Notes under the pieces: model-generated
Told to the model about the DNA's origin: nothing
Databases searched by the model: none
What the model saw: the letters and a program-made list of their open reading frames with translations, nothing else
Made by a program: the position numbers and the translations under genes
In this document: one piece after another, positions 1 through 64,000 of the stretch
Position numbering within the stretch: the stretch's first letter is position 1
Layout of the letters: each line of letters begins with the position of its first letter
Source of the DNA: Mucilaginibacter pineti
GTDB lineage: Bacteria > Bacteroidota > Bacteroidia > Sphingobacteriales > Sphingobacteriaceae
Direction: 5' to 3'
DNA: 64,000 nucleotides
NCBI RefSeq assembly: GCF_900101875.1
Contig: NZ_FNAI01000008.1
Location: forward strand, 186,001-250,000

Positions 1-74
1 TTTAAACTCTCTTTAACAGACCGCAGCCAATCCCGCACCGACGACGGGGTTTTGTTAGCTATAAGTTCGCTCAT
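1..74 (-). CDS. N-terminal fragment of an unidentified protein
   Basis: An ATG at 74 reads leftward off the window, giving 24 residues that begin MSELIANKTPSS and end in RSVKESL. There is no signal peptide in this stretch, so the protein probably starts in the cytoplasm. It begins 11 bp after the SusD stop at 86 and is probably in the same transcript. The RSVKESL ending faintly recalls the lead-in of Bacteroidota MATE-family exporters, but 24 residues cannot support a family call. Confidence 0.5.
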   Translation of the reverse strand, partial: MSELIANKTPSSVRDWLRSVKESL

Positions 75-85
75 ATTGTGATTTA

Positions 86-1399
86 TTAATGATTGTAACC
101 GTTATTTTGTACCAGCGCCGGGTTCGCCAAAATTTCTGCGCCCGGTATTGGGAATATGTATTTATTGGCGTCGCTAAGGTTTAGCACCGCTGGTGCCCTC
201 CCCGTACGTACCAAATCAAACCAACGATGAGGTTCCAGGGCAAATTCAACCTGGCGTTCATTTTCAATGGCTAAAAGAATCTCGTTTGATGTAGCTGCAG
301 TGCTTTTTACAAGACCAGAGCGTAGCCTTACCGCGTCAAGATCATCCAGTGCACCGTTCAGATCGGGCGATACTTTTTTGACCCGGGCTTCGGCCCTTAT
401 CAAATACAGTTCGGCAGTTCGGATAACATAACCGGCCGAAATATTTGTGGGCGATATCCCGCCATATATAGCCGTACCCGTTTTAGTTGCCAAAATCTTA
501 CGTCCACCGCCAACCAGCGGATCATTTAAAAGGTTATACAATGATGCTTTGGGTTCCAACGCACGGTTGTTTCCGTTCCATAATGAGAATGCACCGTTTA
601 CGTCGGTAGTATTATAAGAAAGTTCCAGTACAGATTCTGTTGTGCCGGCCGCCAGCGCAAATGGTGTTATTAGTTTATAGCTGCTGTTATTTGCCAAAAT
701 ACTATTCACGTCATTCTCGGCTTCCTGATATTTTTGCAGGTACAGGTTAAGCCTGGCCCTGAGCGCATAAACCGTGTATTTTGTAGCGCGGTTGCGCACC
801 ACGGTAGTTGGCAGCAAAGCTTCGGCTTTATTTAAATCGTCCAAAACCTGCGCGTAAACCTGCGCTTGCGTACTTTTCGCTGTCCCAACTTTATCTGAAA
901 CCTTGTTGGTGGGCGTCAGGAATATCGGCACGTTGCCAAATAATCTGGCCAGATCAAAGTAAGAGAGTGCTCTGATGAAATAACCTTCGCCCAAAAGCTG
1001 ATCCTTAAGGGATTGCGTGAGATTTATATCCGTAACCAGCGGCACCTTAGCTATAACCTGATTTGCCCTGTTAATGGTGTTATAATTATTGCTCCAAAGG
1101 GTAAGCAACAACGGAATATCCGACCGCAGATCGTAGTTGATCACGTTCAGATCGGTTTGGGCATTGTTGATAGACCGAACATCGCCGCCCGATTGCAAAA
1201 CGATATTTTGAAAGGTGGCGCTGTAATTTAAGCTGGCCAACCCACGGTATGCACCGCGCACGGCAGTTTGCGCCGATGCAGCATCGAAAATAGTATTCCC
1301 GTCGGATACCTGGTTGTACGGTGGTACGTCCAGGTATTTTTTGCAGGATTGCAAAGCGATAGAAATGAATATAGTAAATAATAAAAGTAGCTTTTTCAT
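86..1399 (-). CDS. SusD/RagB-family outer-membrane glycan-binding lipoprotein (pair 1)
   Basis: SusD-type lipoprotein of 437 residues, expected to sit on the cell surface and form the lid over its SusC partner, binding an oligosaccharide before import. The N-terminus is a lipoprotein signal ending LQSC, giving Cys19, followed by KKYLDVPP, the usual SusD start. TPR-like helices occupy roughly 30-230, and the C-terminal part contains YVIRTAELYLIRAEA and ERQVEFALEPHRWFDLVRTG, both SusD signatures. At 437 residues it is shorter than most SusD proteins (500-650). It starts 11 bp after the SusC stop at 1411, so the two are co-transcribed. The substrate cannot be told from sequence; no glycosidase lies beside this pair inside the window. 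Confidence 0.95.
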   Translation of the reverse strand: MKKLLLLFTIFISIALQSCKKYLDVPPYNQVSDGNTIFDAASAQTAVRGAYRGLASLNYSATFQNIVLQSGGDVRSINNAQTDLNVINYDLRSDIPLLLTLWSNNYNTINRANQVIAKVPLVTDINLTQSLKDQLLGEGYFIRALSYFDLARLFGNVPIFLTPTNKVSDKVGTAKSTQAQVYAQVLDDLNKAEALLPTTVVRNRATKYTVYALRARLNLYLQKYQEAENDVNSILANNSSYKLITPFALAAGTTESVLELSYNTTDVNGAFSLWNGNNRALEPKASLYNLLNDPLVGGGRKILATKTGTAIYGGISPTNISAGYVIRTAELYLIRAEARVKKVSPDLNGALDDLDAVRLRSGLVKSTAATSNEILLAIENERQVEFALEPHRWFDLVRTGRAPAVLNLSDANKYIFPIPGAEILANPALVQNNGYNH

Positions 1400-1410
1400 G
1401 ATGTGTAGTA

Positions 1411-4400
1411 TTAAAAAGTAACGTTTGCACCAAACTGGATACCTACAGGCTGCGGCGGCGTGGCCGTATCAATACCCTGCAGGTTGGCCACCCCACTGCC
1501 TGAAGATTCCGGATCAGGGCCGGTGTAGTGGGTAAACAGCAACAGGTTAGTACCCTGCACATAAACCCGCAGTCGCTCTATATTAAGTTTGTTGGTAAAC
1601 GATTTGGGCAAAGTGTATCCCAGCACCAGCGTTTTAAGGCGAATGAAAGATCCATCCTCCAGGTAGCGGCTGTTTTGTTCAATATTGTAGTTATTGCCGA
1701 CACTGGTTACACGTGGTGTATTGGTGATTTGGCCCGGAGTAGTCCAGCGGTCAAGCTGGCTCGCGAGTAGGGAGCGCGAGGCATCACGGGTACCTCCACC
1801 TTCAAGGATATATTTATTAAAGTTGAAAACACTGTTACCATACTGGTAGGAGAAAAACCCGCTCAGGTCAAAATCGCGGAAGGTAAAGGTGTTGGTGATA
1901 CCACCGTAAAACTTAGGAAACAAGGTACCCAGCAGCATCCTATCGGCAGACGTAACGGAAGTGCCAGTTGTACCATCAGCATGTTGAAAAACAGCATTAC
2001 CTGTTTGCGGATCTACATAAAGCTGTTTGTACAGCCAAAAGCTTTCCAATGGTGCACCCTGCACATCGCGCAGGTATTCGCGTGCTTCAAAAGTGATTGG
2101 GCTGGCCAGTTTCTCGGCCCTGTTTACATTGCGGGCAAAGTTAAAGTTGGTGGTCCATTCAAATTTATCAACCTTAATATTGGTTGATGTAATGCCAAGT
2201 TCAATACCCTTATTGCTGATTTCGCCGCCATTTGCCAGCGTACTTAAATACCCGGTAGATGTTGGCACCGGCAGGTTAAGCAAGGCATTTTTGGTGTATT
2301 TATAATAGCCCGTAATATCAATCAATAAGCGGTTCTTGAAAAGACCTATATCAAAACCGGCATTGTAGGTAGTAGTAGTTTCCCATTTCAAATCGGGATT
2401 GGCTAATTGAGCCGGTGCAGTACCTGCTTTTGAACCGCTTGTTAAGTTATCTGGATATTGTGCCGCGCCAGACCATAGGCCTTGTGCCGCGTAATCATTT
2501 AAACCATTCTGGTTACCGGCCTGGCCAACACTCGCCCTGAATTTAAGATCAGATATCGTGTTCACATCTTTCAGGAATGATTCTTCCTTCAAGCGCCATG
2601 CCGCACCAACAGCAGGGAAGTAACCCCATTTATTGTTAGCACCAAATTTGGATGAACCATCGGCACGGATAGATCCTTCGATAAAATATTTATCGTTTAA
2701 GCTGTAATTTACACGACCAAAAAATGAAGCGATAGTTGAGCGTGATTTATTTTCTGACGACGTGCGCGTAGCTGCCGCAGATATTTCACGGTAAGAGTTA
2801 TTCGGGAACCCGTATCCTGTTGCACCTGTTGCATCTAAGGTGGTGGTCTGGATACTGTTACCTATCAATACGTTGATATTTTGGTTAGGGGTAATGTCTT
2901 TAATATAGGATAATGTTTGCTCGTTTTGGAATATGGTGTAATTGGTAAGTACCGAGTTTTTATAACCGCCGGGATAAGTGATACCGCCGGTTATGGTTTG
3001 GTCGTTAAAATACTCACCTTCTTTATAGTTATCATAATCCAACCCTACCGAGGTTTTGAATTTTAGACCGGGCAGTATTTTCACCTCCACAAATTGGTTG
3101 CCGATGTAACGGGTGCTGGTTGTGGATATGTCGGTTATGTCGGTATTAATAAGGTTCTCTACGTTTTCATACAGCGAGCCGCGGGCAAGTGTTCCGTCGG
3201 GGTTAAAAATGGGCAGGTAAGTAGGCGAATGCAGCGCAGCCAGTAAATGCCCGGCGGCTTGGCCTGCACCGTCGCGCACCTGTTGCCTGAACGAATGGTA
3301 AACGCCATTGCTGGAGCTGAATGTTATGTCCTTACTTAGCTTAACATCAAAGTTGAACTTAACGCTTGATCGTTTAAAATCGGCAGGTTTAAGGATGGAT
3401 TGCTGATCGGTATAACCTGTACCAATGTAGTAACGAATCTTCCCGTTACCACCGGTAACACTAAAATCGTAATTCTGAACATTGGCAGTCTTGAACACCT
3501 GGCTTAACTTATCATAAGTTTGCTGATCCTCAGGATTACCACGACCGGCCACACCATTGATCACTTCACTGGCGGGGCGAAATGGCCTGTTGGCAAAGTT
3601 TTGATTCAATGCCGGGTTATCAATACCTGAGTTGATCCATTGTTCGTTTACTATCTCGGCATGTTCGGGGCCGGTGGTTAGTTTCCACAGGCGGCTTTTA
3701 TCGGCCCACTGCAAGCCGTTATATACATTTAAATTAAACTTAGGTTTTTCAGAACCGTATTCGCCGCGTTTGGTGGTAACTAACACTACCCCATTTGATG
3801 CCCTTGAGCCATAAATGGCAATAGCACTTGCATCTTTAAGCACTTCGATACTTTCAATATCTGCCGGGTTTATATCCGCCAGGGGCGATGTTTTTTTACC
3901 GCCCAGATCTATGGTTGACAAGGAATTGTCATTGGCCACAATCCCGTCGATAACAAACAAGGGATCGTTACTGGCGTTGATAGATGCCGTTCCGCGTACA
4001 ATTATACGCACACCCTCGCCTGGCATACCAGACATGGTATTTACCTGCACCCCTGCCGCCTTGCCCTGTATCTGGGCATCGAAACTTGCCACCGGGGTAT
4101 TTTTAATTTCAGTTGCAGCAATTTTACTTACCGAACCAACAAGGCTTTTACGGGTTTGCGTGCCATAGCCTACCACAACCACATCGTTTAGCTGGTTAAG
4201 GCTGGCTTTAAGCTTAATTTCTACCGGGCTGCCGGTTGCTGTAAGCTCCTGTTTTTCAAAACCGGTGAAAGTAATCACCAGTATATAAGGGAATTTTTGG
4301 CCTGTTACAAAGCTAAAACGACCATCGGCATCTGCTGCTACTGAGTGGGTAGTACCTTTAATAGTAATTACAGCGCCGGGTAAAGGTTCGGTAGTAACCG

Positions 4401-4542
4401 CGTCCACTACCCTTCCATTTAGTTTGGAATTGATAATGGGATCTGTTTGGGCTTGTAGTGTAGAAGGTATAAAATAGGCGAGAAAAAGAAGTAAAAAGGT
4501 AATGGGAATCCGCGAGGATTTGGCATGGATAAATATTTCCAT
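1411..4542 (-). CDS. SusC/RagA-family TonB-dependent outer-membrane receptor (pair 1)
   Basis: TonB-dependent transporter of 1043 residues for import of oligosaccharides across the outer membrane. Visible parts in order are a signal peptide to about residue 31 (LQAQ), a carboxypeptidase-regulatory-like beta-sandwich (about 40-120), the LNDVVVVGYGTQ motif that precedes the plug, a plug with IEVLKDASAIAIYGSRASNG, and a beta-barrel ending GIQFGANVTF with the terminal aromatic typical of outer-membrane barrels. It has no STN domain, unlike pair 2 nearby, so it should not itself signal to a FecR protein. It is transcribed divergently from the sigma-factor gene at 5102. The start at 4542 gives a normal signal peptide. 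Confidence 0.96.
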   Translation of the reverse strand: MEIFIHAKSSRIPITFLLLFLAYFIPSTLQAQTDPIINSKLNGRVVDAVTTEPLPGAVITIKGTTHSVAADADGRFSFVTGQKFPYILVITFTGFEKQELTATGSPVEIKLKASLNQLNDVVVVGYGTQTRKSLVGSVSKIAATEIKNTPVASFDAQIQGKAAGVQVNTMSGMPGEGVRIIVRGTASINASNDPLFVIDGIVANDNSLSTIDLGGKKTSPLADINPADIESIEVLKDASAIAIYGSRASNGVVLVTTKRGEYGSEKPKFNLNVYNGLQWADKSRLWKLTTGPEHAEIVNEQWINSGIDNPALNQNFANRPFRPASEVINGVAGRGNPEDQQTYDKLSQVFKTANVQNYDFSVTGGNGKIRYYIGTGYTDQQSILKPADFKRSSVKFNFDVKLSKDITFSSSNGVYHSFRQQVRDGAGQAAGHLLAALHSPTYLPIFNPDGTLARGSLYENVENLINTDITDISTTSTRYIGNQFVEVKILPGLKFKTSVGLDYDNYKEGEYFNDQTITGGITYPGGYKNSVLTNYTIFQNEQTLSYIKDITPNQNINVLIGNSIQTTTLDATGATGYGFPNNSYREISAAATRTSSENKSRSTIASFFGRVNYSLNDKYFIEGSIRADGSSKFGANNKWGYFPAVGAAWRLKEESFLKDVNTISDLKFRASVGQAGNQNGLNDYAAQGLWSGAAQYPDNLTSGSKAGTAPAQLANPDLKWETTTTYNAGFDIGLFKNRLLIDITGYYKYTKNALLNLPVPTSTGYLSTLANGGEISNKGIELGITSTNIKVDKFEWTTNFNFARNVNRAEKLASPITFEAREYLRDVQGAPLESFWLYKQLYVDPQTGNAVFQHADGTTGTSVTSADRMLLGTLFPKFYGGITNTFTFRDFDLSGFFSYQYGNSVFNFNKYILEGGGTRDASRSLLASQLDRWTTPGQITNTPRVTSVGNNYNIEQNSRYLEDGSFIRLKTLVLGYTLPKSFTNKLNIERLRVYVQGTNLLLFTHYTGPDPESSGSGVANLQGIDTATPPQPVGIQFGANVTF

Positions 4543-4549
4543 ATATTTA
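4519..4549 (+). promoter_or_regulatory. Candidate plus-strand promoter opposing susC pair 1
   Basis: TTTG at 4519-4522 and TATATTTA at 4542-4549 are separated by 19 nt. The Bacteroidota housekeeping consensus is TTTG, about 19-21 nt, then TAnnTTTG, so the -33 matches fully and the -7 matches seven of eight. It points away from susC, and its -7 box overlaps the susC start codon. No protein-coding gene follows before the terminator at 4641. AT-rich DNA gives chance matches, so this rests on the paired terminator. Confidence 0.35.
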
Positions 4550-4555
4550 ACATGG

Positions 4556-4675
4556 TTAAGTGAATGATGAATTTGTTTGCTGAACTGGAATGAAGATCAG
4601 TGAGTGATTGCCGTTACAGAGCTGATCTTTCATTTGCATAACCGGCAAGGCTTCCTTGCCGGTTTGTTTTTTTTG
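4556..4675 (+). ncRNA. Candidate antisense sRNA to the susC leader
   Basis: Inferred RNA of about 120 nt between the promoter-like sequence (-7 box ends 4549) and the strong terminator ending near 4675. It lies antisense to the susC leader. Cis-antisense sRNAs that repress susC, such as DonS, are known from Bacteroides polysaccharide loci, so the arrangement has precedent. I see no open reading frame of note in it. Both ends are inferred. Confidence 0.3.
4641..4675 (+). terminator. Rho-independent terminator without an upstream plus-strand gene
   Basis: Perfect 10-bp stem: ACCGGCAAGG at 4641-4650, loop CTT, CCTTGCCGGT at 4654-4663, followed by TTG and a run of eight T to 4674. The T tract is only on the plus-strand side, so it ends plus-strand transcripts, yet the nearest genes are susC leaving to the left and sigma starting at 5102. 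The rest of the 4543-5101 spacer shows only AT-rich promoter-type sequence and an imperfect ACAGAC/GTCTGT dyad near 5038-5056. Confidence 0.7.
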
Positions 4676-5101
4676 AGGATTATTTTAACACATATTTTTT
4701 TCGTGAATTGACAATTGGTGGCTTTGCCTGATACGAAGGCTGATTGTTATAGCAGGCCTGCGGCCAGCTGCTTCATTTACAGAAGCTTGAAGATTTTATT
4801 GACAACAACATGCCATACAGACCTGCATAATTTGCGCTCTGTTCGCCGATTCGGGAAAAGCGGCGTTAGGGTTTATTGTGATAGTTTTCATGTTGCGCAG
4901 CAAACATAGAAATAATTATTTAATCTACAAAATCCATAGACTAACTAACATTAAATTTATTATGGAATTAGATAACGCTCCACGTCCAATATTTCCGTGA
5001 ACCTATTCGCATAAATGAGAAGGCGGACATAACAGGACAGACAGGGACAGTCTGTTAATGCCATGTTAATATCTTAGTTATACCAATATAATCCTTTAAC
5101 A

Positions 5102-5683
5102 GTGGAATTGAGTGATCTGGAACTGATCCTGCTTTGGCAGCGAGGTGAAAACAAGGCTTTTGAAGTGATCTACAAGCGCTACGCAACAAGGTTACTGGGC
5201 ATCGCCATGCAAAAAACCGGCGATCGTGAGCTTTCTGAAGAGATCATACAGGATGTTTTTATGTGTATGTATAAGCAAAAAAACACTGTTAGTCAGCTTT
5301 CTTCTGTGATGGCCTACTTATATGTGCTGTTGAAAAACAGGATATTGGATGCTTACCGTCACCAATTGGTTCAGCGTAAGTATGAAGATCATCTTGCCTA
5401 TACAGCTACTGAAGTTGATTACTCCACCATTTCCACTATTGAAACCCGCGATCTGGAAAAACAGCTGTGTATTGAAATTGAAAAACTGCCGCCTCAATGC
5501 CGTACCGTGTTTAAATTAAGCCGGCAACAATACCTTCCCAACAAGGAGATCGCAGCTTTATTAAAAATTTCAGAAAATACCGTTGAACAGCACATGCGAA
5601 AAGCCCTGAGATTGCTGCGCGGTTCGTTATTGGATTACGAAAAAAGCCTCGCTATTTTACTGTTCCTACATCTCCGCAAATAA
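5102..5683 (+). CDS. ECF-type RNA polymerase sigma-70 factor
   Basis: Extracytoplasmic-function sigma factor of 193 residues, expected to be held inactive by the FecR-type protein encoded next and to activate the downstream SusC/SusD operon. Region 2 runs from about residue 10 to 85 (AFEVIYKRYATRLLGIA, ELSEEIIQDVFM) and region 4 from about 120 to 180 (LPPQCRTVFKLSRQQYL, NKEIAALLKISENTVEQHM). Start choice: the frame opens with GTG at 5102. The nearest upstream ATG (near 5067) meets a stop at once, and the next in-frame ATG lies deep inside region 2, so GTG is the likely start. No Shine-Dalgarno is visible, as usual in this phylum. Confidence 0.93.
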   Translation: MELSDLELILLWQRGENKAFEVIYKRYATRLLGIAMQKTGDRELSEEIIQDVFMCMYKQKNTVSQLSSVMAYLYVLLKNRILDAYRHQLVQRKYEDHLAYTATEVDYSTISTIETRDLEKQLCIEIEKLPPQCRTVFKLSRQQYLPNKEIAALLKISENTVEQHMRKALRLLRGSLLDYEKSLAILLFLHLRK

Positions 5684-5820
5684 ATTCCCTCCATTCTTTA
5701 AAAAAAATTCAATGCCGGATAACGGTTGCGCCTTTGTTAAACGTCATTTAGTTAAATGCCGACGATTGGGTTAACCTTCTTATCGCAGCCGGCCACAATT
5801 AAACCGTTATAACAAAGATC

Positions 5821-6984
5821 ATGGATAATAACAGACTACGCTACCTTTTAGCCCGTTACCGCGATTCGGCATGCAGCTCAGATGAACTTGCCGAGCTTAA
5901 TGATTGGTTTCATGCTTTAAATTATGGTTCAAAAAGCTTTGAATTATGGGTGGAAGAAGCGGGCGGGGATAAGCAAATAGCTGAATCATTGTTTTCAAAT
6001 TTTCAGCATAAAATAAAGTCCGAACGTAAGGTGATCTCTATGAGGAACGCCTTGATTGGCGTAGCTGCCTCAGTTCTTATTGTTATGACTATCGGGGTTC
6101 TTATTTTAAAGAAACAGGCTATCAAAAGCCCCCAACTGGCGCATTTAAAATCACAAAACAAGATCATGCCCGGCAAGAACAAAGCCTACCTTACACTTGC
6201 CGACGGATCGAAAATTGTACTTGATGACGCTTCAAAAGGCAAATTGGCAACCCAGGCAGGAATAACCATCACCAAGAAGGCTAATGGCTTAATTGTTTAT
6301 AGTAACCAGCATATTGCTAACACGCAAACCGGGCAGCACAATTTATATAATACTATAGAAACACCACGCGGCGGGCAGTATCAAGTGCAGTTACCAGATG
6401 GCAGCAGCGTTTTACTTAATGCCGGTTCAAAACTACGGTATCCACTTAGGTTTGGCGACAAAGAACGACTGGTTGAGCTTACCGGCGAGGCTTATTTTGA
6501 AGTAGCGCATAATAAACGCCTACCATTTAAAGTACACACCGGCGATCAGGAGGTAAAGGTACTGGGTACGCATTTCAACATAAACGGGTACAATGATGAT
6601 CCGGGCGTGCTCACTACTTTGGTAGAGGGAAGCGTAATGCTTAGCAAGCTTTCATCGGGCGGGTCGGTATTGCTTTCGCCGGGGCAACAGGGCAGCCTGT
6701 TAAAAAACCAACAGCAGATAAGCGTAAAACAAGTTAACGTGAAGCAGGTATTGGCATGGAAAAACGGTTACTTCATTTTTGACAACCAGGATATCACTAC
6801 CGTAATGAAAATGCTGAGCAGGTGGTACGATGTTGATATAGAGTACAAAGTGGTTGATAAGACAGAGCGGTTCGGCGGTTCGTTTTCAAGGTATTCAAAT
6901 ATATCGGATATCCTGAGCAGCCTTCAAATTGTAGGAAAGGTGCGCTTCAAAATTGAGAATCATAAGATCATCGTATCAGAATAA
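5821..6984 (+). CDS. FecR-family transmembrane anti-sigma factor
   Basis: Anti-sigma factor of 387 residues that passes the receptor signal across the inner membrane to the ECF sigma factor encoded 137 bp upstream. The cytoplasmic N-terminus (1-70) would bind sigma. One membrane helix lies at about 74-96 (ALIGVAASVLIVMTIGVLIL). The periplasmic FecR domain follows at about 180-275 (TPRGGQYQVQLPDGS, LTGEAYFEVAHN, FKVHTGDQEVKVLGTHFNI). The C-terminal DUF4974-type domain at about 315-385 (YFIFDNQDITTVMKMLSRWYDVDIEY) would contact the STN domain of the receptor at 7195. Order sigma, FecR, STN-SusC, SusD is the standard trans-envelope signalling cassette of Bacteroidota. Confidence 0.94.
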   Translation: MDNNRLRYLLARYRDSACSSDELAELNDWFHALNYGSKSFELWVEEAGGDKQIAESLFSNFQHKIKSERKVISMRNALIGVAASVLIVMTIGVLILKKQAIKSPQLAHLKSQNKIMPGKNKAYLTLADGSKIVLDDASKGKLATQAGITITKKANGLIVYSNQHIANTQTGQHNLYNTIETPRGGQYQVQLPDGSSVLLNAGSKLRYPLRFGDKERLVELTGEAYFEVAHNKRLPFKVHTGDQEVKVLGTHFNINGYNDDPGVLTTLVEGSVMLSKLSSGGSVLLSPGQQGSLLKNQQQISVKQVNVKQVLAWKNGYFIFDNQDITTVMKMLSRWYDVDIEYKVVDKTERFGGSFSRYSNISDILSSLQIVGKVRFKIENHKIIVSE

Positions 6985-7091
6985 AAAACCGATAGATATA
7001 GTAACAATTTAAGAAACATAAAACAGGTGGCAAACCAATAAAGAAAGGAGGCCTATAGCATAAACTCGACAAGCCAACCACACATATTACC

Positions 7092-7121
7092 AAAAACCAA
7101 GGACGTTGGAACCGCCCTTGG
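7092..7121 (-). terminator. Terminator-like hairpin pointing away from susC pair 2
   Basis: CCAAGG at 7097-7102 pairs with CCTTGG at 7116-7121 around a 13-nt loop that contains a further GG/CC pair. On the minus strand the stem is followed by five T (complement of 7092-7096). No minus-strand gene lies between here and 7195, so like 4641-4675 this hairpin opposes a susC gene. It begins 74-98 bp upstream of the susC start, against 99-121 bp at pair 1. The stem is short, so it is weaker than the first case. Confidence 0.35.
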
Positions 7122-7194
7122 CTTGCCAGCCAAAGGCTGAGTCAGGTAATGAATTAAAGCTAACCAATAGATTTAAAATTAACCTAACACTCAA

Positions 7195-10100
7195 ATGTAT
7201 AAAAAAATTACTGAATTACTTTTCAGGAGGGACTCCTATGTATATTCCAAATTTTTATTAAAGATGAAGCTCACATTTTTACTACTTATTGTCTTTGTCC
7301 AGCTTAGGGCAGAAACTTTTGCGCAAAAAGTAAGCTTAAATCTTAAGAACGCCACTTTATCTGAACTTATTTCAGATATTAAAACTCAAACCAGTTATGA
7401 TTTTTTGTATAATAACTTAACCATCAGGGATTATAAGCCCATTACTATTGACGTTAAGGATTTGGATCTTTTAAAAGTGCTTGACCTTTGTTTTAAAGGC
7501 CAGCCTTATGAATACACCATAAAAAACAACCTCATACTCATTACCCCAAAAAGGTTAAAACCTGTTGCTAAAAAAGAAGAGCAGGTAGTTGCGGTTCAAA
7601 AAGTTACCGGCTCGGTTAAGGATAGCACAACTAACCAAACGCTGATTGGGGTAGCGGTTCGTATAGAAGGTACTACCCTTGGCACCACTACCGATAACGA
7701 CGGTAATTTTACCTTGAACGCGCCCGATGCCAACGCGGTATTGGTCTTTACGTACATAGGCTACAAAACACAACGGGTACCTTTAAATTCACGTACAACC
7801 CTTGATATAAGGCTGGCACAAGCAGACGCTAAACTAAGTGAAGTAGTGGTGGTTGGTTATGGTACCCGCGCCAAGGGTGCAGTTACAGGTGCTATTTCAA
7901 CAGTGCATAGCGAAGTATTTGAAAACAGGCCGCTTAACAACAGTTTCGATGCGTTACAGGGAACCATTCCGGGTTTAACCATTACACGATCAAGCGGACA
8001 GCCGGGCAGTGCCAGCTATGGAATACAGGTACGCGGTTACTCGTCAATTAACGGTAACGCGCCATTTGTTTTGGTTGATGGTATTCCCGGCGATATTAAT
8101 TTAATAAACCCGAATGACATTGCCGAAGTATCGGTACTAAAAGATGCCGCGGCGGCTATTTACGGTGCCCGTGCTGCCGATGGGGTAATCATTGTAACCA
8201 CCAAAAAAGGAAAAAAAGGTACCCCTACTGTTGATTACGCCTCAAACGTTGGTATAAAAACGCCCGATTATTTAAGGAAGATCCAGAACACGCTTCAATA
8301 TGCACAGTTTATGGATGAGGGACTTCGCAATGCGGGAATAACTGGCTTTCCGCAGGAAGTTTTCGACAAAATAAAAGCAAATGCAGCACCCGACCTTAAT
8401 GGCGGCTGGAACTACGGTATAACAAGCTATCCGGGCTTTTACGGCTCTACCAACTGGAATAAAGAGATCTACAAAAACTCAACCCAGCAATTGCACAATG
8501 TATCTGTTTCGGGCGGCGGCGATAACAATAATTATCTTGTATCATTGGGTTATAACCGCGATAACGGCTCCATCCGTTTTGGAGAAAACCACTCAGAGCG
8601 TTATAACCTGCGCCTTAATTACGATTTCCGTTTAAGCAACAGCCTTAGTTTTGAAACAAGGACAAGCTTTGAGAACCAGGCCGTAGTTACCCCCACCATG
8701 CTGGGCAATGCTTTAACTAATGTAACCAGGCAATTCCCATACCAGCCGGTTTACAACTCGCTGGGCGAGTTTTATGGGTATCAAGGTTATGAAAACCCGG
8801 CACAGTCACTGGCGGAGGGCGGAAGCGAGCACACCAACCTATCGCGTTTAAATACCAATTTCAAGTTGGATTATACCATTATCGATGGCTTAAAGCTTAC
8901 CGCCCAGGCAGCGTTTAAATTAAATTACAATAACGATAATGCCAACACCCCAACATTTACCCGTTATAACTATGTTGGCGCTATCCAGGATATCAGGAAC
9001 AATCCAAACTCTGCCTATTTCGAGAATGATAAATCGCTGAACAAATTATACCAGGTTTACCTTGATTATAATAAGCAGCTTGACAAGGACCATAAAATTA
9101 ACTTCACCGGCGGCGCATCACTTGAGCAAACCCGGAACGAAGGGCAAACTACTTATGGTTATAATTTCCCCAACAACGATATATTTACCCTCAACCTTGC
9201 CGATCGTACCAAAACTGCGTTTGCAAATTTCACAGGCAACTTAAATAACCAGGCACTGGGCTCCTACTTTGGCAGGTTAAGCTATTCGTTTAAAAATAAA
9301 CTGATATTGGATATAACCGCCCGTGCAGATGGCAGCTCAAAATTCGCACCTGAAAAACGCTGGAGCTCTGTGTTCCCATCGGCAGCATTGGCATATAACC
9401 TGTCAGAAGAAAGCTTTATAAAATCATTAAATACTTTCGATCAGTTAAAGCTGAGGGCATCATGGGGCAAGGCCGGTAACCAGGAAATTGGCGCTTTAGG
9501 CTTATATGACTATATCCCCTTAATCTCCATAGGTGGCAATTATCCGCTGGGATCACCTAACGCGGGTCTTACCGGTGCAAATTCAAACCCTGCATCTACC
9601 AACAGAACATGGGAAACCATCGAAAATAAAAACATCGGTATCGATATCTCCACCTTCAGATCGAGGTTAACCTTCTCATTTGATTACTATAACAAAACCA
9701 ATAACGACATGCTGGTGGCTATAGCTGTACCGGCCACTTTTGGAGGCAACCCTCCTACCTCTAATCAGGGTAAATTGGTTACCAAAGGTTTTGAAACATC
9801 CTTAACCTGGAAAGATCAGATAAACGATTTCAGGTACAGCGTTTCATTACAGCTGAGCGATAGTAAAAACAAACTGGTTGAACTGAAAAACAGCGACAGC
9901 TTTAGCGAAGGGCTAAACTTTGCAAGGCAGGGATATCCAATTTACTCTTACTTCGGTTACGTTTACGATGGCATCATCAAAACACAGGCACAGCTTGATG
10001 CATACAAACAACTTCAAGGCGTTCCTTCACGGATAGCCATTGGCGATGTAATGTATAAAGATGTGGATGGCGATGGCAAATTAACGGCCTTCGGCGATAA

Positions 10101-10647
10101 AACCAAAGGCCTATCTGGCGATCAGAAATATTTAGGCAACCTGATACCCAGGTACACCTATTCATCAAACATAAATGTAGGCTACAAACAGTTTGATTTG
10201 GGCGTGTTTCTGCAAGGTGTGGGTAAAAGAAATGTTCAGTATGAAGGCGCTATCAGCACCCCAAATACATTCTTCTGGCCATCACTTGAATATTACTCAG
10301 GCAAAACCTACAGTACCAGCAATCCCAACGCGCAGTACCCGAGATACCTGCCAGGCTCTGTTGGTTATGATGATATAAGAGGTTACGATTACCACACCTC
10401 TTCATTAACCGTTCAAAACGTGGCTTATCTGAGGTTTAAGGTGATAACCCTGGGGTATACTTTACCATCGGCAATTGCTGCTAAACTCAAAATGAAATCC
10501 TTGAAAATATATGCAAGCGGGCAGGACCTATTTACCATATCAAAGGGAACATTGGGCGGCAATTTCGACCCGGAAGATGGTTACCGTAACGAAGGTACCT
10601 ACCCTTTCAACAAGGTTTATTCACTGGGCTTAAATGTTAAATTTTAA
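7195..10647 (+). CDS. SusC-family TonB-dependent receptor with N-terminal STN signalling domain (pair 2)
   Basis: Outer-membrane receptor of 1150 residues, about 100 longer than the other three SusC proteins here because it carries an STN domain. Order: signal region to about residue 44 (LTFLLLIVFVQLRAETFAQK), STN domain about 45-105 (LSELISDIKTQTSYDFLYN), carboxypeptidase-regulatory-like domain about 135-210, the EVVVVGYGTR motif at about 217, plug with VSVLKDAAAAIYGARAADG, barrel ending YSLGLNVKF. STN domains signal substrate binding to FecR proteins, which matches the sigma/FecR genes just upstream. An internal ATG at 7264 would give a cleaner signal peptide, but an extended N-terminus is common in STN-type SusC proteins, so I keep 7195. 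Confidence 0.96.
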   Translation: MYKKITELLFRRDSYVYSKFLLKMKLTFLLLIVFVQLRAETFAQKVSLNLKNATLSELISDIKTQTSYDFLYNNLTIRDYKPITIDVKDLDLLKVLDLCFKGQPYEYTIKNNLILITPKRLKPVAKKEEQVVAVQKVTGSVKDSTTNQTLIGVAVRIEGTTLGTTTDNDGNFTLNAPDANAVLVFTYIGYKTQRVPLNSRTTLDIRLAQADAKLSEVVVVGYGTRAKGAVTGAISTVHSEVFENRPLNNSFDALQGTIPGLTITRSSGQPGSASYGIQVRGYSSINGNAPFVLVDGIPGDINLINPNDIAEVSVLKDAAAAIYGARAADGVIIVTTKKGKKGTPTVDYASNVGIKTPDYLRKIQNTLQYAQFMDEGLRNAGITGFPQEVFDKIKANAAPDLNGGWNYGITSYPGFYGSTNWNKEIYKNSTQQLHNVSVSGGGDNNNYLVSLGYNRDNGSIRFGENHSERYNLRLNYDFRLSNSLSFETRTSFENQAVVTPTMLGNALTNVTRQFPYQPVYNSLGEFYGYQGYENPAQSLAEGGSEHTNLSRLNTNFKLDYTIIDGLKLTAQAAFKLNYNNDNANTPTFTRYNYVGAIQDIRNNPNSAYFENDKSLNKLYQVYLDYNKQLDKDHKINFTGGASLEQTRNEGQTTYGYNFPNNDIFTLNLADRTKTAFANFTGNLNNQALGSYFGRLSYSFKNKLILDITARADGSSKFAPEKRWSSVFPSAALAYNLSEESFIKSLNTFDQLKLRASWGKAGNQEIGALGLYDYIPLISIGGNYPLGSPNAGLTGANSNPASTNRTWETIENKNIGIDISTFRSRLTFSFDYYNKTNNDMLVAIAVPATFGGNPPTSNQGKLVTKGFETSLTWKDQINDFRYSVSLQLSDSKNKLVELKNSDSFSEGLNFARQGYPIYSYFGYVYDGIIKTQAQLDAYKQLQGVPSRIAIGDVMYKDVDGDGKLTAFGDKTKGLSGDQKYLGNLIPRYTYSSNINVGYKQFDLGVFLQGVGKRNVQYEGAISTPNTFFWPSLEYYSGKTYSTSNPNAQYPRYLPGSVGYDDIRGYDYHTSSLTVQNVAYLRFKVITLGYTLPSAIAAKLKMKSLKIYASGQDLFTISKGTLGGNFDPEDGYRNEGTYPFNKVYSLGLNVKF

Positions 10648-10658
10648 AAGAAAACAGT

Positions 10659-12350
10659 ATGAAACTAAAATATTTCAACCATAAGTCAAACTTTGCCATA
10701 GGCATGTTCTTGTGCATTGCATTATGGAGCGGCTGTAAAAAAGACCTTAACCTGGTTTCGCAGGACAGCATTACCGATGCTACTTTTTATAAAACCCCAA
10801 GCGATTTTAAACTGGCGGCCAATAATCTTTATAACGGACTGGATAGGTTTGGATTTGAAGATACCGAATCAGATATCGCATTTAATTTCCCAAATTCGGT
10901 AAGTAACGGTAACCTGCAGCCCTCCGAAACATCTGATCAATGGAACAGCAGCTACGGTTATATCCGGTCGGCTAATAACATATTGGAAAAAGGTGCTACA
11001 AATACAGATGCAGAAGTTAAAAAGTACCTGGCAGAAGCTAAGTTTTTCAGGGCATGGTATTACTGGAAACTGTTGCGGATATACGGCGGCGTTCCCATAA
11101 TTACCAAAGTGCTCACTACGGATGATCCCGCATTGTTTACCCCAAGATCATCCCGCGGAGAAACGGTAGACTTTATTTTAAAGGATCTTGATGAAGCCAA
11201 GAACGACTTACCTGTACAGTCGGATCTGTCTTCACCAGACATTGGCAGGATAACAAAAGGGGCTGCACTTTCATTAACAGCAAGAGTTGCCCTGTTTGAA
11301 GGAACGTGGGAAAAATTCAGGGGAGATGCGAACGCTACAAAATACCTCGACGCGGCTGTTACGGCATCTTCACAGGTAATCAGCAGCGGCACCTATGATT
11401 TATACACCGGCAGCGGCGCCCAAAGCTACAGGTACTTATTTTTAGAACCCGGCGACGATTCAAAAGAATCTATTTTAGACAGAAGGTACGCCAGAAACAT
11501 CCTTGGGCATGATATGCCTTACGAATATGACGGTACCGGCTACAACCCTACCCGCAAAATGGTTGATCTGTACCTGGACAAGAATGGTTTGCCTATAACC
11601 AAAGCAGGCTCTACCTTTCATGGATACAGCACATTTACGTCTGAGTTTCAGGACCGCGACCCGAGAATGACGATGACCATGATTATACCGGGCACCTTAA
11701 CTAACCGGGTATTTTTCCCGGTAACCAAAGTAGCCAACTGGCCAGACAAGCCACAGCGTAACTTCAACACCGGCTATATTTTATATAAATATATGTCTGA
11801 AGATCCCTTAGCCAATAATTCCGGGCAGAACGGTGATGCCAGTTTGTTTGACTACGATCGCCATTTGATCCGTTATGCAGAGGTATTGCTGATTTATGCC
11901 GAAGCCGTTTTTGAAAAGAATGGTAGCATTAGCGATAACGACTTAAATATGTCTATCAATAAGCTTCGGGATAGGGTAACCATGCCCCACCTCACCAACG
12001 CCTTTGTAACCACTAATGGCCTTAACATGCGCGACGAAATAAGACGTGAACGCACGGTTGAGTTAACACTGGAAGGTTTCAGGTACGATGACATCCGCCG
12101 ATGGAAAACCGCCGAAACCGAATTGCCGCAGGATATTAAAGGGATTAAAATCACCGGAACAGATTGGGCAACCAGGGCGCCATACAGCGACCCGAGCTAT
12201 AACAATAAGGTTGATGTAAACGGTTTCCTGATAGCTGAAACCAGCAGAAAATTTAATCCCGATAAGGATTATCTGCAACCATTGCCTACCAAAGAAGTTG
12301 CTTTTTATGCCGCAAGTGGTCATAAATTAGAGCAAAACCCAGGGTGGTAA
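10659..12350 (+). CDS. SusD/RagB-family lipoprotein (pair 2)
   Basis: Surface glycan-binding lipoprotein of 563 residues, partner of the STN-type SusC whose stop is 11 bp upstream. The lipoprotein signal ends WSGC, giving Cys26. The N-terminal helical domain shows LAEAKFFRAWYYWKLLRIYGGVPII, a very typical SusD motif, at about residues 128-152. The C-terminal domain shows LIRYAEVLLIYAEAVFE (about 404) and RERTVELTLEGFRYDDIRRWK (about 465). It ends in KLEQNPGW, a common SusD ending. A hairpin at 12363-12392 follows. Substrate unknown. Confidence 0.96.
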   Translation: MKLKYFNHKSNFAIGMFLCIALWSGCKKDLNLVSQDSITDATFYKTPSDFKLAANNLYNGLDRFGFEDTESDIAFNFPNSVSNGNLQPSETSDQWNSSYGYIRSANNILEKGATNTDAEVKKYLAEAKFFRAWYYWKLLRIYGGVPIITKVLTTDDPALFTPRSSRGETVDFILKDLDEAKNDLPVQSDLSSPDIGRITKGAALSLTARVALFEGTWEKFRGDANATKYLDAAVTASSQVISSGTYDLYTGSGAQSYRYLFLEPGDDSKESILDRRYARNILGHDMPYEYDGTGYNPTRKMVDLYLDKNGLPITKAGSTFHGYSTFTSEFQDRDPRMTMTMIIPGTLTNRVFFPVTKVANWPDKPQRNFNTGYILYKYMSEDPLANNSGQNGDASLFDYDRHLIRYAEVLLIYAEAVFEKNGSISDNDLNMSINKLRDRVTMPHLTNAFVTTNGLNMRDEIRRERTVELTLEGFRYDDIRRWKTAETELPQDIKGIKITGTDWATRAPYSDPSYNNKVDVNGFLIAETSRKFNPDKDYLQPLPTKEVAFYAASGHKLEQNPGW

Positions 12351-12362
12351 AATAACCATTAA

Positions 12363-12392
12363 AAGAACAGGCGGCATGCCCCGCCTGTTCTT
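12363..12392 (+). terminator. Probable terminator after the pair 2 SusD gene
   Basis: Perfect 12-bp stem AAGAACAGGCGG / CCGCCTGTTCTT around the 6-nt loop CATGCC, starting 12 bp after the SusD stop. The following T tract is poor (CATTAAAT), so it may be a partial terminator or an mRNA-stabilising hairpin that lowers expression of the gene at 12475. Confidence 0.6.
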
Positions 12393-12474
12393 CATTAAAT
12401 AACTATTAAAATTTATTAACTATTTTTATTGTTGTACCTGTTTACGGCACCTTAGCCATACTAAAACTGCACTT

Positions 12475-13821
12475 ATGCATCAATTAAAAAAACTTGCACT
12501 CGTTAGCTTCATCTTGTCTTTCACCTACTGTTCTCACGCCCAGGATATCGCTAAGGGAAAGAAGCTTACTTTAATGGGTAATCGTTTTCTTACTTTCAAC
12601 ACGGTTATTCGGGTAAACCAAATAGAGGTAGCCCGCGACAGAAATGTTGGGGAAGATGAACGTCAACAACATACTCCCGGGCGGATTGTCGCATTCAGAA
12701 ACGCGATTGAAGAAGGTTTTCCCGGATCGAGGATCACATGGTCGTTAAGTTGGCTTGCACTGCATGACACTACCGATAATTACAAGAAAATAAGACAATT
12801 GGTGGTTAGCTATCATTACAAATATGGCGACGATGTTACCTTTATCCCGGGCGCATATTTTGCCAATGCTTACAACACAACAGATCAGGTAAATAAAGAC
12901 CTGCACGACGCTTTAATAAAAGTTAGTGAGCTGGTTGGCGGCGGATACCGGCCGTTAAGCATTGTAGCCGGTTTCTTATCGTCAAAAAACCAGCAATACC
13001 TTGCCGAAAAAGAAGGCATCCACGTATGTCAGGGAAATATATGGAGCCAGTTTAGCATTGACAACCAGGACGGCGATGGATCTGTATGTTACCCCTACTA
13101 CCCTTCAAAAGAGCATTTTTGCAAACCGGCTCAAAACAAAAGTGATTTTATTGACTGCGTTAATTTAGACGGCTGGACCGTAGATTTCCTGGCAGGCAGA
13201 AGGCAGGGGTTTGCCGGTGGCTTTAACAGCCGTATGGGTGTTGGTCCTATAGAAACGCTCGGCCGTTACGGTAACGAGATCGGTTTAAAAGAAATGATGC
13301 ATTCAACAGCCATACACTTTGACAATGGCTTTAAATTAAATGGATTTGGCTGGGTAACCAATTGCTGGGAGATTTCCCTCCCAATAGATGTATCTGCTTT
13401 AAAAGATTGGTTGGCGAGCATAAAAAAAGAATGGCCCAACGTAAAATTTATAACCCAGGGAGAATTTGGCCTACTATGGCGGGCCCATTATAAAAGCAAT
13501 AACTTTAATTACCGGTTTGTTGAAAAAGGCTCGGGCATTGGCGGATCTGATGCCAACCTTGAAATAAAATGGTTTATGAATAAGGATTTTCGTTTAGCGT
13601 TATTGCACGACTGGAAAACCAATTCCGCAGAGCAAGTAATAGATTTTACACGGTATGATCTGCATACACAAGAGCCGGCAGAAATGACTCGTAAGTGGAG
13701 CTTACTGGGCGATATTAATCAAAAACAATCGCGCCCGCAGGATAAGCCCGTAGACTTTTCTCTACTGCCGCAAAAATCAAAAATTATAATAGGCAAGCAA
13801 TACCCCAAATTACTGAAATAA
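12475..13821 (+). CDS. Secreted DUF3863-like protein of unknown function
   Basis: Exported protein of 448 residues with a signal peptide to about residue 22 (FTYCSHAQ). It resembles the Bacteroidota family with DUF3863 at the N-terminus and DUF3864 at the C-terminus, found beside polysaccharide loci; I assign this from memory of the family, not from a search. The body has repeated acidic and aromatic motifs (LSWLALHD, YHYKYGDDVTFIPGAYF, FGWVTNCWEISLP), which suggest a barrel-type carbohydrate enzyme or deacetylase-like fold, but I cannot name catalytic residues. It lies downstream of the sigma/FecR/SusC/SusD cassette and probably acts on the same glycan. Confidence 0.7.
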   Translation: MHQLKKLALVSFILSFTYCSHAQDIAKGKKLTLMGNRFLTFNTVIRVNQIEVARDRNVGEDERQQHTPGRIVAFRNAIEEGFPGSRITWSLSWLALHDTTDNYKKIRQLVVSYHYKYGDDVTFIPGAYFANAYNTTDQVNKDLHDALIKVSELVGGGYRPLSIVAGFLSSKNQQYLAEKEGIHVCQGNIWSQFSIDNQDGDGSVCYPYYPSKEHFCKPAQNKSDFIDCVNLDGWTVDFLAGRRQGFAGGFNSRMGVGPIETLGRYGNEIGLKEMMHSTAIHFDNGFKLNGFGWVTNCWEISLPIDVSALKDWLASIKKEWPNVKFITQGEFGLLWRAHYKSNNFNYRFVEKGSGIGGSDANLEIKWFMNKDFRLALLHDWKTNSAEQVIDFTRYDLHTQEPAEMTRKWSLLGDINQKQSRPQDKPVDFSLLPQKSKIIIGKQYPKLLK

Positions 13822-13905
13822 GATATGATGCGGCTTTATTTCAGCCTCTGTTGATGACAAAGGTTGTCCGTATTTTTGAGTTCTAATAAATTAACCGTTA
13901 ATTTT

Positions 13906-13931
13906 AAAAGCGCACTTTGGTGCGCTTTTTT
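13906..13931 (+). terminator. Rho-independent terminator after the DUF3863-like gene
   Basis: Ten-bp stem AAAAGCGCAC (13906-13915), loop TTTG, GTGCGCTTTT (13920-13929), running into a T tract to 13931. It separates the pair 2 locus from fkp. The rest of 13932-14111 is AT-rich and probably holds the fkp promoter. Confidence 0.8.
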
Positions 13932-14111
13932 GTTTAATACCCTTGCTATAAATCTATTTTCCCTATTTGCATTAAATTTAAAAACGCGTGCATTTTTTGA
14001 CATTTTTTATTAGTTATAATCATAGTATTATGCTAAAATCGCTCAGTTTATTTACGTAGAAATTTTTCACTTTTACCGTCATTTTATAATTCTTATTTAA
14101 CCTGCCATCTT

Positions 14112-16901
14112 ATGAAAAAACTGTTAACTGTGCCGCCAGCCTTTAAACATTTTGGAGAGGAATACTTTGCCGGAGATAATTATTTTTTTAGCACCGACCC
14201 CAAGGAAGGCAAAGTTGGCTCAGGCGGAGGAACAGTAAATTTACTATATGAGGCCAGTAAACTGGAAAACACAAATGAAAAAATAGGCGATTGGCTGCCA
14301 AAAGAAAAAAGGCTGATCATACACGCCGGGGGCCAAAGCAGGCGCTTACCTGCTTATGCAGCTGTTGGTAAAGTATTTACACCGATGCCAATTTTCCGCT
14401 GGAAAAGAGGACAGCGAATTGATCAAACACTCATTGATTTGCAATTACCGTTGTATGAAAAAATCTTAAACAGCGCGCCAAAAAACCTAAATCACCTGGT
14501 TGCCAGTGGTGATGTTTTAATTCGTACCGAAGCATCATTGCCCCAAATACCCGATGCCGATGTAATATGCTTCGTGCTATCTGAACAGGCTGAGAAGGCA
14601 TCGAATTTTGGCGTATTTTTCTCATCAAAAGATTCACCGCAGGAACTTGATTTCACCCTGCAAAAACCATCGGCGCAAAAGCTGCAGGAACTACAACCCG
14701 ATTATCTTTTTTATATCGATGTAGGCATATGGCTGTTAAGCCCGAAAGCATTGGAGGTTATGTTTGAACGCAGCGGGTGGAATAAGGAAAGCAATTCTTT
14801 TACCAACGGCATACCTTCATTTTATGATATGTACACCGAGTTTGGGCAGGCCCTGGGTAAAAACCCTACGTTAAAAGATGATGCTATTAACCATTTAAAG
14901 GTGGCTATTATTCCGCTTCCTAAAGGTGAGTTTTATCATTTCGGCAATACTGCCGAGTTGATAGAATCAACCAACAGGTTACAAAACCTGGTAAAAGATC
15001 AGGAGAAAATATGGCATAATAAAATAAAGCCAAGTCCGGATCTTTTTACCCAAAATTCAATTACCAAAAACGACTTTACTAACCAAAATAATTCTATCTG
15101 GATAGAAAACAGTCACATTCCATCAACATGGAAACTGCGCAGCAAACACATTATAACAGGCGTACCTGAAAATAACTGGATACTTGATTTGCCCGAAGAA
15201 ACCTGCCTTGATTTTATACCCGTTGGCAACAACAATGAATGGTGCATACGGGTGTATAGTTTTTATGCGCCCCAGTTACCCAAACGAGGCATCGCAATCG
15301 ACAATCAAAATACTTATACCGACTGGTTTAATGAGCCAGTGTACCCAGTATTTAATGCAAATGATTTAAATGAATCGCTTGTTCAATACATCATCGACAA
15401 CCCTAATGACTACGCAAATAAAGGCAACCGCTTAATATGCGCGGCCGATATTGCGAACGATGTAAATCTTCATCGCCAATATGCACAGCGTAATACCTTC
15501 TTAAAAAGCAACGTGCAAAGCATGGCTGCCAATTGGAAGCAATCCGTTTTTTATCAGCTCGACCTTAAAAACGCAGCTGAAATTTATAAAAGAGATGATC
15601 TGGCTCTTCCTCCTGCCTTACCAGAAAATGCACCTTTGCTAACCAGGCTTCATGATCAAATGTTCCGGAGTGAAGTTTCGGCTCCGAATGCCGAGTTAGC
15701 TTCTGCATATGAGGCTAAAGCATTTGGTTTACTTAGAGAAACAATTGTTGAAACCGCAAAAACAGAACTTGTTGAACCCCGATTGGATGTAATGTCAGAT
15801 CAGATAGTATGGGGCCGCAGTCCTATAAGGCTTGATTTAGCCGGCGGATGGACAGATACCCCTCCCAATTGCCTTATCAACGGCGGTAAAGTTTTAAACC
15901 TGGCTGTCGAGCTTAATGGCCAGCCCCCATTGCAGGTATTCATAAAACCGTCAACAGAATATTCAATCACTTTACGCTCTATTGATCTGGGTGTTAAAGA
16001 GGATGTAACTACATTTGAACAGCTTAACGACTATAATGCCATAGGCTCGGCGTTTTGCATTCCTAAAGCGGCTTTGTGCCTTGCGGGCTTTAGTCCGGAG
16101 TTTTCGGCAACAAAATTCAATTCACTTAAAGATCAGCTTAAGGCATTTGGTATGGGAATAGAAATCTCTTTACTGGCAGCTATACCTAAAGGCTCGGGTC
16201 TTGGCACCAGCTCAATACTGGCAAGTACAGTATTAGGGACCTTAAGCAATTTTTGCAATTTAAAGTGGGACAAGTATACCATTTGCGACCGCACGTTGGT
16301 TTTAGAGCAAATGCTTACCTCCGGCGGTGGCTGGCAGGATCAGTACGGTGGAGTTTTTGGCGGCATTAAACTGCTGGAAAGCAAACCTGGGCTTTTCCAA
16401 AAACCTACGGTACGTTGGGCACCCGAGTTTATTTTGAATGGTCCGGCTGCAGGGTCGGTGCTGTTATATTATACAGGTATTACGCGGGTAGCTAAAAACA
16501 TATTGGCAGAAATAGTTAAGGGCATGTTTTTGAATGGCAATAAATACCTGAGCATCCTGGAAGAAATGAATGACCATGCCGTTAAAACGTATGAGGCATT
16601 TCAATACGGCGATTTGCAGCAGGTGGCTATTGCCACGGGAATCAGCTGGCAGCTTAATCAAAATCTGGATAGCGGTACAAACACGGCAGAAACACAAGCT
16701 ATCATTAACCTCATAAGCGATTACATTATCAGTTGCAAACTATTAGGCGCAGGGGGCGGCGGCTATATGCTGATCTTTGCCAAAGATTTGGAGGCAGCAG
16801 CCCGTATACGCAGTACACTTAACAGCAAGCCCTTAAACAACAGGGCCCGGTTTGTAGATTGGAGTATCTCGCCTCATGGATTCAAAGTTTCCAGAAGTTA
16901 G
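14112..16901 (+). CDS. fkp: Bifunctional fucokinase / L-fucose-1-phosphate guanylyltransferase
   Basis: Cytoplasmic salvage enzyme of 929 residues: it phosphorylates L-fucose with ATP and then joins fucose-1-phosphate to GTP to make GDP-L-fucose for fucosylated surface glycans. The N-terminal half is the pyrophosphorylase (GSGGGTVNLLYEA near 36, HAGGQSRRLPAYAAVGKVFTP near 75). The C-terminal half is a GHMP kinase with its three motifs: WGRSPIRLDLAGGWTDTPP (about 571), PKGSGLGTSSILAS (about 694) and LGAGGGGYMLIFA (about 879). Length agrees with Bacteroides Fkp (about 950). The gene stands alone between a terminator and a convergent operon starting 22 bp after its stop. Confidence 0.95.
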   Translation: MKKLLTVPPAFKHFGEEYFAGDNYFFSTDPKEGKVGSGGGTVNLLYEASKLENTNEKIGDWLPKEKRLIIHAGGQSRRLPAYAAVGKVFTPMPIFRWKRGQRIDQTLIDLQLPLYEKILNSAPKNLNHLVASGDVLIRTEASLPQIPDADVICFVLSEQAEKASNFGVFFSSKDSPQELDFTLQKPSAQKLQELQPDYLFYIDVGIWLLSPKALEVMFERSGWNKESNSFTNGIPSFYDMYTEFGQALGKNPTLKDDAINHLKVAIIPLPKGEFYHFGNTAELIESTNRLQNLVKDQEKIWHNKIKPSPDLFTQNSITKNDFTNQNNSIWIENSHIPSTWKLRSKHIITGVPENNWILDLPEETCLDFIPVGNNNEWCIRVYSFYAPQLPKRGIAIDNQNTYTDWFNEPVYPVFNANDLNESLVQYIIDNPNDYANKGNRLICAADIANDVNLHRQYAQRNTFLKSNVQSMAANWKQSVFYQLDLKNAAEIYKRDDLALPPALPENAPLLTRLHDQMFRSEVSAPNAELASAYEAKAFGLLRETIVETAKTELVEPRLDVMSDQIVWGRSPIRLDLAGGWTDTPPNCLINGGKVLNLAVELNGQPPLQVFIKPSTEYSITLRSIDLGVKEDVTTFEQLNDYNAIGSAFCIPKAALCLAGFSPEFSATKFNSLKDQLKAFGMGIEISLLAAIPKGSGLGTSSILASTVLGTLSNFCNLKWDKYTICDRTLVLEQMLTSGGGWQDQYGGVFGGIKLLESKPGLFQKPTVRWAPEFILNGPAAGSVLLYYTGITRVAKNILAEIVKGMFLNGNKYLSILEEMNDHAVKTYEAFQYGDLQQVAIATGISWQLNQNLDSGTNTAETQAIINLISDYIISCKLLGAGGGGYMLIFAKDLEAAARIRSTLNSKPLNNRARFVDWSISPHGFKVSRS

Positions 16902-16923
16902 TCGTTTTTTAATAATTATGCTG

Positions 16924-17787
16924 CTATTTTTTGATGCTAACCTCTGTTATAGCGGTTCGGCGGGTTGCAGTATAAACTATACCATTTACCATTTCATAAC
17001 CGGTAGAAACACTTTGCGAGTACCGTTTTAAAATAATCCTGGTATTGTTATCAATTAAAATAGATCCGTTAACGCGGCTATTTAAATTACCACCTAAAAC
17101 CGATGTTTTATAGGTTAAGGTAGTGGTCCGGCTGTTTATGGCATAAATAGCATAATTAGTTTCTGTTAATGGTGTTGTACTTATCCACGAATATCCTTTT
17201 TTCAGATTCGGGTTTACCGGAAAATCAACCATAAATTGTAACGTGCTGCCGGCCGATAAATTCTCTGGCTGTATGCCAGCAAATGATAACAGCGTATCGC
17301 TTATCGCTGCAGAATGTCGTACACGTAATACTTCCCCTTTTTTATTTACCGAAACCGTTGCCTGAGAATTTATCATTTTTTGCAAACCTGTTTGAATAAT
17401 TGAATTTGGATCGGCTGCCTTACTTGAATTGTATACCAAATTTTGATCCATGGCATTTACTGTATCGATAAGTTTATCGGTAGTAATTAAAAAGACAGCC
17501 CCTTTTTCAGAGGCATCGGTAACCTTGTAGGTTTTAAAAACGGTTGAAAACGAAGTAACATGCAGTGTTTGGCTACCGCGCTGCAGCACGCAGTTTGATT
17601 TTGTTAGTACTTGCCGTTGATACTCATCTCCTTTTTTAAATTTCACCTGCGCAAGGACAACCCCACCCGCAAAAGTTAGCAGCAAAATTAACATATATTT
17701 AAAAATGGTGGGCGTAGCGTTCATTTTGGTATTTCTTGTTACAATGCCTTTAAAATGAATATTGACATTATTACTGTTTGTGCTCAT
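16924..17787 (-). CDS. Exported protein of unknown function, DUF6263-like
   Basis: Protein of 287 residues, last of three same-strand genes. A hydrophobic export signal lies at about 30-47 (YMLILLLTFAGGVVLAQ). The long charged lead before it suggests the real start may be the in-frame ATG at 17724, giving 266 residues. After the signal comes FKKGDEYQRQVLTKSN and many alternating beta-strand segments, resembling the DUF6263 family, which is called here from pattern memory. No catalytic motif is visible. It is probably periplasmic or outer-membrane associated. Confidence 0.6.
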   Translation of the reverse strand: MSTNSNNVNIHFKGIVTRNTKMNATPTIFKYMLILLLTFAGGVVLAQVKFKKGDEYQRQVLTKSNCVLQRGSQTLHVTSFSTVFKTYKVTDASEKGAVFLITTDKLIDTVNAMDQNLVYNSSKAADPNSIIQTGLQKMINSQATVSVNKKGEVLRVRHSAAISDTLLSFAGIQPENLSAGSTLQFMVDFPVNPNLKKGYSWISTTPLTETNYAIYAINSRTTTLTYKTSVLGGNLNSRVNGSILIDNNTRIILKRYSQSVSTGYEMVNGIVYTATRRTAITEVSIKK

Positions 17788-17805
17788 GATAAAGCCGGTC
17801 TTAAC

Positions 17806-18516
17806 TTAATAATTGGGTGTTGATTTCTTAGCGGCTCTTCCGCGAGGTTTTACAGCCTTGGCCTTTACCGGTGTTATAAGCTTAAAGCTTGTATGCTCCT
17901 CAAGATCTGGAATGGCCCAAACAGGGAAATCATTACCGGATGGTATTGAGGGTGATGGTAAACTAAGCACATCTGGTAATAGAGGAACACTCCCCTTTAC
18001 AGTCGTTTTTTGTGCAGAAGGCGAAGGTTCCTTTGGAAACACCGGCAATTCCGGCTCCGTAGGAATTGGCAAATCGGTAACTGCCGGTGTTAGTGCATCC
18101 TGGTAATTTTGTTTTGGCAAGGGAGGCGCGTCGGGTGTTTCGGGCGATGGAATTTCTGGCAGGTTATTACCTGCATCTGATATTGCTGGCTGGCCGGGCG
18201 GGTTTATCAAGGGCGGTGTTGTTGCTATTGCGGCCAAAACGGGCAATTGTACAGGAGGTGCAACCGGTAAAGCCACACCTTTAATATCGCTAAGGGTAAG
18301 CAAAATTGATTTGCCATTTTTTCCGGTGGCATTACCTTTTGCCGTGTTTCCTGGCAGTACGGGCGGTGGTACATTCCAATCCGACAGGTTGTTTTTTTGA
18401 GCCAGGGCCTGATTAAACCAACCGGCAGTAACTATCAAAGTAAGCATAAAGACTCGCAGCGGTTTACTCCGATCTTTTACCCGCTTTGTTTTTTGTAGTG
18501 TGTAAGAGGATTCCAT
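17806..18516 (-). CDS. Proline-rich exported protein of unknown function
   Basis: Protein of 236 residues. A basic N-terminus and a hydrophobic segment (about 22-40, VFMLTLIVTAGWFNQALAQ) form a signal peptide or anchor. Almost all of the rest is low-complexity and proline-rich (PPPVLPGN, PPGQPAIS, PSPETPDAPPLPKQN, PIPTEPELPVFPKEPSPS), ending in a very basic tail (KAKAVKPRGRAAKKS). This resembles a periplasm-spanning or cell-wall-contacting linker, with the basic tail possibly binding peptidoglycan or polyanions. It lies between two exported neighbours, 7 bp after one stop and 18 bp before the next start. I do not recognise a family. Confidence 0.55.
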   Translation of the reverse strand: MESSYTLQKTKRVKDRSKPLRVFMLTLIVTAGWFNQALAQKNNLSDWNVPPPVLPGNTAKGNATGKNGKSILLTLSDIKGVALPVAPPVQLPVLAAIATTPPLINPPGQPAISDAGNNLPEIPSPETPDAPPLPKQNYQDALTPAVTDLPIPTEPELPVFPKEPSPSAQKTTVKGSVPLLPDVLSLPSPSIPSGNDFPVWAIPDLEEHTSFKLITPVKAKAVKPRGRAAKKSTPNY

Positions 18517-18523
18517 TCAATAA

Positions 18524-19363
18524 TTATCTTTTTATAGAAAGTGGATAGCTTATAACAAATGCCGAATTTGGCTTGTCTGATGAATATCTTGTTAAATTAG
18601 TTATACCAACACCAATGGCTAATGGGCTATCAAACGGTTTGATGCCAAATGAACAGCCTAAATTCATCCCAGACCATTCGATATTAAAGTTAACCTTTTT
18701 TAATAACTCGTAGGATGCGCTTCCAAATACGGCCGTTCCGTGTGTACCTTTGCCTGTTTTGATATCATCGGGGCTTTTGTTGTAAAAGCGCCCGGTCCCT
18801 ATTCCAATTGTATAACTAAGTTTTGAACTACCTTCGGTTTTGGAGGGTAGCAATTGTATAGCATGGCTAAAGGCAAAATAAAAGGTTGAACCTGGCGCAT
18901 CTGATTTATGTGGGCTTGCAAATAGCTGCAAAGTGCCTGCAGAAATGCTGCTACCTGTAAAAATTTGTCGGCTTATTACCAAATTTCCCGAGAAGTCACT
19001 TACTTTAGATACATCGGTTACGTTTATACTAACGGCAACATTAACTGCTTTTTGGGGATCGCCCACGCAAAAACCTCCAAAACTTATCAAGTCGGCTTTT
19101 TTTGCGTATGGTTGTGCATAATCGCCTCCTATCCCACCAAATATATAACTACCATAGCCTCCCCAGCCAGACGGTGTGGTTAAGTTTTGTAGTACTGAGT
19201 TTGGTAAAAGTTCATCCCTCGCATCCCTGGCTTTAAGCGGGGCCAATAATGAATCCGTCCGCTTTTGCAATTCATTTTCAAATGAGGTTTGCGCAAATGC
19301 ACAATCCGAATACAGGATTATAGTAAAAAAAATCACTCCCCATATTTTTAATATCCAGCTCAT
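18524..19363 (-). CDS. Exported, probably beta-barrel-like protein of unknown function
   Basis: Protein of 279 residues with a signal peptide to about residue 25 (LYSDCAFAQ). The mature part is rich in glycine, serine and alternating hydrophobic residues (WGGYGSYIFGGIGGDYAQ, GTAVFGSASYELLKKVNFNIEW, LAIGVGITNLTRYSS), as expected of an outer-membrane barrel or beta-sandwich. It is the first gene of the three-gene minus-strand operon down to 16924. I do not recognise a family. Confidence 0.55.
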   Translation of the reverse strand: MSWILKIWGVIFFTIILYSDCAFAQTSFENELQKRTDSLLAPLKARDARDELLPNSVLQNLTTPSGWGGYGSYIFGGIGGDYAQPYAKKADLISFGGFCVGDPQKAVNVAVSINVTDVSKVSDFSGNLVISRQIFTGSSISAGTLQLFASPHKSDAPGSTFYFAFSHAIQLLPSKTEGSSKLSYTIGIGTGRFYNKSPDDIKTGKGTHGTAVFGSASYELLKKVNFNIEWSGMNLGCSFGIKPFDSPLAIGVGITNLTRYSSDKPNSAFVISYPLSIKR

Positions 19364-19549
19364 TCTTTTAATGACATTAAGGCTTAGGTTTAATTGTGAC
19401 AGATCGCTCCAAATTAATTATTTTTTATTGAAGGGCATAAACCGAATAGCTTAAAAACTCCATCGTTTAATATGATTTAAATACCCTTTCCTTCCTAAGC
19501 CGAATTTTTCTGATTATTTGTAAATCTAAGCTTTATAAAAGCTCCAAAA

Positions 19550-19680
19550 AATACCAACTGCTTGGTATTGCGTAACCTATTGGCACTACCTAAAATTGTA
19601 CTATTAAACCTTAAGCAACTTAAGGCAGTCTAAAAAACAAATATCTACTTTTTACTAATTGCGTTACGGCATGGTAACGC
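19550..19680. promoter_or_regulatory. Cluster of three perfect dyads between two divergent operons
   Basis: Three perfect inverted repeats lie in 131 bp: AATACCAA/TTGGTATT at 19550-19569 (4-nt spacer), CCTTAAG/CTTAAGG at 19609-19625 (3-nt spacer) and GCGTTAC/GTAACGC at 19661-19680 (6-nt spacer, followed on the plus strand by GCATTTTTACC). They lie between the minus-strand operon starting at 19363 and the plus-strand gene at 19708. They could be operators, or an RNA leader for the plus-strand genes with the third hairpin acting as an attenuator. The rest of 19364-19549 shows nothing specific. Confidence 0.5.
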
Positions 19681-19707
19681 GCATTTTTACCTAAAATAAA
19701 AACGAAT

Positions 19708-19905
19708 ATGGACATTTTAACTTACCTGATTTATAGCATTCCACTTATCTTCATCCTGTTATCGTGCAGGTATATGCTTATGTTTAAAAAGTTAATGGGC
19801 ACGGGCAAGGTTTCCTATATTATTGGCGCAAAACAAAGGCAAAACCTATTTTTATTTTTAGCTATAGTATCATCAATACTAATATTTGCCGTTACAGAGT
19901 TTTAG
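19708..19905 (+). CDS. Small two-helix membrane protein
   Basis: Protein of 65 residues consisting almost wholly of two hydrophobic helices (about 3-23, LTYLIYSIPLIFILLSCRYML, in part, and about 48-63, LFLFLAIVSSILIFAV) joined by a basic loop (KKLMGTGKVSYIIGAKQRQN). The ATG at 19708 follows an A-rich leader. It lies 91 bp ahead of the sensor kinase and may be co-transcribed with it, possibly as an accessory to the kinase. No family recognised; the coherent topology and the lack of any overlapping gene argue that it is real. Confidence 0.5.
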   Translation: MDILTYLIYSIPLIFILLSCRYMLMFKKLMGTGKVSYIIGAKQRQNLFLFLAIVSSILIFAVTEF

Positions 19906-19996
19906 TTTTATAAACCGATAAACTACTGGTTGTCAAGCCATTTTTTTGCTAATAAAGTTGAAACTCTTATCTTTAATGGGGAGTATACACCCGGAT

Positions 19997-21781
19997 ATGA
20001 AGTACCTCTTTCATTTTTTATTTTTTTTAGTCGCAATACCCTGTTTTGGTCAAAATGCCGATAGCTTAAAAAAAATAATTTCCGGCAACTCCCCTCCCCA
20101 GCAACGGCTAAACGCCATTGAACAATTCACAAGCCTTTTCCCGGCAAAAGATCCGGATGAAATTTTAACCGTAGCAAAAACTGGATTAAACCTCGCTGCC
20201 AAGCTCAACAATAAAGAAGCCACTGGCTTACTACTTGTAAATATTGGCAAAGCTTATCATCAAAAAGCAAATTATGATTCTACCGCTTATTTCTATGACA
20301 AAGCAGCGGGTATTCTTAGCGCCTTAAACAAAGAGGCCGTTTTGGCAAATGGCTACATCGAGCTGGCAAACTCATACCTCAAACTCAAGAACTACACTAA
20401 GGCAATTGAATTTTATGATACAGCAATCAAATACGCTCCTAAATCCGGATCTCGCAGTACGTTAATTATCGCTTTAAACGGACTTGGTACACTATATGAA
20501 AGCAAACATAATTATCGCGAAGCTTTAAATTATTTCAGGCAATCCTTTGATATCAGCGACTCGTTGAACCTGGTTCAAAAAGCAAAAGAAAACACATCAG
20601 AAGCGTACAGCCGTAATTTCATGAAGGATGTTATGGGCAACATAAAACAGAAAACAGCATCGGTACAGAATATTTTAAAAACCCTCGACACCAAAAAATC
20701 CCTGAACGATACGCTGGCACTTACCATCAACTATTTTAACCTGGGCGTATTATACAAGGGTAAAAAAATGTATCCTCAATCGTTGGATGCCTTACAAAAC
20801 TGTTTGCAGTATGCAAGCAAAATAAACTATACCGATATGCAAAGCAGCGCAGTAAATGAGATGGCTGATCTGTATGAACGAATAGGAGATTACAGACAAT
20901 CACTTAATTATTTAAAAAAGCGCTCGGCAATAAATGTGGGAATTAACAAAAACTCCAAAACTATTGATGAACTGCAAACTAAATACGAGATAACACAGCG
21001 GGAAGACCAAGTATTAAAGCAGCAGTTTGAAATTACCAAACGTAATTACTGGATGACCGGCATATTTGTTTTAATACTGCTGATGCTTTTAATGGGCTTA
21101 ATTTATTATAAGCAAACACAGTTAAAACAACGCAATATTGCCATGCAGGCCATAATTGAAACCGAAGAAAACGAACGGCGACGAATTGCCCGCGATTTGC
21201 ATGATAGCGTAAGCCAAACCATGAGCGCTGCCAAAATTAATTTAACCGTTATTGGCGGCGAATTACCTTTTGTAAATGAGGAGCAACGAAAACGATTTGA
21301 GAAAGCTATTAACCTGGTTGACAATGGCTTTAGGGAGGTAAGAACAATATCACACAACATGATGCCCTGGGCGCTTCATGAAACCGGCCTTGCCCAGGTA
21401 ATTAAACAATTCATAGGCAATATTGAAAATGATACCATTGCTATAAATTTCTTCAGCAAAGGATTTGATGCGCCATTTGATGACACTACAGAAATTATAT
21501 TGTACAGGGTATTACAGGAAAGCGTACATAACGTAATGAAACACGCAAACGCCAGCAGGATTGACATTTCTCTCATTAAGGATGAGCAGAATATCAGCCT
21601 GACAATTGAAGATAACGGCGAAGGTTTTGATATTACTAACCCCGAAATCCATAAGGGAATGGGATTTAATAACTTACGATCGCGGATTAATTTTTTAAAA
21701 GGGAAGGTTGAACTTGACTCACAAATAGGGAAAGGCACACTTGTATCGGTTTACGTGCCCATTATCAATAAAGCGTTATAA
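19997..21781 (+). CDS. TPR-containing sensor histidine kinase, NarX/DesK (HisKA_3) type
   Basis: Membrane kinase of about 594 residues. I choose ATG 19997, which begins directly with a signal peptide (YLFHFLFFLVAIPCFGQ); the longer frame opens at TTG 19946. The periplasmic part has tetratricopeptide repeats to about residue 330 (AYFYDKAAGIL, AIEFYDTAIKYAPKS, ALNYFRQSFDISDSL). A membrane helix follows at about 354-374 (WMTGIFVLILLMLLMGLIYY), then a HisKA_3 dimerisation helix with RRRIARDLHDSVSQTMSA (phospho-His near 401), and an ATPase domain with ESVHNVMKHANAS, EDNGEGFD and GMGFNNLRSRI. The natural partner is the NarL-type regulator convergent with it at 21776. This class often reads periplasmic or starvation signals through the TPRs, but the ligand is unknown. 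Confidence 0.93.
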   Translation: MKYLFHFLFFLVAIPCFGQNADSLKKIISGNSPPQQRLNAIEQFTSLFPAKDPDEILTVAKTGLNLAAKLNNKEATGLLLVNIGKAYHQKANYDSTAYFYDKAAGILSALNKEAVLANGYIELANSYLKLKNYTKAIEFYDTAIKYAPKSGSRSTLIIALNGLGTLYESKHNYREALNYFRQSFDISDSLNLVQKAKENTSEAYSRNFMKDVMGNIKQKTASVQNILKTLDTKKSLNDTLALTINYFNLGVLYKGKKMYPQSLDALQNCLQYASKINYTDMQSSAVNEMADLYERIGDYRQSLNYLKKRSAINVGINKNSKTIDELQTKYEITQREDQVLKQQFEITKRNYWMTGIFVLILLMLLMGLIYYKQTQLKQRNIAMQAIIETEENERRRIARDLHDSVSQTMSAAKINLTVIGGELPFVNEEQRKRFEKAINLVDNGFREVRTISHNMMPWALHETGLAQVIKQFIGNIENDTIAINFFSKGFDAPFDDTTEIILYRVLQESVHNVMKHANASRIDISLIKDEQNISLTIEDNGEGFDITNPEIHKGMGFNNLRSRINFLKGKVELDSQIGKGTLVSVYVPIINKAL

Positions 21782-22417
21782 GTTATATTGCAGTATAAAC
21801 TTAGTAAGCTCTACCGGGTTTTTCAAATTGAGCTTTTGCATAATGTTTTTTCTATGGGTTTCAACCGTGTAGATGCTAAGATTAAGATGATTGGCCATTT
21901 GTTGATTCGTAAAATTCTGTTTGATGAATTGCAGCAACTCGGTTTCCCTTTTGGTTAGTTGAAATTGTTTTAAAAAAACATCCGACTCATCAAACGTTGA
22001 ATTTACAACAGCCTGTTTGTACGGAAACCATGACTGGCCCTGGCCTACCAAACGCATTACACTTAATAATTCACTCTTTTCGGCATTTTTGAAGATATAG
22101 CCATTTGCCCCGCCGGCTTTCGCTTTTTCAATAAGATGTTCTTCATTATAGGTAGAAAGCATGATTACTTTAATTTTAGGGTAATAGGCTTTTACCTTTT
22201 TAAGTACGTCGAAACCGTTAATCCCGGGCATATTTATATCAAGCAATATCATATCGGGTGTATTGGTATGCAGTAATCCCAATATTTCTTTTCCGTTGGC
22301 AGCCATATTCATCACTTCTATGTCCGGTTCATTTTGTAATAGCATACAAAGCCCATTTATAAATAACGTATGATCATCAACTATAATCACTGATAATTTT
22401 TCAGTTGCCATTTCCAT
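21776..22417 (-). CDS. NarL/FixJ-family response regulator
   Basis: Two-domain regulator of about 213 residues. The receiver domain begins at KLSVIIVDDHTLFINGL and has the phospho-acceptor in MILLDINMPGING; the LuxR-type DNA-binding domain is at about 145-210 (LTKRETELLQFIKQ, LNLSIYTVETHRKNIMQKLN). The open frame continues up to 22906, but residues before MEMATEKLS do not look like a receiver domain, so the start is ATG 22417 or 22411. It converges on the sensor kinase: the two genes overlap by 6 bp in the palindrome TTATAA, which supplies the last Leu and the TAA stop of both proteins. Confidence 0.92.
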   Translation of the reverse strand: MEMATEKLSVIIVDDHTLFINGLCMLLQNEPDIEVMNMAANGKEILGLLHTNTPDMILLDINMPGINGFDVLKKVKAYYPKIKVIMLSTYNEEHLIEKAKAGGANGYIFKNAEKSELLSVMRLVGQGQSWFPYKQAVVNSTFDESDVFLKQFQLTKRETELLQFIKQNFTNQQMANHLNLSIYTVETHRKNIMQKLNLKNPVELTKFILQYNL

Positions 22418-22580
22418 TGAATTATTTATAAATTTATGCGTTATTCCCGAACCTAAAAATACCAACAACTTTGTATTGTGCACCCCATCACAACTACATA
22501 AAATTGTGCTGTTATAAAACCTGAGCATAATTATTATTAAACTAAAAGCCAGCATAATAAATATACCATGCTTAACCAAT

Positions 22581-22922
22581 ATGTTTATAAACCTACTAAC
22601 CAAAAAAAACATGGAAGATATTATAGGAACACTTGTAATAATGCTATTTTGTATAATAGCGCTCGCCAGGGAAAAAACATCAGAAAATGTGGTAGTTCTG
22701 TCGAGAGCTAAAACTAATCCACTAATACCTGTTGAATTACAGGTGGAATCATCGGTAATAAGCGTTGCCGATATTTCTAAATTTTGTAAACCTACCCGCT
22801 TACAGGTGCGTGTTGGTAGCCGTAGTATTGTAGCAGATGTTAAGAATAATCTTTTACGAAAAGCGCCGACACGATTGGGGGTAGCTAAAATCAGGCTCCG
22901 CCACAACTTTGGCGAAGCTTAA
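22581..22922 (+). CDS. Doubtful small open frame between regulator and GH43-like gene
   Basis: A 113-residue plus-strand frame with an inner ATG at 22611. It opens with a hydrophobic stretch (IIGTLVIMLFCIIALA) followed by a basic, strand-like region. It lies in the otherwise empty 22418-22944 spacer, is not backed by any family I know, and the opposite strand is open over much of it too. It could be a small membrane-anchored protein, but AT-rich chance is as likely. Confidence 0.15.
   Translation: MFINLLTKKNMEDIIGTLVIMLFCIIALAREKTSENVVVLSRAKTNPLIPVELQVESSVISVADISKFCKPTRLQVRVGSRSIVADVKNNLLRKAPTRLGVAKIRLRHNFGEA
22895..22918 (-). terminator. Weak terminator-like hairpin after the GH43-like gene
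   Basis: GCTcCGCC (22895-22902) pairs with GGCGaAGC (22911-22918) with one C/A mismatch around an 8-nt loop. It lies 27 bp after the stop of the minus-strand gene at 22945. The minus-strand tail (CTGATTTT) is only moderately T-rich. Confidence 0.35.
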
Positions 22923-22944
22923 CTTTTTACCCGGTTTATGAATA

Positions 22945-24105
22945 CTATTTTCCTTTATCCCAGTCAATTTTAAAAACGTAGGATTCGGATACTTTACCGC
23001 CGCTCACATTAAGATCTGCAGAGCTATAAAAATAGGCTGGTTTGCCTTTTAATATAAGTACCGCAGGCCGTTCCAATTTCCCCGTTGGGTCGCGCTCAAA
23101 ATGCCCCGGAGTGCTTAATAGTTTTTTATGATCTTCTGGTGTACCCCAATAATCTAACAGCGTCCCCATAGCAATTTTTGAGTCGGCCAATTTAAAGTTC
23201 AATCCGGTTTTTGATTCCCACAGGCTAATATCGCCGTAAATACCCGTGTTTCCGCCAAGATTGTCTGTAGTTAACAAATAATATTTTCCATTGGCTTTAA
23301 ACGCTTGTGCATCCTCTAAGTACGATACATTATCGGTAATTGGTTTATCACACATGGTGTATGGTCCCTCCAGCTTATTTGAAACCGCATAGCCGTATTT
23401 TGATTCCATTTGGCCGGGAGTTCCGGATTTAAAATAGATATAGTATTTTTTATCTATTTTCATAAAAGCAGGGTTATCTGTACCTATGTCTCCGCGATAG
23501 GTCCAATGGTGTGAATCATTTGACTCCTGTACTACGATTCCGCCATTGTTGCCTACAAATTTCCAGGGACCATTTAAATTATCAGCAACCATCATTCCTA
23601 TGCGTTGCTTTGTTTCTTTCGATGGGTTTTGACAGATGTAAAGCAGAATATATTTTCCATCAACGTACTCCAGCCTGGGGTTGTGTGGTCCCCACATAGT
23701 TCGTTGATCCGGGAACATGGAGGACTTCATAATGGTACCCACATATTTAAATGGCCCTTCTGGTTTATCGCTTACAAAATGCGCAATTTCGGCATTAAGC
23801 CCCGTCCAGCCTTCCATCCCTTCTGCTGCCGGCCAGCGGCTACCAAAAATATGTATTTTGCCATCTTTGCCTTCAATTGGCGAAACACACCAGTTATACC
23901 AGGCAGGATCGCCGATGGCAACTCCAATTAATTTGGCCGATAAAGCCATATGAGAATACGGAACTTTGGTTGGCTTCCCCTTTGCAGTAGGCAGTTGCTT
24001 AAGCGTTGCGGTATCTTTGGTTTGGGCGCGTAAATAAAAAGCGGATAAAAACACCATTAAAAATGTAGCTGTAATTTTTAATGTCTGTTCATTTTTAGTT
24101 GTCAT
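22945..24105 (-). CDS. Secreted five-bladed beta-propeller glycosidase, GH43-like
   Basis: Exported protein of 386 residues (signal peptide to about residue 28, SAFYLRAQ). It has the repeated blade pattern of clan GH-F and related propeller glycosidases: GDPAWYNWCVSPIEGKDGKIH near 66, TMWGPHNPRLEYVDGKYILLY, DIGTDNPAFMKIDKKYYIYF and SYLEDAQAFKANGKYYLLTT. The Asp of GDPAW, the Asp of TDNPAF and the Glu of LEDAQAF are at positions expected for the three acidic catalytic residues, but I infer this by pattern only. It has its own upstream region with a two-box repeat (24186-24221), shared with the SusC pair 3 locus. Substrate uncertain; arabinoside, galactoside or fucoside-linked units are possible. 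Confidence 0.75.
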   Translation of the reverse strand: MTTKNEQTLKITATFLMVFLSAFYLRAQTKDTATLKQLPTAKGKPTKVPYSHMALSAKLIGVAIGDPAWYNWCVSPIEGKDGKIHIFGSRWPAAEGMEGWTGLNAEIAHFVSDKPEGPFKYVGTIMKSSMFPDQRTMWGPHNPRLEYVDGKYILLYICQNPSKETKQRIGMMVADNLNGPWKFVGNNGGIVVQESNDSHHWTYRGDIGTDNPAFMKIDKKYYIYFKSGTPGQMESKYGYAVSNKLEGPYTMCDKPITDNVSYLEDAQAFKANGKYYLLTTDNLGGNTGIYGDISLWESKTGLNFKLADSKIAMGTLLDYWGTPEDHKKLLSTPGHFERDPTGKLERPAVLILKGKPAYFYSSADLNVSGGKVSESYVFKIDWDKGK

Positions 24106-24185
24106 AGATTGATTAGCCTGGTTATGAATAAGTGTTGACCGTAAGTTTACATTGGAACTGCAAATTAGAGATTAGTACTGCGATA

Positions 24186-24221
24186 TAAAATGGATAAAGC
24201 CTATCAAATAATGGACTATTC
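24186..24221. promoter_or_regulatory. Two-box direct repeat, candidate AraC-type operator
   Basis: TAAAATGGATAAA (24186-24198) is followed 21 bp on by ATGGACTATTC (24211-24221), 80-115 bp upstream of the GH43-like start at 24105. The same 13-mer, the same 21-bp phase and a near-identical second box occur at 32422-32457. Direct repeats about two helical turns apart are the usual footprint of AraC-family activators. Confidence 0.5.
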
Positions 24222-24290
24222 AATATATAGCCTGGGTTATGAAAGTAATTAGGCCTAAAAAATTATAGGAGTTAGCAAATGCTATGGTAT

Positions 24291-24320
24291 AAAAAAACTC
24301 CCGGATAAATCCGGGAGTTT
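24291..24320 (-). terminator. Rho-independent terminator of the pair 3 locus
   Basis: AAACTCCCGGAT (24295-24306) and ATCCGGGAGTTT (24309-24320) form a perfect 12-bp stem. Read on the minus strand the hairpin runs into seven T (complement of 24291-24297). It begins 35 bp after the stop at 24355 and closes the operon that starts with susC at 32100. Confidence 0.85.
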
Positions 24321-24354
24321 CCACACATCATTAATAGATACTCAAAAACTTAAC

Positions 24355-25575
24355 CTACTGATTAAACACATCATAAAATAAAGAAATCTGTGATATATTG
24401 GTATAACGGGTTTCGCCATTTACATTATGTAAAACCCTTACACGGATATAACGCACCGGAGGCAAGTTGTTATCCAGGTCCACTTTAAAAGGGGCCATGC
24501 CGTCATCAGTTCTTTTAACTTCTTTTAACAGTGTCCAACCTTTTGCAACAGCTTCAGCCTTCCATCCCGGATCATTTGATTTTAAATTAGTTGCTGCATT
24601 GGTTATGTCTGCAATTCCCCATATTTCAAAGTCATCCGGGTTGTTACAGCAATTACGGCCAATTTCTTCTACCTGCTTCAATGACTTATACACTTTACCC
24701 ATATCAAAGGTTAATGTTCTTGGCAGAACGTCATTTCCGTCGGCATGAAACAAGTGAGGGAAACCTTGTGGAGTAGTACTGCCATTCCAAAGCTGGTCAA
24801 CATCGGTATCACCTTCATACGGCCCCATATCATTAGGTAAAGCCGACTTTTTAAATAATGATTTATCACATTGTGCATAACCAAGTATTGTTGGAAACAC
24901 ATCTATTTTGGGCGCAGTAAAAATATCAATTGAATTACGATCTGGAATATAAGTTGAATTGTAAGTAACCTGTGAACCTGATTGTAAGTCATGAATAGTC
25001 AGAACACTATCCGCGCTACTAAGTGCCACGGTAACATTTTGCCCGCTCCTGTTGGTGTAATTTATTTTGGTGCTAATATTAATTGTATCTGCTGTTTTAA
25101 AATTAAGAGTTACATCACCTAATGGACTTACAACATAAGGTATTTTTGCGTTATAAGGCCTATTCAATAAGGTAGAAACATAAATCGGGCCGTATGCCTT
25201 AACATTATTTACTTCTGTTGGTATCGAGGAATTTCCTTTTGCATCATATGAATATATTACAAAGCTGTAAACAAATTCCTGAAGCCCGTTAATAACGGTT
25301 TTGATACTATCCGTTTTAGTAGTAATGTTCATTACCTGCGAATCGGCTTTGTTATTCCAGTAGATTACATATTTAACAATACTTGGATCGGAACTTGATT
25401 TCCATTTTAAACCAACCCGCAAGTTTCCTGGTTGCGTTATTACCTGCCCAACCGCGCCGGTGTAAATGATCTCTTTATCACCCTGAAACTTCTTAAAATC
25501 CGTTTGACTTTTATTGCAACTGTATATTACAAATAGTAATAAACAGCTCAGCGTTATATATATGATATTTTTCAT
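24355..25575 (-). CDS. DUF4998-type surface glycan-binding lipoprotein
   Basis: Lipoprotein of 406 residues (lipobox VIYSC, Cys20). The N-terminal part holds fibronectin-like strands with the DUF4998 pattern (GAVGQVITQPGNLRVGLKW, IVKYVIYWNNKADSQ, LQEFVYSFVIYSYDAKGN). The C-terminal ~150 residues look like a discoidin/F5-8C-type domain (LPRTLTFDMGKVYKSL, DFEIWGIAD, VRYIRVRVLHNVNGETRYTNISQISLFY). Proteins with this build follow susC/susD in many loci and present a glycan-binding module at the cell surface. No catalytic motif is seen. It is the last gene before the terminator at 24291, 38 bp from the gene upstream, and shares its layout. Confidence 0.8.
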   Translation of the reverse strand: MKNIIYITLSCLLLFVIYSCNKSQTDFKKFQGDKEIIYTGAVGQVITQPGNLRVGLKWKSSSDPSIVKYVIYWNNKADSQVMNITTKTDSIKTVINGLQEFVYSFVIYSYDAKGNSSIPTEVNNVKAYGPIYVSTLLNRPYNAKIPYVVSPLGDVTLNFKTADTINISTKINYTNRSGQNVTVALSSADSVLTIHDLQSGSQVTYNSTYIPDRNSIDIFTAPKIDVFPTILGYAQCDKSLFKKSALPNDMGPYEGDTDVDQLWNGSTTPQGFPHLFHADGNDVLPRTLTFDMGKVYKSLKQVEEIGRNCCNNPDDFEIWGIADITNAATNLKSNDPGWKAEAVAKGWTLLKEVKRTDDGMAPFKVDLDNNLPPVRYIRVRVLHNVNGETRYTNISQISLFYDVFNQ

Positions 25576-25613
25576 ATTCTTATTTTAACTTTTCGCGTTT
25601 ATAAATTGAACTA

Positions 25614-26843
25614 TTACTCAGGTTTACCATAAAATGATAACTCAAGCACGTGGCAAAGCGTACCGCCTTCCCATGTTCTGGCCACAGATAAACGTATATA
25701 TTTAACCGAAGGCGCATTAAACGGAATATTAAAGCCAACACCCAGGTTAAAGAAATCTTTATCACTTTGGTTTGGTGAAGTTGGCGGTAAACCAGATGGC
25801 GGAGGTGGCCAGCTGAAATTACCCATATTTGTCCAATCGCCTATTACCGTACCTACTGCGGCAGTAACCGGCAAAACAGCATCAGCAGGCTGATCTTTAT
25901 TTGATCCCCAAAAGCTGAAATCTCTTGGATTACCGTGGCCGTATTCATAACCCTTTCTTCCCCAAATATTAAAGCGGCTTAACTTATAGGTTTTACCAAC
26001 ACCAAATGTACAGGTAAAAGGAGGTGTTGAATTAGAGTTGGTGTGCCAGCCCGGATCTGTAAGGAGGCCATCCCAAAGCTTATCAACTGTCCATCCGCCA
26101 CCTTCATAAAGCGCATCGTCACTCGCTAAAGTATAAGTAAAGAATTTGCTTTTATCCAGTAACTCTTCATATAATGGGTTTAAATTTGCCTTTAGTGTAT
26201 CAGATATATTTCCCCACTCATCGGTAACATATACACCAAAATCCCTGGCATCTGTACTAAAACCCCTGATAGAAAAGTCGATAGTATCGGCATTTGTAAA
26301 ATGTTGTTCTTCAACCTCCATTGCTTTTGTTACGTCGCTAAAGGCTGTTACTATAATACCTACGTTCTTTTTAAGCGGGTTTAAAGCTTTTACATTAACA
26401 CCACCAAAATCGGGTGCTATAGTGGCGGTTGGCCTCACTAATTCATAAACAGGTGTTCCAGGATGTACGGTAACCGTAACCGGATCAGACATTACTTCTG
26501 CACGGCTAACTACATAAAGCGTAACCTGGTAATCCTGTGATTGTGCAAAGCCATTTACCACTACGGTATCTTTATAATACGATGATTTGGTTTCTCTTGA
26601 AACTTTATCTCTGATGCTGTATTTAGCTAACACATAAAGGATGTTATCAGAATTGGGCAGGTCATAGATAATGTTTGCACCACCGTTAAAGTTTTCAACC
26701 TTAACATTGGTAATAATACCCGGTTTTGTTTTGTCTGTAGAAACGGGCGTATTACTAAAGCCGTCGTTTCGCTTACATGAAAACATACTTATCATTACAA
26801 GACTCATAAAAAGCAGTAACGAATATTTATTTATAATTTTCAT
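25614..26843 (-). CDS. DUF4959/DUF5126/DUF5000-type surface lipoprotein
   Basis: Lipoprotein of 409 residues (lipobox MFSC, Cys23). Three modules are visible: an Ig-like N-terminal domain of DUF4959 type (about 38-130, KPGIITNVKVENFNGGANIIYDLP), a middle DUF5126-like domain (about 135-235) and a C-terminal discoidin-like DUF5000 domain (about 260-405) with FTCTFGVGKTYKLSRFNIWGRKG and VKYIRLSVARTWEGG. The set is typical of the third gene in susC-susD loci, acting in surface glycan binding. It follows SusD by 31 bp. Together with the next gene it gives this locus two binding lipoproteins but no glycosidase of its own. Confidence 0.85.
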   Translation of the reverse strand: MKIINKYSLLLFMSLVMISMFSCKRNDGFSNTPVSTDKTKPGIITNVKVENFNGGANIIYDLPNSDNILYVLAKYSIRDKVSRETKSSYYKDTVVVNGFAQSQDYQVTLYVVSRAEVMSDPVTVTVHPGTPVYELVRPTATIAPDFGGVNVKALNPLKKNVGIIVTAFSDVTKAMEVEEQHFTNADTIDFSIRGFSTDARDFGVYVTDEWGNISDTLKANLNPLYEELLDKSKFFTYTLASDDALYEGGGWTVDKLWDGLLTDPGWHTNSNSTPPFTCTFGVGKTYKLSRFNIWGRKGYEYGHGNPRDFSFWGSNKDQPADAVLPVTAAVGTVIGDWTNMGNFSWPPPPSGLPPTSPNQSDKDFFNLGVGFNIPFNAPSVKYIRLSVARTWEGGTLCHVLELSFYGKPE

Positions 26844-26874
26844 AATTTTTCAATTATCTATTTGAATCTTTAAG

Positions 26875-28803
26875 TTACCAGTTTGGGTTTTGCACCAAAT
26901 TGTCATTAATTGTAAGGTTATTCGTTTGTATAGGCCATATATAATTCCTGTTATTGAAAACAGGAGTTATAATAGTGTGCGGGCGATAATAATTTACAAA
27001 CGAATCCTGAAACACATCCCATCCTTGCAATGGCCTGGTCATTACCGCTTGCAGTTCTTTCCAGCGGCGCAGATCCCAGCCTGCCTGGCCTTCGAAGGCA
27101 AGCTCAATACGGCGTTCCTGGTGAATGATCTGACGTAAGCCATCCTGAGTTGTAAACTTACCCGGATTTTTTGAATAGTTTGTCCACGCCTCAACAACAC
27201 CTGGTAAACCAGCCCTTATTCTAACTTTATCAATGTAAGGAACAACTTCTGTATATGATTTTCCCTGCTCATTTAATGCTTCGGCATACAACAAGTACAT
27301 ACCCGAAAGCCTGATCATTGGCAAATGGAAACTAGACCAGGTCATGTTTGCATCAATATAAATGGTTAAATAGTTAACCAGTTTTTTGGGCCAGTAGCCG
27401 GTTTCATTTAAACGGATGCGATCTTTAGGACCTGCATATGAACTTGGGCCTTTAGCCTGTACATATAGCGCATTTTCGCCGTTTCCTAAAGTACCGTTAC
27501 CATACCACACACCACCATCAAAAGCCATATCGGCATAAAATCTTGGTTCGCGGTTAAAATGCGCCTTTACGGTTTGATAACCATTGTGAATGTAAAATCT
27601 GTTATCAGCATCACCTACTCTTGATCCGTAACGGCCCGTATAGTCCCATGTATTATCTTCGTTTATTGGTACTCCTTTATCAGTATAAAAAAGTTCCTGC
27701 TGGCTAATTGGGGCGGCAATGGTGCCTTCTGCAACTAAATTACCGGCAGCACCTGCTGTTAGCCTTGGCATATAATATTCCTGGTTACCATAACCAAATT
27801 GGTAATTTAAAGCCCATATAAGCTCAGGATTAGTTTCCCATTTATCGGTAATGGTAGTTTGCAGGTTTAATACCTCTCTTAATGAATCGGTAAGGTTTGC
27901 AGGGATAGTAGCCACTAAATCGGTTTTAGCATGCAGCCTATAGCCATTTGACTCTGCATCCTTTATAGCATCTAAACACGCTGCAGCTGCCCTGTCCCAT
28001 TTTGTAGCATCATACGCTGTAGTGAAAAGCGCCTGCCCATCTTTATTTTTCAGGTTGGAAAAATCAGGGTTGCCATTAAATAAGGGACTTGCAGCCGTCA
28101 TCAATACTTCGGCTTTTAAACTACGTGCAATAGTTTGTGTTACGCGGCCCAGTTCCTGTGCCTGGTTTTGGATAACCGGCGGCAAACCTGGTATTGCTTC
28201 GTCCAGTAATCTAACTATGTAGTTTACTACAGAATCTGCCGGTGCTCTTTTTACTTTTACTTCTTCTGTTGATGCAGTGATTGGCAGGTTTACATCAATA
28301 ATAGGTATTGGGCCATACATCCTGAACAGGTAGTAGTTGTAAAAAGCTTTTAAAAATTTGGTTTCAGCAATCCATCTTTCCTTTTCGCCCGGGGTAAGGT
28401 CAATAGGCTTATCAATGTTTTCAAGCATGGTATTACATTTCCTGATGGCCTTAAACATAGGCTGGCCACCGTTATTTCCATCCCAATAATTAAGTGTTGG
28501 GTTTGACGCGTTTTGTGTTCCGCGTACAAGGTTAAAGCCCTGCGGATCTACGCTGGAATTATCCTGAAGGTCATTAGGAAAAATAGTTTCTCCCGATATT
28601 ACAAAACCTGGGTTATACTGCATAGTACCCAAACTTTGCATGGCATTATAGCAACCAAAAAGATAATTCTCGGCCTCGTTCCTGTTCCTGAAAGCGTAAT
28701 CTATTGTACCAACGTTATCAGGCACAACGTCGAGGTACTTTTTGCATGATACGCCCGTCATCGCTAAAGCTATCATGCATAAATATTTGTAATATGATTT
28801 CAT
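26875..28803 (-). CDS. SusD/RagB-family lipoprotein (pair 3)
   Basis: Surface lipoprotein of 642 residues from ATG 28803; an ATG at 28821 adds six residues but puts charged residues before the signal. Lipobox VSC, Cys20, then KKYLDVVPDN. SusD hallmarks: LKAFYNYYLFRMYGPIPIID in the N-terminal domain, MIRLSGMYLLYAEALNEQGK and ERRIELAFEGQAGWDLRRWKEL in the C-terminal domain, ending QNPNW. At 642 residues it is the longest of the four SusD proteins here. It follows the susC stop (28831) by 27 bp. Confidence 0.95.
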   Translation of the reverse strand: MKSYYKYLCMIALAMTGVSCKKYLDVVPDNVGTIDYAFRNRNEAENYLFGCYNAMQSLGTMQYNPGFVISGETIFPNDLQDNSSVDPQGFNLVRGTQNASNPTLNYWDGNNGGQPMFKAIRKCNTMLENIDKPIDLTPGEKERWIAETKFLKAFYNYYLFRMYGPIPIIDVNLPITASTEEVKVKRAPADSVVNYIVRLLDEAIPGLPPVIQNQAQELGRVTQTIARSLKAEVLMTAASPLFNGNPDFSNLKNKDGQALFTTAYDATKWDRAAAACLDAIKDAESNGYRLHAKTDLVATIPANLTDSLREVLNLQTTITDKWETNPELIWALNYQFGYGNQEYYMPRLTAGAAGNLVAEGTIAAPISQQELFYTDKGVPINEDNTWDYTGRYGSRVGDADNRFYIHNGYQTVKAHFNREPRFYADMAFDGGVWYGNGTLGNGENALYVQAKGPSSYAGPKDRIRLNETGYWPKKLVNYLTIYIDANMTWSSFHLPMIRLSGMYLLYAEALNEQGKSYTEVVPYIDKVRIRAGLPGVVEAWTNYSKNPGKFTTQDGLRQIIHQERRIELAFEGQAGWDLRRWKELQAVMTRPLQGWDVFQDSFVNYYRPHTIITPVFNNRNYIWPIQTNNLTINDNLVQNPNW

Positions 28804-28830
28804 ATTTTTAAAAGTAATCATCAGTTAATT

Positions 28831-31800
28831 TTATAAAGAAACGTTTAGTCCAAGGTTAAATACCTTCTGTATAGGATAGGCAAATCCATTGCCGCCCAAT
28901 TCCGGATCCCATAATTTAAACGGACTCCAGGTAATCAGATTTAACCCATTGAAATAAATACGGGTTTTTTTCACACCTAAACTTTTAGCGATCTTGTCTG
29001 GCAGGGAATAACCAAACTCCACCGATTTTAACCTCAGAAAGCTTCCATCGCGCATCCACCAGGTACTTTGCTGCCTGTTGTTTTCAATTATGGCACCGTT
29101 AATACCTAACCTTGGATATAAGGCATATAAATTTTGATTATCCTCTGACCAGTGGTTATCGGCATAGGCCTGCAGCAATTGCGTATTGCCATTAAATTGA
29201 TTATCAGGACTTTGAATAAAAGGACTTGTTCTTGCCGGATCAATAAAGAATGAAACTTTTGCCTGGCCCTGGAAAAATGCAGAAAGGTCGAAATTATGCC
29301 ACCCCCCGCTTACTCCAAAACCATATACAATTTGCGGGATATTTGGATCGCCTAAAAATGTTTGGTCGGCACCATCAATTTTACCATCGCCGTTTAAATC
29401 GCGGTATTTTATATCGCCGCCTTGTGGTGCAAACCCGCCTGTGCTAAAGATTTGTGTTGGTGAGTTTTTTGCTTCCTCGTCATCAACAAATAAACGATCT
29501 GCAATATAGCCATAGGCGCGGTTAAGCGGCTGGCCGGTTAAAAGGCGATATTTTTCTGCATAATCTGGCTCTTCATATTGCACATATTTATTGGCAGTGT
29601 AAGTAAAGTTTGCTCTTGCAGAGAAAAAGCCATCCCTGCCTATGCTTGTTTTACCATCAAGTGATAAATCAATACCCTTTGATTGAACTTTACCAATATT
29701 GGCCGATATAGGCGCTTCTAAACCCATTGTTGTTGGTATGTTGCTACGGTTTTGTAACACATCATACTTATCGTTCTTATAAACCTCGGCAATTACATTA
29801 AAGTTCTTAAGAAAGGTAAACTCCAAACCTAAGTTAAGCTGTTTTGATTTTTCCCAGGTTACATCATCATTTTCATAGTTATTAATGGCAACCCCACCAT
29901 GTGAGTAGGCGTTATCTGTACCAAAAGAAGCGCCGCCGCCACCATTCAGATTTACGTCAGAAACGTAGAAAAAACGACGGTTGCTGATCTGGTCATTACC
30001 TACCAAACCGTAACTTGCCCTTACTTTTACACGACTAAATACGTCATACAGATCGCCCCAGAACTTCTCTTCAGACACGATCCATGAACCACCGATAGTT
30101 GGGAAGAAACCAAACCTGTGCTGATCAGAGAAACGCTCGGTACCGTTATAACCAAAGTTAAACTCTAAAAAATATCTGTTTTTGTAGGAATAGGTTGCAC
30201 GACCTGCAACAGTTTCATTACGGTAAGGTAACGAGTATTGCAAGGTATACTGATTCAGATCAGGATCTTTATTATTAGAAAAAATTTGCTGCTGCGCAGT
30301 GGCAATTAAAGCAGCGCTTATGGTATGATTTTTTGCAAAAGTGCGACTATAATCTAATACACCCTGTAGGTAAGTCTGTGTTTGCAAATTGTCTGATCCA
30401 ATATCCCTGTTATAACCAAGATATTCCTGCGCCTGGCCGGGTTGAGAGTTTATCCAATTTAAGGTGTATTGATTACTTGCCTTATCATATGTTTTTACAT
30501 TATAGTAATAAGGGCCGTATGACATATCCGACTGAAAATATGCATAACGGTTGGTACTAAAAATACCATGAAAATTTAAACCCTGGGTTACGAAATCTAA
30601 ATTTTGATTTAACTCCAATTGCGCAAGCAATCTTGATTCATTTGAGTTTTTATGCCCTTTTAATAAATCGGCATATGGGTTACGAGTTTGTACAGAGTTG
30701 GCACTTGATCCCAAAACGTTACCGAAAAGAATGTGCTTCACATTCAAATTGGCAGAATCCGGTGCAAAATAAGCCGGGAACAAAACAGGGCTTGTATGTG
30801 TTGCTTCGTTATAAAGGTCTGTCGAAAAACCACCATCGGCAGTTTGAGGACCATTATATCCGCTAAATGTACCTGATAAACGAACAACCAACTCGGTTTT
30901 TTCAGTCACATTAATATTTACGTTTGACCGTAACTGGTAATTTGTAAATTTAACGTTATTGTTATTGTTGTTCCTGATATCTGTTCTTAATATACCATTA
31001 TCATTACTGTATGAACCGGCAACATAATAGCGGGCAACACCGCCACCACCTTGTAAGCTAATATCACCACGTTGTGTATCGGTATGATCTTTAAACAACA
31101 ATTTCATCCAGTCAACGGCAGGATAAACGTAAGGGTTACTTCCCGGGTCGCCCCTTAGTGCAGCTTCGGTATTTGCTATCTTATTAGCAGTGAACGGCAC
31201 CGCAAGCAATGGGTTACGTGTAACAGTTGCCTCATTATAAAGCTTCATGTAAGTAATAGGATCTGCAAGCTGAAGGCTTTTGGCAGACTGTGATCTTGCG
31301 TTTTCAACCCTTACACTAATTTGTGCTTTACCAGCCTTACCCTCTTTAGTTTTAACCAGGATAACGCCGTTACCACCACGGGCACCGTATAAAGCTGTGG
31401 CACTCGCATCCTTCAATATCGAAAAACTTTCAATATCATCCACGTTTAACCTGGCAAGGTCATTTGCCGTTAACTCAACGTTATCTATCAAAATCAACGG
31501 GCTTTGTTTGTAACCAAATGTAGTTACCCCTCTGATAAAGAATTGGGAATTATCCTGACCTGGCTGACCGCTTGGCGTATAAGCAATAATACCCGCAACC
31601 TGCCCTGCTAATGCATTGGTAAGGTTACTTGCAGGTATTTTTAAATTTGCGGGCTTTACAGTGGTAACAGAGCCTACTATAGCCTCACGCGTTTGCTTGC
31701 GACTATAAGCGGTTACCACTACCTCATCGGCCTGGCTTCTTGATTCGCTTAATATAATTTTTACTACTTTTTGGTTGGTTATAGTAATGTGTTTTTCAAG

Positions 31801-32100
31801 ATAACCTACATAAGTAATTTTTAAAACTGTACCGGGTTCAACGTCAAGTATAAACTTACCATTACCGTCAGTAACAGTAGTTTGGCCTTTTTTCTCTAAA
31901 GGCGCCACGTTAGCTCCAATTATTGCTACGCCAAGCGAATCGGTAACGGTACCTACTACGGTTACCTTTCCTGAGCTTTGCGCATTTGCATGATTAGCAA
32001 ACCCCAACAACAAAAAAACCAGCATACAAGCGATGGTTAACAAGTTGTAAGGGATTTTCAACACTAAAAAGCGTTGATACACATTGTAAAATTTTCTCAT
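28831..32100 (-). CDS. SusC-family TonB-dependent receptor (pair 3)
   Basis: Outer-membrane receptor of 1089 residues without an STN domain. Signal region to about residue 41 (LLLGFANHANAQ), carboxypeptidase-regulatory-like domain about 47-120, DEVVVTAYSRKQTREAIVG in place of the usual VVVVGYGT motif, plug with IESFSILKDASATALYGARGGNG, and a barrel ending FNLGLNVSL. Ending in Leu instead of Phe or Tyr is slightly unusual. First gene of a four-gene operon ending at 24355, with a 615-bp upstream region that carries a two-box regulatory repeat. Confidence 0.96.
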   Translation of the reverse strand: MRKFYNVYQRFLVLKIPYNLLTIACMLVFLLLGFANHANAQSSGKVTVVGTVTDSLGVAIIGANVAPLEKKGQTTVTDGNGKFILDVEPGTVLKITYVGYLEKHITITNQKVVKIILSESRSQADEVVVTAYSRKQTREAIVGSVTTVKPANLKIPASNLTNALAGQVAGIIAYTPSGQPGQDNSQFFIRGVTTFGYKQSPLILIDNVELTANDLARLNVDDIESFSILKDASATALYGARGGNGVILVKTKEGKAGKAQISVRVENARSQSAKSLQLADPITYMKLYNEATVTRNPLLAVPFTANKIANTEAALRGDPGSNPYVYPAVDWMKLLFKDHTDTQRGDISLQGGGGVARYYVAGSYSNDNGILRTDIRNNNNNNVKFTNYQLRSNVNINVTEKTELVVRLSGTFSGYNGPQTADGGFSTDLYNEATHTSPVLFPAYFAPDSANLNVKHILFGNVLGSSANSVQTRNPYADLLKGHKNSNESRLLAQLELNQNLDFVTQGLNFHGIFSTNRYAYFQSDMSYGPYYYNVKTYDKASNQYTLNWINSQPGQAQEYLGYNRDIGSDNLQTQTYLQGVLDYSRTFAKNHTISAALIATAQQQIFSNNKDPDLNQYTLQYSLPYRNETVAGRATYSYKNRYFLEFNFGYNGTERFSDQHRFGFFPTIGGSWIVSEEKFWGDLYDVFSRVKVRASYGLVGNDQISNRRFFYVSDVNLNGGGGASFGTDNAYSHGGVAINNYENDDVTWEKSKQLNLGLEFTFLKNFNVIAEVYKNDKYDVLQNRSNIPTTMGLEAPISANIGKVQSKGIDLSLDGKTSIGRDGFFSARANFTYTANKYVQYEEPDYAEKYRLLTGQPLNRAYGYIADRLFVDDEEAKNSPTQIFSTGGFAPQGGDIKYRDLNGDGKIDGADQTFLGDPNIPQIVYGFGVSGGWHNFDLSAFFQGQAKVSFFIDPARTSPFIQSPDNQFNGNTQLLQAYADNHWSEDNQNLYALYPRLGINGAIIENNRQQSTWWMRDGSFLRLKSVEFGYSLPDKIAKSLGVKKTRIYFNGLNLITWSPFKLWDPELGGNGFAYPIQKVFNLGLNVSL

Positions 32101-32715
32101 AATTAATTATTGGTTTAAACTGGTTTTAAAATATATAAGAGGATATAATTTCTGGTTTATAAATATCCATGGCAAAAAAAGAAAATACAGCTCCGCAACG
32201 TCCTGTTATAAGGTCGTGTTTTTATAAGGTTACAAATGTTGGCTTTTACCAGACCGGTAGTTAACAATACCAATTTGCTTATTAATAAAGCAATCGTGTT
32301 AACCTTTTCACGGTCAAGGCTTTTTAGAACCTATCGGTGAGATAAAGTAATTTTTTTCGCATAGTCTATAATTTGTTTAGTATTAATTGGTTTAGTAAAT
32401 CTATTATAGATGGAGGCCTTTTAAAATGGATAAATCTTTTTTCTTGATGGATTATACTGTTTATTTGTACATTTTTTTCAAGCTATATATCACCTATATT
32501 TTAACAATTCACTCATTCAGATGCGATAATTGTAAAATTGACAGTACCTAAATTATTTTAGTAAAAAACAATCGGCTTGTTTTGATGCAATTCCGTTAAT
32601 ATGTGGTAACGATGTAATAATGTATCATTTTTAACGACCGCCAAATTGTTCGTACTTACAATCTACACGAATGAGCTTTTGAATTTGCCGTTTTAATAGG
32701 TAGGTACCAATGCCA
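32101..32715. other. 615-bp gene-free region upstream of susC pair 3
   Basis: No coding frame of weight. It holds the two-box repeat at 32422-32457 and an imperfect hairpin (ACGTCCT 32198-32204 / AGGTCGT 32211-32217, one T/T mismatch, then GTGTTTTTAT), which lies 98-117 bp upstream of the susC start, about where terminators oppose susC at pairs 1 and 2. No clear TTTG / TAnnTTTG promoter was found by eye. The far end lies just past the mutarotase stop. Confidence 0.6.
32422..32457. promoter_or_regulatory. Two-box direct repeat, candidate AraC-type operator
   Basis: TAAAATGGATAAA (32422-32434) and ATGGATTATAC (32447-32457) repeat the pattern at 24186-24221: identical 13-mer, identical 21-bp phase and 9 of 11 bases in the second box, while the 12-nt spacer differs. 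It lies about 325-355 bp upstream of the susC start, far for direct activation, so a long leader or a start site close to the repeat would be needed. Confidence 0.5.
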
Positions 32716-33174
32716 TTAATTGGTATGAAACACCTGTTCCATATTTTGCCATTGTTGTTTCTGAGCCTTGGCTTCAGGAAGCGGGGTCTGAGTTGGGTCG
32801 GTTTCTTTCCACCAGCGCTGGGTTGTAGTGTCGGCTGCCATTTTTGCCATATCGCCTTTAAAATCGGTACCTACATATTCAAAATAGCTAAATAAAAAGT
32901 ATTTACCTTCTATTTTTTGAATGTAGATAGAGTAGTTACGAATATTGCTTTCCTTTATTTTTTTTAATACGCCCGGCCATGCATTGGCATGTAGTTTCTT
33001 ATAATACTCCATCTTCTCGGGCTTTAAACCGGTTACCATGCCAAACCGTTGAACCTTAGAAGAATCAGCAATAGCAGTAGTAACTTTTTTGCTTTCTGGC
33101 GATTTGGTGTTACATGCAGCAAAGCCGATACAGCAGGCAGACATGATTACGAGAAGCATTTTTATTGGACGCAT
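32716..33174 (-). CDS. Lipoprotein of the L-rhamnose mutarotase family
   Basis: Protein of 152 residues from ATG 33174; the open frame runs back to 33207 and would overlap the symporter gene. Mutarotases of this family interconvert the alpha and beta anomers of 6-deoxy sugars; members act on L-rhamnose or L-fucose. Family patterns seen: RFGMVTGLKPEKMEYYKKLHANAWPGVL, FSYFEYVGTDF, and TTQRWWKETDP near the C-terminus. The N-terminus is a lipoprotein signal (lipobox FAAC, Cys21), which is unusual because the enzymes are normally cytoplasmic and about 105 residues. Here it should sit in the periplasm or outer membrane and prepare the sugar for the adjacent symporter. Last gene of the operon from 37035. 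Confidence 0.85.
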   Translation of the reverse strand: MRPIKMLLVIMSACCIGFAACNTKSPESKKVTTAIADSSKVQRFGMVTGLKPEKMEYYKKLHANAWPGVLKKIKESNIRNYSIYIQKIEGKYFLFSYFEYVGTDFKGDMAKMAADTTTQRWWKETDPTQTPLPEAKAQKQQWQNMEQVFHTN

Positions 33175-33191
33175 AATATTTAACTTTAAAA

Positions 33192-34847
33192 TTATCTGAA
33201 AATCCAAAACAGTACAACCATTATAAAAATCAACAATACCGAAAGCACCTTATAATTACCCAACCCACTCCAAGCCTTACCACGTAATGGCTCCCAGGGT
33301 GATTTCCAGTACAAGGTTGCACTTTCTGCTGTGTGGTGTACCGGGTACAGGAACGACAGGCCGATCTGCATAATTAAACAAACAACAAAAAGGTAAAAAG
33401 CCATCATCATAAAAGGTATTTGCCCTATAAAACTTGCCGGGGCAACTTTGCCTATAACAAAAACAGCAACACCTATAGCCGAACCAACCCACAAAGTATA
33501 TTTAGCAGATAAAGCCGACGCTTTTTCCCAAAACACCCCTAATAAAAACACGCAGGTAATGGGTGGTGCAATGTGGGCAATGATATCATTTAGCCCGTTA
33601 AATATACTTTCGTAATTATTAAGCAGCGGAAGCAGCAGTAAGGATACTACCAACGATACGCCGGCAGCTATTTTACCTACACTTACCAATTTTTTGTCGG
33701 TTGCCGCTGGTTTATACCTTTTGTAAATATCATAGCTTACAATAGTTGATATGGAATTTAATGCACCGGAGATCTGACTCATTAAACCCGATAACAGCGC
33801 TGCTACTAATACCCCTATTAATCCCGGCGGGATCAGTTGGGTGATCATCAGTGTATAAATACCTTTACTGTTTACTACTTCTTTACCATCAACAACGCTT
33901 TTTAAGGCCGATATATCTAAATGGCCGCTATGCGCCAAAGTATAGGCAAACAAGCCGGGCATCACAAAAATGAATACCGGTAATATTTTTATAAACCCGC
34001 AAAATAGCGGCCCGACCCTTGCATGGTTCTCATCCTTAGCACCCAACACCCGCTGTACAATGGTTTGATCGGCACACCAATACCAGATACCCAGTACCGG
34101 ATAACCCAGAAACACCGCGTACCAGGGCATACCACTGGAATCGCCATGCGGCCGTAGCATGGATAGTTTATTTAGCTCACCGGTATTCTTTAATACCTCA
34201 ACCATCGGTTCCCAGCCACCCATTTTATGGTAGGCAGCAAAACTCATGATAATAGCACCGCCCAAAAGCACTACAGTTTGAATAGATTCGGTAACAACTA
34301 CAGCCGTTAACCCCCCTACTACAGTGTAAATAGTAGTAATTACCGATATTACAATAACACTGGTATACATATCAACCCCAAACAAGGTATGTAACACAAT
34401 ACCACCAGCCAGTAACGAAAATGCAATATGGATAAGCACAGCAGATACTACTGAGATAATGGCAAGCCAATCCCTGCTGGCACGGTCGTAACGTTTTTCC
34501 AGAAAGTCGGGCAGGGTTGATACGCCAGATTTGATATAGAATGGGGCGAAGAACAACGCCAGCAGAATTAACGTAAACGCTGCCATCCACTCAAAATCGC
34601 CGTTAAGCAAACCGGTGTCGAAACCGCTTTGTGCAAGGCTTACCAAATGCACACAGGAAATGTTTGTAGCAAACAAAGCCAGGCCTATCATTGGCCAGCG
34701 CAGCTTTTTTCCGGCTAAAAAATATTCACCAGCCTCGTTGTTATTGTTTTTTGTTTTACGCTGATGACGAATACCCGACCACAAACCGATAATAAAAATT
34801 ACCGCTATGTACAAGGCACTAATGATCAGATCGGGTGTGTGTATCAT
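33192..34847 (-). CDS. Sodium/solute symporter (SSS family), probable sugar transporter
   Basis: Inner-membrane transporter of 551 residues with about 13-14 hydrophobic helices. It belongs to the sodium:solute symporter family, with ISALYIAVIFIIGLWSGIRHQR at the start, GEYFLAGKKLRWPMIGLALFATNISCVHLV (helix 1 region) and the conserved WYWCADQTIVQRVLGAKDENHARVGPLF segment. SGLT-like members import monosaccharides with Na+. Lying between an L-fuconate dehydratase and a 6-deoxy-sugar mutarotase, it most likely imports L-fucose or a relative; that is inferred from context. The downstream mutarotase begins 17 bp after its stop. Confidence 0.92.
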   Translation of the reverse strand: MIHTPDLIISALYIAVIFIIGLWSGIRHQRKTKNNNNEAGEYFLAGKKLRWPMIGLALFATNISCVHLVSLAQSGFDTGLLNGDFEWMAAFTLILLALFFAPFYIKSGVSTLPDFLEKRYDRASRDWLAIISVVSAVLIHIAFSLLAGGIVLHTLFGVDMYTSVIVISVITTIYTVVGGLTAVVVTESIQTVVLLGGAIIMSFAAYHKMGGWEPMVEVLKNTGELNKLSMLRPHGDSSGMPWYAVFLGYPVLGIWYWCADQTIVQRVLGAKDENHARVGPLFCGFIKILPVFIFVMPGLFAYTLAHSGHLDISALKSVVDGKEVVNSKGIYTLMITQLIPPGLIGVLVAALLSGLMSQISGALNSISTIVSYDIYKRYKPAATDKKLVSVGKIAAGVSLVVSLLLLPLLNNYESIFNGLNDIIAHIAPPITCVFLLGVFWEKASALSAKYTLWVGSAIGVAVFVIGKVAPASFIGQIPFMMMAFYLFVVCLIMQIGLSFLYPVHHTAESATLYWKSPWEPLRGKAWSGLGNYKVLSVLLIFIMVVLFWIFR

Positions 34848-34857
34848 TTATGTTGAA

Positions 34858-34955
34858 AATACTAAATGCTAAAACTTTAAATCCTAAATAATAAATTCTA
34901 GATCCTAATTCTAACCTCTAAATCCTGATTTTTAAATTCTAAAACCCTAAGTGTT
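34858..34955. repeat. Degenerate AT-rich short tandem repeat
   Basis: Spacer between fucD and the symporter built of irregular copies of a TAAATCCTAA-like unit: CTAAATGCTAA, TTTAAATCCTAAA, TAAATTCTAGATCCTAATT, CTAACCTCTAAATCCTGA, TTTAAATTCTAAAACCCTAAG. The unit length drifts between about 8 and 15 bp. No hairpin or promoter motif stands out. Confidence 0.6.
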
Positions 34956-35000
34956 GAATTCAAATACTCTTGATTTAAGGGAATATTCATGTTATATTAT

Positions 35001-36230
35001 TTATTGCAATGCTTTCAAATCGCAGCTGCTGCCGGGTTCCTGGGGTGTTATATATACGCCATTGCTTATTTTAACCGGGTTTACAAAGTGCTTTTGCAGG
35101 TGCGGGATGTGTTCTAAAAATAACGCCTCATGCCCTACCGATATGTGGTTAAACAATACCAGGTGCTGATGCAGTTGCCCCATATCGCCTACATGCGGAA
35201 CCACGGGTATACCATACTTTTTACATAGCAAGCTTACCGTTATAAATTCACTAACCCCGCCTACCCTTACAGCATCAACCTGGATAAATGATGCACTGCC
35301 TGTTTGCAGGTAATTTTTAAAGATGATTTTATTAGGTACATGCTCGCCCAATGCAAGCTTTAAGGGTGCTATAGCATCGGCCAGTGTTTTATGTGCCAGC
35401 ACATCATCCGGATGAGTTGGTTCTTCTATCCAATAAGGGTTCATCTCTTTCAAATCCTTACAGATAGCTATGGCCTGCGGCAGGTTCCATTGCTGGTTAG
35501 CATCAAGCATTACCTTCACACTATCTCCCGCTACTTCCCGTACAATATGCGCCCGGCGGATATCTCTTTCGGGATCGGCAGAACCTACTTTTAGTTTCAT
35601 AGCTGTAAACCCTTCAGCCAATGCTATCTTGCAGTTTTCGCGCACCTTCTCGTCAGAGTAATTGAACCAGCCTATTGAAGTATCGTAGCCAGGATACCCT
35701 TGTTGCAGGATTGCTTCGCGTTGTGTTTTTGTTGCTTGCTGTACACTTAGCATCTGTATAGCCTGACTATGGGTAAGCTCATCCTCCAAATAAGAAAGAT
35801 CCAACGTTGCAACAACTTGTTCGGGTGATAGGTCATTCAGCAGTTTCCAAAGCGGAACGCCGCGTTTTTTTGCCCAAAGATCATAACAAGCATTGGTTAC
35901 CGAGGCCAGGGCCAGGTGCACCACGCCCTTATGAGGCCCAAGCCACCTGAACTGCTGGTCGTTTGAGAGTTGTTTAAACAATTCGCCAAAGTTGGCCATC
36001 GTATCCTCAATATCTCTACCTCTTAACTTTTCGGCATAATATTGGGCGGCTTTGCAAACAAGGTCGTTACCTTCACCAAGGGTAAAGGCAAAACCAACAC
36101 CTGTTATGCCGCAATCATCAAATAAACGGGTTACCGCATAAGAATAAACCGGATCGGTATGTATGGCATCGCTTCCGGCCGCGCCATCAAGGGCGTACCG
36201 CATATCATCAACTTGTATATTTTTTATCAT
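35001..36230 (-). CDS. fucD: L-fuconate dehydratase (enolase superfamily)
   Basis: Cytoplasmic enzyme of 409 residues of the mandelate racemase / muconate lactonizing enzyme group, which dehydrates L-fuconate to 2-keto-3-deoxy-L-fuconate. The N-terminus (VDDMRYALDGAAGSDAIHTDPVYS, in part) matches the fuconate-dehydratase opening in which an acidic-Gly-Ser-Asp block precedes the capping domain. Active-site motifs in order: MKLKVG with the KxK pair near 209, DANQQW (first metal ligand, near 240), WIEEPTHPDD (second, near 267) and GEHVPNK (near 297). It is slightly shorter than characterised members (about 440). It starts 2 bp after the SDR stop, so the two are co-transcribed. Confidence 0.9.
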   Translation of the reverse strand: MIKNIQVDDMRYALDGAAGSDAIHTDPVYSYAVTRLFDDCGITGVGFAFTLGEGNDLVCKAAQYYAEKLRGRDIEDTMANFGELFKQLSNDQQFRWLGPHKGVVHLALASVTNACYDLWAKKRGVPLWKLLNDLSPEQVVATLDLSYLEDELTHSQAIQMLSVQQATKTQREAILQQGYPGYDTSIGWFNYSDEKVRENCKIALAEGFTAMKLKVGSADPERDIRRAHIVREVAGDSVKVMLDANQQWNLPQAIAICKDLKEMNPYWIEEPTHPDDVLAHKTLADAIAPLKLALGEHVPNKIIFKNYLQTGSASFIQVDAVRVGGVSEFITVSLLCKKYGIPVVPHVGDMGQLHQHLVLFNHISVGHEALFLEHIPHLQKHFVNPVKISNGVYITPQEPGSSCDLKALQ

Positions 36231-36231
36231 C

Positions 36232-37035
36232 TTATATCAGATCTGACTTTTCCTGGATAGTTTGATTGATCACCCTGCGATAGCCAAGCTCGGCTCCACC
36301 GGTTACAGGCAAAATGCAACCAGTAATAAAGCGTGCTTGTTCAGATATCAGGAACAGACAGGCATCGGCTACCACATCTCCCTCGGGGCAGTAGCCCAGC
36401 GCATGAATATCATCCAGATAGTTTTCTATTGAGGCCGCATCCGGCTGTTGCTGGCTCCATACCCTAAGCATTGGCGTCCAAACACCTGCTGGTGCTACGG
36501 CATTAACTCTTATACCATAGGGGGCATAATCCAAAGCCATTGATTTTGTTAGCGCACTTATAGCTCCTTTTGTGGCACTGTAAGCTGCATGTATCTCCTG
36601 CCCTATATCGCCAACAAGGCTGCCTGTATTCAGGATATTTCCCCTTGTTTTCTTCAACTCCTCTATCCCAAAACGGGTAGTGTTGTATACGCCTTTTACG
36701 TTCACATCAAAAAGGGCATTCCACTCCTCTTCGGTAGTGTCATGCACCGCTTTTGATGGATTAGATATACCGGCATTATTGTGAATAACATCTATCCTTC
36801 CAAAAAAAGCAACCGTTTCTGCAATGGCTTGTTTTATATCGGCCGCTACAGATACATCGGCTTTTAAATAGAGGATACCATCCCCGTACAACTTTGATTG
36901 AGCATCATTTATACTTTGGGTCGAATTTGAAATTATAGAAATTTTTGCTCCTGCGGCGCTGTATATTTTGGCGCACTCCAAGCCAATACCCTCCGTACCG
37001 CCGGTTAAAAAGACAACTTTATCACTTAATAGCAT
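36232..37035 (-). CDS. Short-chain dehydrogenase/reductase of the fucose operon
   Basis: NAD(P)-dependent oxidoreductase of about 267 residues from ATG 37035; ATG 37062 would add nine residues before the Rossmann start. Motifs: TGGTEGIG nucleotide loop (TGxxxGIG), NNAG, catalytic Ser in NTGSLVG, and Tyr/Lys in AAYSATK. First gene of the operon SDR-fucD-symporter-mutarotase. In the non-phosphorylating L-fucose pathway an SDR can oxidise L-fucose to the lactone or 2-keto-3-deoxy-L-fuconate to the diketo acid; sequence alone does not settle which. The lactonase and the final cleavage enzyme are not in the window. Confidence 0.85.
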   Translation of the reverse strand: MLLSDKVVFLTGGTEGIGLECAKIYSAAGAKISIISNSTQSINDAQSKLYGDGILYLKADVSVAADIKQAIAETVAFFGRIDVIHNNAGISNPSKAVHDTTEEEWNALFDVNVKGVYNTTRFGIEELKKTRGNILNTGSLVGDIGQEIHAAYSATKGAISALTKSMALDYAPYGIRVNAVAPAGVWTPMLRVWSQQQPDAASIENYLDDIHALGYCPEGDVVADACLFLISEQARFITGCILPVTGGAELGYRRVINQTIQEKSDLI

Positions 37036-37062
37036 ATATTTTGTAGTTGAAGTAAGGCGCAA

Positions 37063-37373
37063 AACCCTATAGCGCTTAAACTTTGGGTTTATACTGCCAC
37101 AGATTTCACTTTTTAAAAATTAAGAACCCGGTTACATTGGTTATTGCGAACAAACCAAATGTAAGCGCCAAATTCATATATTATAATAGGGGATACTTTT
37201 ATTTAAATGGATTATTCGCCTATTTGAACAGCACTAATTTAGTGAAAGCCAAATAATGTATTATATCATTAGCTGCGCACCCAAAATCGTTGTTTTTACA
37301 AATAGTTTTACCTATAATAGCACCGCCAATAAACCAAAATACACTTTTTTAACACCTGAAATTTTGCATACCC
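37063..37373. promoter_or_regulatory. Divergent promoter region of the fucose operon and araC-type gene
   Basis: This 311-bp AT-rich region separates the minus-strand operon (start 37035) from the AraC-type gene (start 37374). It holds ATGGATTATTC at 37207-37217, which fits the second box of the repeats at 24211 and 32447, and GGGGATACT 18 bp before it, a poor copy of the first box. No clear -33/-7 pair was found by eye. Confidence 0.45.
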
Positions 37374-38291
37374 ATGAAAGATAATAGCAAAAGACGTGAT
37401 GGATTTGTGGGAGAAAAACTGATTAGTATACCCCAAAAAGTTATTAAAACAGCAAAAACAACTTATCCCGCGCTGCTGCAAAATTATGTTACGCACATAG
37501 GTTATTTTCCCAAGGCCTCCTTTCATTACCGGGAACGCCGCAAAGGATGCGAGGATAATATTTTGATTTACTGCCTGCAGGGGAAGGGCAATTTTATTGT
37601 TGACCAAACCCATTTTGAAATAAAATCTAACCAGTTTATAATGGTGCCGGCCACTGATAAATATATGCGTTACTGGGCCGACAGGACTGATCCGTGGACC
37701 ATCTACTGGATCCATTTTACCGGCGAAAACATTGCCGAGTTTAATAAATCGCTTAAATTAAGTATCAGCAAAGGCCCGGTACAGGTTCCGTTTAATGAAA
37801 AGGCAATTGCTGTTTGGCAAAACATATATGAAACATTTGAGATGGGTTACAGTAATGAAAATATGATTAATGCGAGTTTTTTGATCTATCCTTTGTTATC
37901 CAGTTTCCTGTTTTACAAAAACAATATGGAATCGGGTGAGCAAAGCCATAGCAGGAATATCATTAGCGAAACGATTGCTTATATGCGTCAGCACATTAAT
38001 GAAAAACTAACTGTCGAAAATCTGGCTAACCTAAATTTGTTGTCAGCGTCCTATTTTTCTAAATTTTTCAGCAACGCTGTTGGTATGCCCCCGATTGATT
38101 ATTTTATCCATTTAAAAATGCAAAGGGCATGCTATTTAATAAAAACAGAGAATACCAAGATTAAAATAGTAGCCAGGGAGCTGGGTTACGAAGACCAATT
38201 TTACTTTTCACGACTGTTTAAAAGTCACATCGGTATATCGCCAAACGAATATAGATTATCTACAAAAAATGATGATTTTAAATTGAATTGA
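37374..38291 (+). CDS. AraC-family transcriptional regulator
   Basis: Regulator of 305 residues. The N-terminal domain (about 30-150) is a cupin-type ligand-binding fold (CLQGKGNFIVDQTHFEI, YWADRTDPWTIYWIHFTGENI), which in this family senses sugars. The C-terminal ~100 residues hold two helix-turn-helix motifs (LTVENLANLNLLSASYFSKFF and IKIVARELGYEDQFYFSRLFKSHIGISPNEYR, in part). It is divergent from the SDR-fucD-symporter-mutarotase operon and the obvious candidate to activate it, with L-fucose or a relative as a likely ligand. The repeats at 24186, 32422 and 37207 are candidate targets. It ends 10 bp before a bidirectional terminator. Confidence 0.93.
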   Translation: MKDNSKRRDGFVGEKLISIPQKVIKTAKTTYPALLQNYVTHIGYFPKASFHYRERRKGCEDNILIYCLQGKGNFIVDQTHFEIKSNQFIMVPATDKYMRYWADRTDPWTIYWIHFTGENIAEFNKSLKLSISKGPVQVPFNEKAIAVWQNIYETFEMGYSNENMINASFLIYPLLSSFLFYKNNMESGEQSHSRNIISETIAYMRQHINEKLTVENLANLNLLSASYFSKFFSNAVGMPPIDYFIHLKMQRACYLIKTENTKIKIVARELGYEDQFYFSRLFKSHIGISPNEYRLSTKNDDFKLN

Positions 38292-38300
38292 TATTAGCTT

Positions 38301-38343
38301 AAACGCAAAAAGGCCTCTTCAATGAAGAGGCCTTTTTGCGTTT
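38301..38343. terminator. Bidirectional Rho-independent terminator
   Basis: Perfect 20-bp stem: AAACGCAAAAAGGCCTCTTC (38301-38320), loop AAT, then its exact complement at 38324-38343. Both outer ends are A/T-rich, so it can stop transcription of the AraC gene (plus) and of the large minus-strand locus whose last gene stops at 38354. Confidence 0.92.
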
Positions 38344-38353
38344 AATTTATTGC

Positions 38354-39640
38354 TTACAACATTGGGCTGGTTGGCCTGGTTGCTGTAAGTGGAGTGATTT
38401 TTTTGAACATCTTTGCACCATCACCCGTTAAGCGCAGGTAATAATCTGACGAACATTTTGTCCCGTCTTCATCCAATGATACAAAGCCGGAGTTTTTGGG
38501 TACAAAATCCTGACTTTCGGCAGTTTTTGCAATCTGGTTGCTCTCATTATATTCATCAAACATAGATATATAGATACCTTGAGCCCCAAGACGGGTCATG
38601 TTATAAAACTGCCTCCACATAAAGTCACCATGGGCACGTTGGTGTGCGCCAAGATCGCCGGGGAGTATACAAGGCTGGTAATCAATACCGTTAGCATTGC
38701 AATAAGCCTGATCGGCTTTGTTTGTATTCACGAAAAAACCGTCTGACTGATTGGCATTGCCAATGCGGCCCACCATCCATGGCGATAACATATCAAACTG
38801 TTTATAGGCACTTAAAAATTGCGGGCGCGAATCACTTTCCTGTTTCAGCCAGTTTGTGGGTACGCCACCTATAACGTATAAACCTTTACCTTGAAACCAC
38901 TTGATCACAGCAACACAATCGTCTGCAGAAAAAGCATGGTTACTGTCATTAAAACCAAAACCCCAGATACACACCACAGGCTTACCGTTTTGTTTAGCAT
39001 AAGCAGATGAAGAAGTATATACCGACATTTTATTTGTCCAGTCGGCTTCCATTTCGGTTTTCATATTTGTCCAGCCGCTTACATCATACATAATGTAAAA
39101 CTTTACGCCATTGGCTTCAGCTGCTGTTTTTACTTTGGCCGCCATTGCATCGCGTACCGGGCCTTCTAATCCACTCGGATTAAAACGTTGCAATGCGGCG
39201 CCATCAATGCCATAATCTTTCATCCACTTAAACTGTGTATTAATCGTTTGATCTGTAAATGACGAAAACACATTGGCTGGCTGACCATTATTTAAGTTTT
39301 CATAATCTGTAGGAAAGGTGGTGGTATAATCACGCACATCCGGCCAGGCATGTATAGCGGTATTTGTTGGCGATGGTTTTTGCTCCCAGGTATTTGACCA
39401 ATGCCAATACCTGTTAATTGGCGAGCCATCACCAATTGCGGCAAACCATCCCTGGTAACCAACTACCACTTTACCAACCACATCACCTACCGGCGATGGC
39501 GTATGGTCTATACCATCGCCGGGGGTTACGGGTACAACTGGATCTGTGCCCCCTGCGCCTGTATCTTTCTTTTTTGAACAGCCAAAAGCTATCCCGAACA
39601 TCGTTATTATTAACAGCGACTTAAACGTTTTCCTCATCAT
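38354..39640 (-). CDS. GH71/GH99-like glycosidase lipoprotein (copy 2)
   Basis: Lipoprotein of 428 residues (lipobox AFGC, Cys21). The start of the mature domain has VVGYQGWFAAIGDGSP, followed by FKWMKDYGIDGAALQRFNPSG, the pattern of GH71/GH99-like proteins. A MFDEYNESNQI motif near residue 360 matches the GH99 segment that carries two catalytic glutamates three residues apart (here about E363 and E366). GH99 enzymes cleave inside alpha-mannan side chains with a mannose at the reducing side; whether this protein shares that specificity is inference. It is the last gene of the minus-strand locus starting at 52494 and a distant paralogue of the gene at 45336. Confidence 0.82.
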   Translation of the reverse strand: MMRKTFKSLLIITMFGIAFGCSKKKDTGAGGTDPVVPVTPGDGIDHTPSPVGDVVGKVVVGYQGWFAAIGDGSPINRYWHWSNTWEQKPSPTNTAIHAWPDVRDYTTTFPTDYENLNNGQPANVFSSFTDQTINTQFKWMKDYGIDGAALQRFNPSGLEGPVRDAMAAKVKTAAEANGVKFYIMYDVSGWTNMKTEMEADWTNKMSVYTSSSAYAKQNGKPVVCIWGFGFNDSNHAFSADDCVAVIKWFQGKGLYVIGGVPTNWLKQESDSRPQFLSAYKQFDMLSPWMVGRIGNANQSDGFFVNTNKADQAYCNANGIDYQPCILPGDLGAHQRAHGDFMWRQFYNMTRLGAQGIYISMFDEYNESNQIAKTAESQDFVPKNSGFVSLDEDGTKCSSDYYLRLTGDGAKMFKKITPLTATRPTSPML

Positions 39641-39670
39641 AATTTTAGTGTTATCTGGTTATGTAACTAT

Positions 39671-41890
39671 CTAATTTGTGTTATTATTTATTCCCCATTG
39701 CTTGTTTGGTTTTGGTCCCATTTGTAGCTCCAACTCGCCACCGGCTATTAACTGTGCATGACTAAACCAAGGTGTATCAAGTACCTGACCATTAAGCTTA
39801 GCGCTTTGGATATACTTATTTTGTACCGAGCAATCTTTGGCAACAAGTTTAAATTGTTTACCATTTGGCAAATCGATGGTTGTTTTTTCAAACAGCGGAC
39901 TACCAATTGTGTAAACCGGGTTACCGGGCGTAAGCGGATAAAAACCCATTGACGAGAATACAACGAAAGCCGTCATACCGCCGCCATCTTCATCGCCAGG
40001 AATACCGAAGATGTTGTCTTTGTACCATACATCAAGCAAAAAACGAACACGCTTTTGAGTTTTCCATGGCGAACCGGTGTAGTTGTACAGGTAAGGAATA
40101 TGGAAACTTGGTTCGTTACCCATAGAAAACTGACCTACTATACCTGTAACATCCGGAAATTTAGCCTGAAATTCGTACTTGCTCCGGCCCAAACCTTCGC
40201 GGAATAATTGGTCAAGCCTGCCTTCAAATTTTTCCTTGCCTCCCATCAAATTAATAAGACCGGGTATATCGTGCTGCACCTGCCACATGTACGTCCAGCC
40301 GTTGTTTTCATCGTAATAATCACGCCCCCCCATGCCACCATCAAATTTAGGGTCGATGTTAATGAAATCACCTTTGGCATCCTTTGGCATAAAGAACATT
40401 GTTTTACTATCCCAAAGATTTTTATAGTTCTGGCTTCTTTTGCTGAATTTTTCGAAGTCGGCGGTTTTGCCCAGTTTTTTGGCAAATTGCGCAAGTGCCC
40501 AATCATCATAACTGGCACCTAACGTTACCGCAACTGCCTGGCGTTTTTCAAACGACTCTACATTAGGATCGGTTTCCTTTTCACCGGGATGAAGGGCAGG
40601 AAAATATCCTTTGTCATAATAAAAATCTTCCAACGGGCCTTTGGGGCCATTTTTCCAGGGCAGCATAGTTGCCTGTGTAGCGTTTTTAACCATGCCCTCA
40701 TAAGCTTTTAAAGTATCAAAGCCACGAATGCCTTTATTATAACCATCCGTAAACATTACCGTGGAGTGGAAAGCGTTCATACAGGCATGATCACCAAACA
40801 GGACAGGGAATGTTGGGACCCAGCCCCCCTGCTCATACATAGTTACGTAGGAGTTAAGGATATCACTTTCTTTGGCAGGATCAAGAATAGTACGCAATGG
40901 GTGATGTGCCAGGTAAGTATCCCAGGTCCAATCATCTACATAAAATGTGCGCTTACTTTCATGTACCTTTTTGTCGAAACCGCTATAGTATTTACCATCT
41001 TCAGAAATATCAACCGGTCTTTCATAACAACGGTACAGGGCCGAGTAAAAGCTGCGTTTTTGCGCTTCGGTGCCGCCGGTAACGTTTATCTGGCTCATTA
41101 CCTTATACCATGCATCCTCGCCGGCTTGTTTAAGCTGATTGAAGGTGGTGCCGCTTAATTCATTACTGAAATTCTTTTTAGCCTGCTCTGCACTAACAAA
41201 TGAAACCGCGTATCTAAACTCGATATTTTTTGAAGCGGACGGACCAAAACTTATATAAGCTTTTGCTGATGGATTTGCACCAACATTTCCCTTTTCGCTA
41301 AATACACCGTACAGGTATATTTTAATATCATCGTGATAAATTTCGTACCCGCTTATTTCCTTATCTGATGTGAATTTGATTTGCGCATTTTCATCATTAT
41401 AAAAGTTGAACAGGATATTTTTCTCTGCCTTTTCGGGAAATTCAAAACGATAGATTGCCGTTTTTTTACCGGGCGTGTACTCTACTGTAATATCATCATC
41501 AACAAGATAGGTGGAATAATACCAGGGGCGGGTAACTTCCAGGTCATGATCATAGGTCATTTTTTGCTGGAAACTTGCCTCTGCTATCTTTTTCACAGAT
41601 GGTTTCATGGAGAAGGCTTCGCCCAAACGGTGCGAAACGATGAGCAGTGGAAAACTGGAGATCTGATCATCAAGGTAATCCTTCCGTACCGGATACATCC
41701 GCATCATTTGGTTAGGCAATTGTACCGTTGGGCGTGTAGGCTCCAGTAACTGCCCAACGTTGCCTATCAACGGATCGACATATTTTAGGTTACCCTTCCC
41801 TGCGTTTTGCTGCGCCATAACAGGGATATATATGCAGCATGTTAACAAAAACAACAATACCGGCACTCGGTTTTTACATAGTTTAATCAT
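39671..41890 (-). CDS. GH92 alpha-mannosidase
   Basis: Exported enzyme of 739 residues (signal peptide to about 26, YIPVMAQ). GH92 enzymes are calcium-dependent exo-alpha-mannosidases, mostly alpha-1,2. Family motifs: LKYVDPLIGNVGQ at the start of the N-terminal beta-sandwich, NNGWTYMWQVQHDIPGLI with the Glu of DENNGW at the proposed acid position, GNEPSFHIPYLYNYTGSPWKTQ, and GDEDGGGMTAFVVFSSMGFYPLTPGNPVYTIGSP (the Asp pair being the base region). The N-terminal block differs from the usual FIGTGGHGHTYPG, so its linkage preference may be altered. It lies 31 bp upstream of the second GH99-like gene, which suggests mannose-rich substrate. Confidence 0.9.
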   Translation of the reverse strand: MIKLCKNRVPVLLFLLTCCIYIPVMAQQNAGKGNLKYVDPLIGNVGQLLEPTRPTVQLPNQMMRMYPVRKDYLDDQISSFPLLIVSHRLGEAFSMKPSVKKIAEASFQQKMTYDHDLEVTRPWYYSTYLVDDDITVEYTPGKKTAIYRFEFPEKAEKNILFNFYNDENAQIKFTSDKEISGYEIYHDDIKIYLYGVFSEKGNVGANPSAKAYISFGPSASKNIEFRYAVSFVSAEQAKKNFSNELSGTTFNQLKQAGEDAWYKVMSQINVTGGTEAQKRSFYSALYRCYERPVDISEDGKYYSGFDKKVHESKRTFYVDDWTWDTYLAHHPLRTILDPAKESDILNSYVTMYEQGGWVPTFPVLFGDHACMNAFHSTVMFTDGYNKGIRGFDTLKAYEGMVKNATQATMLPWKNGPKGPLEDFYYDKGYFPALHPGEKETDPNVESFEKRQAVAVTLGASYDDWALAQFAKKLGKTADFEKFSKRSQNYKNLWDSKTMFFMPKDAKGDFINIDPKFDGGMGGRDYYDENNGWTYMWQVQHDIPGLINLMGGKEKFEGRLDQLFREGLGRSKYEFQAKFPDVTGIVGQFSMGNEPSFHIPYLYNYTGSPWKTQKRVRFLLDVWYKDNIFGIPGDEDGGGMTAFVVFSSMGFYPLTPGNPVYTIGSPLFEKTTIDLPNGKQFKLVAKDCSVQNKYIQSAKLNGQVLDTPWFSHAQLIAGGELELQMGPKPNKQWGINNNTN

Positions 41891-42000
41891 ACATTTTTAA
41901 AATACATCAGCATTTGATACTGACTTGTTCATTTAATTTTTTTTGCCTTTTGCAACCCAATAGCAACGGCGGTACAAGATACAGCCGCTATTTTAATTCT

Positions 42001-43005
42001 CTACTTTTTTTGGCCGTTAAGGTCTGTCTGTATCACTTTTCTTATGCTGCCATCGGCATTATAATAAAGTTTATTCACGCAGATAGACCGCAGCCAATCA
42101 TTACCAGAAAGCGAGCTGTTATGATAAAACGCGTACCATTGTCCCTTATATTCGGTTATTGAGCCATGGTCGGTAAAGCTATCGGTTGGGTCAATGTAAA
42201 CGCCGCGGTATGTCCAGGGACCTAATGGGTTACTGCTGGTGGCATAACGCATGCGGTTATGTTTACCCGCCTCGTTAAAATTATCAGCGTATGAAAGGTA
42301 ATAAACGCCATCTTTTTTATGCACCCAACTGGCCTCATGAAAATCGGTAAGGCCTTGCATGGTTTGCATGGTGCCGTCAATTTCCATCATATTATCCTTT
42401 AGCCTGCCGCCTTTGCAGATATTGCCGCCGCCGTAATACAAATAAGCCTTGCCGTCGTCGTCAACAAATACACATGGATCTATCAGTGATTCTAACCCTT
42501 GAATATACCCTTGCGATTTAAAACCACTTGCCGGACTTTTGCTGGTAGCTACGCCAATTTTCCAGGTGTTGCCCCAATCGGTGCCGCTGGGATGTGGGAA
42601 ATAAAAATAGTAGGTGCCATTTTTGTAAGCACAATCTGGCGCCCACATAAAGCCCCCTTCTTGCCGCCCCCAGGATACATCACTGGCTTGCAATATCTGC
42701 CCATGATCTGTCCAGTGTACCATATCATCGGTTGAGTATACGTGGTATTTGTCCATCAGATCACAACCGCGCGGCGGGTCGATATCATGCGAGGCGTATA
42801 CATACAAACGGCCATCTGCCCACACATGCGCCGAAGGATCGGCGGTGTACATCCCGGTAACAAACGGATTTTTAAATCCATCTCCCTTATCGTCAACCGG
42901 TGGCGGTGTTACGTTGTTACTGTTACTCCCTCCTTTTTTTGAACAGCTGCCTATTGAAATAAGCAGGGTTAACAAAAGCAGGGCGTTAATTATTTTCTTA
43001 CTCAT
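42001..43005 (-). CDS. GH43-family glycosidase lipoprotein (tandem copy A)
   Basis: Lipoprotein of 334 residues (lipobox IGSC, Cys21, then a Ser/Asn-rich linker), so probably cell-surface or outer-membrane anchored. Five-bladed GH43 propeller: catalytic base Asp in TADPSAHVW, Asp in LIDPCVFVDDDG, and acid Glu in DFHEASWVHKKDGVYYLSYA. Such enzymes usually release xylose, arabinose or galactose. Very similar to the next gene upstream (43031-44017), a tandem duplicate. The two genes are 25 bp apart. Confidence 0.9.
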   Translation of the reverse strand: MSKKIINALLLLTLLISIGSCSKKGGSNSNNVTPPPVDDKGDGFKNPFVTGMYTADPSAHVWADGRLYVYASHDIDPPRGCDLMDKYHVYSTDDMVHWTDHGQILQASDVSWGRQEGGFMWAPDCAYKNGTYYFYFPHPSGTDWGNTWKIGVATSKSPASGFKSQGYIQGLESLIDPCVFVDDDGKAYLYYGGGNICKGGRLKDNMMEIDGTMQTMQGLTDFHEASWVHKKDGVYYLSYADNFNEAGKHNRMRYATSSNPLGPWTYRGVYIDPTDSFTDHGSITEYKGQWYAFYHNSSLSGNDWLRSICVNKLYYNADGSIRKVIQTDLNGQKK

Positions 43006-43030
43006 AATTGGCTGGTTTATACCCTCTGTA

Positions 43031-44017
43031 TTATTTTTTTATAGCCCCCGTTGGTATTACTTTTTGAATTGTACCATCGGCATTATAATACAGCTTATCT
43101 ACACAAATAGATCTTAACCAATCCTGGTGAGATAATGAACTGTTATGGTAAAAGGCATACCATTGGCCTTTAAATTTTACTATTGAACCATGGTTGGTAT
43201 AGCTATCTGTAGGGTCCATGTAGATGCCTTTATACGTCCACGGGCCCAAGGGATTTTTGCTGGTGGCATAGCGCATTTGATTGTGCTTACCGTTTACATC
43301 ATGATTGTCTGAGTAAGACAGGTAGTAAACGCCGTCTTTTTTGTGTACCCAGCTGGCTTCATGGAAATCTTCAAGGCCTTCCATCTTTTGCATTTCGCCG
43401 TCAATTTCAACCATATTATTTTTCAACTTTCCTCCTTTACAGGTGCCACCCCCGCCATAATAAAAGTAAGCCTGCCCGTCATCATCAACAAAAACACAGG
43501 GATCTATCATAGATTCAAGCCCTTTAATATATCCTTGAGATTTAAAGCCGCTTGCCGGTTTTTTGCTGGTAGCCACGCCTATTTTCCAGGTCTTGTTCCA
43601 TTCGGTACCGCTTGGGTGAGGGAAGTAGAAATAGTAAGTACCATTTTTATAGGCACAATCTGGTGCCCACATAAAACCGCCTTCTGGTCTGCCCCATTCA
43701 ACCTGGCTGGCACGCAGTATTTCGCCATGATCTTTCCAGTGTACCATATCATCGGTAGAGTATACATGGTACTGGTCCATGAGGTCACAGCCGCGTGGCG
43801 GGGCAACATCATGAGATGGATATACATACAAACGGCCATCCTTCCAAACATGGGCCGATGGATCTGCAGTGTATATATCAGTTACAAATGGCTTACCTAC
43901 ATTTGTGGTATCGGCAGTTTTTTCCTGTGCTATTGATTGGGTGGCGGTAAACATCCCTGCACATAATGAGAGTGCGGCTATCTTAACCCTGATTTTTAAA
44001 AACCTATGTTTATTCAT
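43031..44017 (-). CDS. GH43-family glycosidase, soluble export signal (tandem copy B)
   Basis: Protein of 328 residues with an ordinary signal peptide cleaved near SIAQ (about residue 30) and no lipobox, so it should be periplasmic or secreted instead of lipid-anchored. The three GH43 acidic residues are kept: TADPSAHVW, MIDPCVFVDDDG and DFHEASWVHKKDG. Over about 140 residues from PFVT to FVDDDG it differs from copy A at about 19 positions (near 86% identity by my count), so the duplication is fairly recent. The pair probably gives the same activity in two compartments. Confidence 0.9.
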   Translation of the reverse strand: MNKHRFLKIRVKIAALSLCAGMFTATQSIAQEKTADTTNVGKPFVTDIYTADPSAHVWKDGRLYVYPSHDVAPPRGCDLMDQYHVYSTDDMVHWKDHGEILRASQVEWGRPEGGFMWAPDCAYKNGTYYFYFPHPSGTEWNKTWKIGVATSKKPASGFKSQGYIKGLESMIDPCVFVDDDGQAYFYYGGGGTCKGGKLKNNMVEIDGEMQKMEGLEDFHEASWVHKKDGVYYLSYSDNHDVNGKHNQMRYATSKNPLGPWTYKGIYMDPTDSYTNHGSIVKFKGQWYAFYHNSSLSHQDWLRSICVDKLYYNADGTIQKVIPTGAIKK

Positions 44018-44109
44018 TTTGTAGTCGGTTTATTAAATAAGCAAGAAGAGAGAAGCCTCTCTCCCTGCTATATTTGTGTTTAAATTATGGTATAGGGTTT
44101 GGGTTGTAT

Positions 44110-45258
44110 TTATTTTGATATGAAACGCAGGTCATCGATACCTGTAACCAGATCGCTGTGAGCTTTATCTGCTGTAAAGAAGAAGAGACGGAAGTGATTA
44201 ATAGCCGTATAATCTGCTCCTCCATCGCTGGTTTTAATAGATTTATCAAAATCAAGCGTAATCTTGTTCCACCCGTTTTTCAAGTTAGGTATAAGCGGGG
44301 TTACATCCCATGCCGACTCATGATCATCAGATTTTCCGGAACTGGTTATTTCGATAGAACCATCCTGTTTAAGCAATGAAACATCAGATACATACCACCA
44401 AAACTGGAACCTTCCGGTACTTTCCGTAAAGGTGGTGTTAACAGGTGTGGGCACATCTTTTATGTACTGCATAAAATCATTGCCATTGGTAATGGTATTC
44501 TGAATAAAGCCAGCACCTTCTTTTTGACCTGGTGTTATAATCTTTACATCACCAACAGTTTGCCATCCATCGGCTTTATCGCAGTTGTCAAAAACAACAT
44601 CAGGTGGCGGCGGCAAAGCGGCAACTCTGATATCATCGATGCCAAAGTTTTGATCTGTTGCCGCGTTTGCAGCAGTCCAGAAGAAAATTTTCACAAAATT
44701 CATGGCCGATAAATCAGGACCACCATCTCCAGACAGATATCCGTCTGTAAATTTCAGTTCTAAATGGTTCCAGCCATTTTTAAGTGTTGGGATAATCTTA
44801 TCCATTCCCCAACCTACACGTTTATTGTCCGGATCAGCGGCGCTGCTAAATTGTATCTGGCCATCTACTTTAAGTAAGGAAACATCGGGCACATAAAACC
44901 AGAATTTTAATTCGCCTGTAGTTAAGGTTACTTTTGTATTAACAGGGGCCGGCAGGGTTTTAATAAACTGCATAAAATTTTGCCCTGTTTTAATTGTTCC
45001 CTGAATATAACCGGCTCCTTCTTTTTGGCCGGTTGCTACTACAACAGGATCTCCGCCCGCTACCTGCCAACCGTCTGCCTTATCGCAATTATCAATTACA
45101 ACAGATGTATCAATTACCGGCGGCGTTGTTGTATCAACAGGCGGCGGTGGTTTAAGCATCGATATATCCCGTGACTGGTACTTTTCCTTTTTGCAGCTTG
45201 CTATCGCAAGCCCTATTGCTAAGATGGAACATACCATCATTACTTTAGTTAATCTCAT
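44110..45258 (-). CDS. Lipoprotein with two tandem carbohydrate-binding-like domains
   Basis: Lipoprotein of about 382 residues from ATG 45258 (lipobox AIASC, Cys22); the frame opens at 45300. After a Pro/Thr-rich linker (LKPPPPVDTTTPPVID) come two homologous beta-sandwich units of about 155 residues each. Both have FDNCDKADGWQ or IDNCDKADGWQ, GQKEGAGxIQ, FxxxxIK, PVNT, FWxYVxDVSLLKxDG, LKNGWN and GIDDxR. This is the build of jelly-roll carbohydrate-binding modules, so it is probably the surface glycan-binding protein of the locus. Its six-base AGAGAG/CTCTCT hairpin downstream (44047-44062) is too weak to call. Confidence 0.75.
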   Translation of the reverse strand: MRLTKVMMVCSILAIGLAIASCKKEKYQSRDISMLKPPPPVDTTTPPVIDTSVVIDNCDKADGWQVAGGDPVVVATGQKEGAGYIQGTIKTGQNFMQFIKTLPAPVNTKVTLTTGELKFWFYVPDVSLLKVDGQIQFSSAADPDNKRVGWGMDKIIPTLKNGWNHLELKFTDGYLSGDGGPDLSAMNFVKIFFWTAANAATDQNFGIDDIRVAALPPPPDVVFDNCDKADGWQTVGDVKIITPGQKEGAGFIQNTITNGNDFMQYIKDVPTPVNTTFTESTGRFQFWWYVSDVSLLKQDGSIEITSSGKSDDHESAWDVTPLIPNLKNGWNKITLDFDKSIKTSDGGADYTAINHFRLFFFTADKAHSDLVTGIDDLRFISK

Positions 45259-45335
45259 TTCCTTTAAGTTTTTAAAGTTTACTAATTGGTTTAGTGACAA
45301 TATTTTATTTATCTAAAAACATCTTTTACCGTAGC

Positions 45336-46658
45336 TTACCTGTTTGGCTTTGTTCTGCTGTAACCACTTTCGCCGTGAAACCACTTGGTTCCCTGCCCGG
45401 TTAACCATAGGTAATAATCAGAGGCCAACTCATCTTCAATTCCCACGAATTTCAGCCCTGCATCCCCATTTAAAGGAACATCTGCCTGACGCGCGGTTTT
45501 GTAAATGGCCGTACCCTCATCAATTTCATCAAACATGGCTACATATAATGATTTGGCTCCAACGTTTTTTGCACCTGCAATTTGCTGCCATAAAAAGTCG
45601 CCTTTGAGGCGGGGAATAGCATTGTAAATGGTAGGATCCTTGTGCATGTTGCCCCAGGTAAAACCCGGAAACACGAGGGGAACGTAATCAACCTTATTGG
45701 CCTTGCACCATTGTATATCATCATACACATTTTGCGCGTTGTAGCTTTTGGAATCAAACCGACCAACAGCCCAGGGCATTATGATATCTGATTTTTTTAT
45801 GAGCGCTGCCAGTAAAGGTGATTTTTCGGTATCGTTACCCAACGTTCGCCAATAGTATGGCACACCAAGCATTACCGAAAATTTGTTGTTTGTTCCTTTA
45901 AGCTTATCTACTAATTTGCTAACATCGTCAATAGTATAACGCCTGTTATCATTAAAACCCACACCCCATAAAGTTACGAGCGGCTTGCCGTTGTGGTATA
46001 AATAGGTGGGGTTCTCTTTATTATCAGCCAGTTTAAAGGTGGTAAGCAACTCGTTCCAATCTTGCTCAACAAAGGCCACATCGGCGCTTGAGCAACCGCT
46101 TAAATCATACATTACGCTAATTGCCCGGCCGTATTTTTTGGCTGCTTTAAGGGCGTTTGCAAGTACTTTATTAAAATGTCTTTTACCCGATGGGTTTTTG
46201 ATCTCACCTACAAAACGCTGCATGTGAACGCCATCAATGCCATAATCTTTCATCCATTTAAAATGCAGGTCGACACTTTCCTCATCATACGGACTGTATA
46301 AGTAGGCATCATCTCCGTTGGCAAATTTGAATGGCGATTTATACTTTTTGGTATATTCGGTAATGTTGGGCCAAAAATCAACATTGGTATTGCCGGGATA
46401 AAAGCCCCCATTGCCCTGGTAATGGTACCAGCCGCGATCTGAGCCATCTCCTTCGGCAGCAAACCAACCCTGGTAGCCGGCCATAACCAAATTAGTGTAG
46501 GATTTATACTTTAACCCCGTGGTGTCATAAACCATTCCCGGGTTGGTTACCGGTGGCTTATCTGGCGGTATTACATCGCCAGGTGCATCGCTTTTGGCAC
46601 ATGACCATATAGATGCTGTTGTTAAAAAAGTAAAAAGTATTGTCCTAAACATTTTCAT
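45336..46658 (-). CDS. GH71/GH99-like glycosidase lipoprotein (copy 1)
   Basis: Lipoprotein of 440 residues (lipobox IWSC, Cys20). Same family as the protein at 38354: LVMAGYQGWFAAEGDGSDRGWYHYQ, FKWMKDYGIDGVHMQRFVGE, and MFDEIDEGTAIYKTA near residue 375 with the two glutamates three apart (about E378 and E381), as in the GH99 catalytic segment. It differs from copy 2 throughout, so the duplication is old and substrate preference may differ. First enzyme gene after SusC, SusD and DUF3823. Confidence 0.82.
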   Translation of the reverse strand: MKMFRTILFTFLTTASIWSCAKSDAPGDVIPPDKPPVTNPGMVYDTTGLKYKSYTNLVMAGYQGWFAAEGDGSDRGWYHYQGNGGFYPGNTNVDFWPNITEYTKKYKSPFKFANGDDAYLYSPYDEESVDLHFKWMKDYGIDGVHMQRFVGEIKNPSGKRHFNKVLANALKAAKKYGRAISVMYDLSGCSSADVAFVEQDWNELLTTFKLADNKENPTYLYHNGKPLVTLWGVGFNDNRRYTIDDVSKLVDKLKGTNNKFSVMLGVPYYWRTLGNDTEKSPLLAALIKKSDIIMPWAVGRFDSKSYNAQNVYDDIQWCKANKVDYVPLVFPGFTWGNMHKDPTIYNAIPRLKGDFLWQQIAGAKNVGAKSLYVAMFDEIDEGTAIYKTARQADVPLNGDAGLKFVGIEDELASDYYLWLTGQGTKWFHGESGYSRTKPNR

Positions 46659-46742
46659 CAGTACATTTTTTTAGATTATGGAAGAAAGTACAGAGGTATT
46701 ACCCTGATGGTATCGCCTATAATACTCTCTTCAAAAGACATT

Positions 46743-46777
46743 AGCAGGCATATAAATCGATTTTGAATATGCCTGCT
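46743..46777. terminator. Intra-operon hairpin between binding and enzyme genes
   Basis: AGCAGGCATAT (46743-46753) pairs perfectly with ATATGCCTGCT (46767-46777) around a 13-nt loop, within the 128-bp gap between the DUF3823 stop (46787) and the GH99-like start (46658). On the minus strand no T run follows, so it is more likely an RNA-processing or stabilising hairpin that keeps susC/susD transcript above enzyme transcript than a full terminator. Confidence 0.4.
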
Positions 46778-46786
46778 GCTGTTTTA

Positions 46787-47497
46787 TTATTTTGGAACGT
46801 CGACCTGTATGATATCAGAGAAGTTATAGCTTTTATAACTATCATTTAACCGAACGCCTACCCGTACAAAAAATGTTCGGCCGGGTAGCATACCGGTCAC
46901 ATCAATTGACATCGTTTTTTGAGCGTCTGTTAAATCGGTATACTCCTTGTTTATCGATACTTTAAACGCGTCAGAAAAGTCTCTGATAGAAGCACCGGCA
47001 CCTACCAGCCTGGTAGTATTTACAAATGGCTGAGCTTCTGTAATAGTTGGCAAACCAGCTGCTATTGGAGCAAAAATGTCATACTTTAAGGTTAACGTAG
47101 TACCATTAAGCGTGGCAGTAAAGTTTTTGATAACGATGTATGGCGTAACCGTAAAGTCATGCTGGGTACCTTTATCAATTTTTACTGTTACCGTATCATA
47201 AATTGGCCAGAAAGCTCCGCCGGTAGGTATGATTTTATAACTGCCCTTAAACAGCTTGGTATCCTCAAACGTGCCATCAAATTTACTGGGGATGGTTTGC
47301 GGACTGGTCCAGCCAATTTGCTGAAGCCTTATTTGAGTGCTGCCGCCTGAGGTAAGCAAATTGCCACCTTCGGAAGAAACCAGATTGCCCTGAAACGAGG
47401 CATTAGGACCGTCATAGTTATCTATTTTTGTACATGCAGTACTTGCCAGTATAGCTATGCCTATTAAAATTCTACTAATACTAATCAGTTTTTTCAT
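46787..47497 (-). CDS. DUF3823-type lipoprotein
   Basis: Lipoprotein of 236 residues (lipobox STAC, Cys22). It has the DUF3823 layout: an N-terminal carboxypeptidase-regulatory-like beta domain (about 28-120, ASFQGNLVSSEGGNLLTSGGSTQIRL in part, FKGSYKIIPTGGAFWPI) and a C-terminal Ig-like domain (about 125-235). Such proteins follow susD in many loci and are thought to help glycan binding at the surface; no enzyme activity is expected. It starts 18 bp after the SusD stop. Confidence 0.85.
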   Translation of the reverse strand: MKKLISISRILIGIAILASTACTKIDNYDGPNASFQGNLVSSEGGNLLTSGGSTQIRLQQIGWTSPQTIPSKFDGTFEDTKLFKGSYKIIPTGGAFWPIYDTVTVKIDKGTQHDFTVTPYIVIKNFTATLNGTTLTLKYDIFAPIAAGLPTITEAQPFVNTTRLVGAGASIRDFSDAFKVSINKEYTDLTDAQKTMSIDVTGMLPGRTFFVRVGVRLNDSYKSYNFSDIIQVDVPK

Positions 47498-47515
47498 CTC
47501 TTAAATTTTAAATTC

Positions 47516-49351
47516 TTAATAATTAGGATTATTAGGGAGTAAGTTAGGGTTCTTGCCAATTTCGCCACCCGGAATACCTTCATAATAAAACTGTTTCTGG
47601 AAAGTGTATTCCCGGTTAAATAATTCAGGTTCGGCAAGGAAAATGTATTTATTTTCGTTAAACACGTAATATGGCATCAGTCCTTTGAAATGCGCGCGGT
47701 CAAGCACCACATCTGCGGTACGCCATCTTTTTAAATCCCAGTAGTACTGGTTTTCAAAAGCAAGCTCCATGCGCCTTTCCCTGCGTACCAAGTCAAGCGT
47801 TAAAGCACCTGTAATGGGTTTGGCACCGGCACGATCCCTGATTTGGCCGATGCAAACTGCAGCATCGCCGGTGTTACCTAATTCAAATGCTGCTTCGGCA
47901 CGGTTCAGCAATACTTCGGCGTAGCGCATGTCTATCCAAGGCTGCTCGCTTCTGTTCAGGTCAACTGTTGCCTGTGGTTTGTTATAATCAACGTATTTAC
48001 GTACATAAAAACCTGTACGGGTTAGCTCATCGCCACCTGTCCACGGACCAGTAAAGCCAATAATCTGTTTGCCTTGATAAAGCGTTTTTGTATCGCCCGC
48101 AAGTATATACGAACGTGAGTTTGGCTGTTTGGCAACCTCAGCCGCAGCTGTACCGCTGAACGAAGGGTAAATACCCCGCTGCATATCAAAGGTTAGCCCT
48201 CTTAAAGTTGCACCCGGGAAATAAATAGTAGCCAATAACCTTGGCTCAAGCCCGTTCATCAGATCGGCGCGATCATTAAAACGTTTAGGTGTGCCATCGC
48301 CGTTGGTTACCGGCAGATCGCCCCAAAGGCTTACCAGATCTAAAGTTGGGTATGAGCGTGAAAGCGCATTGGCTGTAAAATAACGCGGCGACATGGTAGC
48401 ATCCCAGCTATGAGCAGTATTGTTAGCAATAGAATACTGTTTTACGAAGATATTTTCTTTACTGTCGGCTTTCAAAAACAGATCAACATAGTTCTGTACC
48501 TTATCCGGATTTGCGTTATACAGCTCATAATGACCCTCAAGCAGTTTGGCGGCATCATAAGCGGCCTGAAAATAGGTATTTGCCTTGCTTTCAGGAATAC
48601 CTACCAAACCCAGCGAACGTGCCTGGCCATCAACAAAGTTTGTTGAACCATATTTGGCAACACATGCCGCGTATAACATCGCCCTTGATTTTAAAGCTGC
48701 CGCTACATATTTGTTAGCTCTGCCTTTGTCGTTGGTTTCTCCCATCATCTGGTAACCCAGGTCAAGCTCTGCTCCAATAAAATCCCATACAGCCTCTTCC
48801 TTGTCGCGGTGTACCTGCAACTCAGATAGTGGAGCGCCGGGATCCTGGGCAACTTGAATAATTGGCACACCGCCATAGCGTTTAGCCATTGCATAATAGT
48901 AATAGGCCCTTAAAAAGTGAGCTTCCCCCAAAAGCGCGTCTACCTTTGCCTGGGTTAATACGGCTGTGTGTTTAGGCAGTTCGGCAATCAGTGTGTTAAC
49001 GTTCCTGATATCGCCATATGGCCAGTAACCAAAGCCCCCTGCAATATCCATACCGCCAAAAGGACCTACTTCTTCACCTATAACCCCAGCCTCGTTATAA
49101 AAATTTTCCCAGTCGTTGCCTCCATGTTTAAAACCCAGGGGATCACCATTTCCGTCTGGCCGGTACTTGAAATCCTCGATAGGTAAATTTTGATAAATAG
49201 TTGCTAAAACTGATTTAACACCGGCCTCACTACTGTATATAACATCTGCTGTAAATATATTTTTTGGCGCAATATCTAACTTTTGGCACGATGTTACCGA
49301 CGCGCCAACAGTGATAGAAAGTGCTATAATTATTTTATGTATACTTTTCAT
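47516..49351 (-). CDS. SusD/RagB-family lipoprotein (pair 4)
   Basis: Surface lipoprotein of 611 residues (lipobox VTSC, Cys22, then QKLDIAPKN). SusD motifs: LLGEAHFLRAYYYYAMAKRYGGVPII near 135, MRYAEVLLNRAEAAFELG and RRERRMELAFENQYYWDLKRWR in the C-terminal half. It follows the susC stop (49363) by 11 bp. Together with SusC 4 it would import the oligosaccharides released by the surface enzymes of this locus. Confidence 0.96.
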   Translation of the reverse strand: MKSIHKIIIALSITVGASVTSCQKLDIAPKNIFTADVIYSSEAGVKSVLATIYQNLPIEDFKYRPDGNGDPLGFKHGGNDWENFYNEAGVIGEEVGPFGGMDIAGGFGYWPYGDIRNVNTLIAELPKHTAVLTQAKVDALLGEAHFLRAYYYYAMAKRYGGVPIIQVAQDPGAPLSELQVHRDKEEAVWDFIGAELDLGYQMMGETNDKGRANKYVAAALKSRAMLYAACVAKYGSTNFVDGQARSLGLVGIPESKANTYFQAAYDAAKLLEGHYELYNANPDKVQNYVDLFLKADSKENIFVKQYSIANNTAHSWDATMSPRYFTANALSRSYPTLDLVSLWGDLPVTNGDGTPKRFNDRADLMNGLEPRLLATIYFPGATLRGLTFDMQRGIYPSFSGTAAAEVAKQPNSRSYILAGDTKTLYQGKQIIGFTGPWTGGDELTRTGFYVRKYVDYNKPQATVDLNRSEQPWIDMRYAEVLLNRAEAAFELGNTGDAAVCIGQIRDRAGAKPITGALTLDLVRRERRMELAFENQYYWDLKRWRTADVVLDRAHFKGLMPYYVFNENKYIFLAEPELFNREYTFQKQFYYEGIPGGEIGKNPNLLPNNPNY

Positions 49352-49362
49352 ATTTCGATAAT

Positions 49363-52300
49363 TTAAAAGGAAACGTTAGCTCCCAGATTAAAAGTCCTGT
49401 TCATTGGGTAAGTGTATCCGCTTATGCCGTCATTACCGTTACGGGGGCTTGGGCCCTGGTGCTCAGGATCGTAATTCTTTAATCCGGTAAAAGTTAACAG
49501 GTTGTAGCTATTTACATATACCCTAAGCTTTTTAATACCTATATTTTTTAATACCGCAGGAGATAACGAATACCCAAATTCAAGCGATTTTACACGCAGG
49601 TAACTCGCACTTTGTATAGCCTTTGTACCTTGCGCATCTGGCGAACCCATTGCAGGGTAAAATCCGGGTACCCATTGTGTATTAGGATCAAAAACATTTG
49701 CAGCCGGGTCAACTGTATGCCAGCTGTCAAGGAAACGGGTTAAGGCACTTCTATCATACATAAGCGGCGAAGCAAATTGTTCTCCGTATTGTACGTAAAC
49801 ACCTGCTGCACCTTGCAAAACCATATTCATATCAAACCCTTTATAGCTTAATCCAAGGGTAAGGCCATAATTATATAGCGGAATATCAGAAGTAGCAATA
49901 GGGTGATCATCTTTACCATCTATCACACCGTCGTTATTCCAATCTTTATAATAATAATCGCCGGGGATAGTATTGTTGTTACCGCCGCCTGTGTTTACAC
50001 CATAATTGTAAATTTGGTTGTAGGTTGTAAATTGGCCCGCGTACTCTTTACCCCACCAAATGTTCTGGTAGCGGTTGGTTTGGTTTTCTTTCCAGTTTGA
50101 ATACTCATTACCTGAGTTGCCACGTAAAACCTTCAAATTCTCTAAACGGGTGGTACCTATATTACCGGCAATGCTTACACCCACATCTCCAAATGTATTT
50201 CTGTAAGAAATGTTGAAATCTAAACCTTGTACTCTTTGGCTATTATAGTTGATCTGCGGTACGTCTGCACCTACAGTTCCTGGCAATGCCGTACTTGGTG
50301 TTGCTGCCAGGCCGGTTTCGTCACTTCTGAAAACTTCTATAGTACCATCTACTTTTCCGCCAAATAAACCAAAGTCTAAAGCAAGGTTGCTTTTGGTTAA
50401 TACAGACCAGGTTAAGCCAGGGTTACCAAGTTTTGGAGTCGAGCCGTTTACTGCACTTGGGCCAAAAATATAGCTATTTATGGGATAAGTATATCCGGCA
50501 ACATAGTTAAAAGCATTTCCACCATCGTTTCCTGTTTGGCCGTAAGAGGCTCTCAGTTTCAGGTTAGAAATGATATTGTCAGATACCAGATCATGGAAGA
50601 ATTTTTCCTTGGTGATAACCCAACCTACTGATCCGCCGGGGAAAAAGCCCCATTGATCCGGTCCGGGTTGATATTTATTTGAACCATCCCTGCGGAATAC
50701 AAATTCAAGCAGGTATTTTCCTTTATAATCATAGTTGAACCTTCCAATTACACTTCTGTAACCTACGTCCTGCAAGCCATTAATGTCCATACCGCCAGAC
50801 ATGTTTGAGTTTGGCAACCCCCCAAATAAGTATTCTACAGGGATCTCCACATCGCGGTGGGCATTAAAATTATCAGCAGTTTGATGGCTTTGCTCATAAG
50901 TGAACATTGCAGCTACATTATGATCATTAAAGAATGTATGCGCGTAGTTTAAAGTTAACTGGCTTGATGTGTTTAAATGGGTATAATAAGCACGGCTCAC
51001 ACCTGCAGGCAAGTTTACCTGGTTGGGTAAATATATATTGTTTGCTGCGTCATAAGTGTATAAGAAATATGACTTTTTAAGTTCATTATTATCGGCAACA
51101 CCGTAATCAATGTTAAACAAAGCCTTTGCGGTAAGCCCTTGTATACCTGGTATGTCATACGTTAAATTTAACTGGCTGGTAACGGCTTTGTTCCTGTACC
51201 TTTTTGAGCCAACTTTATCAGCATCTGTCATGATCGCCGGGTTTTGATTATCTCCCCCTGGTATAAGGTTTGGGTACAGCGGATTATCATTGGCGTAAAT
51301 CTGGTTTACAGGTTTCTGGTTCCAGGTATACTTATAAACAGTCCATTCATCGGTATAAGGCTGGTTTTTTTCATCCATCCAGGCGGATGTTAATACCTGC
51401 GCTTGTAAGCCTTTTGTTATTTTTGCAGTAACGTTTGAACGAAAGTTATACTTGTTGTAGTTTAAATCGCCGGTTTTAAAAACACCATCCTGCTTTAGGT
51501 AACCAAAGTTAAAAAAGTAGTTTAGCTTATCATTTCCACCGTCTATATTTAAGTTATGATTTAATTGATTAGCTGTTTTTCTGAAAACGAGGCCTATCCA
51601 GTCTGCAGCTTGGCGCTTGCCGTCAATCCAGGGTTTCATATCATTATATGAATACACCGGTGTAATATTTGATACAAAGTTATTGGCAAAATCACGTTTC
51701 GCTTTCTCATTGGTCAGCATCATGAAATCAACAGCGCCAACACCTTCTGGCATCCCTAAAAACGTCTGTACCGCATCGTTAAATGAGTAATTGATGTTCA
51801 CTTTTCCGTTTTTACTGCCTTTTTTGGTAGTAATTAAAATGGCACCGCCGGCAGCCCGTATACCATAAATGGATGCTGCAGCATCTTTCAGTACAGATAT
51901 GCTTTCAATTTCGTTAGGGTCCATACGGCCAATGGTTGATTGGTCGCCGCCAATTACACCATCAATTACAACTAATGGGGCACTTGTATATCCCCTGATG
52001 TTCAGGACGTTTGAATAAGAACCGGGCTCGGCTGTTGTTTGCAAAATACGTACACCCGGTATTTTACCGGTAAGCATATTAATCACACTCTCATTCTTTG
52101 TAGTGGTGATCTCTTTATTTTGAAGTGTTGCAATAGATCCTGTAATAGTTGCCCTTTTTTGAACACCGTAACCTACCACTACAACTTCATCTAAGTTTGA
52201 CTGTAAGGAGGTAAGGGATATATTGATCTCGGTACGACCACCTATTTTTTCGATTACAGGCTTCATACCTATAAATTTAAAGGTAAGCTCGGTAGCGTTT

Positions 52301-52494
52301 GCCGGCGCGGCTATCTTGTATTCGCCCGATGTATTGGTAACTGCGACTACAGCGCCAGCCGTTACGGTAACACCCGGCAACGGTAGCCCGTCGTTTGTAT
52401 CAGTTACTTTACCGCTAATGTTTACAGTTTGCTGGGCTAATAAACTGAGCGGATAAAGAAAAATTATAATAAGTAAGTATTTGAATATTTTCAT
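49363..52494 (-). CDS. SusC-family TonB-dependent receptor (pair 4)
   Basis: Outer-membrane receptor of 1043 residues without STN domain. Signal peptide to about 20 (LYPLSLLAQ), carboxypeptidase-regulatory-like domain about 22-95, LDEVVVVGYGVQKRATITGS near 96, plug with IESISVLKDAAASIYGIRAAGG, barrel ending FNLGANVSF. First gene of the nine-gene locus running to 38354 (SusC, SusD, DUF3823, GH99-like, binding protein, GH43, GH43, GH92, GH99-like). Its 452-bp upstream region carries a LacI-type palindrome. Confidence 0.96.
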   Translation of the reverse strand: MKIFKYLLIIIFLYPLSLLAQQTVNISGKVTDTNDGLPLPGVTVTAGAVVAVTNTSGEYKIAAPANATELTFKFIGMKPVIEKIGGRTEINISLTSLQSNLDEVVVVGYGVQKRATITGSIATLQNKEITTTKNESVINMLTGKIPGVRILQTTAEPGSYSNVLNIRGYTSAPLVVIDGVIGGDQSTIGRMDPNEIESISVLKDAAASIYGIRAAGGAILITTKKGSKNGKVNINYSFNDAVQTFLGMPEGVGAVDFMMLTNEKAKRDFANNFVSNITPVYSYNDMKPWIDGKRQAADWIGLVFRKTANQLNHNLNIDGGNDKLNYFFNFGYLKQDGVFKTGDLNYNKYNFRSNVTAKITKGLQAQVLTSAWMDEKNQPYTDEWTVYKYTWNQKPVNQIYANDNPLYPNLIPGGDNQNPAIMTDADKVGSKRYRNKAVTSQLNLTYDIPGIQGLTAKALFNIDYGVADNNELKKSYFLYTYDAANNIYLPNQVNLPAGVSRAYYTHLNTSSQLTLNYAHTFFNDHNVAAMFTYEQSHQTADNFNAHRDVEIPVEYLFGGLPNSNMSGGMDINGLQDVGYRSVIGRFNYDYKGKYLLEFVFRRDGSNKYQPGPDQWGFFPGGSVGWVITKEKFFHDLVSDNIISNLKLRASYGQTGNDGGNAFNYVAGYTYPINSYIFGPSAVNGSTPKLGNPGLTWSVLTKSNLALDFGLFGGKVDGTIEVFRSDETGLAATPSTALPGTVGADVPQINYNSQRVQGLDFNISYRNTFGDVGVSIAGNIGTTRLENLKVLRGNSGNEYSNWKENQTNRYQNIWWGKEYAGQFTTYNQIYNYGVNTGGGNNNTIPGDYYYKDWNNDGVIDGKDDHPIATSDIPLYNYGLTLGLSYKGFDMNMVLQGAAGVYVQYGEQFASPLMYDRSALTRFLDSWHTVDPAANVFDPNTQWVPGFYPAMGSPDAQGTKAIQSASYLRVKSLEFGYSLSPAVLKNIGIKKLRVYVNSYNLLTFTGLKNYDPEHQGPSPRNGNDGISGYTYPMNRTFNLGANVSF

Positions 52495-52764
52495 ATTGCT
52501 TCTCTTTTATGTTTAAGGTTTGATTAATTGGGTACCTGGTTAGGGTAGTAAACAGCGCGTTGCAGCACATACTTACGGCGGGTTAGTTTCGTAATGGTAC
52601 ATAGTTTTAAAGTTTGATTTATACATTCACCTACTTTGCCTGGTTAATGCTAAAAGACGGTGTGTATTGCGTTTATAATTTGATACAAGTAAACGATCAG
52701 ATGACTAATAAAAAATTAATAAAACATTAATTTCAGCTATAAAAACGTTAAAATCATCGCTTTT

Positions 52765-52799
52765 ATGAATTTTTTTGCAATCGATTGCGTAAAATTCAT
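52765..52799. promoter_or_regulatory. LacI-type palindrome upstream of susC pair 4
   Basis: GCAATCGATTGC at 52777-52788 is a perfect 12-bp palindrome with the AAnCGnTT core of LacI-family operators. Outer arms ATGAATTTT (52765-52773) and AAAATTCAT (52791-52799) are also complementary, with spacers of 3 and 2 nt. It lies about 285 bp upstream of susC, between it and the regulator gene stop at 52947. The rest of 52495-52946 is AT-rich with no clear promoter. No LacI-type gene is in the window. Confidence 0.5.
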
Positions 52800-52946
52800 G
52801 TTAATTGAAAAAAAGCAGGCTATACCCGGTATTTGCAGAACAGAATAATGAAATTATTTACTGGCTATAAAATTTTAATTTGCCGGCAGGCATTTTAATA
52901 AGAGTTATAAAAACACATTGATGAGATAATCCGGAGGTGACGTTAT

Positions 52947-55511
52947 TTAGGCTATTACTGCATTAAAATCCTTCGCAAACTCTTCGCCATAAATGGTCTT
53001 GTATTCCTTGCAAAATGAATCGAAAGCATTTTTAGCCAGTGAGTGTTTACCCAGCGATATCAATGATTTACATTTAAGCGTCATAGCTTCCTCATTCACC
53101 GGATCGAAATAGAAGATGTAGTTGGCCAGTTTTATTAAAAACTCCGGATCATCGGTAATATTTATAGAAGCCGCGTAATGCAGATAGGTGTCAATAATTT
53201 CGTTTGATATCTCTGATTTAAAGGTATCAAGCCATTCGTATTCCACATCGGCCAAAAAGTTACCACGCTGTATGATACGGGCCATATCTGAGATCTTTTG
53301 CTTATCCAGTTTTCGCTTATCCTTAACAATATCAAGGTAATGCTGATAGTCAACCTTAACAAGCTGGGTGTCCATATCAATTTTCCAATGGCCACTCTCT
53401 TTCGAGATCTGGCATGACTGCATTTTGTCGAGCACATTCTTAAGCTTGGCTATATTAACCGAGCGGTTATTACGCGCGCTTTCTGCCGATTTATCAAACC
53501 AAAGGATCTCCTTCAATTTCTCAGAGGTGATACCTCTCCCCCGCCTTATGGTATACAAAATAATTATAAGGAACAGCTCTTTTGTAAGCGGCGTTAAGTG
53601 TTTGGTAATATCGTTACCCTCACTGTCAAACAACTGCAAATCGCCAAACAAGTATATTTTGTTTCTCAAGTCAATAACTTCTTCCTCTTCATCAGCTATA
53701 CTTTGAGCAAGTTCCTCGGCAGTAACGGGCGTTATTGCTTTTCGATTGGGCTGGTTGGACACTTCAACAGGATTTTTTGCCGTTTTCTTTCTGTAAAAAG
53801 CAACAAATGTGCCCAATATAAGTACCAAACCTATACCTATATATACAAGTGGCGAAATCCCGCTTTTGCTGGTACCAGCGGTAGCCCTAATATTAGCAAT
53901 CGGCGGACTGTTAAGCGTATATATGTTCACCTTTGTCTGCCCTTTTTCATCCAGGAAAAGCGTTATGGCGATGAATTTTTTACTTTCGGGGCAATAGAAC
54001 AGATCAGCAAATGAACTTATATCATGAAAGGTATACGGTATCTCATTGCCGAGTATCTTAAACTTAGGCTCTGTTAATGATCCTGAGATGAGCTGCAGGT
54101 TTGAATTGTATTTATGCTTTGGAAATATGAGTGCGTAGTACGAATTACTTTTTTTATCAATCACCATTGAATTAGCAAACACAAAATCTTCGCCCTTGAT
54201 GTTAAGCTCATATATTTTTTTGAACGTGTGCGACGTTACATCAAAATAAATAAGATCATACAGATTTTTGGGATTAAGGATCTGCTGCCCGCTTGAGCTG
54301 CCGTAACCACCCATAATATAAGCGCCACCATCAGTAGCTCCCAGCGCAGCCAAGTAACGGGGTGTTAGGGCTTCGCCGCCAACTTTTACTTTTTGCCAAC
54401 TTTTTGACTTGATATTGTATCGCTGTACATCGTTCCTGAACATGAACTGCCCGTATCCACCAATGATATACAGTGATGAATCTGCCGGGGAATAGAATTT
54501 ATTGGTATGCCAGTAATTGGTTTCAAAGGCGCTGTTCTTGTGTTTTATATCCCATGCCTGCGTGCTAAAATCATAAGTGGCCACCTGCTTTTGTTCTACA
54601 TTAATATTGAACAATTTTTTGAGGTTACTATTGTAGTAAGATTGGTTACCCCGAATAAGAAACTGATCGCCTGATTTGTAGCGGAACGAGGTAACCTTTG
54701 ATAATGGTACCGAATAGCTTACCAACGAATCGGTACCTGTTATGTATATGGTTTCGCTTTCGGGGTTAAAGGCCACACTCGCCGCGCCATCAACTGTTAG
54801 GGTTTGCAAAGGCTGCCAATTGCAATGCAGCTTTTTTACCCAAAGCGGATTGACTACCGCTGCCATACTCCCATTTATCTCATCACGGATTTGGCTGCCA
54901 TCTACTTCGTTTAGCTGCCATTTGTAACTGAGCTTTTGTCCCTCGGTAATTTCAATATTCCTGAGTTTCATTGGCGGCACGTCATTGGTTTTAAAATCCA
55001 GATAATCGTTTGAGCCAAACAGCATTTTAAAGCAATTATTTTTAGTCAGCTGCACATGCTGGCTGTAAACCACACCATCTACAGTAAGTGTAAGCAACTG
55101 GCTTTGCATATCAAACTTTATACGCAATCGCGTCCATCCGCTTACCAGTTTCTTTTCGTCAATGTTGAAGGAGATGTTGGAGAACTTTTCGCCGATGATG
55201 AATTTGAAATGTTTACCCTCCAGGCGCCGGTCGTACAGTAAATCAATATTTTGCTTATCGTTATTGATAAGCCTTACTATGTAACCAAAGTGATTTTCAT
55301 GGTTTGGCAAAAAAGCGAAATCAAAAGAGAGCTCAAAGTTATCCTTAAAACATAAAGGCCCATCCGGACTAAGATCAAGCCCCGTACGTTTATCCTGCAC
55401 CGTTTCATGCGACAGGAAACCTAACCCATATGATTGCGCGAATAAGCGTTGCGATGTAAAACAACTTAAAAGCAGTAAAAATATATAAAGCAGATTTTTC
55501 CTTGATCTCAT
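52947..55511 (-). CDS. Transmembrane one-component regulator: LamG-like and Kelch sensor, winged-helix/BTAD output
   Basis: Protein of 854 residues. Signal peptide to about 25 (SQRLFAQ); an N-terminal concanavalin/LamG-like beta-sandwich (about 35-200, FELSFDFAFLPNHENHFGYIVRL in part, GWTRLRIKFDMQSQLLTLTVDG in part); Kelch-type propeller repeats (about 330-470, YIIGGYGQFMFRNDVQRYNIKSKSWQKV in part, PRYLAALGATDGGAYIMGGYGS); one membrane helix near 549-572 (LVYIGIGLVLILGTFVAFY); and a cytoplasmic part with an OmpR/SARP-like winged helix (about 615-720, LTPLTKELFLIIILY, ITSEKLKEILWFDKSAESARNN) and a BTAD-like helical tail. No kinase or receiver is present. It lies directly upstream of SusC pair 4 in the same direction, so it probably senses a glycan outside and controls that locus, in the role SusR or hybrid two-component proteins play elsewhere. 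Confidence 0.85.
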   Translation of the reverse strand: MRSRKNLLYIFLLLLSCFTSQRLFAQSYGLGFLSHETVQDKRTGLDLSPDGPLCFKDNFELSFDFAFLPNHENHFGYIVRLINNDKQNIDLLYDRRLEGKHFKFIIGEKFSNISFNIDEKKLVSGWTRLRIKFDMQSQLLTLTVDGVVYSQHVQLTKNNCFKMLFGSNDYLDFKTNDVPPMKLRNIEITEGQKLSYKWQLNEVDGSQIRDEINGSMAAVVNPLWVKKLHCNWQPLQTLTVDGAASVAFNPESETIYITGTDSLVSYSVPLSKVTSFRYKSGDQFLIRGNQSYYNSNLKKLFNINVEQKQVATYDFSTQAWDIKHKNSAFETNYWHTNKFYSPADSSLYIIGGYGQFMFRNDVQRYNIKSKSWQKVKVGGEALTPRYLAALGATDGGAYIMGGYGSSSGQQILNPKNLYDLIYFDVTSHTFKKIYELNIKGEDFVFANSMVIDKKSNSYYALIFPKHKYNSNLQLISGSLTEPKFKILGNEIPYTFHDISSFADLFYCPESKKFIAITLFLDEKGQTKVNIYTLNSPPIANIRATAGTSKSGISPLVYIGIGLVLILGTFVAFYRKKTAKNPVEVSNQPNRKAITPVTAEELAQSIADEEEEVIDLRNKIYLFGDLQLFDSEGNDITKHLTPLTKELFLIIILYTIRRGRGITSEKLKEILWFDKSAESARNNRSVNIAKLKNVLDKMQSCQISKESGHWKIDMDTQLVKVDYQHYLDIVKDKRKLDKQKISDMARIIQRGNFLADVEYEWLDTFKSEISNEIIDTYLHYAASINITDDPEFLIKLANYIFYFDPVNEEAMTLKCKSLISLGKHSLAKNAFDSFCKEYKTIYGEEFAKDFNAVIA

Positions 55512-55594
55512 TAGTAAGATGAACGGTTACCAAATTTGTGTGCATAAACGTTTGCCGATAACTTTATAGGGGTATTAACCCAAAAATTAACCGC

Positions 55595-55620
55595 TGTTTA
55601 CGCAACGTATAGTTTATAAT
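55595..55620. promoter_or_regulatory. Possible shared motif upstream of the transmembrane regulator
   Basis: TTTACGCAACGTATAGTTTA lies about 85-105 bp upstream of the regulator start. It resembles TTTAACGCAATCTATTAGTT at 58363 and, in the opposite direction, TTTTACGCAATCGATTGC at the palindrome near 52777. The likeness is by eye and AT-rich context inflates it. Confidence 0.25.
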
Positions 55621-55671
55621 TGAAACAAATTTAGTGTAATGTAAGGTATCTAAGGCAATATATGTTATGCA

Positions 55672-55726
55672 GGCTGGTATTTTTTTGTCGTTTTTAACAA
55701 AAAAATACCAGCCCACGTGTTGTGGG
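55672..55726 (-). terminator. Terminator region of the GH95 gene
   Basis: On the minus strand CCCAC/GTGGG (55712-55726) forms a small hairpin followed by CTGGTATTTTTTTG, giving a seven-T tract. The same tract is also part of a larger perfect 16-bp stem (55672-55687 with 55698-55713, 10-nt loop), so two folds compete. It lies 43 bp after the GH95 stop and separates that gene from the regulator at 55511. Confidence 0.6.
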
Positions 55727-55768
55727 TAACATAAAGCTTTAAATGTGCAGCGGCTAAATCCTTACAGC

Positions 55769-58237
55769 CTATTTTGTGAGTAGCGTATAGGTAACACCCC
55801 GCTGTGTAGGCAGGTCATAAACAAGTGTCTGTTTTATACCGGGTTGCTTTAGTATAGCCTGCGGCGATATAATGGGTTTGGCCACCGCTTCTATTTGATA
55901 AAACGGATTAGGATTACTGCCGTTGGAAGCTTTCAATTGAGCGCCTCCAGCCTGTTTTAATTGGTTAGGCACCCTTAAACGGCAGTTACCACCCAAGGTA
56001 GATTTGATAGAAACGCTTACAATTTTGCCATTTTCCCATACAAGTTTTACTATTTCAAAACCGCCGCGGGCTCGTAATCCGCTGATACTGCCATTTGCCC
56101 AAACGTCTGGCAATGCGGGCAGCAAATTCAGCGCGCCGTCATGACTTTGCATCAGCATTTCGGCAATACCTGCAGTACAGCCAAAGTTACCATCTATTTG
56201 AAAAGGTGGGTGTGCGTCGAAAAGGTTAATGTATGTTCCGCCGCCGCCTTCATTTACGCCCAAGGGCGAAAGCTGTTTTTTAATGAGTTCATAAGCATGA
56301 TTACCATCTAAAAAGCGCGCCCATAAATTCACCTTCCAACCCATACTCCAGCCGGTTGATACATCGCCACGGTAAATAAGCGAGGTGCGGGCGGCATCAA
56401 ACAATTCAGGTGTGTGGTATGGCGAAATCTGCTTGCCTGGGAACAACCCGAACAAATGTGATACGTGGCGGTGTTTATCTTTCGGATCATCCAGGTCTTC
56501 CAGCCATTCCTGTAACTGGTTATACTTACCAATTTGCATAGGCGGTAAGCGGTTACGGGTTGCCTTTAGCTTATCAATAAAAGCTTTATTCTCCCCAAGC
56601 GTTTCGGCGGCGCGAATTGTGTTGGATAACAGATCAAAAACTATCTGGTTATCCATAGTAGCGCCATAAGTAAACGAAGAGCCCTCATGTGATTTTGGCG
56701 AGTTCTCTGGCGACATCCCCGGCGATACAACCAGCCAATGATGTACCGGCTCCTCAATTAAAAAATCAAGATAAAACTGCGACGCTCCTTTTAATATGGG
56801 ATATACCGATGTTAAGTATTGCTTATCGCCACCGTACATGTATTTTTCCCATAAATGCTGACTAAGCCATGCACCGCCCATTGGCCACATGCCGTAAAAT
56901 ATATCGTCAACCGGGCCGGTTATTCGCCATAGATCGGTATTGTGGTGAGTCATCCAGCCCCCGGCGCCGTACATCACTTTGGCAGTTTTGGCACCTGTTT
57001 GTGATAGTTCCCGCACCATTTGTATCAGCGGTAAATGCGTTTCTGGCAGGTTGGTATTCTCGGCCGGCCAGTAGTTCATTTCGGTATTAATGTTGATGGT
57101 GTATTTGCTATCCCAGGGCGGGTCCATCAAATCGTTCCAAATTCCTTGCAGGTTGGCCGGCTGTCCGCCCGGTTCTGATGCTGAAATAAGCAGGTAACGT
57201 CCGTAAGCAAAATATAGCGATACTAATTGTGGGTCGTTACCAGTTGCAAATGCTTTAAGTCGTTCATCGGTAGGCTTATCTGCCATTGCCGTACGACCTA
57301 AATTAAGCTTAACCCGATTGAAATATTTTTGATAAGCCGCTTTATGGGCCTGTAATAACGTAACATAAGGAATTTTCAACGCGTTTTGCAGGTAAGCATC
57401 CGCACGTTTAAAAGCATCTGCGCTGATATCGTGATAATTAACAAAATTGGTAGCTATAGAAATATATAGCGTTGCCGACGTAGCATTTTTTACAACTATA
57501 CTGGTATCAGTCTTGATTACTGAACCGCCATCGGTTTTCAATTTCACCAGCGATTCAAAGTTCACCATTCCCTTTACGCCCTCATGATCTGTAGTAGTGC
57601 CCGAGAGTTGCAGCACATTACCCTCATTGGCCTTAATAACCGTTTTTTGTGGCGAGCCCATAGATGCCGAAAAGTTAAGCATAGCTGCTTTACTGGCCGT
57701 AAGCCGCACAATTATTACCTGGTTAGGGATGGACGAAAAAACTTCGCGGGTATACTTTACGCCATCGATTGTGTAAATGGTACGGGCAATGGCATCGTCA
57801 AGGTTTAGCTCACGATAGTAGTTCTCTGGCTGGGTGTGCCCCGGAAAATCAAGGTATAAATTACCCACCGGCTCATACATCATCCCATTGTTTTGTTTAG
57901 CCTGGATCTTTTTTGAAGCCAACGCCTGCGCAGCTTTATATTTGCCCTCAAAAAGCAGTTGCCTTACCTGCGGCAAGGCCTCCAAGGCATCTGGATTATT
58001 ATTATCAGACGGACTGCCGCTCCAAACCGAGGTTTCGTTAAGCTTAATAACCTCACGACCGGGATTACCATAAACCATAGCCCCTAAGCGCCCGTTGCCT
58101 ACAGGCAGGGCATTTGCCCAGGTATTGCCTGCCGGTTGGGTATACCAAAGCTTATTGTCAGTTTTGCTTTGAGCGTTTGCAATTACGGCAGGCGATATTA
58201 ATAACAATAAAAATATGAGTTTGTAAAATTTGGTCAT
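55769..58237 (-). CDS. GH95 alpha-L-fucosidase
   Basis: Exported enzyme of about 822 residues from ATG 58237, which begins directly with a signal peptide ([15 protein letters not shown]); the open frame continues to 58315. GH95 enzymes release L-fucose by inversion, most often from alpha-1,2 linkages. Motifs: [27 protein letters not shown] at the N-terminal domain, [16 protein letters not shown] (the two Asn that help the water), VSPGMSPEN (acid Glu region) and [16 protein letters not shown] (Asp region); all key residues appear kept. It stands alone between a terminator and a divergent gene at 58403. Its product is the substrate expected for the fucose operon at 33-37 kb and for Fkp. Confidence 0.93.
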
Positions 58238-58362
58238 GTATTGGTTTGATAACTGGTTTTTCAAAAGGCAAGCAGCCTCTTGGGGTTTATGTAAGGTAAA
58301 GAAAATAAATTCCAATTAATAAACCATTAATAATGGATTAACCGATAACCTTTTTGCTTTAA

Positions 58363-58387
58363 TTTAACGCAATCTATTAGTTTTACA
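58363..58387. promoter_or_regulatory. Possible regulatory motif in the GH95 divergent region
   Basis: TTTAACGCAATCTATTAGTT lies between the GH95 start (58237) and the gene at 58403. Its ACGCAATC.ATT core matches one half of the palindrome at 52777. An ATGGATTA box at 58333-58340, 96 bp upstream of GH95, also resembles the second box of the repeats at 24211 and 32447. Both likenesses are partial. Confidence 0.25.
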
Positions 58388-58402
58388 CCAAAAAAACCTG
58401 CT

Positions 58403-58852
58403 ATGACCTTTGTAAAAACAATATTACTATCGGGAGTTGTGCTGTTGCTGGGCATTAGCTTTAATTATAAACCGGCAATACCTAAACATGACCCTGAACA
58501 TGCACCCGAACTTGTGAAAGGTAATTTTGTTGATGATTACGGCATACGGTATACCATTAACGATACCTTGTGGATCCAACTACCGCACACCAAATTTCAT
58601 ATTATAAAGTGGAACACCAAAGAGCAGTATCTGCTGGCCCGCAACGACAATAAAAATCCCGGCGAAGGCGGCCTTTATACCCGTATAGATTATATGGCCT
58701 TCAATAAAATGAAACCCTGGTTATGGGGCTATTGCCTCAGCGTATACGATGCCAAAACCGATTCCATTGCCGAAGCCACCGCCAAGGCCAATCGCACGCA
58801 TCCAAAAGAAGGGTGTAATGGGTATCCTTTTTCGAGGATGAAAAGAAGGTAA
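58403..58852 (+). CDS. Small exported protein of unknown function
   Basis: Protein of 149 residues with a hydrophobic N-terminal signal or anchor (about 4-20, VKTILLSGVVLLLGISF). The mature part has strand-like segments (YGIRYTINDTLWIQLPHTKFHIIKWNTKEQYLLARND, in part) and a basic end. It has one Cys near the C-terminus. It is divergent from GH95. I do not recognise a family; consistent codon use and a sensible signal argue that it is real. Confidence 0.6.
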   Translation: MTFVKTILLSGVVLLLGISFNYKPAIPKHDPEHAPELVKGNFVDDYGIRYTINDTLWIQLPHTKFHIIKWNTKEQYLLARNDNKNPGEGGLYTRIDYMAFNKMKPWLWGYCLSVYDAKTDSIAEATAKANRTHPKEGCNGYPFSRMKRR

Positions 58853-58937
58853 AAAAAACATGTGAACAACACACCTCTGCCATAACACAATGCGTTGCGT
58901 GCCCGATCAAAAACAATAGTCCATCAATTGAAATATG

Positions 58938-59110
58938 GGTAGCCCCTATGGGGCATAAACGATTTGATGTCTTTTTCTACAAACAGGTAGTCCCTCCAGG
59001 ACATAAAAACTACCGTTTCTTATCAATATTAGATACACTTCTCTGTCCCGGAGGGACTACCTGTTTGTAGGATAATAGAAAAAAAGAATTTGTCCCCAGC
59101 GGGGACTACC
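58938..59110. repeat. REP-like palindromic repeat cluster (four units, two per direction)
   Basis: Four related units in the gene-free stretch 58853-59192: GGTAGCCCCTATGGGGCATA at 58938 and GGTAGTCCCTCCAGGACATA at 58986 read forward; GTCCCGGAGGGACTACC at 59045-59061 and TGTCCCCAGCGGGGACTACC at 59091-59110 read backward. Units two and three form a long inverted repeat, 58977-59003 against 59044-59070, 26 of 27 bases matched, with a 40-nt loop. Each unit holds its own small GGGxxCCC-type palindrome. This is the form of REP/BIME elements mobilised by IS200-like (RAYT) transposases. Confidence 0.75.
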
Positions 59111-59169
59111 CCTGTTCTTTTATTCTACAATGTATTTCAATAAGCTATTGTTCTCTCTCAAAGTGCGAA

Positions 59170-59180
59170 GGGGGGGGGGG
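59170..59180. repeat. Run of eleven G
   Basis: Homopolymer of 11 G (59170-59180), 12 bp after the stop of the histidine kinase gene at 59193. Prone to slippage in replication and sequencing. As it lies outside any coding frame it should not switch a protein on or off. Confidence 0.85.
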
Positions 59181-59192
59181 TATTTTCTCCTA

Positions 59193-60950
59193 CTAAACAT
59201 TAGCCACCGGCAGTGCGAAGCCAAATTTACTACCCTCGCCAATGGCGCTTTCAACCCAGATGCGGCCGTTTTGGGCTTCAATAAAATCTTTGGAAATAGC
59301 AAGGCCCAGACCCGAGCCGGATTTGTTTTGCCCGTCCGTAGGTACCTGAAAATAACGGTCGAACAGGCGTTTTTGATATTGCTCATCTATACCCTTACCA
59401 AAATCCTTCACAGAAAATTCCACTTCGCCCCCGGCATTACTGATGCTGATGATCACCTTTGATTTTTCTGAACTGTACCGCAGCGCGTTCGACAGGAAGT
59501 TGACCAGCACCCAGGCTGTTTTCTCCACGTCGGCATTTACCACCGGCAAGCCTTCACTTTTCACAACCTCAAGCTTCACCCCTTTTTGCTTGGCCTGAAA
59601 ACTTACCGATTCAATAGCATAATCGATGATCTGCTCTGGTTTAACAGGAATAAAATTGAGTTGGATATTCCCGGTTTCCACCTGCGATAGCTCAAGCAGC
59701 TCGCTTGTGATCTTTAGCAGGCGGTCGCTATCATCTTTTATATGTTCAAGCAGTTGCTGTTGCTCGGTGTTGATATGGCCCACACGCTCATCGCGCATTA
59801 ATTTCAGGCTCATCTTTATAGATGATATAGGCGTTTTTAACTCATGCGATATGGTGGCTATAAAATTGGTCTTTGCTTCGTCGCGCTCTTTAAATTCGGT
59901 GATGTTGCGCAGAATATAAACCTTACCTGCCGGAATCCTGGCTTTATTTAAAGGCTGATCTGCATCTGTTACCAGGTTGGGTACGGCTATTTCCCTTGCC
60001 TCTAACTGAAAATGCGAATCTCTGCCGTCTACCACTATCTTAAATGGCTTGCCGGCCATTTCATCGGCAATTATTGATTTAAACAGATCGTTACCTTTAG
60101 CCATATCCTCTACCGAACGGCCTTCCATTTTATCATGACCAAGGTTAAGGATATTTTTGGCGGTTGTGTTAATAAATAACACCTCCCGGTTTTCATTTAT
60201 ACCGATAATGGCATCGTGCATTTGCTCAATAATGGTTTCGATCCGCAGTTTTTCCGACATGATTTTGGACAGGTTGCTATTTTCCCATTCATTAAGCCGG
60301 ATGGCCATATCATTGAAGGCACCTGCAACTTCGGCAAACTCGTCGTTCTTATCAAAATGAATGCGTTGGCTGTAGTTCTTTTGACCAATTGCCCTAATCC
60401 CCGTTAATAACGTGTTAAGCGGATTTAAAATAAACCCGGGAAAGTTCACGCTAAAGCTAAACAACACCAAAAAAGTAAACGTACCCGCAAAACCTAAAAA
60501 CAAGGTAGATTCATCAACGGAAGTATTTGCCCTGTCGTTTTTATGAACAATGGCCTTCATATTTATCGTTTCAACCTGGCGCAGGTACCGGCGGGTGGTG
60601 CGTTCGGCTATGGCCAGGTCGGCTAAACTGGCGGTTTTGTTTTGCAGCAAATTAAATGAAGCTTTAATACCTGCAACACCCGCCGCTTCACCCGGTTCTG
60701 TAATATTATGCTCTTCCTTGGCAAGCTGACCGTTAAACTTTTCAATAGCGGCGTTGCTTAATGGCAAACTGTTTTCATCAAGAATAGTACGCATTTCGCG
60801 GCAATAGCTTAGCGTTTCGTAGTTATCCTTTAAAATGATCTTAGCACTGTTTGAGATCTGGTTGATGTAGAATATGGATATCGCGCCGAAGAACAGCACC
60901 ACGACAAACAGGAATCCAAATCCTAAGCGGAGTTTATTTTTTACTTTCAT
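59193..60950 (-). CDS. PAS/HAMP sensor histidine kinase coupled to KdpD
   Basis: Inner-membrane kinase of 585 residues. Two membrane helices (about 9-31 and 152-178) enclose a helical periplasmic sensor; a HAMP linker (about 178-232), a PAS domain (about 245-345, IEQMHDAIIGINENREVLFIN), a HisKA domain with phospho-His in FIATISHELKTPISSIKMSLKLM (in part, near 372), and an ATPase domain with NFLSNALRYSS, KDFGKGID and GSGLGLAISKDFIEA follow. Its start overlaps the stop of the KdpD-like gene by 4 bp (ATGA), so translation is coupled. In most bacteria the kinase is fused to the KdpD sensor; here it is a separate protein with a HAMP/PAS sensor. No kdpE response regulator is in the window. Confidence 0.92.
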   Translation of the reverse strand: MKVKNKLRLGFGFLFVVVLFFGAISIFYINQISNSAKIILKDNYETLSYCREMRTILDENSLPLSNAAIEKFNGQLAKEEHNITEPGEAAGVAGIKASFNLLQNKTASLADLAIAERTTRRYLRQVETINMKAIVHKNDRANTSVDESTLFLGFAGTFTFLVLFSFSVNFPGFILNPLNTLLTGIRAIGQKNYSQRIHFDKNDEFAEVAGAFNDMAIRLNEWENSNLSKIMSEKLRIETIIEQMHDAIIGINENREVLFINTTAKNILNLGHDKMEGRSVEDMAKGNDLFKSIIADEMAGKPFKIVVDGRDSHFQLEAREIAVPNLVTDADQPLNKARIPAGKVYILRNITEFKERDEAKTNFIATISHELKTPISSIKMSLKLMRDERVGHINTEQQQLLEHIKDDSDRLLKITSELLELSQVETGNIQLNFIPVKPEQIIDYAIESVSFQAKQKGVKLEVVKSEGLPVVNADVEKTAWVLVNFLSNALRYSSEKSKVIISISNAGGEVEFSVKDFGKGIDEQYQKRLFDRYFQVPTDGQNKSGSGLGLAISKDFIEAQNGRIWVESAIGEGSKFGFALPVANV

Positions 60951-62077
60951 GACAGTATTACTAAATCAGTTTCTTTGGCCGCAATGTTCTTTAACAGTTC
61001 ATTAAATACTGCGGTGCGTACAATCACCTGAAACAAACTCAGGTGGGGTTTGCCAATGCAAATAGTTGTTATCTCGCGCTCATCGGCAACCTGCATAATG
61101 GCTTGGGTTACGTTGTCGCTTTTTATCTTTATTACTTCGGCGCCCAGTTCGGTAGCCAGTTTAAAGTTATTAATTAAATACCGTTGCTTATCCAGTTTTA
61201 TGCGGTCGAGGCTTTCACTGCTGCTTTGCACATACAGCACTATCCACGGCGAACGATAGTAGGATGCCAGCCTTGCCGTTTTGCGAATCACTATCTTGGC
61301 AGTTTCGGCATTGGATGATATACAGGCTAAAAAACGTTCGGGCCTCAGCTTTATTTGCTTGGGAACTTCTATATCTATCTTTCGCTCTAAATGGTGGGCA
61401 ACCTCCTTGAGCGCTATCTCGCGCAGCTGAAGTATCTTATCGCTCTGGAAAAAGTTTTGCAGCGCCCGTTCTATTTTACTTTGGTCGTAAATTTTGCCCT
61501 CTTTTAAGCGGTCAATCAATTCATCGGCGGTAAGGTCGATATTCACGATCTCGTCGGCCAGTTCCAGTATCTTATCGGGGATGCGTTCGGTTATGGGTAC
61601 ACCGGTTATTTGTTCAATTTCTTCATTAAGGCTTTCCAGGTGCTGAATGTTCACCGCGGTAATTACGCTGATGCCAGCCTCCAGCAGATCAACCACATCC
61701 TGCCAGCGCTTACCATTTTTACTGCCTTCGATATTGCTATGGGCCAGTTCATCAACAATAACTACTTCGGGATGCCGGTTAAGGATGGTTTGAAGGTCCA
61801 TCTCTTCCAATTCCTTGCCCTTGTAAAATATTTTACGACGATTGATAATGGGCAAGCCAGCCAGCAAGGCATGTGTTTCGGCACGATTATGGGTTTCAAT
61901 ATACCCTATTTGAATACCGATGCCATTGCGCTGCAGGGCATGGGCTTCCAACAGCATCCGGTAGCTTTTGCCCACACCGGCGCTCATCCCAATATAAATT
62001 TTGAGCTTACCCCGCCTGGACCGTTTTACAAGGTCGATAAAGGTTTTTACGGTACCGTCTTTACTATCGCTTTCCAT
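60947..62077 (-). CDS. kdpD: KdpD N-terminal sensor protein with Usp domain, lacking a kinase
   Basis: Cytoplasmic protein of 376 residues that equals only the N-terminal part of classic KdpD (about 890 residues). The KdpD domain (about 20-230) has the Walker A motif GMSAGVGKSY near 30 and VIVDELAHSNIEGSKNGKRWQDV near 105; a universal-stress-protein domain (about 245-376) follows. KdpD controls the K+ pump in response to low potassium or turgor. The kinase part is encoded separately by the overlapping gene at 59193. It follows kdpC by 52 bp with a small palindrome between. Confidence 0.92.
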   Translation of the reverse strand: MESDSKDGTVKTFIDLVKRSRRGKLKIYIGMSAGVGKSYRMLLEAHALQRNGIGIQIGYIETHNRAETHALLAGLPIINRRKIFYKGKELEEMDLQTILNRHPEVVIVDELAHSNIEGSKNGKRWQDVVDLLEAGISVITAVNIQHLESLNEEIEQITGVPITERIPDKILELADEIVNIDLTADELIDRLKEGKIYDQSKIERALQNFFQSDKILQLREIALKEVAHHLERKIDIEVPKQIKLRPERFLACISSNAETAKIVIRKTARLASYYRSPWIVLYVQSSSESLDRIKLDKQRYLINNFKLATELGAEVIKIKSDNVTQAIMQVADEREITTICIGKPHLSLFQVIVRTAVFNELLKNIAAKETDLVILS

Positions 62078-62089
62078 GATCTTTTTAAA

Positions 62090-62113
62090 CCCCTCTCCCT
62101 TTGAGGAGAAGGG
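62090..62113. repeat. Small intergenic palindrome between kdpC and kdpD
   Basis: CCCcTCTCC (62090-62098) pairs with GGAGAaGGG (62105-62113) with one C/A mismatch and a 6-nt loop. Sequences of the CCCCTCTCC-TTTG-GGAGAGGGG kind occur as dispersed intergenic repeats in many genomes. It could also lower downstream expression in the kdp operon. Confidence 0.45.
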
Positions 62114-62129
62114 TAATCTTAAGCTTCTA

Positions 62130-62693
62130 TTACTTCAACGCGTCGAGCGCTACATTAAGTTTCAGTACATTAACTTTTGATGGACCAAACATACCCAACC
62201 AAGGTTTTTCTGTTTGACTTGCTACCAATGCTTCCACCTTTTGCTCATCTAACTTGCGGAATTGGGCAACCCTTTTTACCTGTATTTTGGCAGCTTCCGG
62301 CGAAATATCCGGATCAAGACCACTACCAGAGGCAGTTACCAAATCGGCAGGAATATCTGCACGTTTTAAGCCAGGGTGATATTTTAACAGCGTATCTATA
62401 CGGCTGTTTACATCCTTCAAATAGTCGGGGTTGCTTGGGCCTTTGTTTGAGCCTGCAGAACCGGCTGCATTATAACCCACTGCTGATGGACGTCCCCAGA
62501 AATATTGCGGCTTATCAAACTTTTGACCTATGGCCGCATAACCAACCACTTTACCATTAACGATGATCTTTTCGCCATCGCCCTGGCCCTTTGAAAGCTT
62601 ACCTGCAAAGGTAATAAGCACTGGATAGATAACGCATAATAAAACGGTGAGCACAACTGTCAATCTGATAGATTGAATGATATATTTTTTCAT
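62130..62693 (-). CDS. kdpC: K+-transporting ATPase subunit C
   Basis: Small subunit of 187 residues of the Kdp high-affinity potassium pump. One N-terminal membrane helix (about 11-31, LTVVLTVLLCVIYPVLITFAG), then the family motif FWGRPSAVGYNAAGSAGSNKGPSNPDYLKDV (in part) at about 66-96 and GSGLDPDISPEAAKIQVKRVA near 128. It works as assembly or ATP-binding helper for KdpB. It starts 11 bp after the KdpB stop. Confidence 0.95.
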   Translation of the reverse strand: MKKYIIQSIRLTVVLTVLLCVIYPVLITFAGKLSKGQGDGEKIIVNGKVVGYAAIGQKFDKPQYFWGRPSAVGYNAAGSAGSNKGPSNPDYLKDVNSRIDTLLKYHPGLKRADIPADLVTASGSGLDPDISPEAAKIQVKRVAQFRKLDEQKVEALVASQTEKPWLGMFGPSKVNVLKLNVALDALK

Positions 62694-62704
62694 TTTCTTG
62701 AATT

Positions 62705-64000
62705 TTAAACTAAAACTGAAATAAGCAGGTCGATGATCTTTATGCCGATGAACGGCGCTATAACACCACCTAAACCATAAATAAGCAAGTTACGGCGTAA
62801 TAAGGCGCTTGCTCCAATCGGCTTATATTCAACACCTTTTAAAGCGAGCGGGATAAGCATTGGAATAATGATGGCGTTAAATATTACTGCCGATAAAATA
62901 GCACTCTCGGGACTATGCAGGTGCATAATATTAATACTCTGCAATGCCGGGATAGATGCGATGAACAAGGCAGGAACAATGGCGAAATACTTAGCCACAT
63001 CATTAGCTATTGAGAAGGTGGTAAGTGTACCGCGGGTTATCAGCAGTTGTTTACCTATCTCCACTATCTCAATAAGCTTGGTTGGGTCGTTATCCAGATC
63101 CACCATGTTACCGGCTTCTTTGGCTGCCTGGGTACCGCTGTTCATGGCTACGCCTACATCGGCCTGGGCAAGTGCAGGCGCATCATTTGTACCATCGCCC
63201 ATCATAGCTACCAGTTTGCCAGCTGCCTGTTCGTTTTTGATGTATTTCATTTTATCCTCGGGGCGTGCCTCGGCAATAAAATCATCAACACCGGCCTTTT
63301 CGGCTATAAATTTGGCAGTAAGCGGGTTATCGCCGGTTACCATTACTGTTTTGATACCCATTTTACGCAGGCGTTCAAAACGTTCGGCAATACCGGGTTT
63401 AATGATGTCCTGTAACTCAACTACACCTAAAACCTGTTCGTTTTGGGCTACCACCAACGGCGTACCACCGTTTGATGCAATGATTTTCACCCTATCTTCT
63501 ACCTCGCTGCTAAACTTGTTGCCAGCAGTAAGCGTCATATTCCGGATGGCATCAAAAGCACCTTTACGGATGCGGTTACCATCGGGTGTGTTGATACCGC
63601 TTGAACGGGTTTCGGCAGAGAATTTTATAAATGCCGATCCCTGCGGCGGAGTTAACGACAACCTTGTGCTCCCCTGCTGTGCTAACTCTATGATGGATTT
63701 ACCTTCGGGGGTTTCATCCGCCAGCGAAGCTAATACGCAGGCCTTTACCAAGTCATCATCCTGTACACCAGGGGCAGCCCAAAACTGGGTGGCTTTACGG
63801 TTACCAATGGTAATGGTACCTGTTTTATCTAACAGCAATACGTCAATATCGCCGGCAGTTTCAACCGCTTTACCAGACTTTGTAATTACGTTTGCACGCA
63901 AGGCCCTGTCCATACCGGCAATGCCAATGGCGGATAACAGACCACCTATTGTAGTAGGTATTAAACAAACAAACAGGGAGATCAACGCTGCAATGGTTAT
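62705..64000 (-). CDS. kdpB: K+-transporting ATPase subunit B, C-terminal part (cut by window edge)
   Basis: Catalytic P-type ATPase subunit; 431 residues of an expected ~680 are present, and the 5' end lies beyond 64000. The frame is open to the last base, so this is an edge cut and not a truncation. Motifs: [21 protein letters not shown], phosphorylation site [15 protein letters not shown], and [37 protein letters not shown] (in part), followed by membrane helices. An inner ATG near 63985 is not the start. kdpA is expected further right. Confidence 0.96.

Follow-up and report, generated by a model that had tools for sequence, protein, structure and literature searches.

A two-box promoter element and a predicted AraC-type L-fucose regulon in Mucilaginibacter pineti

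Gene content and promoter elements of the locus

The window analysed here, a stretch of 64,000 nucleotides on contig 20 of the 7.2 Mb genome of Mucilaginibacter pineti, contains a gene for a GH43-like secreted glycosidase, a SusC/SusD pair (pair 3) with its downstream partners, a putative operon for L-fucose catabolism and, divergent from this operon, a gene for an AraC-family regulator (Table 1). The names that the initial annotation gave to the GH43-like, SusC/SusD and AraC-family genes were borne out by profile searches.

Table 1. Genes and putative promoter elements of the locus (positions in the window)
Feature	Position	Strand	Remarks
GH43-like secreted glycosidase	22945..24105	-	Pfam PF04616, E=1.9e-12
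Candidate -7 element of the GH43-like gene	24160..24167	-	Poor match TAATTTGC, 22 bp after second core
Two-box operator (putative) of the GH43-like gene	24186..24221	-	TCCAT cores 24211-24215 and 24190-24194
DUF4998/DUF5000 and DUF4959/DUF5126/DUF5000 proteins, SusC/D downstream partners	24355..26843	-	Same order in relatives
SusD3, surface glycan-binding lipoprotein	26875..28821	-	
SusC3, outer-membrane TonB-dependent importer	28831..32100	-	
-7 element of susC3	32396..32403	-	TAGATTTA, 22 bp after second core
Two-box operator (putative) of susC3	32422..32457	-	TCCAT cores 32447-32451 and 32426-32430
RhaM-family mutarotase	32716..33207	-	Nearest solved relative L-fucose mutarotase
SSF sodium:solute symporter	33192..34847	-	Probable inner-membrane fucose importer
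Enolase-superfamily L-fuconate dehydratase (predicted)	35001..36230	-	2hne/1yey, E about 1e-104; human ENOSF1, 3e-111
SDR, HSD17B14-like	36232..37062	-	Probable L-fucose (or 2-keto-3-deoxy-L-fuconate) dehydrogenase
-7 element of the fucose operon	37156..37163	-	TACATTTG, 22 bp after degenerate core
Operator (putative) of the fucose operon	37186..37215	-	Perfect core TCCAT 37207-37211, degenerate core CCTAT 37186-37190
AraC-family regulator, proposed activator	37374..38291	+	AraC_binding (cupin) domain and two HTH motifs

The homology of the catabolic enzymes gives good support to fucose as the sugar of the regulon. The enolase-superfamily protein aligns to the L-fuconate dehydratase 2hne over nearly its full length (6e-104). 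The SDR, the true start of which is likely a downstream ATG, has as its nearest solved relative HSD17B14, an enzyme described as an L-fucose dehydrogenase (PMC11293516). Its score against the NCBIfam FucosDh model is 145 bits at a cut-off of 300, and it could instead be the 2-keto-3-deoxy-L-fuconate dehydrogenase of the later step. Fuconolactonase and the enzymes of the final aldolase or hydrolase steps were not found in the operon. As a side observation, the operon (35001-37062) pairs homologs of HSD17B14 and ENOSF1, both of which are implicated in human L-fucose degradation. Elsewhere in the window (14112-16901), a gene that no two-box site precedes encodes a fusion of fucose pyrophosphorylase and GHMP kinase, resembling the FKP protein of fucose salvage.

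Among proteins of solved structure, the GH43-like protein lacks a close relative (best E about 6e-4), and its plasmid-borne relatives show less than 30% identity among the matches listed. The gene, however, recurs beside fucose genes, namely, 3' of the SDR, dehydratase and SSF genes in one genome (G038) and beside the araC gene in Flavobacterium cutihirudinis, which supports its membership in the regulon. Judging from this context, the enzyme may have an as yet unrecognised activity on glycans that contain fucose.

Upstream of both the GH43-like gene and susC3 lies the element TAAAATGGATAAA-N12-ATGGAYTATWC, without a single mismatch and with the two boxes set exactly 21 bp apart, whereas the 12-nt spacers are unlike; in this respect, the initial annotation was exact. 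These are the only two perfect copies within the window, and 100 dinucleotide-preserving shuffles of the window yielded no match even at three mismatches. A scan of the GH92/GH43/SusC4 and GH95 operons of the window found no further two-box sites, and no Rfam family matched anywhere in the window. Because all the target genes are on the minus strand, the element is best read on that strand, as two TCCAT cores with a 21-bp spacing, the second core being the gene-proximal one.

A related box, ATGGATTATTC, was found at 37207, ahead of the fucose operon. The initial annotation regarded it as a single box; the box itself is there, but it has a partner, a degenerate core located 21 bp nearer the gene, and nearly the same degeneracy recurs in the orthologous promoters. 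Among the 24 fucose-operon promoters examined, the first core is a perfect TCCAT in all 24; the sequence found 21 bp on is CCTAT in 13, GCTAT in 6, ACTAT in 1 and TTCAT in 4, the last being the loci where GH29 leads the operon.

Promoter geometry and conservation across genomes

The sequence TAnnTTTG is the known -7 element of Bacteroidota promoters. Its slightly relaxed form, TAnnTTTR, begins exactly 22 bp past the second core in 49 of the 60 distinct two-box sites, at 21 bp in 2 and at none of the other offsets from 5 to 49; the fucose-operon promoters have it at 22 bp in 21 of 24 cases. What is conserved across species is the pair of cores, their 21-bp spacing and the 22-bp distance to the -7 element; the spacers are not. 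An activator that makes contact with RNA polymerase next to the -33 region would require a geometry of this rigidity. The promoter of the GH43-like gene, for which there is no orthologous promoter to compare, is the weakest of the three in the window. When up to two mismatches are allowed, the full-promoter pattern amounts to noise (26 matches, vs 31 for the reversed control), and hence we used only matches without mismatches or those at conserved positions.

The leaders of the susC genes, in the window and in relatives, contain a short ORF 57-65 nt past the second core. In the window (32341-32370, minus strand), this ORF starts with MRKKLLYLTDRF, resembling the susC start MRKFYNVYQRF; in relatives, the corresponding sequences are MKHFYK in the leader and MKPFYE in susC. 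Leaders of the contig-29 type have an ATG followed directly by a stop codon.

Good two-box matches in the M. pineti genome lie in the window, on contig 18 and on contig 29, the loci of the window AraC itself and of its two closest relatives in the genome. There are further matches on contigs 20 and 39, and the few others, at three mismatches, look like noise. At the site on contig 20 (261710-261922, 11.7 kb past the right end of the window), two perfect two-box promoters diverge, each with TAnnTTTR at +22; they are flanked by a gene for a 906-aa outer-membrane barrel on one side and a gene for a 555-aa protein with a CHU_C secretion domain on the other, and a similar divergent pair is present in another genome (G056, contig 7). 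On contig 39 (127543-127598), a 136-aa ORF is preceded by a perfect two-box promoter, in which TAnnTTTA stands at +22. Two-box promoters thus also precede genes without an evident fucose link, so that the box is not confined to fucose genes.

Across 150 Mucilaginibacter genomes, the strict pattern AATGGATWWA-N12-ATGGAYWAT has 110 matches (summed over per-genome counts) in 59 genomes, compared with 0 for the reversed control. For 73 genomes of the genus, the presence of the AraC subfamily was scored: the strict pattern is found in 33 of the 48 genomes that have this subfamily and in 0 of the 25 that lack it (Fisher p=1.8e-9, which is only a guide because related genomes are not independent and regulator-bearing genomes tend to be larger). 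Most of the sites (46/63) lie within 25 kb of a gene of this AraC subfamily, and among the perfect core pairs near the AraC orthologs, the spacing peaks at exactly 21 bp. Random scatter of the motif, which the initial annotation had named as one of two outcomes that would count against it, is not what these searches show. The pattern matches in a genome of the same class and another family (G073) were rejected as operators: there are dozens of them, on several contigs, and they represent a satellite of the 7-bp unit AATGGAY.

The other such outcome, a lack of conservation ahead of orthologous genes, was not observed either. The site precedes the orthologous susC and fucose operons and, in relatives, fucosidase operons as well. 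Many close orthologous loci share one layout, comprising the AraC gene, the divergent SDR, the fuconate dehydratase, the SSF symporter, in some cases RhaM, a two-box site and a susC-susD pair; further along lies a second two-box site, ahead of GDSL, GH29 and GH95 genes. In M. pineti itself, the GH95, GDSL and GH29 genes sit with the AraC paralog of contig 18, behind two-box sites. Members of the same AraC clade adjoin the same catabolic genes, often together with GH29 or GH95, in seven other genera (Sphingobacterium, Dyadobacter, Siphonobacter, Flavobacterium, Ferruginibacter, Pedobacter and Chitinophaga). The regulon of the relatives includes GH29 and GH95 fucosidases.

The regulator, its paralogs and the proposed regulon

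The AraC-family protein of the window combines an N-terminal sugar-binding cupin domain (AraC_binding, PF02311, E=1.6e-07) with a C-terminal AraC-type domain that contains two HTH motifs (PF00165, 5e-19; PF12833, 5e-16). Its score against the curated arabinose AraC model (103.8 bits) is below the cut-off of 208, so that it does not qualify as an ortholog of the arabinose regulator. The M. pineti genome encodes two paralogs, one 60% identical (contig 18, 865352-866245) and the other 38% identical (contig 29), with boxes of the same kind at both loci. As far as the letters go, the sites of the three paralogs are indistinguishable from one another. The initial annotation had posited one AraC regulon linking the glycosidase, SusC pair 3 and fucose catabolism. 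The shared regulon is supported by the tests across the genus; "one AraC", however, is too narrow a description for this genome because the two paralogs adjoin the same kind of site. The adjacent AraC may not be the only protein to bind the boxes, and the two copies, in the window and on contig 18, may share or split the job.

In our view, the three elements are very probably operator-promoters of one regulon for L-fucose and alpha-fucosides, controlled by a soluble activator of this AraC subfamily; within this reading, we infer the binding itself, the ligand, activation as opposed to repression and the role of the weak half-site. The activator would be the product of the gene at 37374-38291 and probably also its 60% identical paralog, with the N-terminal cupin domain sensing L-fucose or an early intermediate. 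A dimer would sit on the two TCCAT half-sites, which are directly repeated at a 21-bp spacing, lie on the same face of the helix and extend up to the edge of the -33 region. It would contact RNA polymerase there, the -7 element (TAnnTTTR) of the promoter following at a fixed distance of 22 bp. Joint induction would in this way extend to the SusC/D importer, the operon for fucose catabolism and the GH43-like hydrolase or, in relatives, fucosidases. The catabolic promoter would differ by its weak proximal half-site, which is conserved and can be compared to araI2 in the araBAD promoter of E. coli. More tentatively, and we consider this possible without favoring it, the half-sites could be graded by design, with two perfect cores at the uptake and hydrolase promoters and a perfect distal plus a degraded proximal core at the catabolic promoter, so that, under one regulator, fucoside import and fucose breakdown would begin at different inducer thresholds, a layout of the araI1/araI2 kind reached in Bacteroidota.

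Among the alternatives, the one that deserves the most attention, even if we regard it as unlikely, is that the regulon is real but its operators in the window are served mainly by the contig-18 paralog, the window AraC having drifted in its ligand or its sites or having partially lost its function. In the phylogenetic tree, the window AraC falls inside a Mucilaginibacter clade (98*) on a long branch (0.74), whereas the contig-18 copy evolves slowly; the DNA-binding domain of the latter is 82-90% identical to those of its closest orthologs, which adjoin fucose operons, and the domain of the window copy is only 58% identical to it. Equivalent sites at both loci are also compatible with such a division. 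Against this, the window gene is intact, its protein has kept the HTH2 core DQFYFSRLFK, and it retains the place that the orthologs have, next to the fucose operon and divergent from it. Less probable still, in our estimate, is that the box is generic to an AraC subfamily broad enough to take in the contig-29 type, with members that respond to different sugars; common boxes would then be no proof of a common signal, and the promoters in the window may answer to different members. TCCAT pairs with the 21-bp spacing are indeed found next to more distant regulators as well (clade B, 35-41% identity), and the two-box promoters ahead of the gene pair for the outer-membrane barrel and the CHU_C protein and on contig 39 point the same way. 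The exact pattern, however, is missing from the 25 genomes of the genus without the subfamily, although these still have AraC-like candidates, and therefore it is not generic to AraC proteins. Furthermore, several relatives with a single close AraC copy have the site at the susC, fucose-operon and fucosidase promoters alike, and the presence of these three kinds of promoters around one copy suggests that a single regulator probably served all of them ancestrally.

Chance or repeat-derived likeness devoid of regulatory meaning has, in our judgement, a negligible probability. The small number of perfect copies in the window and the noise-like genomic matches at three mismatches could be cited in its favor, but shuffling predicts zero copies, what is conserved is the cores together with the 21-bp and 22-bp registers and not the spacers, and the genus-wide counts and the co-occurrence with the regulator contradict it.

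Comparison with known systems

Direct repeats of this kind have precedents among the regulators of polysaccharide and sugar utilization. In Bacteroides, hybrid two-component systems (HTCS), which carry an AraC-type DNA-binding domain, recognize direct repeats, with an average of 21 bp between sites, ahead of susC/D and glycosidase operons (PMC3878776). The HTCS are membrane-spanning hybrid proteins; in contrast, the window AraC, at 305 aa, comprises only the AraC_binding and HTH regions, without a kinase or receiver domain, and we therefore rejected its assignment to this class. Closer in kind is RhaR of Bacteroides and other groups, likewise a one-component AraC regulator of a deoxysugar pathway, which has 21-bp direct repeats (PMC3870299). 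RhaR, however, controls L-rhamnose genes, and the likeness is one of regulator type and repeat spacing.

Control of L-fucose utilization in Bacteroidota is represented by FucR of Bacteroides thetaiotaomicron (BT1272), a protein of the GntR family (PMC3878776), whereas the locus described here has an AraC-type regulator and an oxidative, fuconate-type pathway; the AraC regulon would, therefore, be a non-orthologous solution. The fuconate dehydratase and SDR of the oxidative L-fucose pathway of Xanthomonas campestris and human (HSD17B14, ENOSF1) are homologous to the enzymes in the window, but the regulator and the transporter differ from those here. In a literature search that took in few subscription papers and did not extend to RegPrecise, we found no description of an AraC-type fucose regulon in Sphingobacteriaceae. 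AraC-type sugar regulators on 21-bp direct repeats are already known, and the fucose version appears, so far as we found, to be newly described. If the model holds, a single soluble regulator may, in many environmental Bacteroidota, link uptake by SusC/D to glycosidases and to the catabolism of the sugar, in this case fucose. The promoter model, defined to the base as two TCCAT cores 21 bp apart followed by N22 and TAnnTTTR, is a rigid pattern that lends itself directly to the prediction of further regulon members and may hint at the roles of their products, such as the GH43-like enzyme.

The nearest mechanistic parallel is E. coli AraC at araI1-araI2 of araBAD, also a soluble AraC protein with a cupin sensor and direct half-sites. 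The second HTH motif is nearly identical (DQFYFSRLFK in the window AraC, DQLYFSRVFK in E. coli AraC, 2k9s alignment), and the TCCAT of the window cores is common to the E. coli half-sites. The TAGC box of the E. coli sites, which is read by the first HTH, is absent here, and the first HTH of the window AraC has diverged from that of E. coli AraC. The HTH2 match and the common TCCAT fit the assignment of the regulator to these sites but do not prove it. In both systems, a weaker half-site, araI2 in E. coli and CCTAT in the window, lies next to the promoter. Unlike araBAD, with its -35 and -10 elements and arabinose genes, the promoters described here combine the half-sites with the Bacteroidota -7 element and fucose genes.
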